The translations under genes were made by a program, and so were the position numbers. Shown in pieces: positions 1 through 64,000 of a DNA stretch of 64,000 nt. Numbering within the stretch: the first letter of the stretch is position 1; every line of letters begins with the position of its first letter. The stretch is from Inonotus obliquus (lineage: Eukaryota; Basidiomycota; Agaricomycetes; Hymenochaetales; Hymenochaetaceae). A model generated the notes under the pieces. That model had not been told where the DNA came from. It worked only from the letters and a program-made list of their open reading frames with translations, and ran no database searches. The stretch is from assembly GCA_032164295.1 (NCBI GenBank), contig JAJHTX010000002.1, positions 1 through 64,000 on the forward strand, in the 5' to 3' direction.

Positions 1-155
1 TAGCCTAACCCTAAGCCTAACCCTAAGCCTAACCCTAAGCCTAACCCTAAGCCTAACCCTAACCCTAACCCTAAGCCTAACCCTAAGCCTAACCCTAAGC
101 CTAACCCTAAGCCTAACCCTAAGCCTAACCCTAAGCCTAACCCTAAAGCCTAACC
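1..155. repeat. Telomeric repeat tract
   Basis: The tract is built from 6-mers, mainly alternating GCCTAA and CCCTAA. Read toward the chromosome end this is TTAGGG alternating with TTAGGC, a 12-bp period. One stretch (about 51-69) has three CCCTAA units in a row, and the last units (149-155) are degenerate. The C-rich strand at the left edge fits a left chromosome end. TTAGGG is the usual basidiomycete repeat; regular alternation with TTAGGC is not what I would expect. Confidence 0.95.
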
Positions 156-1345
156 ATAATACCGTAGCTATTCAAGATTCCAAATGGGGAATTTTTATGT
201 GTCGAATTGTACCACAATCTGGTACATGAAGGCGAACATAAGGTCGAGATGAATGTAAAATATAACCAGGGGAAACATAAGATGAGAAATGAATATGAAG
301 TTTTATCAGGGGGCAGCTAAGAATAGGGTGGGACGAGACAAGAATCCAATGAAAACTCATGATGAATGATACTGAGGTAGGGTGGCGGTACCAACATCGA
401 CCAGCATTATAGTAAGGACGTGTTTCAAGCTACCGCATGGGCGCTCCTGACAATGGGCCTGTTGTCTTCTTCTCCGGAGAAGCACACTATCCAGATTTAC
501 CTTTGTTCCAGTATCAAGATCCGTACGGCGCCAGTCTGGGTGTCTAATCTTGGCATTGGAGTACTCTACCGCTTGGTACCAATCAGTACATTGGGATTGT
601 CCTTGACTGGGCATTGCTTGGCCTCACTTCTGAGTTAGATTGATGGTCCCTACCAAGATCGGAATAGTGTATGGCAGACCAGATTCATTTCCCAACTTTC
701 CTCTTGACCTAGATCTCCGAGGGTGCAGTCTTGACCTAGCACACATCACAAACTTCGGTACCAGAGTGGGCCATTGGTATCAACACTGGTATCATCGGTA
801 TCAATGCATGGCGGTTCAGAAGAGCAGACTGTCAGACTTGGAGCTTCGACAATGATCCAACTCTTTGCAGCAACGTATGGCAGACCGATTGTAGCTTGTG
901 AGCCTTTCCCTTGGTATGGGCCATCGAGGGCATAGTATCGACTAAACGTAGACTATTAAGCTTCAGTATCAGGATGGGTGGATGGTACGGTATTGGTATC
1001 ATCAGTATTGAAGCCTGGTGGTTCGGTACTGTGATGGAAGATGGGCATAGGAATTGGTGATTCGGTATTGGCACAGAAGTCTGGCTAAACGCATGCAGGA
1101 CCAGTTCTCAATCAATCTTAGCCTTGTCGAATTGCAGAAGCCTCATACTTCGTCAGAACTACAGGCGTAGATAGGACGGCAGAAGTACCATGGTCTGAAG
1201 AGAAGTAAGAGTGGTAGAATCACAGAAGTATTGTTAATTGAAAGAAGTGGTAGAATGGCAGAATTAAGCCCATATCAATCGTAGCCTCTGGTATTACCCT
1301 TTAGCGGTTCAAGGACGTCGGGCATATATGTATTGTCATCCTTTA
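156..1345. other. Telomere-adjacent DNA, no gene recognised
   Basis: Only short open frames are present and none resembles a known protein. From about 720 to 1,060 the DNA is rich in GGTAC/GGTATC motifs in both orientations, giving many short palindromes. The same GGTACC-rich texture is seen in the 1.3-kb elements at 5.2 kb and 23.1 kb, so this may be a degenerate relative of them, but I could not align it. Confidence 0.4.
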
Positions 1346-1349
1346 ACTT

Positions 1350-4300
1350 TCACAGCTCATAACTCAAAGGTAAGCCTAATGCTTGCAGACATCTGTAAGA
1401 ATGTCTATAACTCTTCATCACAGCATGCTTGATCTCCAACCAGTAATTCTTCATGTTGGTTGTCCTTGTCTTCCCTCTATGTCCATGTGTATACTTCCCT
1501 TTGAGGTGATTGATCCTCACTAGTGCACTTATGGCTTCCCTCAGATAAGCCAGCGCATCATAAGCCTCCCCTCCACGTAAGGTAAACTTGATTCGCACAA
1601 GCTCTTCCACGTTACATCATAAATGTTCCTCCTGTTGTAATGAAGAAGGGAGACGCAAAGTGAACGTCCTGACTTGCTCTTAAGATGGTTGGAAATTGTA
1701 TTGTTTCAGTATGGGCATGAACCGGCGTGCATCACTAAGCCAGAGCTGCAGTTCGGTAATGAAAGCGTTCAACACCTCGTCTGACACATCTTTTGGTAGA
1801 GCGTGCCTATCAACAACATATGAATTAGTATGTACTCAATCAGAATTGCATGTGACTTACTGTCGCTGTTGAATTATGATTGCCCTCATCAGAAAGGATG
1901 TCCGTTCGTCCATGGTGTTGTTCATCATCCCACTGGCTCTCTGGAACAATATTCCTTTGGTTGTCATGAGTTCCTGCAGAGATGGTTTTCCTGATACAGG
2001 TCAGATTAAGCTCACAGGACAATGAAGGTTATACCGTCAGCTTGTAACTCATATATACTTGTCCAGTTTCCTTTCGAGGCTTTAGTCAGTCGCAGATCTG
2101 CATTGAGCCAATTGAAAACTATCTCTTTACTGTACATTTTCCAGTTGCGATCCAGCTTCTTCTGCAGCAGATCCTTATAGGTGTTGATGAAATTGATCAC
2201 CACCTTGCATTTCTCATAAAGAGATTTAGCTATCATATTAGACATAAGTAATGATTATCATAAAATATAAAATCCAAACTCATCGTCTCCAGTTTCATCC
2301 AGTTTGAAGCTGTAATAAAGTCATCTAGAGTATCACATCAGTTCCCTCATCCCATTTACTTAGTACTACCCGCAACTTGATTCATTTCGGTCCAGAAACA
2401 TTCCACCTCTTCTCCGTCCGTCCGCCCAGTCTCTTGAGTATACAAAAGCAAGAATCTGAACTGGCAAGCATTCTTGTGAGCGACAGAGTGGAATTTGCCA
2501 ATGAAAAATGCCATTCTGTCCCAAATGATATCCACTTGATCGGAAAAACACTTCTCAAACCTGGAAATGAGGTTGACACTGTACTGACAATTAATGTCAC
2601 ATGAGAAGTTGATCTTCGGAATTCCTGCAAGATTTTCAAGTGCTCCGCTCAGGGTGTAGTTCACATTTATGTGTCTGCCTTTTACATTAGATGAGACGTC
2701 CCCTTGGAGCAATTACATGACAACTTACCATTCGCCTTTTTGCAAGTTCACTGCGCCTTTCGGCTTGCATAGGCTGTGCCGACATAGAATGACTACCAAG
2801 CTGCTTGCATTTTGTCCACGGTATCTCAATGTATTGTTTGCATTCTGGATGGTAGCGAAGTCCAAACAAGAACTTTTCTGTTACATGTATCTATTAACAG
2901 TATGATTAAATAAATGTAGTAAGTACGTGCCTCCTCTTTAAGTTCACTGTGATGTTTTGTTAGATGCGCATCTAGTTCATCCTGCTTCCTGATGAACCCA
3001 CATCCTTCCCAGAGCAGTTTCTCATTCACATTATTTTTTTTGTTCAAGTTGATAAGATGAAAGTTTGCATCTGCAGATATGAACTTTGAGTTCTTGTATC
3101 TACACAATGTGCATATGATTTTTGTGTAAGATCTATAAGAAAGAGAATATGCGCTCACTCATTTGAAAGGTCCCTCGGTGTGTTGAAACCAGGTATTGGG
3201 CATGCAACACATGGAATAACAAGAGATCGCATGGGATGCTGAATAGCCCCATCATCGAGTCCATGGAAACGACCAGACCTCAAGTCAGCTTTGCATTTCC
3301 TTCACAACCTTGTAAGCCGACAGAATTGAATATCGGGTACCTAACTAGAATCAGCATAAATAATAACAATCTGTCTCTTCAGGGACGTACCAAGAATGGA
3401 ATGTGATTGTTTGTTTTCTTGTGAATCACCTCAAGAAAATCAAAAGCCGCTTTTTTGGAAACTACGGTATCCAGATAAAACTCATTGAAGATGGAAAAGG
3501 TGAACACTGTCTGAGATTCTTTGATGGATGCAGAAAAGAGTCCAAAATGAAGTAGCTGTTCAAAACGACTCACTTTATCAGGACACAAACACAGGACAAA
3601 ATTACACTTATGGACTCCATTCGAGTGAACTATGGTCATTTTTTGGCTGTCAGGCTCCCTAGCAGCCGCACACGGTTCTCCTTGGTGGTTGAGATGAATA
3701 TCGAGCCTCAAGGCACTCATATGAATGCACTTGAAATATGTTCCTGTCTATTCTTCAGCCCAATGAAATGGGTTCTATCGATGTCTCTCCACCAGGCATT
3801 TCTTGCACATCACGTCGAGTCGACCACAGTCACGACACCTGAACTTTCTTATTCTCCCAGCAGCACATTTGCATATAGACCCCACAGCTGCATCAAAATC
3901 TTGATCCACAATTGCTTGCAAAATGATATTGTAATGCTGTGTGAATTCTACTAGATATGCCTCTGCAGATTGTCCCTGTGAAGAATGAGGACACGACTGT
4001 ACAGAATTGAGGGGGCTTACCATGCTCGGAGTCTTTCCTCTCTCGCCGCTTCCAGACGATATACAAGAAGTCGAGCTTCCCTATATGCATCTTGTTGGTC
4101 AACAAGCCTGCAATGAAGATGAGGGGCGGCTTACCTGGGAAGATGAAAAACCTTCGTTCACTCCAAAATTCAGTTCCTTATTCAAACCCAACTCTTCATC
4201 GCTCGATTCTATATCACTCCATGATACCATATCATCATCATCCCAAATCTTGCTTGCATGTAGGCCCTGAACAGCTGTATGTGCAACCTTTGCAAGCTTT

Positions 4301-4470
4301 ACGCACTTCTTTCTCCCTGTTATCCTGTTTCTACAAAAGATCAGACCGAAATGCACCACGGAGTATAGTTCTGACGATGTCGCATGCTTTGGAGAACACC
4401 ACCATTTATTACTGTTCCATATTGCATACATTCCCATTGTAGTATATCTAAAATGTCCAATATATAACAA
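1350..4470 (-). pseudogene. KDZ-family transposase, decayed copy
   Basis: Reading right to left on the minus strand, pieces appear in the order expected for KDZ (CxC-domain) transposases. There is an acidic N-terminal stretch (about 4,100-4,350), a cysteine cluster with FRCRDCGRLDVMCKKC (about 3,780-3,850) and a CxC2-like block with NGVHKCNFVLCLCP (about 3,590). A CVACPIPGFN block follows (about 3,190), then a DANFHL motif in the catalytic region (about 3,060), a CDINCQYSVNLISR block (about 2,550) and downstream helical pieces to about 1,350. The pieces lie in different frames separated by stops; some gaps can be introns but not all. The element is probably immobile. I saw no clear terminal inverted repeats. 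Confidence 0.78.
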
Positions 4471-4499
4471 TAAGTTACATGCTCACTAGACCTACCAGC

Positions 4500-7400
4500 A
4501 CTCGATCCTTGTTTATTGTTTTGAATCCATTGTCCTGCATGTTGCTTTTGTGTCATGGAAATTGCATAGTTTGTAAGGTCTATCCGATGCAAAGTATCTA
4601 GGTAACCCAACTACTTGGAATAACAGCCCAATAGATCCTTTCGCTCCTTGAATCATGACAACCATTCCTTTTTTCTTGAGGATTAATGGCTGTATGTCCT
4701 CCAAGTCCACCATAGTTGCCAAATAGTTATGGCCAATATCGACCATAAGCTGTATCTTGCATTTATGATCCATCCAGCGGCTCTTGTGATCTACACAAAG
4801 TCCAGTCCTTGGAACATACCCGGGCCTCTTTTTGGAATGGACTTGGACATAAATCTTGTATTGCAAATACAAGAGCTGCATAAGAGGGTGCAACAGCCAC
4901 ATTCCAGGAAGCAAAAAATCTAGCCATACAATAGATTGTGTTAGATGATTGAACATTTCATTGCTCTCAGGCTGGGATTACCCTCACCTGTCATAGATGA
5001 AATATGTTCTGAGATTGAGACTGACAATGAGAAAGCAGAACCTGTAACTCTATCAGAATCTTATCAATTGATACAATCAAAGGAAGCACCTAGCAATAAT
5101 CTTGATTAGATTACAGTGCCACGTTATCAACAATGAAAAGTGCTCACCTGATGTCATTTCATCCTCTTGTTCTAGCTCTGGCTCTTTGTTAGGTGGAGGT
5201 GTTCCAATGCAGAGTAGTTCATGGTGTTGCGATAAATGTGCGAGATCGCGTCCGGTACCGGAGGTACCGAGACGAGGGGTGTATGGTTTTAAGTGGGAGA
5301 GGGCTAATACGCGCCGGTACTTAACCAGTACGCTCACGGTACTTGTTGTCTATGAAATGGAGGATTGAATGGATGGGCCAGAAGCGAAGAGTATGTGATT
5401 CTGGTATGAAAAGGACAGTTTAGAATGTGGGAAAAACTTCGGTACAGGTCAGTACAAGGGAGAATGTAGCAAAACAAAAGTCTAACACCATGGAAAAAAC
5501 CTCGGTACAGGTCGGTACAGAAGGAAAGGGGTCAGTACATGAAGGTATGTTGTCAAACAAGAAGATTAGTACAGGAACAAAAGGGTGACATGCAGAATAC
5601 AAAGGATAACAAAAGGTCAGTACTGTGAGAAAAATGTCGGTACACGTCGGTACTGCAAGAAAACAGCTGGCACGGGGTGGTATAGCAAGAAACTGAATGA
5701 GAGAGACTGGTAGATGAAGGTGTCAACTGGACTGGGAAGCAAACCTGAGCCCTCACATGGGAGGCTAACTCTGAAGGTTCACTTGAGATGGAACTGGGAT
5801 GGGACTGGGATGGAAATCGAGACAAGACTGAGACAGAACTGAGAAGGGGGTGAGAAAACCCGAGCCCTCATGCTAGAGGCTAGCTCCTAAGATTACCTGG
5901 AGAGCTACTACATACAGGAGGAGATATCTATACTACTGTACCGTAGTCAGCTCATAATTCCAAAAGGGGAAAGTAGAAAAGGAAGATCAAAACAAAGAAA
6001 AATGTCATAAGAAGAATGAATACAGTAGAGCCATCAGAGGGACAACAAGAAAGGGTTAGGTAGGATAAGATACCAATGAAAACACAACATATAGTACCCC
6101 TGGATGAAAAGTCCTCAGGACAAGAGATTTGAGCCCCTGCCAATTGATACTGACGTGTTCCTGGTGGTACCGGACCTGAAAACCTTAACGGATACCAACC
6201 CTGAGCTTCCCCAAAGAACCAGCATGCATAGTCCAACCATCAAGAATGAATACCAGAGAGGGAGACGTCCAATCCATGTCATGAGAGCATGTCAAATTGT
6301 CAAATTGTCTCGGTACCGGGTTTCTCGGCACTCGGTACTCTCGGCATTCTCGGTACCGGGTTTCTTGGCACTCGGTACTGGTACTCTCGGTGTTTGGTAC
6401 TTCGAGAAATGGGACCAACAGTTTCTTCAGGTGTGCTGGTGAATACTGGAAGGTGTAGACAGGACTGTACCGTAGCATGGAGTAAGCGTAGAATGGGATA
6501 CCGGGCTCAATACCGGGCTTAGCTGTATGTAGTTCTCTTCAGCGATACATTGTATTGCTTCAGTTCCAGTAACCTCTTTGAATACCATTTTCTCTTTTTA
6601 TTGGAGAGCAAGTGTGCATCATCAAGACAGACGACAAATTTTCTGTTCGAATTTGAGAATTTGAGAATATCTCAGTGAGGAAAGTTACTCACACGTCTAT
6701 CAGACTTTTCAATGAGAAAGTCCCTAACCTGCCCAAGTAAGCTACTTGAGTGGTCCACTTCTCTTGATCCACACTCATCACCTCACCGAACGATCCCTTA
6801 GCAAGTCGGGCTTCACCATCATTCCCTCTTATGAAGACCCAGAGCCCAAGTAATGGGCTCCATTTCATTTTCTGGTATACAAACAGCTGCTCAACATAGG
6901 CGGCATACTGCGCCAAGGTGGCTGGATCGCTCTCAGGGTTCCGACACACTATGGTGCAATCCATTGGGAGGCTTAGCTGGACAGATACACATAAGTGTCT
7001 TCATAACAATGCACTCACAATAAGCCACTTACCCAAGCCTGCCCATCTTCTTTACGAGCCCTCTCTCATGTAAGCCTCACCGTGAACTCTTTTTTGGTTA
7101 CCGCTCCTACAATTCCAACATACCCTTTGTACACACCCTCTTTGATGAAACAGTATTCCTCTGTGCATAATCTTGACTTAGCCATCTTCCGCATTACTCT
7201 GTCTAGTGTTATTGTCTCTACCCACGTTCTTGGCACATCAATCTGTCTGTCCACAGTTAGAAACAGAATTTATGACAGCAAATGAAACTTAACTTACAAA
7301 GGGCTCTGTCTCTCTAGTATAGATGAGCAGGGATTGACCTTCTACAGCAATGATGACCCCATCCTGCCCTTGTCATGGCCTGAGCTTGATGGTGACATTG

Positions 7401-8725
7401 TCCCCAGGCTCTAGAATGCGGTGTACTTCTTGTCAGCCACAACTCGCATTTGGTAATCGAGGTCCAGCCAAGTCAATCACCTGCTGGTGCAGCTAGACCT
7501 CTCCCCTTTGTAATTTGCCAGCCGCAGACTCCCCGATACTACACACCTGCTCTAATACGACGGTGTCATCTGTGATATCAACTACTATCCCTACCATCTC
7601 TCACAATGAGCCACAGAGGGGTAACCAGGGCATATGGAATGAAGTGAGAAGAGCATCAAAATAAGCAGACCAGATTCAAATAGCTTGTTGCAGAACTTGA
7701 ACAAATCCGGTCCAGCATCTTTGACTTTTTCTCTGGGATATATGCTTTCCAACCATTCCCGATTAGCTAAAAGTGGTTGAGGATGACCAGAGCCAGTGTC
7801 TTCATCTGGTGAAATGCGTGGGACTACAGCTACATTGAGGAGATCACCTTTTTCCAGCACGTCTCTCATGACACCATAATCTCCTTGATGAACTCCCCGG
7901 GAAATAGTAACCCAGTCTCCTGTGTTCAGTAAACAAAGGCATCCTCCGTCACGACACCTAAAGATGGTTTCCATTTCCTCCAGCGGGACAAAACTGATCT
8001 GGCTATCAGGAATGTGCATGTTTTGAGATAGTAGACTTTCAATGAAAGTCTTCATGTCTGGAGCCCAAATGTAGTACCGGCTAGGTAAAGAGGGGACAAA
8101 GAAAGCTAGGCAGGATTTTGGTAGGCGTGCCACTGCACGTTTAGCTTGCTCACGGGTGGAATGGGGCTAGAAAATGTAAGTAGAAATTACAACTGAATAA
8201 CCAATAACTCACAGCTTGAATCATAAACAACAAATGCCCTGTGTCATCAATCTCAAGGTCCCAGCTTTCAGGAAACCTACTCCTACCCAGCCCACCTGTC
8301 GATGGTAGAGCGTGCATGTCCCATTGTGCCTCAAGCTGTGCTCGCTTTTGGAATCACTCTGCTATGGCTTCAGCCTCATCATTGTTGTTGAACAATGCCT
8401 TGCAGGGTCAATTAGGGGTGCAACCACGATTGAGAGCGTCACTAGCGCTTGGCTGCACAGAGGAATGTAACAACTGTGCAGACTGCGCAGAGTCATCGAT
8501 GAAGTCACCCCCTTAAATTGCATCCTTAATAAAAGGAGGTAGGTAGATGAATTTGCCCAACTCACCTTCAGATTCTCCCTCCTCACCATCCTCACCCTCC
8601 TCATCACCAGAAAACAAGTTTGCCATGAGATCGAGGAACTTGCAAACCGGGTTGTTGATATTGAAAATCATCTGAAGGTAACGAACATCAATACTAATCT
8701 TCGTCAATCTGACCTGTGGCTGCAA
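4500..8725 (-). pseudogene. Spt5-like KOW-domain gene, decayed and split
   Basis: Minus-strand pieces resemble the Spt5-like (NGN/KOW) family that is expanded in Agaricomycetes. They are an acidic N-terminus (about 8,560-8,725), an NGN-like section with GDWVTISRGVHQGDYGVM (about 7,860-7,910), a PGDNVTIKL piece followed by GVIIAVEGQSLLIYT (about 7,310-7,420), a KOW motif GVYKGYVGIVGAVTKKEF (about 7,085-7,140), and a C-terminal region near 4,560-4,900. Between 5,234 and 6,541 the gene is interrupted by a 1.3-kb repeat element. There are several in-frame stops outside plausible introns, so this is a pseudogene. The family assignment rests on KOW-like spacing and order, not a database match. The 4.5-4.95 kb part is the least certain. 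Confidence 0.6.
5234..6541 (-). mobile_element. 1.3-kb GGTACC-rich solo-LTR-like element, copy A
   Basis: On the minus strand it begins TGAAGAGAAC and ends near CTCGCACA plus three bases. It is flanked by the 5-bp direct repeat GCGAT (5,229-5,233 and 6,542-6,546). A near-identical copy in opposite orientation lies at 23,077-24,394. No terminal inverted repeat and no coding capacity are seen. The inside is full of CGGTACC/CTCGGTAC motifs. TG...CA-like ends, 5-bp duplication and size suit a solo LTR of a Ty3/gypsy-type element, but the three bases beyond CACA are irregular. It interrupts the Spt5-like pseudogene. Confidence 0.75.
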
Positions 8726-10060
8726 CTGACTGTAGGTAGGAAACCGAAGGGTCCAACAGGGCCTTGGTTGCCTCGCTTCAGTAACGTGCTCTTTCCATCA
8801 CATTATTCTGCACATTCTGTCCTGTTCACCTCTGTGTTTGTTACTCAATTACAGGAGATTCAGCCACGATTTCTAGCATGCAGCAGTACACTGCTCTGTT
8901 GTTTGTTTATTTTCTATCTACAGTCGGTACGTGCATTGTTTACTTGTTTTTTCTTTTCAAATTCATCACTCCATCCTTAAGATAATGCAAATTTTTTTTT
9001 GTTTACTGGAAAATGGTCAGCAGCCTGGACAAGACCGATACAATAGCACTTACAGCTAAAAGAAGTAAAAATTGTGGTTAGGTGTCGAGACGTGGCCTTG
9101 CGAGGTACAGAATGTTGACAGAGGAGAGAAAGGTTGTTACTAAGCGCTCAGGGTTGTTTTCTGCACATGACACGTAAGAATCATTTTCTAATTTTGGTTT
9201 GACCTTCCGCTCTCTCACTTATTCAATTGAAGTTATTGCCAGCTCTGAATTCTGCTTACAGGAAACTTTTCTCACGTGTCATGTGCAGAAAACAACACAG
9301 AGCACTTTGTGGCACGTTTCTCTTCCACCACCATTGTTGGAAAAGCAAGGCGAGCTTTTTGCTCACTGTAGCCGTACACAACGATGGAGGAAGGATTATT
9401 ATTGTACGTACATATATAGAAATGTAAACTAATGATAATTGTAAGTGAATTTGTACAGAGAACAAAAAAAGAATGTAGCTAGGCAGACAAGATTCTGGCA
9501 TTAAACAAGAGCATTGCTAGATTGAAATGGTGTCCGAGTGTATGCTACGCTATGCCAAAGCTGACAAGACCTCAGCGTGAGTAGGACTAATCAATCAAGA
9601 GCAAAGAGACAAGCCTCCGACTTTCAAAAACACTTGTGATTCGTGGTTGCAGTTCTACATGTTGCGCGAGACGAGTCGAGCTATTTGATTCAGATGCCAG
9701 TAATCAAAGCTGAGGAAATGGGTGGAGGATGACAGTGATGATGATATTAGTGCACTCATCCGATTTCTCTAACTCAATTTCAGATGCTAATCATACACTT
9801 GTTCTCTTGCACATTCCGTTGTCATGACAAGTGGAATTATGTGTTGTTCCTTCACAGCATTAATGAAGACTATGTTTAAGTGCCACCATGGCTCAAAACG
9901 TGTGGACAATTACACCAAGGCATGCATATCAAGACTTTTCAACTCAGGACAAATAAAGTTTGATGTGGCTCTTTGATGTCAATGTTCTCAACCAATGGCG
10001 TGGCCAGTCTGTACATAGGCCTTAGTAAATCATGTGTAGTATACAAATAGACCAGTTAGC
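8726..10060. other. No gene recognised; contains a perfect inverted repeat
   Basis: Short open frames only. A perfect 22-bp inverted repeat (TTGTTTTCTGCACATGACAC plus GT, 9,154-9,175, and its complement at 9,274-9,295) encloses a 98-bp spacer. It could be a small MITE or a hairpin; no target-site duplication was clear. Confidence 0.5.
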
Positions 10061-10105
10061 CAATTGTTCTCTCATCACCTTGAACTTTCCAACACTACCT
10101 GCATT

Positions 10106-11259
10106 ATGAAATTCTACCCAGTATTGAAGCACCCTCCCAATGGTGTCGACGCTTGTGTCATGGTCCTTCTGAAGGCCTTTCTCCCTGGCCCTGATGCTTG
10201 TAAAGAAGTCTTCAACTATATGGTGTTATCCTGCAAGAAGAAGTGCCTGAATGAACCTGAAGAACACGAGGTGATGCTGGGCCTCGGTGAACAGAAGACC
10301 CTGGCTTCCTTTGGGAAGCTGTTTTTCATGGTACGTTATCCTCTACAAGGTGTACAATTATGATTCATGATCATCAACAGTGTAAGTCATTGATGAGGGA
10401 CCCTAACTATAAGATGGACACTCTGATGCCGTCCTGTCTACAACTGCAGCCAGAGGAGATAGCTGCCTTTGTTGGCATTGTTCTCCATCTGGACCCTCAG
10501 CCAATGCTAGGCAAGGATATACACAAAAAAAATTGGGATAACTAGATGTCCTTGGTGCCATCATCTCTCAAGAGAAAGATCAACTTCGAGAAGGTCAACG
10601 AAATCCAGCGATCCAACTGTTCTTGGGATATAGATGACAAAGGCGATGTGCAAATGGAAACTCCTCCCTCAAGATTGGCTTCCTACATAGCAAGTAGCTC
10701 TCAATTGCAGTGATCCTCCACAAAGTTGACACCTACTGGCTGAAAGGGCAAGGAAAGTACAGCTTCACCACCCTGGAAGTCCAGTCCCGGGCCCGTTAGC
10801 AGTTCTATCAAGAAGAACAAAGTGAAAGTGAAAGCAAGACTAGCATATGCAAGAGGGTGGCTCTTCAAGGATGGCCATCCAGGAGCTGAACAACAGGATT
10901 CTGCTTCAGAAAGCTCATCTCTCCCTTCCCCACGTACTGTCAAGAAAAGCTGGTACAGAAAGTTTGTGTACAGACAGTTGTCTCCACCCGTTGCATCACA
11001 ATCATCTTTGCTAGAGTCTCATACTGCCTTCAGCCCTGTAGACATGATGACGAACCCTGATATCAGCACCACAGCATCGGAGGATGACACTTCCTATTCT
11101 GAATTGAGTAGTCCTGGACAGTGTTACAAGTCCAAACGAGGTTCAGGGCCTGATGATGAAGAACTGACAAGTTCAGATGTGAATATGGTATCAACTCCGA
11201 CTCCAGGCTGCAAGAGGCGGGTGCGCCACAGAAAAATGGTGGGTGCTAGTAGCAAGTGA
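10106..11259 (+). pseudogene. Unidentified broken protein gene
   Basis: A frame starting at ATG 10,106 reads to about 10,329 (MKFYPVLKHPPNGVDACVMV and on). It continues after a plausible intron (GTACGT at 10,330 to CAG at about 10,380) with MRDPNYKMDTLMPSC. An in-frame TAG follows at 10,543-10,545, further coding-like sequence runs to a TGA near 10,712, and a second frame (about 10,810-11,259) encodes a Ser/Pro-rich acidic C-terminus ending in RKMVGASSK. No family recognised. The stops and frame change suggest a pseudogene. Confidence 0.45.
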
Positions 11260-13700
11260 GTCAAGGTGACACCAAATTGAGGAATTTGTCATACTATTAA
11301 TGAGAAGCGTCCTGCCCGTTCAACTGGGCATTCAATATCTTTTGAGCATCCCTCCATCTTACCCGACTAGGTTGCAGGTTCGGTCGAACTCCTTCACACC
11401 CTTTTTTTTGCTCAGACAGATTGACTATTGCCAATGTATATCTCTACTTTTTGAATTATTGTAATGTCCTTGAGGGGAATTATATCTTATCTCGTCCTTC
11501 GCCCTCAGATCGCTTTTCTAAATTGCTTTTTATCACCACATGAAATTCGCAGCTTGAACTCAAAGTAAATGCAGAATGTAGTATTTGCAACTACGCGTAC
11601 ATGTCTAACGACTCTTGGTTTCTAGGATCTTGTGCTGCCAAGGGTGGATGCGCATAAGACTGAAAGTATAAACTTTGTCACAGGTTCCGTCTACTCCAAA
11701 TACTCTTTGTTTTAACGAAGGGGGTGATTCTCTGGTGACACCCACACAAATACAGACACATCCTCCAGACCCTGGGCCCAAGCTACCTTGTCGATAGAGG
11801 CAATAGGATAAAAACTCTGTAGTATTAACTCAGTGAAAGCAGATTGTGCTTTACATGTACACCTACAAACAGATAGGAACGGCCCAATGTATCTTCAGAA
11901 ACAAATAATCTTTGTAAGTATACAGAAAAAGGAATACAGTTGCTATGATCTTATTTCTTTTCATTTCAAATCAGAAACCTGCTGAATCCTTCAAGAACCT
12001 ACAAAAGACACAGTTGCATCTGCAGTGTTGAACCGCTAGTGTATCAGTTAGCATAGAACAGAAGCCAGCGAAATCGGAAAATTACCTTATGCAGACTGTC
12101 GTACGGTATGTGCATCATCCCTATTTTATTGTTCTTGTCCGTGTTCAGTTGCACAGTGACATGCCAATTCGGGTCAGGCTTCTGGGAATGCAATCCCCCA
12201 CTAGCAGTGTCTGTAAATTTGTGAACTGTATTTTCGTGCTGCTGAAGGTATGTACCGTATTTCTGCCATTGTCACTTGCATTTTAACTTTCTTGATTTTC
12301 TCTGCGACTTGGTGTGTGGCATCCTCGACTTCAGCTTTAAATGACGGATTTTTTGCATATTTGCAAGAGTTGTGCCAAAGAACCGATACAGCTGCAGACA
12401 GTTTTGACAAGAAGAGACAGTGAAGCATAATGAGACTAATCGCTGTGAGTGTTAATGGACATGCCTTGCACAAAGTGGAGGTGAGCTCTGACTTACATAG
12501 ATTCAAGTTTGTTGATACAACAACAGTCAACCTTGAGGATGGTCGAATGGTTGCTAGAGTTCGGGAGACGAGGAGGGACAACATTGATTCACCAGCAAGC
12601 AGCTCAAGGACGGTCGAACGGGTGCTTAAGCTCAGGAGATGAGATGGTCAATGTTGATTTGCTGGCAAACAGCTTGAGGTTGATTGTGCAATAGGATTTG
12701 TGGGTTGAAAGTTCGAAGGTGGTCCAGTGTCCTTGCAACACACAGAAGGAATCTGTGAGTTGCCTTTCCCTTCCATCGCTCACTACACCTCTCGTCGATT
12801 CAACTTCAGATTCAACACACCAGTCTGTACAAGTTGAATAACTCGATTTACAAAGCTTGCTCATCACATGACCTAGAAATTCCCATTTTACTATGATTAT
12901 GTAACTGATGTACACATGACTAATATAACATCATAGGAATCCACGTGGCTTAAGCTTGCTCTTGTGTGTCAACAGTAAGTGACGTCATTAGCTTCTTCGA
13001 TCGACATAGCCTTATTTGGTATGCATATCACCTTCCTCGTCATGACAAAGCTAATTGTCTCATCTTGCATAAAGTAGTAATGGACTGTGGGCAGGGAATC
13101 GTCTGTAGGAAATTGTTGGTATTATGCTTCGCTATAAATTGATTAGATTTACTAGCCCGAGTTTGCAGTGAAGTGTATTTGAGATGCAACTCAACAAGGG
13201 TTAAAGTCAAGGAAGTAGGCAGAGAGCCAGAAGATGGTAAAAGTTTGGTGTGCCGAGGCCAGTCACCTCAATCCTTCCCAATATGGGTGGAAAGCCTCCA
13301 TCGAGGTGTTTCATTCACCTCAAACTAATGTAACCCGGCTTTGGGCATCCCGGGCCACAATATGAAACCAGGCCACAAATCCTTTAATGCTTGCCCATAG
13401 TATATGTATGAGCTCCACTTACTTGTCACTGAAGCCATACAATTAAACTATTGTGCGCAATGCCTTTACTGACTTCCGGAGTGGACATTTCTGATAATAT
13501 CTCAACAATAGGGAAAAGAAGAGATTTTCTCTTGTTTAGAGAGACTTAGTGCTTTAGCCATGGCCAGTGGTGGCTCATCAACCTTGTCAAAGTGATGTTC
13601 TCATGTCCATGCATTAGTCCCAACTCACATAGCCGAGCACAGCATTGTCCAGGCATTGTGTGCAAGGATGTGGCTCACCTGTGTATAAATAATGATGTGG
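11260..13700. other. No gene recognised; degenerate 75-bp direct repeat
   Basis: No convincing coding frame. At about 12,532-12,684 two diverged copies of a roughly 75-bp unit lie head to tail (each contains GGTCGAA and CAACATTGATT-like then CAAGCAGCT-like segments). The rest is unremarkable, moderately AT-rich sequence. Confidence 0.4.
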
Positions 13701-15278
13701 TGAAGGGTGAGCCACTCCCCCTTCGCTGTCGTCATGACCCCTCAGTTTACTGATTCCGATGCTAACACCTTGCCTTCATCAAACATCGACCTCCCTGCTG
13801 CCCGGGCTGCCTGCTACGAAAAAAACAAGAACAAAGATAACTGCCACTTCCCCTATACCAAGCAAGAGAAAGACTTCTTCTGCCCATACAGGGAAAAGTT
13901 CTATACACTCAACCACGAGAAGCACAAGAGCAGTGAAGTCACCACCTTGAAGGTGAGATATGCTGAGGACTATGTGTCTCACTTTTGTCTCAAGAAAGAC
14001 ATGCGTTACTGGAGAGGTGTGAGTTGTTGTCGTAAAACGTGAGGTGGTCTGTTTGCTAACCCATTTTGGAGCGTGCTGAAAGGATGTTCTCCAACGACAA
14101 ACGTTCAACCAAGCTATGCGAGTCTGTCAATAAGAATGATTCAATTATGATCATGCAGTTTTTTGAGAAGCAAACCCAGCGCAACTTATCCGGCCAGGCT
14201 CTATATGCAGACGAGAACAGGAAAGAAGTCCTGAGGCAGCACGATGCTCTGAAAGCCATATCTGATGGCAACAAGCAAGGCCTTTACATGAAAGCCCACA
14301 AGCTAGTGTTCAATGCTTTGCCCAAAGAATTGCAACATGATTACAATGAGAGGGCGAAGGCTCAGAATGTGAAAAGGGAAAAATTGAGCACTCTACAGCT
14401 ATCTAAGGAAGCATTGATTGAGTATGTTAAACAAATCAGAATGATGTTTTCTATTGAACTGACAAGACAAAAAGAAACCAGAAGAAATTGACATCCGCCA
14501 TTTCTTCCTTCGTTTCCACACTACCCGGCCGTACCAACAGTTTCTCTGTTTGTGATGCTATATTGCACGTTGAGTTTGCATATGTTTCGGCAGAAACAGA
14601 CAATATTGTTTCTGATAGGTACGTTGATCATGACCTGCATCTCATTTACATTCATTTACTCCCTTTTCAGAGTGTCAACTACATACAACAGCAAAAATTT
14701 CATAGGTAGCAAGTATTACAAAAACGAACACTGGACAAAATTTGCAAAGCAGTCAGAAGGCAGACACCGATTCTCCAAAGAACGTGCAGACTTCTTTGGT
14801 TCAGCGCTCCACATCATCCCCTGCTTCTCCCAAGCCATGTACAAGTTCAAACCCATGATCCAGCGATTGTCACGACGAACATACAACCATCGTTATTGAG
14901 GACAAAGGCAAAGAGCACCTTCTCATTCCACCACCGAAACATGGCCCGACTAATCCCAGCTAGGGCTCTGCCGTGTATCTTATAAGATACGTGCAGATAT
15001 TTTCAGTCGCATCCACATATATATCTGCCCGGATATTTCATGGCTGCTATCAGATCCGGTTCCACGTGTATCTTATAAGGCGTATCCGGCATATCTGCGA
15101 CCAAGGTTAATATTTTACTTACAGAGCAAAAAAAGGCCCAGGACCTTCCAACATGCATATAACGAAGTGCCATTGGTGCTTTTGGGACAACACAACGTCA
15201 ATGAATGGTCAACATGGTGATCGGTGAAGGTGCAAATGTGCAATCCCGCCGTCACCCAACCTGATTCTTGGCAGTAAC

Positions 15279-16751
15279 TGTCAGAAGAAATTGACTTATT
15301 TGGCATGCAGATCCAGAGACGCTACAACCCGATAAATTCCCACAAACATCAGACATGGAAAGACAATTCGATCGAACATATTACACATGCACACGCTATT
15401 GTCCCTGGGGCTCAACATTACCAGGACAAATTAATACACCAATATGCAGGTTCTGTAAATGGGCACATGAGGAAGCATGGATACTGCAGACATGGATACT
15501 CGAGGACGCAGTAAATCATATGCTTCGAAGTGACCCGTATTCAATTCGAACCAACCACCATTGGTCAACGGTTGCAGAAACAACTCAACCATTGTTCACA
15601 CCTACACTAAATGCATACTTGCACGAAGTTACGGTTTGGACAGGAAGGGGGTTACACTACATTGCGAATGCAGGTGTAATTGCATGGACAAGAAGATCGA
15701 TACATTCCCAGCTATGCCAACGAGTGGCAATACAACTCGACTGGCCAGTACATGCGGAAGCTACAAGAGAACATCAAGCACTACGCAATAATCTATTTGG
15801 CAACATAGTGGCACAATGGAAATTGGAGCAGAATCAACTACCGGGGATGATAGCACTGGAAATCTCTCAACCGAGGGAACGGATCAACGGGGCAATCTTA
15901 ACCTTCGTCATGGAAGGGATCAGTGGCGATCAGGTGCAAGGAACGGAGATACAGATACCCGACGGATATCGCCGAGCGACGATCTGGTGGACTGGGTTAC
16001 CTGCCATGGTACAGGCAGAACCATATAGGCCCACCGCTCCGGTGATTGATAATCGAGCTAATCCTGTTGAGGAAGGAAGCCCGAGTCAACCGAGACAGCC
16101 GAACGGCCCAGCAGCACCTGCAGAAGATGAAGACATGGCAGACTGTTCGAGTTGCTGTGCATGACATCATAAGGAACATTCGAGAAGGACTGACGTGGCA
16201 GTGCGGAAGGCATGGAGCTCCGCACAGCCACAGGATTGGCCGGTGATGGCGTGATCGCCGTGCATGGACCAGGTATGAAGTCATATCGAAGGATCTGGAA
16301 GGTTGCAGGAGGAAATCGGAAGTGCATCGCCACCCGATTGGAGATTGCGGGGTATCGGACAAGATAGGGGCTGTGCTCGGAAAGATCAGGAGGCTGTGCC
16401 CGAGAGAGCCCGGGTAACTCAATAGATAGAAGCTTCGGGTATAAATAGGCCAAGCGAGGGTGGCTATGTCCCTCAGCAAAATTCTTCTGTACTAGTGAAT
16501 ACAAAGAAGCCCCACAAAGCTTCTCTTCTTCGCTACCACTCTTATCATTGGTACTAGTGTCCGGCCGGTCCCTTGACCCCGACTAAGTACTGTTGCTACT
16601 CTGCTCTACAAAGCACCGCCTCGCACTTCCCATCGCTTATCAAGACGGACTGCGAATATTGCCGGAGTGAGTGGACTTGTTCTGGTGCGTCGATCGTGTT
16701 GATTGGTCGATCAATGTCGGTCTGCTGATCCGATCCGCACTGGTCCTAACA
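15279..16751 (+). mobile_element. Solo-LTR-like insert nested in the hAT element
   Basis: It starts TGTCAGAAG, ends CCTAACA and is flanked by the 5-bp direct repeat GTAAC (15,274-15,278 and 16,752-16,756). These are the TG...CA ends and duplication size of LTR retrotransposons. A TATAAATA box at 16,440-16,447 sits 300 bp before the end, as in a U3-R-U5 layout. I found no second copy of the ends inside, so it is better seen as a 1.47-kb solo LTR than as a full element. It contains a 269-codon open frame upstream of the TATA box. Confidence 0.7.
15355..16164 (+). CDS. 269-aa open frame inside the LTR-like insert
   Basis: One uninterrupted frame starting MERQFDRTYYTCTRYCPWGS. An N-terminal cysteine set (C12, C16, then CRFCKWAH) could bind zinc. 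The middle is helical (REHQALRNNLFGNIVAQW) and the end is Pro/Ala/Glu-rich, finishing CSSCCA. It is not a recognisable Gag, Pol or transposase. Its length in a 48% GC context is above chance expectation, but it lies in what looks like U3 and has no evident promoter of its own. It may be a remnant coding sequence captured by the LTR. Confidence 0.4.
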   Translation: MERQFDRTYYTCTRYCPWGSTLPGQINTPICRFCKWAHEEAWILQTWILEDAVNHMLRSDPYSIRTNHHWSTVAETTQPLFTPTLNAYLHEVTVWTGRGLHYIANAGVIAWTRRSIHSQLCQRVAIQLDWPVHAEATREHQALRNNLFGNIVAQWKLEQNQLPGMIALEISQPRERINGAILTFVMEGISGDQVQGTEIQIPDGYRRATIWWTGLPAMVQAEPYRPTAPVIDNRANPVEEGSPSQPRQPNGPAAPAEDEDMADCSSCCA

Positions 16752-17529
16752 GTAACTGTCTGACTAATCATTTTCTAGGGTTCAATTAGTTGATACAGCA
16801 TGGAAACCTAGTGAAAGGAACGCAACACTGGCTTACAAAAGGTTTTGGCTCTTTGTTGGGACATTCGACTAATCAAATTCCACATATTTTATCATTAATT
16901 CGACATCCTTGAGCCCCCCAGGGTAGATAGCGTATAAGCGTGAATACGGCAGATTTCCAATGTCATATCTGGTTCTGCACGTATATATCCACCTGGATAT
17001 TTGCCCTCCAAAACTCATCCGCATCCTGGTGGATAGCAGATCCGGCATATCTTATCCAGGATATCCGATCCGCTATGGAGCCCTAATCCCAGCCCCACGC
17101 ACAAAACCTCGAGCACCGAGGGTGGGATAATAACTCTCGCTGCTTCCCCAACACCAACGCTCATCTCCGCCACGTCCGTGGCAGAGGCAATAAGCCTCCC
17201 AATTTGTCCATCTGCAAGTCTTGAAGCAGAGGAGCCTCTCGAAAACCCTGATGACTCCAGACCTGGACATGCAGAAGGTCTTTGTAATGCTGCGGAAGTC
17301 GACAAGCAGGATGTTCCTCCTACACAGGAATTGAAAGATGAGCAATTGAGAGGAAATGAACTGCCAGTCCTATTCAGGATACTCCTGAAGAGTCTCCAGC
17401 CATTTCTGCAAAGCAAAGGTGTACTAGAAAATCTTCTACGAAGGTCACAGACATCCAAACGGTTGCTCTACAAGGTAGCAGCAAGTCGACTACGAGAAAA
17501 AGGAAGATGGCTTCCGAAGGGGTGCTAGC

Positions 17530-18112
17530 TATTGCTCCATGCAAGACCAGCCGAAGACCTGTCACTCTATAAGTTCATTCTGATTCATGCTTTATGTCTC
17601 CCGATATAAGTGCTTTTGTTTAGGACATGTCCAGATGCAGACTACGGATTCGCGGATAAGAAGAAACCGCCCCTCCAGCAACGTTAAGGTCAAACGGATG
17701 ATTTTTTTTCATCCTGTCGATTAAGAATCAGACTACAACCAGCAAGACGATTCACTCAGTGTTCTATCGCTCCCCCCAACTCTTTTTCCTGCCTTGAACG
17801 ATTCATTCTTAATTATTACCCTTTTGATTCATTCATATCACTCGTTTTGCATTGTTTGCGCACTTCAATTTCTTTTTTTATTTTAATTACTATTACATTT
17901 TGTGAACCATTCATCTCATTTCATGATCGGTTCACCTCGGTAGAACACTTGGTGTATAGATAGAGTGCCTTGAGCTTGATCAGACTTTATTGGATCAAGC
18001 CCAAGGTACTCTGCAGTAGATAGCAGTAGATAGTTTGGTATGAGGGTTTTGATTGGATCAAATCCCTCATATCAAGAATGAATATATGGCTGAACCAATA
18101 TCATAAGGTTCC
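17530..18112. other. Spacer with two strong hairpins
   Basis: No gene. Two inverted repeats follow one another. At about 17,966-18,014 GAGTGCCTTGAGCTTGATC pairs with GATCAAGCCCAAGGTACTC across an 11-base loop, with two G-U-compatible mismatches. At about 18,037-18,072 GGTATGAGGGTTTTGAT pairs with GATCAAATCCCTCATATC. Both have GATC at the loop side. Confidence 0.55.
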
Positions 18113-18780
18113 TGCGAGCTTTACAGGCCTGTGTATGAATTTGACAGAGGCACGTGGAGAGTAGTTACTGGGTGGCGCAGAAGCGGCTCAAGCATACGAG
18201 GACGCAGTCGGCTGCTTGAATCATCTCGCTCAGGACTTAGACGGGCTGAGAAGCGGCATGAAAGCGATTCTGGCGATGCCGCGACAGTAAACCTAGACGG
18301 ATATCAAGACAGTCTCCCTACGGAAGGACGGCTATTGCTTACCTTACTGGGGCAGAGATACTTTCAAAAATATATTGATCAAAAACAGGATTACTTGGGT
18401 ACTTGGCTGTCTCCGAGTCTCTCAACCAAACACTGGAGCGGGAACTGGTGCGTGTGGACGATCGTTGCACGGGAAGTCATTATGACATGCATGACACCTT
18501 TGGGAGGAATGTAAGTCAAAGACCATGGCAAGCAACACCCACGTGCATTTCGTCGGATAATCAATTCTCTGCGATCTTCTCTGGAGAGCTGCCCGATTTA
18601 ATCCTGTTCAGAACGACATTGATAATTTGGGGGTAATCTCGCGTATGTTCTCCTGATTGAACCTGAACGAGAATTACTCCAGAGACAATGGAAGCACACG
18701 TCGAGCACTTACAATAACTGAGAGTTCTGCTTAACTGAGAGGATCCGTCAATAGTCGTCACAGCATACGTATAGTAACAG
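18113..18780 (+). pseudogene. Unidentified gene X, truncated copy a
   Basis: About 90% similar by eye to the 5' parts of copies b (19,892) and c (45,868), for example the block encoding LTEARGEW-like and GAEAAQAYNDAVG-like sequence. The copy ends near 18,780, where it loses similarity. Frames are interrupted by stops. See copy c for what can be said about the protein. Confidence 0.65.
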
Positions 18781-18961
18781 ACGTAGTTTGACGAACCAAG
18801 GTGTCGGACTAGGTACGGGAGGACCGAGATAAGCTGTTCTTTCGAAAGCTAGGATTACATCAATATACACGGAAAGATGACAAAATGGAATGAACTTGCC
18901 TGGCTCCGGAAGGAATACTAGTAACGGAATGAGTCCACTTGGAGAATGGGATGGACTGAAG

Positions 18962-19833
18962 AGTCATCTGCTTGCAAATCCTAGGGAATTTTTCTCGAAA
19001 AGAAGTCGATGGCGTTGACCAGTGCGTTCGCGCTGTCACGCCTTGCTATGTGATCATCAATGCCTCCTGGCAGAATATCTACTGAGATCAGAAGCTTACC
19101 TGAGCTGTAGCACCCAGTTTCGCAACCGCACTGAGAAGAACACACTCGTCCTTTCGTTTCCACCTATCCTCCCCATGAGGATCACATCCATATGCCTGTA
19201 AACCCGACCCGACCCCGACCCATCTGAGCATGACTTCCGCCATGGTAGCAGCCTCGAATTCGCTTGAAACGAGTGCCCGTAGAACGTCTGTGGCTGCCTG
19301 ACGACGTATAGTTCCCTCTGCATTCAGACCTCCAGCCACGGTGGCTGAACTTGCGCTCACAAACGACAGATCGAGGTGGACATATTCCAGAGGGTCATCC
19401 TCGAACTGCTCGACTTCATGTGCCCCAAGAGAAACATTGGGAACGATGACAAGCCCAATGATGGTCTCCTCGGTAGTTACTAGAGCGAATGGCGGTGCCG
19501 AGAAAACAAAACAAAGTGCTTGACTGACTAGATGACCTCGGTTCTCTGTCCACCACTTAGAAGATTCCATAGAGCATGGACGACGGCCTCAACGGAATCC
19601 GAGTCTACTAACAGTTCAGGATACCGATGCGCATACGCCTCGGCAAGCTCGCAGGTAGCGGTCTTGATCTGCGATGGCGTACAAGGCGTAGGCTCATCCA
19701 GATCCGTCCGTAGCTCGAGTGGATCCCATAGAAGAGATCGAATGAACATGCCATCCCCTGCACCAAAGAACTCAGCATGTGTGTCCCCAAGAGCTGGGGG
19801 GGAGATCTTGGTATACAAGATCGTGAATATGTT
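18962..19833 (-). pseudogene. CSE1: CSE1 (exportin-2) fragment, copy a
   Basis: CSE1 recycles importin-alpha from the nucleus. Minus-strand frames match its N-terminal half in order: GDTHAEFFGAGDGMF, WDPLELRTDLDEPTPCTPSQ and ELAEAYAHRYPELLVDSDS (19,818-19,560), then VVIPNVSL-type and EQFEDDPLEYVHLDLSF (about 19,370-19,460). RRQAATDVLRALVSSEFEA and HGEDRWKRKDECV follow (about 19,130-19,320), and DSANALVNAIDFFS ends it (about 18,990-19,040). The pieces change frame and the gene is truncated at both ends, so it is a pseudogene fragment. Assignment is by recall of conserved CSE1 blocks. Confidence 0.8.
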
Positions 19834-19891
19834 CAGAGGTCTGCTGACTTGTCTTGCGCAAATGCTCCTTCGCTGCCGGGGGGTGGTGTGG

Positions 19892-21960
19892 GGCTACTCT
19901 TTTGCGACTCTCCTCGATCTTCTCACATAAACGTTCTTGATAGCGGACACAGAAACAACTGTTTCTCAGAGTCACCTTCAACGCGCGGTGAAGGACCATC
20001 AAGCGAGCTTTACAGGCCTGCGGAAGAATTTGACAGAGGCACGTGGAGAGTAGTTACTGGGTGGCGCAGAAGCGGCTCAAGCATATGAGGACGCAGTTGG
20101 CTGTTTGAATCGTCTCGCTCAGGACTTAAACGGGCTGAGAAGCGGCACGAAAGCGTCTCTGGTGATGCCAAGACAGTTAACCTGGTATTGCTTATCTTAC
20201 TGGGGCAGAGATACTTTCAAAAATATACTGATCGAAAACAGGATTACTTGGGTACTTGGCTATCTCCGAGTATCTCAACCAAACGCTGGAGCAGGGACTA
20301 GTGCGCGTGGACGAGCGTTGCACGGGCAGTCATTATGACACGCGTGACACCTTTGGGAAGTGCTGTAAGTCAAAGACTATGGCAAGCAACAACCACGTAC
20401 ATTTCATCAGATAATCATTCTCTGCGACCTTCTTGGAGAGCTGCCCGATTCAATCCTATTCAGAACGACATTGATAATCTGAGGAGCAATCTTGCATACG
20501 TCCTCCTCATTGAACCTGAACGAGAATTACTCCAGCTACAATGGAAGCACATGCCGAGCACTTACAATCCCTGGGAGTTCCGTCTGACTAAGAGGATCCC
20601 GTCGATAGTCGTCACAGCATACGTATAACAGACGTAGTTTGTGTGAGTCTCTCTCTTCCGTTGTTAGCCGTGAGACTGTGTCTCTTGCGAATGAGGCCAT
20701 TGATGCCATCCCAGGTCGAGGCCAGGGTGCGCAAAGCAGCTCGGGACAGTGGTACAAGTCCAGACATTGACACAATGATGAAGAAACACCCCGTTCAGGT
20801 CTACGTTCCGAGTCCCATTCGGCAAGGTCGAGTCAGCCACGCAAATCTCTCTACACCCGCTCCAGCTCTATCAAGAGTACAACCAGGGAACGAAACATCC
20901 CTCCGTCTTTGCCTGATGAGGGTGAGAGGGTTTCACCCTCTTCGCGTAACCCGGGTCTCAATCGTGAGGGATTACCTACGCGGTGATCTGCTGGTTCGGT
21001 GTTCACGGATGCACATGGTGGGATAGAGGAATATGTGGATACGACCGTAGATTATGGTGTTGCGATCGCAAGACACCGGGGGACATACGATCTGTCTCCG
21101 TCACCAAGCAACGTCGACGAGTTTGGCCTTTTTCGAGAGGGTCACGATGATAGAGACTTTTACGCCGAGGATGCGAAAGCAATGTTAAACGATGCTTCTG
21201 TCAAAGGGTCCCCGGAAGAAGAAGAGAGTGATAGCGATATCAATTTGCATACTCCGCTACCTCACATCCTGCTACGTGAGGGTGTATTATCTCCCCAATC
21301 CAAAGTAATCGCCTCCATGTCATCCGGATCCCTTAGTACGCGAAGCTCGTTCATAGATATAGGAAAGGACAGTGTTGCGAGCTATGTCACCAATGGTTGG
21401 TTTAGTCGAGCATCTTTTATAATTTTGCGCTGACTGTGGCATGTCTTGTAGCATCATTCGGGTCAGTGATGACGAAGTCCGGTTTGTTCAAGGACGCACG
21501 AGATACGGACAAACGTCGCCGCCGCCACCACAATGGAAAGCTCATGAAGGAGGGATTGGGGCTGACAACAGGTCTCGGTTGGAGTGATAGGTATGTCCAA
21601 ACTGTTACTCTTCGTGTTCAGCATTCTGACGGCTACTTCGGAATCAAAGCGAGGATGAGGATACGCCATCTCCTTTCACGAATAGAGTGAAGAGCATGAC
21701 ATTATTGCGAAACACAAGCATGGCTTCCTTGCGCACCCGGTCGTCAAAGTCACAGTTCTTCTCGCGCTCTACGCCATCATCCGAGGCTCCTCCGAGAATC
21801 TTGTCGACCTTGTCGGAACGCCCGTCTATGCTGCCGTCTCTGGCTTCGCGCGGTCCGCTGCATAAAAGCGAGCCCCATCCTTTGTCAAAATGCTATTCGA
21901 GCGTGAGTCTTGCACGAGGAGGATCCGAGGTGTAAGGGAAGCAAAAGCGATCCATGACGA
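19892..21960 (+). pseudogene. Unidentified gene X, copy b
   Basis: This copy covers the same sequence as 45,868-47,900. It contains the acidic block FTDAHGGIEEYVDTTVDYGV to VASYVTNGWFS (20,999-21,400), then a basic segment KRRRRHHNGK before GLTTGLGWSD (about 21,505-21,590). A hydrophobic C-terminal segment HPVVKVTVLLALYAIIRG, then NLVDLVGTPVYAAVSGFA, ends near 21,860. The early part carries stops and frame changes. See copy c. Confidence 0.6.
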
Positions 21961-21984
21961 ATGATAACGAGCGTCGGTCCATGT

Positions 21985-22712
21985 CGCCAACTAGCTCTAG
22001 TACCACGAGTATACCCCTTGCTATGCGATCGTCAATGCCTCCTGACAGAATATCTACTGAGATCAGACTTACCTGAGCTGTAGCACCCAATGCCATGACC
22101 GCAGTGAGGAGAAAAACACTCATCTTTTCGTTTCCACCTATTCTCCCCTGTATGCCTGTAAACCTGACCTGACCCATCTGTGTATGGCTTCCGTAGTAGC
22201 GACCTCGAATCCGCCCGAAACGAGTGCCCGTAGGACGTCTGCGGCTGTCTGACGACGTATAGTTCCCTCTACATTCAGACCTCCAGCCACGGTGGCTGAA
22301 CTCGCGTTCGCAAACGACAGATCGAGGCCGACATATTCCGCAGGGTCACCCTTGACCTGCTCAACTTCCTGTGCCCTAAGAGAAGCATTGGGAACGACGA
22401 CAAGCCCAACGATGGTTTCCTCGGTAGTTACAAGAGCGAATGGCGGTGCCGAGAAAACGAAGTGCTTCGCTGACTAGACGACGTCCGCCACTGAGAATAT
22501 TCCATAGAGCACGGGCGACTGCCTCAACGGATCCCGAGTCTACTAACAGTTCAGGATATCGATGTGCGTTCGCCTCGACATGCGGTCTTGATCTGGGATG
22601 GCGTGCTAGGCATAGGTTCGTCCGTATCTGTCTGTAGCTCGGGTGGATTCAATACATGTTATCCCCCGCACGAAAGAAGTCGGCATGTGTGTCCTCGAGA
22701 GCCGCGGGGCGG
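21985..22712 (-). pseudogene. CSE1: CSE1 fragment, copy b
   Basis: Parallel to copies a and c: the minus strand encodes remnants of the VVPNASL / VKGDPAEYVGLDLSF region (22,280-22,410) and of the RYPELLVDSGS region (22,520-22,565), with deletions relative to copy a. It lies tail-to-tail with gene X copy b. Similarity to the other copies stops at about 22,712, just before the ATG11 pseudogene. Confidence 0.7.
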
Positions 22713-22769
22713 TACGGGGGTCCCCCACTTATGTCAGCTGGGGGGCCCTGGGGTCAGATAACTACAAAA

Positions 22770-25700
22770 TATATACAGAATGTACGCGATCTGGCTGGGG
22801 CGCAAGATGCTGCGAGTCCCCTTCTCATATTTCTCATGCTAAGTGCTCATCACCTCCCAGACAATAAGACAATACATGTCTTTAATAAGTTCTATTTGGA
22901 TTACAATTTGCACGAGGTTTTGCGTGAGCTGCATGTCTGGTCTCGTTTACAACCACAAACTGAAGGTAAGCATTCGACTCTGCAATGTCACCACTTATTA
23001 ATTGTGCTGCAGATACATCCTCATTGACACCTCCGTTCCGCTCGCAACAACTTGCCAAAGCTTACCTTCACACCGCTGAAGAGAACTACGTGCGGCTGAG
23101 CTCGGTATCAACCCCGGTATCCCATTCTACGCTTACCCCATGCTATGGTACGGTCCCATCTACACCTTACAGTATCCACCAGCACACCTAGAGAAACCGT
23201 TGGTCCCATTTCTCAAAGTACCGAACGCCGAGAGTACCGGTACCGAGCGCCAAGAAACCCGGTACCGAGAATACCGAGAGTACCGAGTGCCGAGAAACCC
23301 GGTACCGAGACAATTTGGCAATTCGACATGCTCTCATGACATGGATCAGACGTCTTCCTCTCTGGTATTCATTCCTGATGGTTGGATTATGCATGCCGGT
23401 TCTTTGGGGAAGCTCAGGGTCAGTATCTGTTGAGGTTTTCAGGTCCGGTACCACCAGAAACGTGTTGGTATCAATCAGCAGGGGCGCAGATCTCTTGTCC
23501 TGAGGACTTTTCATCCAGGGGTACTATATGCTACGTTTTCATTGGTATCTTGTCCTCCCTAACCCTTTCTTGTTGTCCCCCTGATGGCGCTGCAATGTTC
23601 ACTTTCATTGTTACATTTTTCTTCAGACTTTTCTTTGTTTTGATCTTCCTTTCTACTTTCTCCTTTTGGATTTATGAGCTAACTACGGTACAGTAGTATA
23701 AATATCTCCTCCTGTACGTAGTAGCTCTCCAGGTAATCTTAGGAGCTAGCCTCTAACGTGAGGGCTCGGGTTTCCTCACCCCCTTCTCAGTTCCGTCTCA
23801 GTCTCATCTCAAGCTTCGTCCCAGTCCCATCCCAGTTCCGTCTCAAGTGAACCTTCAGAGTTAGCCTCCTGTGTGAGGGCTCAGGTTTGCTTCCCGGTCC
23901 AGTCAACACTCTCAGCCACCAGTCTCCTCCAGTCTGTTTCTTGCTATACCACCCCGTGCTAGCAGTTTCCTTGCAGTACCGACCTGTACCGACGTTTTTC
24001 CCACGGTACCGACATTTTGTTATCCTTTGCATTCTGCACGTCACCCTTTTGTTTCTGTACTGATCTTCTTGTTTGACAACATACCTTCACGTACCGACCC
24101 CTTTGTTTCTGTACCGACCTGTACCGAGGTTTTTCCCACGGTATTAGACTCTTGTTTTGCTACGTTCTCTCTCATACCGACCTATACCGAAGTTTTTCCC
24201 ACGTTCTAAACTGTCCTTTTCATACCAGAATCACATACTCTTCACTTCTGACCCATCCATTCACTCCCCCATTTAATAGACAACAAGTACCGTGAGCGTA
24301 CTGGTTAAGTACCGGCACGTATTAGCCCTCCCCCACTTATAACCATACATCCCTCGTCTCGGTATTTCGGTACCGGACGCGATCTCGCACAATTACCGCT
24401 CACCTGCATTACGACGCGGTCTCACACATCGTGGACAAAATTCGACAGCAGAATATCGCTCTCAGTATAGCTTCGCGTACCCTCGATCTAAATATCCTAG
24501 CTCTTTCTGAAGCATTTGAACCATTCTCTCAGAATGCGCAACAGACCCTCACAAAGCAGTGACAGCTGCTCTCCGCTCTCGACGCAGATCCGATTGCTAT
24601 CTCTGTCGTCCAGATACATCCGGTGCTTAGTGTCAATGTGCGAAAAGCGATGGAAGCTAGGAAGGGGAAACGGACTCTAGGAGATTATGTGGATAACGAC
24701 AAAATGCGCGAAGTCGAACGGTGAGCTATGGTATTCTATCTGTTTGATAGAAGATTGCATTAAGCCTTATTCTCAGACACTTTGATGCAACAATACAGCC
24801 AAACCCATGAATGCATGGACCGCCTCACCGTTGGTGCCGACCAGATCCGTTCGATACTACAGACGAATCGTATCCTTGAAAGTGCGGAATCATGCGAACA
24901 ACGTGCACATGATGCCCTTGAGAAAATTAACGACATAGCTTCCCGAATCAACACAACCAACTCTGACACGCTTTATCCCGAGCTGAAGCACGTAGATGCT
25001 CTCCTGCACAAGAAGCTTGAAAGTATCGCCGAACCAAGAATCTTTCAACAGAACTCTGCGTCGGAGCTCTCCGAAGAATCAGTGCACTCAATGTGGCTCT
25101 AGTGCAGCTTTCGACTCTTATGGGTGCGCTTCAAGCTGATTTCCGCGCGAAAAGAAACTTAAACCATATTCACCGACTGCACAATATAGTCTACGCTTGT
25201 GGAGCGACTGTAATCGAGATCGTCTGGCGAAAGGAATTTTCACGTTTCTTCTACCAACGTGCTCAGACTATCTTAGAAGTGATGGCGAAGCTAACCTCTG
25301 CGGAGCGTCGCCGGCGCCAAATTTATCGCGGTGCAGTGCATGGGCAGCTGCCGTTCGGATGAATCCGTGCCTACCATCGATTTCTCACCATCTGGAGGAA
25401 AAGGTATCGATGGCGACCAGACATTTATGCTCGAACGTGCAAGTCCTTGACGAGCTTGATCAGAAATTGCAAGCCAAACCTCACACCCCCACACATTCGC
25501 TGAAGGAGACACATGCGGCGTTTATGAAGCTTATTGGAAGAATAGGATTGAAGCATCCTTTGAGAAAGTAGTGGAACGTTCATGTATGCAAATTCATTCA
25601 CATTTCACTCCCCTTGTAAAAGCTGATTGTGACTGAGTAGTAATATCGTCCTCCCGCATGTCACTATCTCGGAGAAGATGTGAGTACATCACCCCATCTA

Positions 25701-25920
25701 TTCCATGCTTGCTTAGCTGATCATTGATTACTGTAGTAACCGAAGCGGACGAGGTGGCATTTCACGATCTTTCCGAACGAGTTGCATCTGTAGAAAAGGA
25801 GAATGCCGAGAGGGAAGGTATTTTTGCAAAGGAGCAGGAGCAATACGAGGCCGAACTCGCTCAACTCAAAGAACAGTTACACAATTTGTCGGAATTAACC
25901 TCGCGTCTGTAGACAAAAGC
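22770..25920 (+). pseudogene. ATG11: ATG11 (autophagy scaffold) pseudogene
   Basis: Atg11 is the coiled-coil scaffold of selective autophagy. Pieces in order match basidiomycete Atg11: NVRDLAGAQD of the ubiquitin-like N-terminus (22,780), VFNKFYLDYNLHEVLRELHV (22,876-22,940), AKAYLHTA (to 23,077), then after the 1.3-kb insertion HLHYDAVSHIVDKIRQQN (from 24,395). TLGDYVDNDKMREVER (24,680-24,722) is followed by RLTVGADQIRSIL (24,825) and GALQADFRAKRNLNHIHRLH (25,125). EFSRFFYQRAQTILEVMAKL and RRRRQIYRGAVHGQLPF follow (25,240-25,360), then a coiled coil EVAFHDLSERVASVEKEN (25,745-25,910). It is inactivated by the insertion, a TGA at about 24,560 and later frame changes. The far C-terminal part is missing. 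Confidence 0.82.
23077..24394 (+). mobile_element. 1.3-kb GGTACC-rich solo-LTR-like element, copy B
   Basis: Inverted relative to copy A (5,234-6,541) and very similar along its length. It begins TGAAGAGAAC, ends CTCGCACAATT and is flanked by ACCGC (23,072-23,076 and 24,395-24,399). A TATAAATA-like box lies at about 23,696. Removing it with one ACCGC restores the ATG11 reading frame (AKAYLHTA joined to HLHYDAVS), which fixes the boundaries and shows it inserted into a once-open exon. Confidence 0.85.
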
Positions 25921-25934
25921 TTTTCGCAATTGTC

Positions 25935-27860
25935 CTTCCGTGGTAGAAAGGCTCATCTGCAAAGAGCCAGGGACGGTGCCGAGCGAAGTCCCCCCAGACC
26001 TCATCGCTCAATGCTGTCTTAATGCCCTAGCCTTTATCTTCGGGTCCAATGGGCTTACTTCATTGTTTTTCTTGACGGAGCATAAGCTACCAGCCGGGCT
26101 GAAGAGAATTATGGCGAAGAAACGAAAAGGCAAGGAGAAGGAGGCCCTCCAATCTTACTATCCCATCGTCTTGCTTCCTGGGCTCCTGGATCGCCAGGTA
26201 CTGCTGAAAACGCAGAGCGTAATGGACTCATCGCAGGTGTATTGGATGCGGTGACACGACCACAACAAGCTTGAAGGGAGACCTTAAGAAGAAAGAAGAG
26301 TCTGGCGAAACGCCTTCAGCAACTACAGAGACACAAGCTCAAAAGAGCGTTCCCAGTGCTCACCGCTGCAACTGAGGCTCCCGCGGCTGCAACTAACGCC
26401 AATGGTAGGAGTTCTTAATATCTTCAATGCTATCGCTTTGACTTAGCTTTTGCTTTATGATCCACAGTAGAATCATCCCCAGCTCAACCACCTGAAGCAT
26501 CAGGAAGCAACCCAACAACAGTAGAGTCTGTCGAAGAAGAGATCCTGAAAACAATCAATTATATGTTCCAAGGCCGAGGCCGATGCGAGCGGCTCCGCTA
26601 AAATGCCAATGAGCGATCGTGTTCGTGAAATTTATTCTACTTTCCGATTTATTCCTCCTTGGAGGAAACTTAGCGAATGTCTCACGGTAGTCGAAAGCAG
26701 GGACAACGTGAAGCATATTCGTTACTTCTACCGTTTGATCGAATCGCTGATGGTCGTCTGCAAAAATGTTGGCGCGAAGAATTCCCATCCAGCTCTTGTT
26801 CCGGGTTCTCCTCGCTCGCCACTTCCATCTGAGTAGTCTGCGGAAGAGCCGTTCGTCTCATTCACTGACGAGCACCACAAGGTCTTGAACATGATGTTGC
26901 GAAATAGCCCTTCGCTAATGTAAGGCTCGTTCTCGTTGCTTGTACGAACTCTAGGGTTCTTGACTCTGACAACAAGCGCATTAACGTTAACCAGCAGCTT
27001 CACACACGACCGTATCCCAGAGAACACTATGCGCCTCTTCAAGTTAATGTGCGCCGTGCACGAGTGTTCGAAGACAGCTTCCAATGTTCCATGCCTTCCA
27101 TGCCTTCCAACACAAGACTGGTGACCAAATGAGTAATGGAAAGCTCAGAGTACGGTTCTATGTTGAGGAGGGTGTTGATGCGGAAGGAGTTACATATGAA
27201 TGGTTCCAAATTCTTGCTCACCAGATGTTCAACTCGAACTATGCTCTATTCAAATCCTGCGCAGCCGACAGGCAAACGTATCAGCCAAACCGGGCGTCCG
27301 AGATCAACCTTGATCGTCTATCATACTTCAAGTTCGTCGGAAGAGTCATCGGGAAAGCTATTTATGATGGGCAGCTAATGGATGCTCACTTTGCAAGAAG
27401 CTTGTATCGTATGCTTCTTGGTATACGTGTCGACTATCATGAGTGGATCCGGATCATTGCAAGTCGCTATGCTGGATTCTTGAGAATGACCTGGCCATTT
27501 TGGACTTGGCCTTCATCACTGAAGTTGATGAGGTCCGTATCCCTTCTCTTTTCTCAAAGTTGCGACTACTGATGCTCTGCTTCTTTATTTATTAGTTTGG
27601 TCGCCACGACTATATTATTCCGCTGAAGGAGAATGGCCAGACAATCCCTCAAGGTGACGCATTAGCAGAAGCAACGAAACCTGCACAAGAAATTTCGATT
27701 CGAACTTTCGCGAATGCACGAAGAGCTTGAGGGAAGTGAAGACACTCGAAGCGACTCACGCGAAACGTGTAGCTTGCCACTCGCTGACCAGACGGAAAAA
27801 CAATTTGAGGATCTCCCAGCACAATTTGAGGCGTCTCGATGGCTTTGAACCAACACAGAA
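25935..27860 (+). pseudogene. TOM1: TOM1/HUWE1 HECT ubiquitin ligase pseudogene
   Basis: Blocks match the C-terminal third of the giant HECT E3 ligase Tom1/HUWE1. They are LIAQCCLNALAFIFGSNGLT and KLPAGLKRIMAKKRKGKEK to LLDRQVLLKTQSVMDS (26,005-26,240), then ESLMVVCKNVGAKNS (26,740-26,785) and FVSFTDEHHKVLNMMLRNSP (26,852-26,912). In the HECT N-lobe come KLRVRFYVEEGVDAEGVTYE (27,145-27,200), FNSNYALFKSCAADRQTYQP (27,230-27,290), SYFKFVGRVIGKAIYDGQLM (27,320-27,378), and finally FGRHDYIIPLKENGQ (27,597-27,640). Frames shift repeatedly, and the C-lobe with the catalytic cysteine is absent. The enzyme cannot be functional. It follows the ATG11 pseudogene on the same strand, so both may come from one duplicated segment. 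Confidence 0.85.
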
Positions 27861-28021
27861 CATCAAACTTATCATTTTTTTGTATTATTGTGATGAATGA
27901 ATCTTATTTTGTGTGGATCCAATTCCCCGAAGGAGGGTCCGAGTGTCACACTCACTCCTGGCACATCCAGCCAGCTGTCAGGCCCAACGGGGCGGCTCAC
28001 GCAAAAGAGAAGTAAATTTAC

Positions 28022-29800
28022 ATGGTTACCAGAAGCTCGGCACACCAAAACAGGAAAATCCTTAATACAACATCCGTTTTCCCAGGCCTGGATGTGTTGC
28101 CGATATTTATCGTGGCAATCTCCCCCTCTCAGCCTCCTCAACATGCAGGCGCCTCTCATAATCTTCACTCCAAGCACATTACCGGTGGCTCTACGTCCAA
28201 ACGGGCTACCGACTCGACGCGTAACTTACAACCCATTGGCCAGAATATTCTTCGCCGTGTAGCTGGCCTCTCCCTGTCGCACCCTCCAAGGGATTCATCT
28301 TCTGACGCCGAAATGGACAGTAGCCAAGCACCGACAATTGCGTCCTCTCCTCTGAGTCCCAATTCAGAAAGCGTTACCTCCTTTGAAAGGAGCTCGCATA
28401 GAAACCAACAATCTTCGCTATCTCCTGCGCCTTCACTGTATTCGTTGACTGAGTCTCTCAAAGAACAAGTAATACACTCAGAGTACGGACGAGCAGTGAA
28501 CACCTCTCGGATGTATATAAACTAGCCGCAGATGAGCGTGAGGCCGAAAGATTGGGCAAGTGGAGCTATCAAAACATAATACTAAGAATCAATGATTGAT
28601 GGTACTCACTCCTAATACTTAGACAAACAACATCATTTATACAAAAAAGTCTTTGGGGACTATTCTCCGCCTCTGAGAGATGTATTGAAAGACGACGGTG
28701 ATCTCCTCAGGCCGAAGAAATGCCTTGATGTTGGATGTGGCTCAGGGGCATGGTAATTCCGTCTCTCCGCCATTCTATAGAGTACGTTACACTCATGACC
28801 AAGGACTTAGGATACTTGAGGTCGCATCTGCTTTCCCTCACGTTTCTTGCACGGCAGTTGACCTTGCTCCGCTTCCAGTTATGTAAGTATCTTCCGCATG
28901 CTTCAATATGAAACCTTACAACTTTGTTACACCCCCCTTCTAGTATCCCATCACTGATCGAGAGGACCGTTATTCCTACAAATCTCCGGTTCGAGATCGA
29001 TGATGTGACCCTCGGACTTGAGCATTTTGTGGAGAAGTTCGATGTCGTGCATGTGCAGCACATATCCCCAGGAATCAAGGACTATTACTGCCTTATCGAC
29101 TATGTGGCACTTGCTCTCCGTCCTCGTGGTCTTGCAGACTTCACTGAGACTGATGGCTGTGTGTATAACATTGGAAAATGCCCCGTCATTGCTAGTACTA
29201 TGGATATATGGGGGTCCATCGAACCACCCGAAGGTTGGGCGGGACGTGGCATGGCACGTTCGGAGACAAGTCCTCTGCACCATTTTCCGAATGCAAATTC
29301 CTCCAGGCCAACCCCTCATCTTGCATGCATTTTCACCCTTCTACACCAAGCGGCTCTAAAGCGTGGTGCCCATGTGAACGCTGCCGCTTTATTGCAAAGA
29401 TGGATCTCGGAACATCCTGCATACGAGGAAGTGACTTATCGTGAATCTTGGCTTCCTGTAGGAGAATGGCTTGACAACATTGATGTTCGGAACTATCCTG
29501 ATCTTCATACGATGACAAAAGAAGAACTTGATAAGCTTCGATCGATCAGTAAAGAGAACGGCGAAGATGTGATGGTGCGTATACTTCTAGTCTTCGTTAG
29601 CTCAACGGGAAATGTGATCCAATGATAACTCATTACAGGAAGTTTTGTTGTCTTCGCGGCCCCTCTTACTAAGCTGCGGAGTCCCAGAGGTGCTGGTCCA
29701 GTCCCTCATGAAAAAGGCCCATCAAGAAATTCAAGAAGGACGTACACCATTATATATTCGTGCACAAAACATATATGCACGCAAGAAGGAGAGTTGGTAA
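28022..29800 (+). CDS. TAM/LaeA-like SAM-dependent methyltransferase, possibly frameshifted
   Basis: A Ser-rich N-terminus (from about 28,310) leads to SEYGRAVNT (to about 28,500) and, one base out of frame, DVYKLAADEREAERLGK (to about 28,560). After an intron of uncertain ends comes VFGDYSPPLRDVL and motif I CLDVGCGSGAW (28,724-28,755). A 55-bp intron and ILEVASAFPHVSCTAVDLAP (28,809-28,875) follow, then an intron and LRFEIDDVTLGLEHFVEKFD (from 28,945). After an intron at about 29,575-29,638 the last exon encodes SRPLLLSCGVPEVLVQ to YARKKESW and TAA at 29,798-29,800. Order and motifs are those of the TAM-domain methyltransferases. Apart from the probable one-base deletion near 28,505 the gene looks intact, unlike its neighbours. 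The start codon is uncertain and the substrate is unknown. Confidence 0.7.
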
Positions 29801-32800
29801 TCAGTAGGCTTAGGAAATGGTCAGCCTTCATATGAATAGACTCGAAAGCTCCCAAATCATCACTGCTAATTTTCTCAAGAATTCCGGCGATGCGATGGAG
29901 GCCCTCGTTCACAAACTGTCCAAAAGAAAATAGTTAGTGTAATTATTCAATTTTATTGGCTTACGGGATGAAGGATGAATGTACCGCCCCTGCGACTTCA
30001 ATGCTGACGCCTTTCACTATCTCGGAGATGAAGTCCGCCTCCTGCGCACTGATGCATTGTTCATTAACCCGCTCGCGAGCTTATTCAGACCTTTCTTCGC
30101 TTGCGCCTCTGTCGAAGGATTATGCAGCTGTTGGCCTATCTGCTGTAACACGAATGATGTAACCGCCGCAGTCGCAGAAAGCTTCCATGGACTGAGGAGG
30201 GTTGAGACTACGTCTGGTCATCTACTTCTTCATCGTTGAATATCAGGCGCAGTGCAGAGGTGAGAGATCCATGCATACTTTCATGATAGGACTTGGCGAA
30301 GGATGGGTTGGCAAAAGCTCCCACGACAGTACCAATGTTACTCGCAGCAGCAAGCCTAAGGTCGACTTTACAGGAGAGCGATTGTTGGAGGTCAGCTACT
30401 TGGATTCTAACTTCCTCTCCGATGTTCTTGTTATGCTCTATGACTATGAAAACCAGAGCAGGGACGTTCTACACGAGCAGTCGGAAGTTCGCATCTTCAT
30501 AGATATCTCCTCGTCCAGTCTTGAGTCTTTGCATCTCCATCAAGTCAGACCGTCTTCTGAAGTGGATATCTGCTCGGCCAAAAGCTCCCTGTATAGAATA
30601 TGCACTGCTCGTAAGAGAATCCTGTTCTCTTCGAACTGTTCAGTGCTTTCTATAGAGGCAGCGATCTGCCACGCCGGGAATACGATGTCCTGAAGAAGCG
30701 TTGCGATCCTGAACGCATCGTGGACCGCGAAACGCAGGAAGACAAGGGTCATGACGTCCCTAGAATCAGCTGTGATCTGCATTAGCTCGCCCATACCAGG
30801 ACCGGACAACCACTCCAGGACATCCCGATCAATGCCCTCGGAGGAGTGGAGATCGACGCGCAGGAGGAATTTGGCATATCGAAGAGCACAATCTCCTTGC
30901 TCTAGCGCGTCCCCCACCATGCTGGGGAGTTCTTTAAGACTAATGTCTATCCAGACACTGCACGTCCAGTTTGCCGATGTTCGGTATTTGTACCAAAGTG
31001 AGTTCGCTAGACTGGCAGGTTATTTTCCTGTAAAAGAGCGAAAAGCTCGGGAAGCATCACTGGTCCAATAGCGGGTAACTCATCCATGACGAAGGGCCTG
31101 TGGTCACGTTCTGTGAGCTTGAATTTCAAATGCACTAGAAGGGTATCCACAAACTTGAGCAAAATGGCCTGCATCTTTGATGACATGTTGTCGAGAAATG
31201 GAGTCAAGGTATTTGCCATCATCTATCTCGAGCAGAAGGTTCACAAGGCATCTTATATGAACACCACTAGCCTTCCACGCTAGATGGGCATCTAACATAG
31301 CTGTGGCAATGTCAGGCATAGCGTCCATGCAAACCCACAAAATTAGGCCTCGTTTCAGATAGTCAACGATGGGTAGCAGTAGTTCAGATGCAGATGTCAC
31401 TTTGAGAGCATCGAGTGTGAACTGAGAATGGAGTTGAGGCTTCCTGTGTGATGAGTTCAGTTGAGAAATCATACCGCCAGACAATGGACATCATGATGCG
31501 CATTGCATCCAGACATTCTGTGACGACGCAGAAAACCCTCAAGGCGGCGGTCGAGTTTTCCAGGTCCTCCAGCAGAAAACCCTTACTATCATGTTCAGAG
31601 TGTAAGCAAAGAATGGTGAAGGAAGAAGCCTCACATCGATAAAAACTTCCGAACGCTGGGCTTAAATCACTGTCTTACGACACGTATCTTTTCAAAGTGA
31701 GCTGCGTTCCGTAGAAGGGAATCCGGTGGACCGTCCGAGCCCAAACTCCATAAAGAGCCAGCCTTCTTTGACTGACTAGTGCTGGGTCTGATCTATAGAG
31801 TGGAATAACACGGAGAACCATCCTATGACGGGATCTGGGCTCCTTGAATGTAAAGTCTCATTAATATATCGCTCCTAAAGTTCATACCCGACTTATCTCG
31901 CTCTAGGATAGACCGGTTTCTCCTCGGGCAATAAGCCTCTGAATGTATCAGTCGTAGGAGAACAGGCCTTTCTGTACAAACTCACCAAACAATAGTGCAA
32001 CCATCGTAAGATTACGACCGTCACATGCATTATCATCCGTATCAAGCCACTCGAATAGCCCAAAGGCCATCTGGAGATGCGATGTCCCGCCTACATGCAC
32101 ATTCCTCAGCTTTGTCACGCCAATGGCGAAGCAGCGTTGCAGCTGCGTACGGACGATGTTCCCCATACTGCAGCCAAAAAACACCTCACGCAAGCAATAG
32201 GAAATGTTTGCGAGAAAATGCCGTAGGCTGACAGTCAGTCCCAATATCGAAGAAAGACAGTGGGCCAAGCTCAGATCTACTCGTAATCGAGTTCAATAGC
32301 TACCCGGAACACAGTGAAAATGAGAGCGTGTCAAAATGCAGAGATATTAGGAAAGACCTTTACATCTGAGACCATCGACCGAAGATGGCTCTTTGTAGGT
32401 TGAGCACCTATACTGAATAGCATGGCCTCGTTCTGCTTCTTGACATCTAGCAATGTCTCATTAATGAGAACCCGTACACTTTGGCTTCCGTGTGATTCCG
32501 TCGTTTGCCAGGTGGAATTGTTTCCTGCCAAACAATTATGTATCGCCTCTGAATGTAAATTCCATGTCGTCGGGCTGATAAAGCACATTGGGGCGGCTAG
32601 GAAGGCACGCTGTAGTTTCACATTAGTTAAGTTCTTATCTGACCGAACTCTCATAGACTTACGCATAGCAAGTTTTCAAGTGGTAACTGAAGATGATTCC
32701 ATGTCTTCTTTACATGGCAGTTTGCTAACTAGTGCGGAAGTAAGCTCCGAGAACTATTGGTCAACAAGCTTGCTTACTTCTTGTAAATTTCCGAGACATG

Positions 32801-33980
32801 TGTCAATGAACGGCTCGACAAGCTCCCATTTCTGAAATACAATCGTCCACTAGGTGAGCTAATGAAGTCTGCTTGAGCAAGATTATAGCTCCCCACCATT
32901 TGAATAAGCCAAGGGAGGAATGTGGTGCGCTCGACCATATACTCCAAGTAGAATATTCGAAGAAGATCTAATCTAGTTAAATGTCAGTGCACCACATGAA
33001 GATTGTAGTCGACCGAGCTTACGAGTAGACGAACTTACGAGTAGACGAACTTCGACACCCATCGTTCTCGAGATTCTGGATCCCCGAGGACTCTTTTGAA
33101 TGTCTGCTTGATGTTCAGGCCAGGCCTCGGGGCACTTGGGAGAGCAATATCTGATAGTTGCTTCTTGAGATAGCCAGTCATCACATTGGCCCATTCAACT
33201 CTGTATTGCAACGGGTTATAATTCGGTTTGTTTCCCAACCCTGCCTATTTCGAACGAGAACCTGAAATGACAGCCAGAAACCAGGGACCTACAGTTTCAT
33301 TACTTCCAAACACCCTCACAAACCATACTGCGGATGAGCTGCGACAATGTTCGCGTGCAGGAGATCCAAAAGGTTGTTGCCTCTCACTCCATGCGGGATG
33401 CTCTTACTGAGCTTGCAGAGCGGAATCTCCAGGTTCGCAAGGTCAGCGAACCAAGCGCTCCATTTTGCGTCGTTGAGGGTCGCCCGAGAGGGGATCTGGA
33501 ATGTTGAAGATCTTCACATATAAGCGAGCTTTTGGTAAGTTTTATGAATATGCAACAAATGGGACCACAGACATTGATTGAGCCTGGTTTTCCGCTCAGC
33601 GTTGGAAGATCTGGTTCACGAATTCTTCCAGCTTCTTAACTAAAGCGCCCTCCTTCAGCTCCTTGATATGCCTAGACTTTGTGGTACATGTTTCGGCCTG
33701 GATGATTCAACGTCTAAAGTAATAAATGCTCAAGAAGCAGAGTGACCTGCCTGAATCGGGGTTTTGAGGACAAGACCATGCTTAATACTATCTTCATTGA
33801 GCACTTCTGTATCTTCAGACGGCCTTGGAGGGAAGAAGTTGATGAAACCTGAAAGAAATGTCTTCAAAGGGGCTAGTAAACAGGACCTAGAAAACAAACC
33901 TAGGTCTGCCGAGTTTGACGTCCTCGGAAGCACTCGGGAGGCACAGAATTATATATTCGGGGCTTCTCTCGTTCATTAGC
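29700..33980 (-). pseudogene. SRB8: MED12/SRB8 (Mediator kinase module) pseudogene
   Basis: Med12 links the CDK8 kinase to Mediator. Minus-strand blocks appear in N-to-C order: FFPPRPSEDTEVLNEDSIKH (33,780-33,840), GNKPNYNPLQYRVEWANVMT and YLKKQLSDIALPSAPRPGLN (33,110-33,238), and LQRAFLAAPMCFISPTTW (32,590-32,640). LSFFDIGTDCQPTAFSRKH (about 32,190-32,260), YGEHRPYAAATLLRHWRDK (about 32,100-32,170) and LTMVALLFGEFVQKGLFSYD (31,948-32,010) follow. Then come LKRGLILWVCMDAMPDIATA (about 31,310-31,360), CALRYAKFLLRVDLHSSEGI (30,830-30,890) and VNEGLHRIAGIL (29,870-29,905). Adjacent blocks lie in different frames with stops that introns cannot explain (for example the TGA before GVFWLQYGEH at about 32,185). 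The C-terminus is cut off where it meets the methyltransferase gene. Confidence 0.83.
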
Positions 33981-34332
33981 TTGGACATTGTCGGTCATAT
34001 CAACCTTGAGGCTCCCTGTAGTTTTGACTTATAAAGCAAAAGGAGTAACTAGAGTGTCCATGCTACGCAGCTGCGGTGGAACTACAGTGTGATGCGGCAC
34101 GTGTCAACAACTCTGTGGTGGTCGCAATTTTGAGTTTCAGACCCGGAGAATTTTTTTTTGTAATAGAAGTAACAAAGTTATGCATTTTTCTGGGGTTTTT
34201 GATGGGCCATCAAAAATGTTTCAATTTTTTTGGAAAAACAAAATACTGAAAAAATTGAATAAAAAATAGGAGCTGCTGTGGCATGCTTTTTCTTCATTCC
34301 CCAATGTTCTGAGACCTGACAGGTTACCTTGG
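33981..34332. other. AT-rich spacer, no gene
   Basis: Low-complexity A/T runs (for example 34,150-34,260) and no coding frame recognised. Confidence 0.5.
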
Positions 34333-34594
34333 ATGCCACCATGCAATGCAAAATCGAAACAAACCCTGCAAATTTTTGTAGTAACGCTTACTGGAACAAC
34401 AATTGCTATTGATGTCGAATCATCGGACACAATCTGTACGGTGAAGAATAAGATACAGGATAAAGAAAGGTATAGTTACCTTTGTATCATCAAATCAAAA
34501 CTCACAATTATACAGTATTCTGCCAAACCAGCAGCACCTTACCTTCGCATGTAGATTGAGGGGTACATATATGCAGCCTCTTACGATTTCTTGA
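34333..34594 (+). pseudogene. Ubiquitin pseudogene, truncated
   Basis: Exon 1 encodes [20 protein letters not shown] and [14 protein letters not shown], clearly ubiquitin residues 1-34 with Met1 replaced by Leu (CTG). A GT-AG intron (34,470-34,515) is followed by exon 2 (34,516-34,594), in frame, giving [19 protein letters not shown] then QPLTIS and TGA. This corresponds to ubiquitin residues 36-60 with many changes (Gly35 and Lys48 lost). The C-terminal Gly-Gly and last third are absent. It cannot conjugate. The out-of-place ATG at 34,333 adds 12 residues in frame but is probably irrelevant. Confidence 0.8.
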
Positions 34595-35318
34595 ACAATA
34601 GATAATTTCTTGATGAGGCAATGATCGACGTGATTTTGTGATATAATATACCTGATTTGGTCATATTTGATGGCATTACTAATTAAATTAAATAATTTTT
34701 AATTATTTAAATATTTGTTTCAATTTTTCCCAAGAAAAATTTTTGACCTCAAGAAAAAAATCTGAAAAAAATGCAAGTTATATTCCTACATACTATAGCT
34801 ATCCATTCATACACTTTAAAAGTCAATCCAAAGTGTTGTGGAGGAGGAGATATAGTTATAATTTAATGCGACTTGAGTTGTCAGCTTTAGCCGCTCCAAA
34901 CTGTAGGCAGTCTTTGACTCTTTGTGTGATAGTTGACAGTGAGTGAGATTTCCTTTCTGTCAGGATCCACTTTAGGCTTATCACGTGTCACAAGATCATG
35001 TCACATATTTTTGGACTGAGTCGAGGACTCGAGTCGCAGCAAACCCGAACCGTGTCTGCCGCGACACTCCCTTCCCATTCACAATGCAAGCAAGAACACC
35101 AGTGCAGCATTGCTGTTTGTGGGTAATATATGGTTTTCTATTGGACATCTAATGACCTAGTTTTACACCTTGTTCTATAATGAGCTATGTCTGCGGTACC
35201 CTGCCGTGTGCATCAAAAACACGTTGATCACTGCCTTCTACTGAATGAATTCCCGACCCACATGACTTGAATGATAGTAATGCTGTATTTCTAGTCCAAG
35301 ATCTGACGAGGCTCTCAG
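34595..35318. other. AT-rich spacer, no gene
   Basis: Very AT-rich (34,660-34,780), no coding frame or RNA gene recognised. Confidence 0.5.
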
Positions 35319-36170
35319 ATGACACATAGTGACTCAGAAGAAGACACTGAAGCTAATGAGGCATGCGACTTCGATGGGTGGACTAGCGAGGCAGACGTGG
35401 TGAACGAGGATGATTTGTTTGATGTAGACGACAGTGCAGATGAGACCACTGAGCATGGAGAGGTGTGTGCCATTTTCACTATTTATATTCTTTGCTATTT
35501 GCTCAAATTGCAGTATGTACTACTTTATAGGATAGAGATAATGGAGAGGAGGATGAAGAGATGGAGGCCGAAGCAGAGGCTGAGGATGAAGAAGAGGAAG
35601 AGGACAAAACTACGGACATTGCTGCAGTTCGAAGGGAAATTGTCCCACTGCAAGCACCTTTGCAGCCTCCTCCACTGTTAGCAGAACCTCTGCAGTGACT
35701 CATGCAAGGTAGGTCCAGCACTTCTGATAAGAGAAGGAATTATTCACCAAATGTGATGTACAGAATGATCTCCGTAGCGATGTGAACAATCTATGTCCCC
35801 AGCACAAGCTCGACGCTCTAAGCTTCTTCCAGCAATCCAGAACACACCATTGAAGCCATTTGTGCAATTGCGCATCCAGAGCCAACACATTCGCTCTCCG
35901 CGTCAGCATGCATGACGTATTTCCTTACTGGTTCACAAGATGGCTACATCCATGATTACGACGTCTTCGCCACCATGAACAGAAAAACATTCCTCACCAC
36001 TCCACAGCGCACACTTTGTGGGGTGGTAGAGAGAACTATGAAAGCTGGGCAATTGAGAATGTGGTGGGAGAACCTTCCTGTGCCAAGTACCGCTGATACG
36101 GTTGTAGAGGACCATATGTGCTCGCCTGTAACGTCTCTCGCCATACACTTGGATGAGCTGTAAGCTTTAG
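35319..36170 (+). pseudogene. SPT8: SPT8 (SAGA WD40 subunit) pseudogene, 5' part
   Basis: The acidic N-terminus MTHSDSEEDTEANEACDFDG to NEDDLFDVDDSADETTEHGE is spliced (GTGTGT at 35,463 to TATAG about 35,530) to DRDNGEEDEEMEAEAEAEDE, as in Spt8. After a TGA near 35,700 the WD40 start follows: AICAIAHPEPTHSLSASAC, then FLTGSQDGYIHDYDVFATMN (35,915-35,975) and GQLRMWWENLPVPSTADTV (36,046-36,105). The last recognisable codons are LDEL, TAA, ALAG at about 36,155-36,175, where the family has a Trp at the stop. The remaining WD repeats are missing. Confidence 0.78.
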
Positions 36171-37100
36171 CCGGGATGGAAGTGAGTAATCCATACCTTG
36201 TGTAATGGGAGAAGACTAGCTTATCTCTTCTACTCCCACGTTCATGTGGACAGTTGTGACATAAACTCTTTGTGGTTTCCTTGGGTAGAAAGGGCATACC
36301 AATTTATCCACTGTGCACCATGAGCTAGGGCAGTTTATCGCTGCAATGCACAGTGTAAGAATGCTTTTCCTTTTTCATCTTTTCTTATTTCATATTCCCT
36401 TATATTACTAATTTCCTAATACCTTATGACTCCCTCCGCCCCATCCCGATACATTACTAAATACTGCCTTACTAATTCTGCCCCAACCTCGATGACGCTT
36501 ACTCACGCTTACTCACCCTTACTTATTCTTGCTGACTCATCGGGCCCTGTTGTTTATTTGGTTCTATTGTTTTGCTGCTGCACAGCACCTTCTTAAAGTA
36601 ATACCTTCCCACAATCCAGATGTATATAAGTAGATAGATCTTGTCTTGTCTTCCCCACTCAACTCTTCTACTTACCACTATGACGTCTTAGGTATTCCTC
36701 TCTTGTACTTACTTAGTTTATTCAATCTACTTACCACCACGATGTCTTAGTCGTATACTGTTTCTAGATGCATGCATTACTCAAGGCTTATCACCTTAGA
36801 TGTATGTCACCGACAACTGTGTACTTCCCCTCAAGGCACAGTAGAGGTTGTCCCTTGACGACCTTCGTGAGAACAGGCCTCGAGCATGCACCGCCCCCTC
36901 GTCCATCCTAACATAAGAGTCGAGTCTCCCTTCAGGACCGACGTCTGACCCGTCATCAACGTCTCTCCTTTGCGAGCGCCCAGTAGGACGATATCGCATC
37001 AACCCAAGTTTACCCGAGTATGACAGAAACCCTCAACCCTGCCCGGTGACGCTGATTAACATTACCGTGTATTGGACTTATAGAAACCCCAACCCTCACT
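36171..37100. other. Possible LTR remains upstream of gag
   Basis: Pyrimidine-rich sequence with many CTTACT/ACTTACC motifs and a TATATAAG box at about 36,621 looks like an LTR U3-R region. I could not find both ends or a target duplication, so the boundaries are open. Confidence 0.35.
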
Positions 37101-37129
37101 AGTCACCCTGGCTCCTAGTCGTCGTCAAC

Positions 37130-38414
37130 GACAGTACCGCAAGCCCAAGTCCTATGTTATCCCGTTTAACTCCCTTGATTACGATCCTAATGATCTCATC
37201 AGAAGAGAAGATGCAAGCAGACATTATCACTTTATCAAGCTTAGGTACTGCCCCCAGCGACCAGTAGTCGAAGTAAAGGAAGAAGAGGTTGAAGTTAAGC
37301 TCAAAGAAGCCAACGTCAAGGTTGAAGTAAAGGAGGAAGACCCTTCAGATTGGCAGAAGTCGATCATACATTGGTAAACACTGGTGTTAACCTTGACATT
37401 GCATTTTAGAGGCAACCGTATCTGGACGAAGCAGACAGACGAAGTATACTGCAGTTAGCATATCTCTTTTATCATCCTCCTCTGGATTTTTAAAGTTACT
37501 ATCTCCTTCAATGACACAATCCCTGCTCATCGACAACAACAGCAACCTCACCCTCTCCCCATCAGACCGCCACAATAGATACCATATCAGAACGCACACG
37601 TCAGTGTCTTAGTGGCCTTAGACAAGGGAGGTACAGTGCAAGTCGTCAAGGTTTCTATTATACGACAAACACTGGAAAGGAACAGCATATAGTTTGGGAT
37701 CAAGTAAAGAACAACTGGGCACATGCACCAACTAGCACCCTAGCTCCAATCTTATCGTTCGCTCCCACATCTTCGATAGCTGCAAGATTCTCTGCACATG
37801 AAGAACCTGGAGAACCATTGATAGGAGCATTTGATCCTCCTCAAGGTATTATATCTAGACCAGCATCAACACACGAACCTGTTCCACCCCCCTTGAAGAA
37901 GATCCCATTGACATTAAACCACCTGAAGATAATATGTTGCATCTCACAGCCGATGTAATAGCGGCTATTGTCACCCAAGCATTGGCACAAGTAGGAGTAG
38001 GACAACCAAGTAACAATGTCAACAGACAATCCATCTGTTGACAAACCAAGGCAGCATCACGGAGGCAACAAATACAAAGACCTTCGTCAGGAATTCCTGT
38101 TGTATGTCTCGGAAAACCTGGGAAGGTTTGGAACCGACGTCAATTGGATTAAATTTGTGCTGTCATATCTGAAGTCAGGACGAGCCTCAACGTGGGCACA
38201 AAACTACATCGATTCGAATACAGCAGCTGATGGAAGCTCAACTATTTCTGACGACTTTAAGAAGTTCATTGAAGCCCTCGATGCATCTTTTAGAGATCTC
38301 CACAAGGCATCTAAGGCACTTGAGCAAATCTACTCAGAGGTACAAGGACGTCGTACAGCAGACTTATCCATCGTCTGGAACAGGCAGTCAACCCTGATGT
38401 CCTTCGAGGAGTGA
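37130..38414 (+). pseudogene. Ty3/gypsy-type gag remnant
   Basis: A first frame (about 37,130-37,380) encodes QRQYRKPKSYVIPFNSLDYD and an acidic coiled segment VEVKEEEVEVKLKEANVKVE. After stops, 38,016-38,414 encodes a gag-like core, KYKDLRQEFLLYVSENLGRF, VNWIKFVLSYLKSGRASTWA and DDFKKFIEALDASFRDLHKA, the arrangement of the retrotransposon Gag domain (PF03732-like). No zinc knuckle, protease or polymerase follows. It is a decayed or truncated element. Confidence 0.6.
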
Positions 38415-41228
38415 TGTGAGCAGAGAAGGTACCAGTAACATACAACAAATGGAAAGTGAAAGCACTAGCCGTCAATGCAGTACATAGATGTGCTAGGTGT
38501 ACAGACACAGTGTATGGATACATACCAAGTATCAAATATTAGTGTAAGAAAATTACCATTAGCTCTTAATATACTGTCGCAATCTGTACAGGTGCAACCA
38601 GGGGGTCTGCATTACAGTGACGAAATGGGCAACCGGTCCGTGTTTTCGCGTTACTTGACTGGTTACATGCAACCAAAGGGCCTGCAAATAGGTGCAAGAA
38701 TGTTACAATATTGTTAGATTTACTCAAGATTCAGATCTCACCATCAGAACATAGAAACTTCTCACTATTTCCTATTCTAATTAATTGGTCTTTCGGTCGA
38801 CTCACTTTCTTAAGTTGGCAAATAAGACAGTACTAGTAGTTCTGATGCTTGAAAATGCATATGGAAGATCTTTTTGCATTTGACGAGCATGGCAAGGCCT
38901 GAGGCGAAGGTAATTTGCCTGGGCTAATTGATGACTAGAAGGACATTTTTTTTTGATTTTTTCAAGTACTTACAAGTACAGTAACGCCTAATATAGGAAG
39001 CAACCTGATACCCGTGTTACGCATTACCCTATGCAGCGCATCTTTCTCTACATTACCGTTACAGCTGCACCCGTACAGATTGTAGTCTGCTAGAGAGTGT
39101 TGCACAGTAGATGTACCAGAAGTGTTCTGGGATATTAAGTACACACACACTCTTATCTATGACATTAGTTATATTACCAAATAGTTTATCTATTTGATCC
39201 TATGACTGAGAGATGTGCCTGATGATAGAATGTCATAGTGTTCTGTAAATGGTGAGATATAGCTTCTCACTTGAGGTCTCGCAGGACCCGTACCCTCTTC
39301 GCCACCCTTCTTTTTCTTCTTATTCACCTACGGCCCGTCCTTCTTCTGCAGCTTCGTGTATATCGGAAGAATATTCTTATCTAACGCCTCTCGCGCATCG
39401 ACGTACTCATGGTATGCCAATCTGTCTCGTGCGATCTCCGCTAGCCATCTTCGTCGCACTTTGTTAGTGACTGCAACTTCACCAAAGAGAGCGTCAAATG
39501 TTAGAACAGCAAATAGCAGATCTATTCACATTTTTTGCTAAACAAAGAGCTGAAATGGTATGTGGTTTCTCAGAACCACAAGAAATAGAACGTGAAGTAT
39601 GCTAATAAAGAATTGATAATGAAGTTGAGTGAGCAGAATCAAGCAGAGCTGGTACGATAAAGTCTTCAAGTACCAGCAGCGCCTCCTACACGTTCCAATT
39701 CTAGAGCAAGACTGCTGCCTGTACCCAAGTAATAGATAATTACAATAGAGGCACTGAACATCTTCCGAATGGATAGTGAAGATCAGCGGATATTGTGCGA
39801 CCAAGAAGAGATGGGGAGCTGTGGGTATTCAGCCTATACAGCGAGCGGTTGCCGCGATCCGGTAATTCGTGGGGACGACAGTGTGCTAAAGCATCTGTGA
39901 ACAACACTGTTGCCCCCTACTAGAGACCTTTTATGTACGTACCTCGTACAGCTTTTGTATCTGAGCTCCTTCCATAACAAGTACGTCTCCCTATATTTCT
40001 CCAGTCAATCATAGGTATCAGTGAAAGGCAGTGAAATGAACCTACGTGGCGCAACACTATAGTAAGCACCTTCTCAGCGCAGCCATCTGCAACAGTACTT
40101 TTCCTATGTCAGAAGTGCATCAGGGCAGGTGAACCCAAAGAAAGAGATGCTACCACTGGACCGAGTCCCTTCTCGTCATCAGTGTGATACTATCGAAAAC
40201 ATTAGCATTAAAAGGGAGGAGAGAACGAGAGCAATGATGCTGGAACTTACAGACATCTTCTGCTTTGCCATATATGCAGCGGTTAGAATCTCATTGAACT
40301 CGCCTTTGTGTTGCACGACTGTTGAAGCTCGGTCCTTGATGAGCTGTAGTGCTCTGTTGACGCAGGCCAGTGCTCGATCAAAGGGATCTGTTATATTCGT
40401 GGCGACAGCGTACTGTCACTAGCATGAGTACCATTATATATCATGTTCTTCTCATATGTACCTTGTACAGTGCTCTAGCTATCGGATCAGTGTGTTAGGG
40501 AGAAAAATGGTTCTGTTAGGACAGTAAAAGACCTACCGTTATGTGAAAAGTAGTTCGTAAGCATCCGTCCACGCGCTACAATTGTGTAAGCCAACACTTT
40601 CAAACAAGTTGATCATGCGTACCATGGTGCTGCAAGTGTGTCAGTGATGTTGTGCGATTCTCAAGCATGGAACACAAACCCAACGCAGTGGATATCTTCT
40701 CAGGAATTTCTTTTCTCGTGCTTCTTCCTGATATTGGCGGAACAGATCATTGGCACGTTCATTAACGAGTGAGTTTCCACGAATTAGGTGTATCTTCCCG
40801 CTGATATTATCTCAGTTCGAGTCCAGTCCCAGTCTAATAACTACTCCTTACTGGTTGTCAGGAAGACAGAATGTACTGCGAAGGCTGCTGCCGTTATCAC
40901 TTCGGGAGATCCACCTATGCCTAGACACGATCAATCCTGAAAGTAGCGTCAGTGAACATATCAAACTGTAACGGATAATGCTGACCTGAAGCATTGTAAA
41001 TCTTAAACTCTTGGTACTTCTTGAGCTCTAGTTCTTGGCCCGCAAATTCTGTGTGACTCCTGATAGGCAAACAACCGTCAAGGGGGGAAGGATATCTATC
41101 TTACAGGTGAGAGAAAGTGCGGTCGCAGAGAAAAACACTTGCGTTGCATTGCGAACATTCCCAGCACTCCCACCTTTCTCTGAAGCAAGCCTGAGTCTGG
41201 GTTTTGATATGCAACAATTTTTATAACC
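38415..41228. other. Mostly unassigned DNA with one coding-like minus-strand block
   Basis: No gene can be called. On the minus strand at about 40,255-40,415 an open stretch reads DPFDRALACVNRALQLIKDR and TVVQHKGEFNEILTAAYMAK. It looks like real helical protein sequence, and near 40,690-40,750 NERANDLFRQYQEEAREKKF is similar in character. They may be exons of one decayed gene I cannot name. No RNA gene was seen. Confidence 0.35.
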
Positions 41229-43123
41229 TCACCGAGAGCAAAGCTGTCTGCAATTCCTGCACCACCATCCCTTTATCGAATAGATCGAATCCGCCAACTC
41301 ATCTTCCTGCGCAAGTGGAGACGCTAGGCTTAAATCGATCTTCCCGAAGTCTGGATCGGGGCGAAGCCCGAGAAACTGCTCGTCATATTCAAGCGAGAAA
41401 ACTTCTTCCGCGTTTATACGGAAAAAGTCAGGACAGTCAGGATAGAGGCACATCCAGCCTTGCTTGTAAATTCGAGGAGTTTCTCTTTTGCACCGAGAGC
41501 AGCAAATGTCCTGCATAAAGAAGCGTCAGTGATTAGAGTCAGGTAATGACTTTGGTGGCTCACTTTCTTCGCATGCTCGCTATTACATGTACCCCATTCA
41601 GTATCGTCATCAGATAATGGAGACAATGGAGATAATGGAGACAATGGAGATAACGGGGATAATGGAGATGAAAACTCTCCGAAAGACGTGTCGGCGCAGA
41701 AAGGCAATTCCCGATTAGAAGCTGGTATGCTCATAGTAGAATCTGGTCCATCGGAGATAGTGTCGGACACGATTGAAGAGTTTATCCACCATGGTGATGC
41801 TTGTCCTGCACAGTACTGAAAGGCAAACTTGTACTTAACACGGACATCTAATCTCCCATCGATCACAGCCACATCCCTCTCAGCTAAATCAGTTAGACCA
41901 GTCCCGATTAGTCCAAGAGTTAAAAACTCACCCCAGGCATTAACAATCCCGTATAGACCAAGGACCATGTACATTTTGTCTCCCAAGTCGAAGGGGAAAG
42001 GTGCATATCTGTTGTCTATCAGTAGCACCAGTGGATGTCGTTCTCTGTAATTATAGAGCAGCACGCGGACAGAAGTGTCTTGCTCTCGTTGTCCTTGAAA
42101 CCCCTCCAAGGACTTCCCGCCTCTTAAAAAAGTGATAGCATTAATAAGTGTGACAGTTATTTGTAAACTGCAAGTACCTGTGCGAAATGATAAGCCTGCC
42201 GTCATGGTGGAAAATGTCTCGTCTGAAGAAGAGGTTTAGGTATATGCGACACATACCTCGGGTTATCAGACTTACTGTGAAGCATACCCGCCTAACAAGT
42301 AGCCATGGGCCTTGCCGTCATTGAAATAGACGCCACCATGATAGCTTCGAAAAAAGGACGTAGTTTCGCACAGTGCTTGACGTGACTAGAATTATAGAGT
42401 CACCAGAAGGCTCAAAGAGGCGGATAAGCCTATTACGTACTGCAGCCCATATCAATGGTCGTAGCGTATCTGGTAGTAGCGGCTTCGCGCTGTTGCATGT
42501 CGGATGGCTAAAGCTGGATAATAAAATCGGCTGTCTGAAGGAGAAAACAAAGATGGAACACACTTCAGCGATGCTGCCATCTTTTCAAGCCTGGCATGGT
42601 CCTTACAACAACTTTCTTGTAAGCAGTCGGCATCGATACCATATAGCTGTTTCTTGCAGCGGCGCTGGGATTGAAGTTCATCACTCGTAACACCGTCAAC
42701 AAGAGTGTCATCCGACGAGGCTGACAAAGGCCTTAGTGCCTGCACGGGTGGCACAATATAACCATCGTGCTGCGGAAGACGAATGTCCCCAGTACGCACT
42801 CCGCTGAGTCTCTGGGAAGTCACGCGCACCACTTCAGCATTCCCCGTTGCCGCCCAGCTTAGAGGAGCGGAATTGGCGCCTCTCATTCTTGACGATAAGA
42901 AGGGATCTTTCGCCGGCGCTCCACTGCGCTTCTGAAACCTAGGTTCAGAATTTGCCTTCTTCTCTTTCTTTTTCTTCCGATTAGTGGACACGGAGTGAGA
43001 ATTGGCCAAAGAGATCTCTTCTGTGGTGTCGCAAGACAAAGCGGACACCTGCACATTAGCGGTTTGCGGGAGTTTCCGTTTCTTCTTGCCACGAGAACTC
43101 TCCGGCAGAGGGGCAGACGTCAC
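41229..43123 (-). pseudogene. AlkB/2OG-oxygenase-associated gene, N-terminal part
   Basis: A Lys/Arg-rich N-terminus (43,123-42,880, with KKKRKLPQ and RKKKKEKKAN) suggests nuclear location. A short exon with GGVYFNDGKAHGYLLGGYAS (about 42,270-42,335) is followed by a long exon (42,205-41,414). That exon contains HPLVLLIDNRYAPFPFDLGD, VLGLYGIVNAWGEF and VKYKFAFQYCAGQASPWW. Next comes a four-cysteine motif ICCSRCKR then GWMCLYPDC (41,430-41,510). In basidiomycetes these modules precede an AlkB-like 2OG-Fe(II) oxygenase domain, as far as I recall, but no catalytic HxD...H region follows. A direct repeat of GGAGATAAT-type units (41,618-41,672) gives SPLSPLSPL. It is probably truncated. Confidence 0.45.
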
Positions 43124-43299
43124 AGTATTTGCATCAGCTGTCCGTTCCCTTCACTTGCACGCTGTATTTCTGCCAAAGGTTGTAACAGAAATGCTCGCAT
43201 CGGTGAAAGCACTTAGTTGACTGTGCGAGCCTTCTGTGTTGTCGACGATGATCTATGCAAGGACGTCGTCCATTCATCACAAAAAACTGCACGATCTGA

Positions 43300-44240
43300 G
43301 AATGTAAAACCAGTACATGTAAGATAAGTTATATGTAAAATATGTAGAAGGCTTGTACATCAAATCGTCATCACATTTATTAGGGTGATATATATTGGCA
43401 ATACATACAATACTTGTCAATTTTGACAAGTATTTCAAAATATACAAGACATGGAGCCCATTAAGTCAGATTATTCAAGACATGTTATCAGATGGTAAGA
43501 TGCAAAACAATTTGTATTATACTCTCTACAGTACAGTGATATGACCACAGCACATACAATCGAAGGAAGAAAGGAAGCAGATGATGCACTGGAGCCAGGC
43601 ATCCCAAACCAAAGCACCACGTCATGCTCATTTCTGATAAGCGGGAGGTTGATCAGAAGGTTCCTTCGCAAAACATCCCACATCCTTATGAATAACCACA
43701 TTTGCACTACTCGTTCGTTGAGGCTGTATATTTAAAGCTTTTGCCGGAGGAGGCATCGGCGCCTGAGAAGGCTGAGAAGGCTGCGAATAAACAGAAGCTG
43801 AAGAAACCGTATCATTCCGTGCTAGTCTCTGCTTCTCGGATAAATATGCAAACACTGCGGCAGGTGATCCTGTAGCAGCTGTGGTAGCAGGAATATTAGT
43901 TAACGAAGGAACTAAGACGTTGCTCAAACCAGTGCTGGTTCTTTTGTTCGGAGGTGGGGCGGTAGCCGGAGCGCCTGGTGAACTAGGTCGAGGTGAGGCG
44001 GGGTGAAATCGGGCCAAGTTGATTTGCGATGAATAATGGACCTTGGGATCTCATAACGCTTGATGGACTCTCTGGATGCGAACCAGAGAGCATCACGCCT
44101 ACAAAGATTTGCAGGGTCCAAATAATCTCGCGGGCACAACCACCATGTTATGCCAATACCGATCTCGCCTGTGCTCGAGAGCAAAGAGCTAATAAGGATG
44201 AATGTCATCAATGTCTGTAACAGCAGAAGCAACATGGAAA
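43300..44240 (-). pseudogene. Unidentified gene remnant with Ser/Pro-rich tail
   Basis: The frame 44,017-43,628 encodes a Pro/Ser/Ala-rich tail (ARFHPASPRPSSPGAPATAP and on to KEPSDQPPAYQK). Upstream frames (44,235-43,924) include a hydrophobic stretch LMTFILISSLLSS. It could be the end of a membrane protein. No family recognised and the upstream exons are not resolved. Confidence 0.3.
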
Positions 44241-45810
<1,570 letters not shown>

Positions 45811-45867
45811 CTATTCCTTATGGCCACAGACCGCATACTCGGGACTACAGAAGAACATCACGTGAAT

Positions 45868-47900
45868 ATTGGACTCTTATGCGACTCTCCTCCACCTTCT
45901 CACATAACATTCTTGATAGCGGACACAGAAACAACTGTTTCTCAGAGTCACCTTCAATGCGCGGTGAAGGACCATCAAGCAGGTCTGCGGAAGAATTTGA
46001 CAGAGGCACATGGAGAGTGGTTACTGGGTGGCGCAGAAGCAGCTCAAGCATACAACGACGCAGTTGGCTGCTTGATTTGTCTCGCTCAGGACCTTAACAG
46101 GCTGAGAAGCGGCACGAAAATGTTTCTGGTGATGCTACGACAGTAAATCTGGACAGATATCAAGACAGTCTCCCTGCAGAAGGACGGCTATTGCTTACCT
46201 TACTGGGGCAGAGATACTTTCAAAAATATACTGATCGAAAACAGGATTACTCGGGTTCTTGGCGATTGCTCCGAGTATCTCAACCAAACGCTGGAGCAGG
46301 GACTGGTGCACGTGGACGAGTGTTGCACGGGCAGTCATTATGACACGCGTGACACCTTTGAGAAGGCTGTAAGTCAAAGACCATGGCAAGCAACAACCAA
46401 GTACATTTCAACAGATAATCATTCTCTGTGATTTTCTCCAGAAACCGCGTGACTCAATTCCATTCAGGATGACAGTGATAATTTGGGGGGGGGGGGGGGG
46501 GCAATCTTGCTTATGTCCTCCTGATTGAACCTGAACGAGAATTACTCTAGAGACAATGGAAGCACACGTCGAGCACTTACAATAACTGGGAGTTCCGCTT
46601 AACTAAGAGGATCCGTTTAATAGTCGTCATAGCATACGCATAACAGACGTAGTTTGTGTGAATATCTCTCTTCCGTTGTTAGCCGTGAGACTGCATCTCT
46701 TGCAGATGAGGCCATCGATGCCATCCGAGGTCGAGGCCAGAGTGCGCAATGTAGCTCGGGACGGTGGCACAAGTCCCAACATTGACACAATGAAGTAAAC
46801 ACCTGCTCCAGCTCTATCAAGAGTACGACCAGGCGACGAAGCATCCGCCCGTCTTTGCCTGATGAGAGTGAGAGGCAGAGGGCTAATTCGCGATTTAGTG
46901 CTGTTTCATCCTCTTCTTCGCATAACTCAAGTCTCAATCGGGAGGGATTACCTATGCAGCGATCTGTTGGTTCAGTGTTCACGGATGCACATGGTGGGAT
47001 AGAGGAAGATGTGGATGGGACCGTAGATTATGGTGTTGCGATCGCAAGACACCGGGGGGCATACGATCTGTCTCCGTCACCAAGCAATGTCGACGAGTTT
47101 GGCTTTTTGCTAGAGGGTCACAATGATAGAGACTTTTACGCCGAGGAGGCGGAAGCAATGTTAAACGATACTTCCATTAACGGGTCCCCGGAAGAAGAAG
47201 AGAGTGATAGCGATATCGATTTGCACACTCCGCCACCTCACATCCTGCTACGTGAGGGTGTATTATCTCCCCAATCCAAAGTAATCGCCTCCATGTCATT
47301 CGGATCCCTTAGTATGCGAAGCTCATTCATAGATATAAGAAGGGACAGCGTTGCGAGCTATGTCACCAATGGTTGGTTTAGTTGAGTATCTTTTGTAGTT
47401 TTGCGCTGACTGTGGCATGTCTTGTAGCATCATTCAGATCAGAGGTGACGAAGTCCGGCTTGTTCAAGGACGAGCGAGGTACGGATAAACGTCGCCGCCG
47501 CCACCACGATGGAAGGCTCCTGAAGGAGGCTTTGGGGCTGACGACAGGTCTTGGTTGGAGTGATGGGTACTTCGGAATCAAAGCAAGGATGAGAATGCGC
47601 TATCTCCTTTCATGAATAGAGTGAAGAGCATGACATTGTCGCCAACACAAGCATGGCTTCCTTGCGCACCTGGTCGTCAAAGTTACAATTCTTCTTGTGC
47701 TCTATGCCGACATCCGAGGCTCCTTTGAGAATCTTGTCGACCTTGTCGGAACGCCTGTCTATGCTGCCGTCTCTGGCTTCGCATGGTCCGCTGCAGAAAA
47801 GCGAGCCCCATCCTTTGTCAAAATCCTATTTGGGCGTAAATCTTGCAGGAGGAGGATCCGAGGTGCAAGGGAAGCAAAAGCAATTGATGACGAATGATAA
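45868..47900 (+). pseudogene. Unidentified gene X, copy c
   Basis: The most readable of the three copies. Blocks are LRKNLTEAHGEWLLGGAEAA and QDLNRLRSGTKMFLVMLRQ (45,985-46,146), a Ser-rich acidic central domain (46,855-47,385, with RHRGAYDLSPSPSNVDEFGF and SPEEEESDSDIDLHTPPPHI), and a basic patch DKRRRRHHDGRLLKEAL after an intron-like gap (47,487-47,535). A hydrophobic C-terminal segment ENLVDLVGTPVYAAVSGFAW lies at 47,727-47,790. This suggests a membrane-anchored or tail-anchored protein. I do not recognise the family. Stops and a 17-G run at 46,485-46,501 break the frame. Confidence 0.6.
46485..46501. repeat. 17-nt poly-G run
   Basis: At the equivalent site copy a has GGGGG and copy b has GAGGAG, so the run expanded in copy c or is an assembly or sequencing artefact. 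Confidence 0.9.
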
Positions 47901-47959
47901 CGAGCGTCGGCGCATATCGCCAACTAGCTCTAGTACCACGAGTATACCCCTTGCTATGC

Positions 47960-49300
47960 GATCGTCAATGCCTCCTGACAGAATATCTACTGTGACCAGA
48001 TGCTTACCTGAGCTGCAGTAGCGCGATTGCAGTGAGGAGAAAAACACTCTCGTCCTTTCGTTTCCACCTATCCTCTCCATGAGGATCAGATCCATATTCC
48101 TGCAACCTGACCCGAACCATCTGAGTACGACTTCCATAGCATCCTCGAATCCGTATGTGGCTGCCTGACAACACATAGTTCCCTCTGCAGTCAGACCTCT
48201 AGCCACGGTGGCTGAACTCGCATTCACAAATGACAGATCGAGGCGGACATATTCCGGAGGGTCATCCTCGAACTGCTCGCCTTCGTGCGTCCTAAGAGAA
48301 ACATTGGGAATGACGACTTCTTTCACATGCTCATTGATGGTAGTCTAGCAGTGCAGAAAAAACGAAGTGCTTAGCTGACCAGACGACCCCAATTCTCTAT
48401 CCACCACTGAGAAGATTCTATAGAGCACGAGCGACTGCCTTAACGGGACCCGAGTTCAGGATATCGATGTGTGTTTGCCTTGGCAAGCTCGAAGTGGTCT
48501 TGATCTGTAATAGCGTGCTAGTTGTAGGTTTGTCCGGATCTGTCTGTAGCTTGAGTGGATCCCATTGAAGAAATCGAATGAACATGCCATCCCCCGCACC
48601 AAAGAACTTGGCATGCGTGTCTTCGAGAGCTGGGGAGAGATCCTGGCATACAAGATCGTAGAATATATTCAGCAGCAGCACCATAGCATGCGCGACAGTC
48701 TCTGCATCCTTTTTGGGTGGTAGAGTGTTATCAATAAAGAAACATTCTGGCGGTGTAACAGAAGACTTGAAAGAATGGCTCTGCAAATTGTGACAAAACA
48801 AAGTTGATGACTGTAAATAACTCGTCTGATTGCATTTCAGATCATCATCGCCCAAAAATGGAGTGAGCAGTCTCAAGTATGGACAAGTTGACTGAATAGG
48901 CTTCAGGTGACGGATGGAGTGCATTTACAAGTTCCTTGCTGCTCGTCAGAGCTGCATACAGCCACAAGGGACGTTTAGACTAACCAGGAAATCATAGCTA
49001 GCAATGATAGCAACAGTCTCAGCAACCTAAGCACGTAGATTCTTGTCTGAAGGATTTGCCAGCAAAATCATTGCAGGTATAAGCTGGGGGCATAGCTGCT
49101 CCTTTTTGACAACCGGTATAACTGGCTCGTCCTAGGAGTGAATCAGAAAATGAATACATGCATTGACCGGTCCTAGCATGCACATCCTTCCATCTACGCT
49201 TCACGTTGTTCTTGAGATAGACACTGGCGGCTGATCGGACTGATCGATCTTGGCTTTGACTAGTGACTAATTGCAGTAACCCTGGTTGCACTGAGAGGAT
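47960..49300 (-). pseudogene. CSE1: CSE1 (exportin-2) N-terminal part, copy c
   Basis: The longest CSE1 copy. From the right it reads an importin-beta-like N-terminus QPGLLQLVTSQSQDRSVRSA then ASVYLKNNVKRRWKD (49,170-49,291), VNLSILETAHSIFG and SDELFTVINFVLSQFAEPFF (48,770-48,890), and NIFYDLVCQDLSPALEDTHA (48,610-48,670). MFIRFLQWDPLKLQTDPDKP, then VVIPNVSLRTHEGEQFEDDP and PEYVRLDLSFVNASS follow (48,220-48,320), and remnants run to about 47,980. Stops and frameshifts are numerous. It lies tail-to-tail with gene X copy c. Confidence 0.82.
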
Positions 49301-49830
49301 TGCCAGGTTCTGCTCTGCTTGCTTCCGGTTGGATTCAGAGAAGATATGAGGAGCGTAGACATGTCAGATATTGTCAAGAACAAGAGTTTGTACTCATTGT
49401 GGATGAGACAAAGCGGATGGAGCACATAGTGAACACGTCGTCCCCAGATGAGTCACGTGATAGTCAACTTCTAATGCAGGGATTTTCCTGCCACATACAC
49501 ATAATATTTTCTCAATATTTTTACATGGGTAGATGCACATTATCGAATACTTAATTTACATATCTATATCATAATTTTACGTGCAGAATTGACCGAGAAA
49601 TTGGGCATTTAGTAAGTTTTTGACCTCTGAGGGCATGATGCGCATCAAAAACATCACGTGGATTTGCCTAATTTAGAGCCCTCTGCCACTGTTCAGAAAT
49701 TCTGGACAACTAGTACTCAACAATCCAATCCGCATTAAAATTCTTTCTATTTTTGAGCTTTCACCAACTGTCTGGAAGATCCTGACAGTTTGTATGTAAT
49801 GATTTATTTTCTCTCAGCTTCATTCCAAAT
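49301..49830. other. Spacer leading into degenerate array units
   Basis: No gene. From about 49,680 diverged forms of the downstream 69-bp unit appear (CTGCCACTGTTC...TTCTGGACAA at 49,681 and CTCTCAGCTTCATTCCAAAT at 49,811-49,830). Confidence 0.4.
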
Positions 49831-49831
49831 A

Positions 49832-50035
49832 CAGGTGGGTACATTAAGTTTTCGGCCCCCCTCAAATTTGGAAGATGATCTGCATGCCTTATTGGGTAAG
49901 TAATTGAATTGAACTCAGACCTTGCTGATATGAACAGGTTACCAGAGAGCTACCCGATGCTTAAATTGCCATATAAAGTATGCAAATCTACCTTCCAAAT
50001 CTGGAGGGGGGGTGAAGACTTAATGTACCCACCTG
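49832..50035. mobile_element. 204-bp TA-flanked MITE
   Basis: Terminal inverted repeats of about 60 bp begin CAGGTGGGTACATTAAG and end with the complement ...CTTAATGTACCCACCTG. TA dinucleotides flank both sides (49,830-49,831 and 50,036-50,037), as for Tc1/mariner-type elements. It sits inside a unit of the 69-bp array. Confidence 0.8.
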
Positions 50036-50043
50036 TAGTATAC

Positions 50044-50385
50044 TGGCTGCCTCACAGGAGTGTCCCGAGATTTGGGACATGCTCTGCTCTCAATTGTATT
50101 GCAGACAATATAATGACTGCCTCACAGCAGTGTCCCGAGATTCAGGACATTCTCTGCTCTCAGCTTCATTTCAAACAATATAATAACTGCCTCACAGGAG
50201 TGTCCCGAGATTTGGGACATGCTCTGCTCTCAATTGTATTGCAGACAATATAATGACTGCCTCACAGCAGTGTCCCGAGATTCAGGACATGCTCTGCTCT
50301 CAGCTTCATTCCAAATTATAGATTGACTGTCTCACAGCAGTGTCCCAAATCTCAGGACATTCTCTGTGGTCAACTCTCTCTCTCT
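50044..50385. repeat. Five-unit 69-bp tandem array with palindromes
   Basis: Units start CTGCCTCACAGSAGTGTCCC. Two subtypes alternate: units 1 and 3 carry TGTCCCGAGATTTGGGACA with CAATTGTATTGCAGACAA, units 2 and 4 carry TGTCCCGAGATTCAGGACA with CAGCTTCATTYCAAA. They form a 138-bp higher-order repeat, and a fifth unit is diverged. Each has a dyad TGTCCC-N7-GGGACA or a weaker form. The array ends just upstream of the gene starting at 50,511. Confidence 0.85.
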
Positions 50386-50510
50386 CTACAGTCTGAGTCA
50401 ACTCCAACCTCCCTCCAGTCACTCAAGCACCTCAAATTCTACTCAAAATGTTCTAAGCCTACTTCAATTATTCCACATTTCCCTTTAACCCACTGTGGAG
50501 ACAATTGGTT

Positions 50511-51951
50511 ATGCAGTTGGATTCTCTCCAATTTATGTTTCAGCTATCTCTTCTTTGGTCCTCCTCCTTCTATGGCTTCCCTTCAGGTGTCAAAGCTCTG
50601 GTTAACTGCATCCAACATGCAATTACTTCTCCATTTAATACCTGGACAGTACCCTTCAACCTGGACCAATCCTCTTTGGCATCTGTTCTAGTTCTCTGCA
50701 GTACTGCCTCTCCTAGAATAAATTTTGATTTTGGGTATAAATCTAAAGGTAAGTATTAACTTTCCTTTTAATTTCAACTTACATTGATCATCCTACAAGG
50801 CTACAATAAAGTCTTCACAAACCATATCTATTGGGCTTTCAAGTCCTGGCTACACACTCTCCTATTTTGTAAGTCCTTTTCTTTTTTCTTTCTTTCTTAT
50901 AATTCTTAAATCTTATTCTTCAGGTTCCACAACTACTGAGCCTGCTGTCTTTACTGACAAAGTGGTTGGAGTTTATCTACTTGGTAGCTTTCTTATTTTG
51001 GCTTTCATATCTATTATATATCTTACCTATTTTCTTCTTTAGGTCAATGGCTTCAGGCCTGTCAATCTGATCTTGAAGTCTTTATCAATAACCTCTCAAT
51101 GCCAATTCCTACCTGCTACATGGGTCTAAACCACTCTTTCAAAAGGACAGATGATGAGCATCAGTGTCCTTTCTTTAGATGCAATGCCTTCAATATTGTA
51201 AGTATTATTTTAATCTTATCCTTTTTTCTTATACTTCTTGTTCTCTCTTTAGAATGCTCCTTGGAGTATCAATCTTCATCAAGCAGGCCTTCTTCATCTA
51301 CCTACTCAAGATGAGCTACTGGAGGTCACAGCTGCAGAAATTGGATGGTCCTATGTGCATGTCTTTCCAGGTGAGTCTTTACATATGTATATTCAATAAT
51401 TCAGATAATTGTAACTCTATATTTCTTAAGGCATATGCTTTCCTATGAGGATGGCAAGATGTGTTGATGCCACTGGCACCATACATGAGCTACCTTGTGT
51501 GTCTATCAGGGTACCAAATACTGTCAATACAGCAAGATTCCTTACACCCTATGATTTTCTCAACACACATATTAATCTTACTACAGATGGTCCTATTCAG
51601 GTTACTGCAGAGGAGTGCAGAGTTTTCTCAACCTGGGTAGATGCATTATATGAGCTTAGACTTATTGAAGGGGTTTTTAGGGTTCATAGAGAGCAGATTG
51701 TGATTGATGATGAGGATGATGACAAATGTAGTTGTGGTGGAGAACCTCTTTTCATTTCTTCTCTTCTTAACAGGGATGTGGATCTTGATAACCTTTCACA
51801 TGTTTTTCATTGGTTTGATCCTGAGACAGGAGCCTCAGAAGGTAACAACAATGGTTATCTTAGGCTTTTGGAAAGGATTGGATTAAACCAGGAGGCTTTA
51901 GACATTCATTTGTATCCCTTTGAACCTCTAGGTGTTGAGGAGGATGATTAA
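50511..51951 (+). CDS. Intact six-exon gene Y, unknown function
   Basis: Exons 50,511-50,748, 50,800-50,868, 50,924-50,983, 51,043-51,197, 51,253-51,370 and 51,431-51,951 join in one frame of 387 codons. All introns are GT-AG, 50-60 bp, with pyrimidine-rich 3' ends. The protein begins MQLDSLQFMFQLSLLWSSSF and has a cysteine pair region RTDDEHQCPFFRCNAFNI. It ends with an acidic segment around VIDDEDDDKCSCGG and HLYPFEPLGVEEDD. I do not recognise it. An earlier ATG at 50,448 in the same frame has TAA as its third codon, then stays open into the gene; if that TAA were read as sense, 21 codons would be added. The gene converges on the helicase (230 bp between stops) and shares its AT-rich composition, so the two probably form one unit. 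Confidence 0.75.
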
Positions 51952-51982
51952 ATTTCTAACTTCTTTCTTTTTCATACTCTAT

Positions 51983-52097
51983 ATTGTGATTCAACTCACT
52001 CCTTTCTTTGTATTGTGATTCAACTCACACTTCTCCTTATTCTGTGATTCAACTCACACTTTTCTTTATATTGTGATTCAACTCACTCTCCCCTCTC
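51983..52097. repeat. 29-bp tandem repeat between convergent genes
   Basis: Four units of TTGTGATTCAACTCAC followed by a C/T-rich 13 bp separate the stops of gene Y and the helicase gene. They may act in 3' end formation of one or both genes. Confidence 0.75.
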
Positions 52098-52180
52098 TTT
52101 CCTGCTCAATCTCTTAGTATTACCTATTGTATGGTATTTATTCTGTGCTGGAAAATTTATATGGTATTTATTAAAAAAAG

Positions 52181-55100
52181 TTACAAGCTTTGCCACTTCT
52201 GAAGAACAAATAAGAATACAAGTAAGAGATTCACATGTTGATACTCTTCTTTATGACCTAGCCACTCTACATAATCTCTCCAACTTATCTCCTTCTTCAA
52301 TCCAACATTTTGAAAATATTCCACCAAATCCTTCCAAATTTCATCATCTGCTTTGACTACAAATCCCACCATTGCAGCAATATCTTGATATAGACAGTCT
52401 GCATTAGGATCAAGTCTCTCTGAATGAGATTCTGGTCTAACTTTAGATCCAGCTTGATCTAGAGGCATCATGCACTTGTAACAGGATATGTAGCTCTTGC
52501 CTTTGACTCTAGGAATCAATTTCTTCCAGCTCCACCAAGTTGACATTCCCTTTAAGTCTGTATTTGACCTAAGTGGCTCAGCAAGAATGGTCCTCTAACA
52601 GAATGAGCAACTTCTGTTATCATCCATTGTCCTCTTCAAAGTTCCATACTTTGTATAGCATGCAGCACAGTGACCTTTAAGAAGTCTAAGTCCATAATCC
52701 ATCTGTTTAGACTGAGCCTGTTGTAGCTCTATCTTGATTTTGATGGCTGCTGCATCCACTCTAACAGAGAATGATGTATCTGTAGAGATAGACTGAAACT
52801 GTGTAGAGGTGGAGGTGGAGGTGGAGGTGGGGGGAAGTATGGAAGAGTATGGAGGAATAGAAGGAGCTACAGAGATAAGGGAGGTGGTACTAGATGATCT
52901 GATCAAAGATAAATCAGATGCCACTTCATCAGATATGTCCAACAACAAGCTAGACTTCAAGTCAACAGAAAAGAGATTTCTGTCTGACTGTTGCAGGATC
53001 AGCTTAGTAATAGCATGATCAGAACTGCAAGTCTGACAAAGTTAACTGTCTGAAATATCATGACAAGTAGGAGGAGAGCTGGTGTTGTCCATATATTTGA
53101 TGAGCTGAGCTTTAAGACACTCATGAGAGGGAGACTGAAGCTACTTTTGCAGTTGAGGAAGATATGCATCAGTGGGTACATCAGCCTGTACAGAAGGCTT
53201 GTTTGGGAGGTCCACCATAATAACTAGACATGGATAACCCTTTCTTCCTCCTTTTCCTGCTCCTTGGATAAAGTCCACCATGTCATAGGGAGAACCTAAA
53301 AAAATAATGCATTGCACAAAATCTTCATCAAGGCCCTGTAATAAGGAGCTAGTTGCAGCAATCCAAGGTCCCTTTTCCTTCCACTCTGCCATCTCCAAAG
53401 ACTGAATGTCATTTCCCAATGATGCATGGTACTTTGAACAATCTAGCATGGATGATAGATTATTGGCATATGTCTTGTTGTTACAAAAGATAATGCCCTT
53501 CATCTTTCTTCTTCCCTTCTCCTTTTCTTAATCAAATAGATATTTGTTGATTAACTGGACTAGATGTACAGTAGAGGAGAGAATGTCATTGTCTCTGGCA
53601 GTTGAAAAGGAGATCTTGAAAAATCTGAGCTGTTTCATCAGAGTAGGCTCCTTGATGATGTAAAGAGTGGATGGTTTGTTGGTTAAGGTCCAGAGCTGAT
53701 GCACCATCTCCTTGGTCATAGTAGCTGAGATGAACACTTTAGGAACAGGAAATTTGAAGCACTTGTTGAACTGTGCTAATCTGGGCCTAAACTTGCTGTG
53801 GATAAAGTATGTATGAACCTCATCAAAGAAGATCATGCTGATGTTGTCTTCATTGAGCTCTATCCAACTATAAAAGGAAAAAATAGTTAAGTATAATGTT
53901 TAGAAACTATTTATAAGCAAACATACTCAGCAAAGTTCTCAACACCTATAATATCTCCACTAACTAGCACCAGCTGAGTATTTGGCTTGACTCCTGAAGA
54001 ATTGGTCCAGTAATCCACTTGGATACCCTTGGCTTTGGCTCTCTCCTCCATTTGCTTCAGCAAGATAATAAAGGGAGCTGCAACAACTGTCATCTTCCCT
54101 TTATGAAGAGTAGCACAGAGATAGAACAAAAGACTCTTTCCTGCTCCAGTTGGCATCTTTACTAGTGCATTGCCCAGTCTCTTGAGAATAAGAAGCATGC
54201 CCAGCTTTTGTCCTTCACATGTCCATTCTACACTTGATAACCCAATGTGTTCTCTAACCTTTCCAAGAAGGAACCTAAGAGTTTTCTCCTCATCATGCTT
54301 GGTAACTGGAAATGTAGTTTTGATATGAGAAGGAAGTTTGGCTTCTATAAAATGATTTGCCTCTGGAGAGATGAGACTGTATACCATAGGAGATAAAGAA
54401 GAGTTATCTATATAACTATTATTAGCATATGAATAATTGTTAAAGATATATTCTCATACCTTCCATCCTAGTCTTCTTAACTAGTTTCATGCTACTGGCA
54501 GTTGCTGATCTGTTCCTCTTGGGAATTGGAGTGTTGATAATAATAGTAGATGGATTGGAGTGGAGTGGAGTATTAAGTGAGGATGATTGTTCAGCATAAT
54601 CTATAGAGAAAGTGGAATGAGAATCAGGGGGCACTCTTGAGATAAGAGGATCATGATGTGCACTTGAAGCTGGTATGGATGATGTTGACTGAGAGATATT
54701 GATTTGAGCACCAATCTTTTGAATTTGCTCTTGTAGCAGTTGAAGAGTAGAGAGTACTGAAGTTTGAAACTGACTGGACTCAACCTTCATCTCTTAGATA
54801 ATATGAGCTGTAGATTGAGCAGTCTGCTTCTCTATGATCTTCTCCATCTTCTTCTCCAAGCCAACAAATTGAATACACATTTCAGAATGAACTTTGGTAA
54901 TAATGTTCTCTGTTGCATCTTCAAATATGTATCCTGGAGCAGATTGATGTAGACTGGTAGGTGAAGGAACAGATTGAAGATGGATAGTTGAGGTGATAGG
55001 AGGAAGATCATAGATATTGGTGTCTCTGATAAAGGTTTCTGGTGGATTGTTGGCAGAAAAGAGAGGGTTGGTTTTTCTCAAAGGAAGAGGGGGAGTCATT

Positions 55101-58100
55101 CCATCTAGTCCAAGAAACTCAATGAACTTGATAGAGAATTGAATGAAACAGTAGAGAGTCTCCAAGTTCAGATTGGTCATATCTTGCTTGGTCAAGCCAT
55201 AGTTTCTATTAGCTGTAAGAGAACTATGACCTGCCTGATTGTCCCCAGCATCCTCCCAACTGCTCTTTTTGAGATAGATTAGTAGAATGTACTCCTTCTT
55301 GATAGCAGATATCAACTGTCTCCAACTGGCCACCCCTCCCTTAAACTCTATGTATTTCCACATAAAGTTTTTGAAAGTGTCTCTGAACAGCTGGGCTGAC
55401 ATCCTATGTCCATAGAGAGTATAAAGATAGAAGTGATAGTTTTTGGCCTCTGTCTCTCCATGTAGAACATATGCAATCACAGTTTCTAATGGTCTAACTA
55501 CAATGAGGTAGTAGTCCAAAAGTCTGGCTAGGCATTTAGGAAGTTTGTGGGGAAGGTAGGAGTCAAAGCCCTTGACATTAGAGGTTTTGGTGTAGCAGGT
55601 GATAAGTAAGGTCTCTCCATGATCTTTGTAGATGGCTCTATTCCTTTCTGTGTTTCTGATTCTTTGGTCAATGACCTCAGTAGTACGCATGGGCTAGCCT
55701 GATGTGATCTGGTTGAGACAGGAGAATAATTTGGCCACTTCACTACACTTTTCAAGAAAAGAAAGAGCCTTAGAAGGATCAACTTCTATTTTTCCTTGAA
55801 AATTCCTTCTCAAAAGCTTGCAGCTTGAGTTGGATGTGAGATGTTGTAGAAGGGCATGTGGGGGAGTAAAGGATGTGTTAAGGAAGGAGGCTGCATAGTT
55901 GGTGTTGGCCATGTCCTCTGAGTATGTAGGTTCCATAGCATAAGTTAACCAGTGGCCACCAGAAATATCCAAGAGTCTTTCCTCCAGCTCCTGTAAAGCT
56001 TGCTTGATTCCTAACCTCAGCTTCTCCAATATCAGATTTCTTCCTTTATAGGCAATCTCTGTAAGAGTGGAGTTCCATGACATCCTAGCCTCTGTTCTAG
56101 AGCAGAACACAATAGTGCTCATATAGGTGCTTATAGAACAAATGCCTGCATAGCTGGTATTAAACTCTGCATTCAACCATATACTGCAATAATGTGCAGC
56201 ACAGCTGTAAATTATATAAGTATCTCAATAAGATACAGAGTAACAAGATGCTGACTTACTCATCAAAGTTTCCAATAAACTTAATCTGGTTCTCACACTC
56301 CATAAAGATGATATTTTTAAAGAGATACTTGCAGGTAGCCAAATGAGGAGTAATATCATCTGGTTTGCTGAAGCCTTTCTCTATTTTCATAAAGAGACCA
56401 GCAAGGAAGATTTGCCATGGACAATAAGCTCTGCCTTTCATAATCTCTTCTTTGGATGTAGTGACCAAAGCAAAGCATATGTTGTGTAAGGCTTGAATAT
56501 TATCATGGTCTCTAAAGAATAAAAGATAAGCTTATTAGTAAATTTGTCCAAGTAAACAAAATTCCAAATTTAACTTACTGCTGCAGTACTTCCCATGCCT
56601 TTATACAAGTATCCTTTTGCTCCTTGGTAAGTCCTATCTGATACTCCTTCTCCTTAGCAGTAAGTGAATGAATGGCCAACTTGACAAATCTAGCCAAAAG
56701 TTGACTGTAATCTTCAAGTGTCTCTATGTTGTGAATAACATTCCAGATGGAATTAATCTCTCTATATATATTATTAGCATCCTTCTTTAGCCAAAATTAA
56801 AAAAAGAAATATAACTCACATTGGCCAATTTTGAAAAGGTCTTAAAGAGCTATACATCTTCACACTAGCCATGTCCTTCACTTGAATAAGATACATGAGA
56901 CAAGTATGCCTCAAGAAGAATAGAGGATCATTGAGCTTGGGAAACTCTAGAATCTTCTTGATCTTCTCTCTTTCCTCCATGCTGTTATACCAATCTTTTA
57001 AGATAAGATGCCACTGGGTCATATTGATGTATGGGGGGAGGTCTCTATCATGTGTAGTAGAGATTGGAACATCAGAGAACGAAGGCATGTGCTGTAAAAC
57101 ATTTTGGCTGAAGTCCTTGAAAATGCTGCTTGTAGGATTGCATGATTAAATATCTTGAATAGGAAAAAGTGGAAGAAAGGAGTAAAATCTTTGAGCCTTG
57201 CAGCTACTGTCTTTGATATTGGCAGGCAGCTTAGGATGTTTGTCTTTGATATGTTTTAGCATGACTTTTTGTGTGAGGGTGGTATAATGACATGAGGAAT
57301 GAGGGCAATAAATGGCATTGAAGATGGCTAGTCCTTGAATAGGAGTTGAGAAGGGCAAGGGAGTTGCAGGTAGCTCTAAGGAGAGATGCTCATCCTGTAG
57401 AAAGATACAATATAACTTTGCATCCTTTAATCTACAACCTAAGCCTTTAACCCTCTCCTTCAGCTGAGGATGTTTTTTGCTCATGTGTCCCCAGATAAAC
57501 TCTGGCTTGAGTCCAATCTGACATGATTTGCACATAGCCCATCTGAGCTCTGAATGAACATGAATGTCCATGGCTCTAAGAATAGGTGTACTCCAAAAAC
57601 ATCCATCATGCTGGATAGTTTGCAAATTAAGCAAAGAAGCCTGGTCTTGATCCTGGTCTTAATTCTCAATGTCCATAGATCCATCAGAGTCACCAGAGTC
57701 ACTAGAGTTACCAGAGTCATCAGAGTCACCAGAGTTACCAGAGTCACCAGAGCTAACATCCTTCTCAACATCAGCATCAACATCAGACCCCAAGATCCCA
57801 CTTTCTCCTTCAACTTCTTCCATCTCTATCTCTGCCCATTGCTCTCTAACTTCAAACTCTGCCTCCTCATCTTCCATGTCAACTGCATCCTGCTCTTTGA
57901 ATGGTTGATTAAGTTTGGTAAAAAGAGCATCCATGTCTAATTCTCTCTCATTGAAGGTTTCAAGAGATTGATGTGAGGCTGATAAATGTGAGGATGATTG
58001 TTGATTGGAAGATTGAGTGATAGGAGTAGATGCAGAATGAGAGTGAGTCTGGGCTAAAAAGACTATTTCTTGATCTAGTATTGTTGGACTTGCAAGAGCT

Positions 58101-58529
58101 TGACAGGATGGAACAGATGATAGAACATCTAAATAAAGAAAGCCACAACTGCCTTTAATAAAATCATCTTATAAAATTACAGCATATCTGACTCACCTGA
58201 AACTGACATCTCATCCAGCCTTTCCACTTCCATTCCTACTCCTCCTTCATGAACCTTCTTCCAATAATCCAAAAAGATATCCTTGTTTGTATGAGAGAAG
58301 TTGCATCCTTCTTGAGAACAGTTGAGAGATCCAAGCTGCCCAGCAGATCTATAAATAGTCTGACATGTACCATCTAGCAGATTAGAATTAGAAAGAAATA
58401 AGTAAATCTATCTGACTTGGAAGAGAGAGAAATTTACATACTTGAAGAGATTAGATTTAGCTTAAGTCCATGGTACTTTCTTTTATGAGTACTGAGAGAT
58501 TTAGAAGTAGAAAAAGTCTGTTGAGACAT
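52181..58529 (-). CDS. Giant RecQ-type helicase gene with eight in-frame TAA/TAG codons
   Basis: Eight exons (58,529-58,442; 58,373-58,197; 58,128-56,820; 56,761-56,579; 56,511-56,260; 56,204-54,460; 54,362-53,927; 53,867-52,181) with GT-AG introns total 5,877 nt, exactly 1,959 codons. Order: C2H2-like fingers (CSQEGCNFSHTNK, codons 50-90), an acidic region with a GDSGNSGD repeat, two more Cys/His fingers, a large domain like that of telomere-type RecQ proteins (PMRTTEV, then AGHSSLTANRNY near codon 1,020), a Gln-rich coiled coil, and the helicase. The helicase has Walker A MPTGAGKSLLFYL (about 1,325), FFDEVH (about 1,410), SATMT, GIIFCNNK and motif VI QGAGKGGRKG (about 1,605), where RecQ usually has GRGGR. 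The C-terminus has Cys pairs. In-frame stops: codons 245, 416, 840, 1,140, 1,510, 1,639, 1,672, 1,821. The frame is otherwise perfect. Whether it is expressed is unknown; DNA unwinding and mobility or telomere roles are inference. Confidence 0.75.
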
Positions 58530-58845
58530 GCTGCAGCTTTGAATGGAGCAGGTGAGTCTAAAAAACAGACAAGAGAGAGTCAGTCAATATTTATTTTTTT
58601 TAAAAATAATAGAAACTTTATTAACCTTGGTTTTGACTGAGCAGACATTGTTCTTGATAATGAGCAAGAGATAACAGTGTGAGTGTGTCTGAGATAGTGA
58701 GTATGAGAGGTAAACAGGAGGAGTAGAGTGGGGTGAAATTTTCAGTTTCAGTGACAAAGTCACATTGGGATAGTAACAAAGTCACATTGGGGAGGAGAGA
58801 TCATACTAAGAAGATCTAGACTATTCTTACTAATAAGGAGGTTCC
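58530..58845. other. 5' flank of the helicase gene
   Basis: No other gene. A short direct repeat (ACAAAGTCACATTGGG at about 58,754 and 58,779) lies about 240 bp upstream of the start. No canonical TATA element could be chosen with confidence. Confidence 0.4.
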
Positions 58846-59344
58846 AAGACTGATGGGGGGGGGGGGGACCCCATCATCTTGGCTGATGGGTGGAGGTAAG
58901 TCTAGCATAGCTTTGGGTCCTTTCCTTTTTGGGGCCCTCCTCCCATCAGACTATTTCTTTTTTAGGAGGGACCCCAACACTCTTGGCTGATGGGGGGGGG
59001 TCCAGCTTTCCCACACAGAGAATGGCCCCCAGCACAAGAACCGATGGTCGGAATTGGGCGAGAGAGGTACTGTTGAAAAGGCAAACCTAGGGGCTTTCCC
59101 ATGGAGAGAAGAACCCAAAAGTTCCCACGGGTGGAATCTTGACCAAGATTCCAGCAGGAATATATATAGAGTCATGCCATATCTAGAAAGCTAGAAGGCG
59201 AGAACAAGCAGCACTTGTCATCATCTCCATTGTCGTTAATACCTTGTTTTATCAATCAAACTCCCTGTTTGCTGTTGCATAGGGAAAGTAGTATAAGAAG
59301 ATCATTGTGCATTGTTTAACTCCAACGGACCCGATTCCTAACAA
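58846..59344. mobile_element. LTR-like fragment with G-tracts
   Basis: It begins among G-runs (13 G at about 58,855 and 9 G at about 58,983), each next to TCTTGGCTGATGGG or its relative. It carries a TATATATAGA box at about 59,159 and ends GGACCCGATTCCTAACA, typical of an LTR terminus. The left end and target duplication were not identified. Confidence 0.45.
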
Positions 59345-59568
59345 TACAATTGAATGTGCACTACTGCCATGTACATTTATGAGATGAAAGACACAGTACT
59401 AGTCATTGAAACAATAAAAATGTATGTTGCAATACTTTTTTACTTACTGTACATCGACTGGTAATGAGTCTAGTGTTTTCTGAGTCTAAGAGGAATCTAC
59501 TTGTGTGATCGAATCGAGCATTTTTCAACGACTGCACCCAATTTCGGTGCAACCATCAGTGATAATTA

Positions 59569-60651
59569 CAGAGAAATTCATAAAAATCTGGACACGTGCC
59601 AAATTGCCAATTTCGGCCCCTTCAGTACCTCAGAACACAAAATAAATCATATCTCACTCAATTCTTGACCGTTTCGTGTTCTCTAAGTTTCTAAATTCAT
59701 GCCCCGATCGTGCCGTCCGAACTGTAACAAACCCGAGCAAATTCGGGCAAGAATTGACCCCGAAACGGCGCAAAATGTCGTTTTTTCATGTATTCCTCAT
59801 GTCCATTTTTTCCTGCACTCAATTCTGGGTCTGCAGCACCCACAAGTGTCTCAGAATGCTCAGATGGAATAGCTGTGAATTTAGGGCCTGCATTTGAGAT
59901 GAATTTGAAGATGTATGTGCCAGTCTGGGGGCATGCCTGGAAGGCAGAAATGCCCCCTCATCCCTCAAGCTCCCCATGCCCTAGAAAAAATATTTGAAGC
60001 CAAATTCATGCATAGGAACTCATTTAGAGTGTATTTAAATGTATCTGAGCCTTTCCCAGATCAAATGGATATGTTGGGAAGCTGGGGAAAGGCAGGGAAG
60101 CATGGTGCATATGCCCTGTCTCCCCCACCTCAAACAATGCACCAATCCTCATAGCAGACATGAGAAGTACTCAGATAACTTTCAATAGGCCTGGAATGAA
60201 TTTTCATGTATGAATTTGGCTTCAGATATTTTTTCTAGGGCATGGGGAGCTTGAGGGATGAGGGGGCATTTCTGCCTTCCAGGCATGCCCCCAGACTGGC
60301 ACATACATCTTCAAATTCATCTCAAATGCAGGCCCTAAATTCACAGCTATTCCATCTGAGCATTCTGAGACACTTGTGGGTGCTGCAGACCCAGAATTGA
60401 GTGCAGGAAAAAATGGACATGAGGAATACATGAAAAAACGACATTTTGCGCCGTTTCGGGGTCAATTCTTGCCCGAATTTGCTCGGGTTTGTTACAGTTC
60501 GGACGGCACGATCGGGGCATGAATTTAGAAACTTAGAGGACACGAAACGGTCAAGAATTGAGTGAGATATGATTTATTTTGTGTTCTGAGGTACTGAAGG
60601 GGCCGAAATTGGCAATTTGGCACGTGTCCAGATTTTTATGAATTTCCCTGT
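59569..60651. mobile_element. 1.08-kb fold-back element with 446-bp arms
   Basis: The left arm (59,569-60,014) and right arm (60,206-60,651) are inverted copies differing at only a few bases (for example A/G at 59,572). A 191-bp loop separates them. The ends CAG(A/G)GAAATTCATAAAAATC are flanked by TA on both sides (59,567-59,568 and 60,652-60,653). The pattern is that of a TA-targeting non-autonomous element with very long inverted repeats. Each arm contains the same 73-codon open frame, which is a mirror artefact, and no transposase. Confidence 0.85.
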
Positions 60652-60845
60652 AACGTGGCCAGCCTGGAAGATCTCCGAATTTACAAACCTTTCGGGTTAC
60701 CATCCACCAAATATCCGTCCAATCATTGTAGATTTGATTATAATCTGCCAGAACGTACTCGTAGTCGAATTACTATTTATACAGGGTCGGGATAGGAATT
60801 CAGAGGATGTGATCGGGAGCAAATATCAGAAAATTGATCGAAATG

Positions 60846-63180
60846 TTATAGTCGTGTCCACCCTTCTCCCTCAGGAAGCTTCAGGTTGTCCCTTTGTGTC
60901 AAGCATTCCTTCGCATCTTCGCCACGAGTGCGTCCAAGAGAATGACCGCCTTCGACATTTTCGTCGTCGTCCTGATCCGTTGTTGGTGTTAGATCCATGT
61001 CACCATCGTCACCCGTATTATTCTGCGACACTAGTCGATCTCCTCCTTCACCAGCCAAATGATAATCACGTCCATTCGGCAAGAAGCCGCGTCGAGGAGC
61101 AAGAAATCCAGCTTCTGCTTTGAAGCGAGCACGGGTGATGGCGGGTTGGGCTCTCTGCTGAAAAGCGCTGAACGTTCGTTGAAACGATGCAAATGCGTTC
61201 GGTTCCCTATCCAAGTCCTTGTCTCTATTCCTCTCCTTGTCCGTACCGCGATGCTCGAAGCGCGCGGCTATGCTACTGACAGCACCGCCAGTCCCTTCAC
61301 CGTCCCCGCGTCGTATGCTAAACGTATTTGCAAATGGTGATGTCCCATCGACGTCGGCATCCGCTCTATGGTCGGGATCCAGCAATCGCGGGCGTGATGC
61401 AAATTGCGCACTCTCGGGGCGTTTACGCTGAGCAAGGAATGGCGCTCCGGAATCCGAGGGCTGAGAAAAAGTTGAAGGAGAAGGGGGCTGGCGCAGGCTC
61501 TGAGAACGAGTGGGACGCACTTGTGGCGAAGAAACCGTAGAAGGTAACGGGGAAGGCAAAGAGGATTGATGAAGTTCATCACAGAACCCGGCAGTAGATA
61601 CGGATTTGTTGATAGATGAGGCACCACCCGAACCCGAAGGAGTATACTGAGAGTTGTAGGTCTGAAAAGATGGGGAACGAAGGTGACGAGAGCGACTAGA
61701 AGAATGGACGCTCGGTCTTCGCGCGGGATGCGTAGGAGGAGGGGAAAACTGTTCTGCAGAGGTATGCGCACATTTCGAAGTCGAGTGCTCCTCGTCGGAG
61801 GGAGATGGGGAAAGGTCGCGTGATTCCGATCGAGATTGTATGTTTAACCGCGTTAGTTGTGCACTCGCAACTTCCTCAAGACTTGCGACGCTGGGAGCAC
61901 CAGAATCCGATTTTGCAATAGGAATGTGTGTTGCACGAGGAGGCTGTGGTACAGGTCTCCGAGCGCCCTTTTCTGGACTGGAGCTTTGTGTTCGTCCGCG
62001 GTCTTTGCTTAGATTGCGAGGTACCAAAATATCTGACGAAGAACGGATGACCTCCAGAACACGCGTGCGCCCTGCTTCTTCTTGAGCACGTTTGAGAGAT
62101 GCGCCAACACGCGATGCAAGAAGCGATTGCTGCATCAACGGTGTCACACGATGAGGCGGAATAGGAGGGGGCGAGGAGTCCTTCATAGACGACGAGGAGC
62201 TCGAGACTGAGTTGCTGGAAGTGGCCGGATGCGAAGGAACGGTATATGGAGGTTTTGCGGGCAATGGCGGAGGCCTTGGTGAAATACTCGACGAAGATAT
62301 GTGAGCCGGTTTGCGCGGGGGGAGTGGTGGGGTACGTCCCGATCCAGAGTTAGGCTCGTATGTTCCCGAATGGGTTTTAGCGCGCTGAAGGAACGGATTT
62401 GTTGAGCCTGGTGGCACACCAACGCCAGCAGCGCGGGGCTTGGACAATGTGGGATGACCAGAGGGAGTAGAAGAAAGTGATGCTCGCCGAGGTGAGTCAG
62501 CGTCTATATGGTTCGAAGGTTTTGGTGTAGCAGCGTCAGGTTGATAAACAGAAGAGTTACTACCAAAGAAAGGATTCAGGTGTGCGGATTCGAACTTGGG
62601 TGATGAAGGAGGAGCATCCATAGTCGGGGGTTCGAGTTCGAAGACGGATCTGACATTTGTAGAGTTTGCAGGATGACGAGGAACTATGGGGGACGATGGT
62701 TCGGCTGTGAACATGGGGAAGAATTAGCACTCTTTTGCCATTGGGCAGGTCATCACAGATACACACCTTGAATGAAAACACTTCCCTCATATATTTCCCC
62801 TCCACGTCGAGCGTGCATTAAGAGACGCAATGCAGCAAGAAGCTGGCCACCAGACATTTCATTCTGTGGCATCTGAAGGACGAATAGATGCAAAACCTTA
62901 GACGAGAGCGACTATTTTAGTGGACGGACGCGAGGATGCTGTATGAGACTGGAAAATTCACCTTGTCAATCTCTGAAGATCCAAGATCTCTGAACCGGCC
63001 CTTCATCCAAGCTCGAACGACGGGAAGGGCTACCTTCTTGTTTTCCAGCTCGTCGTCCGAGATGCGCATGGACGGCTTATCAACGTCGTCGAGAATATCA
63101 CGCAAAGCTTGGACATATTCGCTATATTCGGCATCTGAGAGGGCTGAGAGATGGAGGAATAAGCTTCGCTTGGGCGGCAT
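60846..63180 (-). CDS. Conserved-looking fungal protein with NPF motifs
   Basis: Three exons (63,180-62,962; 62,896-62,767; 62,704-60,846) give 736 codons in one frame with GT-AG introns. The N-terminus, SLFLHLSALSDAEYSEYVQA to VVRAWMKGRFRDLGSSEIDK, is helical; exon 2 has MSGGQLLAALRLLMHARRGG, an EH/EF-hand-like helix pattern. The long remainder is Ser/Pro-rich and disordered, with NPF motifs (LNPFFGS, TNPFLQR) that bind EH domains, and poly-Pro runs (PPLPPRKP, PPPLPAKP) that bind SH3 domains. It ends in LPEGEGWTRL. The composition suggests an endocytic or cortical actin adaptor. This is an inference from motifs; I do not know a named orthologue. It is the first clearly host-like intact gene, with GC-rich codon use. 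Confidence 0.8.
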
Positions 63181-63817
63181 GGGTGTGTCTATATGCGGAG
63201 GACGAGGAGGAGGGAGATACGCATGAGTAGCGTAGAGTACAACCTATTGCTGGTGTCGGTCGGTGCTCCGGTTCAGCTGCGGGCGCGGGGACATATGCGA
63301 ATGACGGCATTAGAAAAGCAGTGCAGAATGTGCGCCTTGGCATATCGGCTATTTCCGTATGATGGGGCTCGCGTTTATGCTGGCCCCAGCCGCAATCGAA
63401 ACCATAAATCGCATATTTTGGTGCTTATATTGAGATATGATCATATCTGTATAGCTGTACAACTAAGGATTGAAGTTTGTCCGCCGTGCTACCAGCTGCT
63501 ACCAATGAGATCTCAATATAAAGAGTCTCTGAGCCGAGGTGTCTTTATGAATCAGCGAGACTTGTTTGTTTCACAGCCAAAGGTTCCCAATCTAATCAAA
63601 GTACCACAAAATACGGGGAATACATCTTGCATCTTGCATCTTGCTATCGCTCATACGAGCTGGCATCGCCTGCAAAATAAAAGAATAAATCACAACCCAT
63701 TATACATTGCTTCTTGTCTGCCATGACATGAGATACCTCCTGCAATCAGTGACGATGGACCAAGTCTCCATTCGTCCGGATTCTTGGGCGAAAAACAGGT
63801 ATTATTAAGCTCGTAGA
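63181..63817. other. Intergenic region, no gene called
   Basis: Upstream region of the NPF gene. Its first 100 bp are purine-rich on the plus strand. A 177-codon plus-strand frame (63,193-63,726) shows no protein-like features and I do not call it. Confidence 0.4.
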
Positions 63818-64000
63818 CTAATGATATGTTCCGAGACTCTTGTTGGGATTTATCGCTATTCCTGTCATATCAACGAGTTGTATGTCTTGTTGATTGGAAG
63901 CTTGCTGGTTACGGGGCCGCGCAGCTCCTCGCATATTGAGGATGATCCTGGACCCGATAATTGAGTAGCCGCAACGAAGAACTGGAGTGAGAGATGAGGC
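63818..64000 (-). CDS. C-terminal end of a gene entering from the right
   Basis: The minus-strand frame from the window edge reads CGYSIIGSRIILNMRGAARP and on to AINPNKSLGTYH, stop TAG at 63,818-63,820. The SRxxLNxRG pattern is like the end of basidiomycete multi-pass proteins of the DUF6533/6534 type. With so little sequence this is only a suggestion. Confidence 0.35.
   Translation of the reverse strand, partial: ASSLTPVLRCGYSIIGSRIILNMRGAARPRNQQASNQQDIQLVDMTGIAINPNKSLGTYH

What the first reader, a model, noticed from the sequence alone, without database searches (positions are those of the whole stretch)
52181..58529. A 1,959-codon helicase frame with eight TAA/TAG codons, no TGA and no frameshift
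Splicing eight exons at GT-AG sites gives exactly 1,959 codons. Inside are five TAA (57,659; 57,146; 54,794; 53,528; 53,042) and three TAG (55,694; 53,141; 52,595), all in register. No indel or TGA breaks the frame, whereas pseudogenes elsewhere in this window shift frame every 100-300 bp. Every site is one C-to-T change from CAA/CAG, and the contexts suit Gln, for example IEN-stop-DQDQDQ and CSFC-stop-RTIL. The gene may use UAR as sense (readthrough or a suppressor tRNA), or C-to-T mutation may have struck Gln codons only.
Basis: partly seen in the sequence, partly recalled or inferred. Interest (0 to 1): 0.88.

Follow-up and report, generated by a model that had tools for sequence, protein, structure and literature searches.

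The report
Decayed duplicate of a fungal helicase
A mushroom's helicase gene near a chromosome end carries eight premature stop signals because it, like the one sister copy found, is dead and decaying by ordinary C-to-T mutation, not because the fungus reads stop codons as an amino acid; the odder fact is that the gene has almost no CG pairs.

Summary
In detail: eight exons, 1,959 codons, five TAA, three TAG, no TGA, no frameshift. The recoding reading does not. One sister copy was found in the genome, on contig C12, 97.9% identical. It reads Gln at six of the eight sites and Trp at two, and is itself broken by four other stops (two TGA) and two frameshifts. In ten distant homologues the column of one Trp-derived stop is Tyr or Phe in 10 of 10. 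The mix of coding changes fits neutral C-to-T decay: 12 stops against 9.7 expected, 23 silent against 28.4. A conserved gene 2 kb away ends in TAA where four homologues end. 'One C-to-T step from CAA/CAG' is true of any TAA or TAG.

What it is: an OrsD plus RecQ-type helicase pseudogene, probably of a hymenochaetalean mushroom, duplicated inside a segment of at least 16 kb. Unexpected: about 8.8 kb around it holds 2 CpG where 338 are expected. This loss predates the duplication, yet the frame was then still open, so the gene seems to have worked while CpG was being erased. A tyrosine-recombinase-like motif set lies between OrsD and helicase; unconfirmed.

The parts
50277..59041 (.). CpG-void block: 2 CpG in 8,765 bp against 338 expected from base composition; holds the helicase gene and a small ORF on the + strand
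   Evidence: edges chosen by the lack of CpG itself
52181..58529 (-). OrsD + RecQ-type helicase pseudogene, 8 exons, 1,959 codons, eight internal stops
57233..57559 (-). OrsD domain (PF12013)
   Evidence: Pfam E 2.5e-11; genome search
54794..55693 (-). Open stretch with tyrosine-recombinase-like motif set (R, K, R, Y invariant in 11 of 11 aligned sequences); fold not confirmed
   Evidence: no Pfam integrase match; low-confidence model
53141..54453 (-). RecQ-type SF2 helicase core (DEAD in 53911-54453 and 53528-53899, Helicase_C in 53141-53527)
   Evidence: core of the model of homologue P0026 matches RECQL5
57659..57661 (-). in-frame TAA; Gln codon in the sister
57146..57148 (-). in-frame TAA; Gln codon in the sister
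55694..55696 (-). in-frame TAG; Gln codon in the sister, Gln in 4 of 10 homologues
54794..54796 (-). in-frame TAA; Gln codon in the sister
53528..53530 (-). in-frame TAA; Gln codon in the sister
53141..53143 (-). in-frame TAG; Trp codon in the sister, Tyr or Phe in 10 of 10 homologues
53042..53044 (-). in-frame TAA; Gln codon in the sister, Gln in 1 of 10 homologues
52595..52597 (-). in-frame TAG; Trp codon in the sister; no Trp in the (poorly aligned) homologue column
51430..51951 (+). 173-codon open stretch of unknown family inside the block; open here, one in-frame TAG in the sister copy
42911..59175 (.). segmental duplication shared (inverted, in several aligned pieces) with C12:1810520-1826500; the left end was not reached
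42911..49810 (.). CpG-bearing flank of the duplication; 20.8% of its CpG cytosines differ by C/T between the copies

Best explanation
The eight TAA/TAG codons are nonsense mutations in a dead duplicate gene. An OrsD plus RecQ-type helicase gene was copied between contigs C2 and C12 as part of a segmental duplication of at least 16 kb (shown). Since then both copies have decayed independently, mainly by C:G-to-T:A transitions on both strands, with no detectable selection on the protein (shown by the pair comparison; direction C to T inferred). TAA and TAG arise because CAA, CAG and TGG are the frequent targets; TGA is scarce because CGA codons were already absent and only TGG can give it. The transitions are most likely spontaneous or methylation-linked cytosine deamination acting on repeated or subtelomeric DNA (inferred): CpG cytosines in the flank of the same duplication changed about six-fold (odds) more often than other cytosines. 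The helicase block had lost nearly all CpG before the duplication, so its later changes fall mostly on CpA and CpC.
For: One sister copy found, sense at all eight sites: six Gln codons and two Trp codons; sister broken by 2 TAG, 2 TGA and two frameshifting gaps elsewhere, where the window is sense and in frame. 141 transitions to 15 transversions in 8,214 sites; hits on both strands (41 and 32 in the window copy, 32 and 30 in the sister). Coding classes fit neutral decay: window 8 stops (5.6 expected), 16 silent (16.3 expected); sister 4 (4.1) and 7 (12.1, p = 0.095). Exons are hit at least as densely as DNA of the block outside the gene: transitions at 108 of 5,877 against 24 of 1,511 bases. 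Homologue columns: aromatic in 10 of 10 at 53,141; Gln in 4 of 10 at 55,694. TAA ends the gene at 60,846 where four of four homologues compared end.
Against: No RNA, protein or methylation data. The direction of change is inferred from two copies only, and the context rates come from the same pair. Pooled silent changes (23 of 108) fit neutrality, but the unweighted test gave a slight nonsynonymous excess (85 of 108, p = 0.029). Introns show fewer transitions than exons (3 of 472). The 52,595 column has no Trp in ten homologues, but is poorly aligned. Nuclear tRNA-Gln genes were not recovered, so a suppressor tRNA was not excluded directly. CpC is hit three times as often in the block as in the flank (7.4% against 2.4%, p = 2e-5); unexplained.
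Confidence: 0.95

Rival explanations
1. UAA and UAG are read as glutamine in this gene (suppressor tRNA or programmed readthrough), so the protein is made whole.
For: The window frame has no TGA and no indel; six of eight sites are Gln codons in the sister.
Against: Two of eight sites are Trp codons in the sister, one of them aromatic in 10 of 10 homologues; the sister carries TGA stops and frameshifts; no purifying selection; TAA is a terminator 2 kb away; the stops are not shared by the two copies.
Confidence: 0.01
2. Repeat-induced point mutation in the strict sense (a RID-dependent premeiotic process with CpA preference) hit both copies.
For: All eight window stops lie in CpA context, sense or antisense (codons). 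CpA changes exceed CpT changes in the block (64 of 1,222 against 25 of 1,363, p = 2e-6) and, after removing TG/CA double hits, in the flank (42 of 1,048 against 16 of 906, p = 0.005). Both copies are hit on both strands.
Against: CpG, not CpA, is the leading context in the flank (140 of 673); CpC is as high as CpA in the block; retroelement pairs of this genome show no CpA excess (549 of 33,927 against CpT 1,063 of 35,717; pairs not independent). Only about 2% divergence. [quoted passage not shown]
Confidence: 0.15
3. Adenosine-to-inosine editing of the messenger turns the stops into Trp codons, as I recall (no call) for sexual-stage genes of some ascomycetes.
For: Two TAG stops stand where the sister has Trp.
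Against: Six of eight sites are Gln codons in the sister, five are TAA; both copies carry unrelated stops; no selection on the protein.
Confidence: 0.01
4. More introns than modelled remove some stops.
For: Acceptor choice is free at introns 3 and 6.
Against: Homologues align across the stops at 55,694, 53,141 and 53,042 without a gap in that column; the sister is sense at all eight sites.
Confidence: 0.02

Closest known systems
Telomere-linked / subtelomeric RecQ-like helicases of fungi (UTASa/UTASb of Ustilago maydis, PMC10532341; RecQ helicases of Agaricus bisporus var. burnettii, PMC7473861; passages seen)
   Same: RecQ-type helicase core; OrsD domain reported for UTASb; near chromosome ends; several copies, some truncated
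   Different: Here 52 kb from the telomere, and 100-108 kb from a contig end in the sister; two copies found, both dead; CpG-void. PMC7473861 states that no domain but the helicase core was found in the subtelomeric ones
C-to-T inactivation of repeats in basidiomycetes (CpG signature, Masc2-type methyltransferase, PMC4352252; Rhizoctonia solani AG8, PMC4014442; passages seen)
   Same: Transition excess, CpG the leading context in the flank, nonsense mutations as a result
   Different: The block itself had almost no CpG left, so its stops come from CpA and are TAA/TAG rather than TGA
Repeat-induced point mutation of ascomycetes
   Same: C-to-T on both strands of duplicated DNA, CAA/CAG/TGG to stops
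   Different: Low divergence, CpG leading in the flank, CpC raised in the block; no CpA excess in retroelement pairs
Tyrosine recombinases (Cryptons, Starship captains; comparison recalled, papers seen only as listings)
   Same: Conserved R, K, R, (H/R) and Y in order in the middle domain
   Different: No Pfam or PDB profile match and no confident fold; fused to OrsD and RecQ

Membership tests
UAR-as-Gln recoded gene | Stop positions are Gln in relatives | tested here: not met
   Sister: 6 Gln, 2 Trp of 8. Homologues (10): 53,141 Tyr/Phe in 10; 55,694 Gln in 4; 53,042 Gln in 1; 52,595 Gln in 1, gap in 1; 57,146 no Gln, gaps in 2; the other three columns are gaps in all ten
UAR-as-Gln recoded gene | Purifying selection on the read-through protein | tested here: not met
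   Silent 23 of 108 against 28.4 expected without selection
UAR-as-Gln recoded gene | Suppressor tRNA with CTA or TTA anticodon | tested here: inconclusive
   None named in 30 tRNA loci of the 63 matches scored among 1,410 candidates; in 11 of the 30 loci one AT-rich tRNA had an anticodon that ARAGORN could not resolve; the only tRNA-Gln (ttg) lay in an AT-rich, probably mitochondrial locus; pattern searches gave no nuclear tRNA-Gln as positive control
UAR-as-Gln recoded gene | TAA/TAG not used as terminators (for a genome-wide code) | tested here: not met
   Frame at 60,846-62,723 ends in TAA where P0002-P0005 end (4 of 4 compared, of 16 hits)
Pseudogene | Disabling lesions not shared with a homologous copy, and loss of constraint | tested here: met
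   8 stops in the window, 4 stops and 2 frameshifts in the sister, none shared; neutral class counts
OrsD-RecQ / telomere-linked helicase family | OrsD domain | tested here: met
   PF12013 E 2.5e-11, 44.5 bits, cut-off 26.6
OrsD-RecQ / telomere-linked helicase family | RecQ-type SF2 helicase core | tested here: met
OrsD-RecQ / telomere-linked helicase family | Position next to telomere repeats | tested here: inconclusive
   52 kb from telomere repeats at window 2-159; sister 100-108 kb from the end of C12
Repeat-induced point mutation (RIP) | C-to-T with dominant CpA context in repeats | tested here: inconclusive
   CpA above CpT in block and flank, but CpG leads in the flank and retroelement pairs lack the CpA excess
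Repeat-induced point mutation (RIP) | RID/Masc1 methyltransferase | not tested
   PF00145 gives 5 matches in the genome; they were not classified
Methylation-linked CpG decay | Raised C-to-T at CpG | tested here: met
   140 of 673 CpG cytosines against 112 of 2,670 others in the flank, before removal of double hits
Methylation-linked CpG decay | Cytosine methylation of the locus | not testable with these tools
   No methylation data
Tyrosine recombinase | R-K-R-(H/R)-Y residues in order (pattern recalled) | tested here: met
   R824, K857, R946, Y986 invariant in 11 of 11; the H position is not invariant
Tyrosine recombinase | Fold or profile match to known recombinases | tested here: inconclusive
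   No integrase family in Pfam for 9 members, one weak recombinase-like helix-turn-helix match at E 0.28; none in PDB by profile; model mean pLDDT 43.5, no useful match

The most novel reading that the evidence does not exclude
Before its duplication this was a working gene or mobile element, with OrsD, a tyrosine-recombinase-like domain and a RecQ helicase in one protein, that had lived so long under CpG-directed mutation that it lost essentially every CpG (Arg almost only AGA/AGG) while keeping a frame of about 1,950 codons open: a coding element shaped by, and resistant to, the host's CpG mutator, which then arrived in CpG-bearing DNA shortly before the segmental duplication.
Probability: 0.35. 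Interest if true: 0.55.

Novelty: new member of a known kind. Interest (0 to 1): 0.28.

Why it matters
As a claim of stop-codon reassignment it would be striking, so it is useful to show that one sister copy settles it. What remains is a clean natural record of how C-to-T decay kills a CpG-free gene (mostly TAA/TAG rather than TGA), and a coding block with almost no CpG in a genome whose 30 sampled retroelement loci keep CpG ratios of 0.63 to 1.19. If the block worked in that state, it is a test case for how genes or elements survive long exposure to CpG mutation in mushrooms.

Tried and rejected
Suppressor tRNA: two pattern searches (no hit; eleven hits, all with two mismatches, against fifteen for the reversed control) and 30 ARAGORN-scanned loci gave no nuclear tRNA-Gln, so the test had no positive control. 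Window scan for tRNA: 0 genes.

Homologues in named fungi: the full-length search found one protein, the core-region search nine more; none bears a fungal name. One scan of viral contigs gave a single distant helicase locus, L072, not analysed. Terminal inverted repeats framing the block: none convincing among the 25 longest of 90 pairs shown.

CpA signature as proof of RIP: in the flank 19 TG/CA double pairs (both copies of one CpG hit on opposite strands) had inflated CpA from 42 to 80; corrected before use.

PDB profile and Pfam searches gave nothing of use.

Literature: ten searches; (repeat-induced point mutation with Hymenochaetales) returned no paper. Passages were seen of PMC7473861, PMC4352252, PMC10532341, PMC10799480 (58, hits in the reference list only) and PMC4014442; the rest are listings. 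In the listings I saw no title about an OrsD-recombinase-RecQ protein; this is not proof of absence.

The CpG probability should not be taken literally, as the block edges were chosen by CpG absence.
Full report
What was checked. The window is the start of contig C2 of a 36.07 Mb assembly in 30 contigs, with telomere repeats at 2-159. A frame at 60,846-62,723 is 64% identical to a protein of Sanghuangporus sanghuang and 54% to one of Fomitiporia mediterranea, both Hymenochaetaceae, Hymenochaetales; the organism is therefore most likely a hymenochaetalean mushroom (inference).

What the gene is. Its open pieces match OrsD (PF12013), DEAD (PF00270) and Helicase_C (PF00271); the Helicase_C piece matches helicase Q5 (RECQL5) best among solved structures. 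Ten distant homologues from unnamed source records were found. By the precomputed Pfam listings DEAD is in 10 of 10, OrsD in 8 of 10 (not P0018, P0026) and Helicase_C in 7 of 10 (not P0019, P0021, P0023). The model of one of them, P0026, matches RecQ helicases in its core. Ustilago UTASb is reported to carry an OrsD domain and UTASa a RecQ-like helicase domain (PMC10532341, passages), and subtelomeric RecQ helicases occur in Agaricus bisporus var. burnettii (PMC7473861, passages). So this belongs with the subtelomeric OrsD-RecQ helicases of fungi, though it lies 52 kb from the telomere.

The decisive comparison. DNA and protein searches of the own genome found one further copy, on C12 (the tool calls its counts lower bounds). 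It is 97.9% identical over about 8.2 kb. At the eight stops the sister has six Gln codons and two Trp codons (at 53,141 and 52,595). The sister has four stops of its own (two TAG, two TGA) and two frameshifting gaps in the exons. No lesion is shared. In an alignment with the ten homologues the 53,141 column is Tyr or Phe in 10 of 10; the 55,694 column is Gln in 4, Ser in 4, Pro in 1 and Ala in 1; the 53,042 column has Gln in 1 of 10; the 52,595 column has Gln in 1, no Trp and one gap and is poorly aligned; the 57,146 column has no Gln and two gaps; the 57,659, 54,794 and 53,528 columns are gaps in all ten. This alignment used a 1,932-residue variant of the model that differs only at the acceptors of introns 3 and 6.

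Selection. Taking T as derived at each transition, the window copy carries 38 missense, 16 silent and 8 nonsense changes and the sister 35, 7 and 4. With context rates measured on the same pair, neutral decay predicts 5.6 and 4.1 stops and 16.3 and 12.1 silent changes. The number of stops needs no special cause. TGA should make up about a quarter of new stops; none of 8 has P = 0.10, and so few as 2 of 12 over both copies has P = 0.39. Without context weights there is a slight nonsynonymous excess (85 of 108, p = 0.029) and 12 stops of 108 have p = 0.085. Exons are hit as densely as block DNA outside the gene, introns less (108 of 5,877; 24 of 1,511; 3 of 472).

Stop codons work here. The frame at 60,846-62,723 ends in TAA at the same residue as the four homologues compared (P0002-P0005 of 16 hits). 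A nuclear suppressor tRNA was not excluded directly, as no nuclear tRNA-Gln was recovered.

The mutation pattern. Block (50,646-58,864): 141 transitions, 15 transversions in 8,214 sites, 3 gap openings. Flank of the same duplication (42,911-49,810): 252 transitions, 25 transversions in 6,890 sites. Non-CpG transitions per site are alike, 0.0168 and 0.0163, as expected of one duplication. In the flank 140 of 673 CpG cytosines differ against 42 of 1,048 CpA, 16 of 678 CpC and 16 of 906 CpT after removal of double hits; in the block 64 of 1,222 CpA, 49 of 666 CpC, 25 of 1,363 CpT and 3 of 6 CpG. Retroelement pairs in this genome (80 pairs at 93-99% identity from 30 loci, not independent) show CpG 6.7%, CpT 3.0%, CpC 2.8%, CpA 1.6%. 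CpG-led C-to-T decay agrees with reports for basidiomycetes (PMC4352252; PMC4014442; passages), the latter noting that the few basidiomycete studies lack the CpA bias of RIP. The CpA excess over CpT in this duplication and the CpC excess in the block are not explained; polarity is inferred, not shown.

The CpG void. From 50,277 to 59,041 there are 2 CpG where base composition predicts 338; the sister is alike. Sampled retroelement loci (30 of the 150 matches listed) have CpG ratios of 0.63 to 1.19. The 2-kb bins of the window outside 50,001-60,000 range from 0.38 to 1.10; the bin 58,001-60,000, which straddles the block edge, has 0.32. Arg codons in the window copy: 1 CGN against 62 AGA/AGG; in the neighbouring frame 46 CGN against 10 AGA/AGG. 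If CpG had been lost after the duplication, TG facing CA between the copies would be common: there are 0 such pairs in the block and 19 in the flank. So the block was CpG-void before it was copied. Yet taking the C-bearing letter at each difference leaves no internal stop, so the frame was still open then. The simplest reading is long residence, as a working gene or element, under CpG-directed mutation; arrival from a CpG-poor genome is the alternative. Flanking DNA is CpG-bearing and has been losing CpG since the duplication, so the block probably came into this neighbourhood not long before the duplication (inference).

A further lead. Between OrsD and helicase the aligned proteins share R824, K857, R946 and Y986 in 11 of 11, in a pattern that I recall from tyrosine recombinases (GHSSLT...Y in the window). 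No profile or fold search confirmed this. It is a lead only.

Verdict. Observation confirmed; recoding not supported; ordinary pseudogene with an unusual CpG history.

Noticed in passing
50277-59041: Nearly complete absence of CpG (2 against 338 expected) in a block that held an open frame of about 1,950 codons before duplication
   Followed up: yes
54794-55693: Middle domain with R, K, R, (H/R), Y in the order of tyrosine recombinases, fused to OrsD and RecQ
   Followed up: partly
1-159: Telomere repeat with a 12-bp period in which TTAGGG alternates with TTAGGC
   Followed up: no
59566-60653: Self-inverted repeat of about 1.09 kb, 92% identical, with 660 bp without CpG at its centre
   Followed up: no
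46001-48672: Diverged copies (75-91% identity) between 18,145 and 22,702 of the same window
   Followed up: no
50039-50366: 70-bp tandem repeat array (140-bp higher-order unit) at the left edge of the CpG-void block, with CpG at 70-bp spacing
   Followed up: no
50646-58864: CpC transitions three times as frequent as in the flank of the same duplication (49 of 666 against 16 of 678); unexplained
   Followed up: partly
51430-51951: Open stretch of 173 codons on the + strand, no Pfam match, broken by one TAG in the sister
   Followed up: partly
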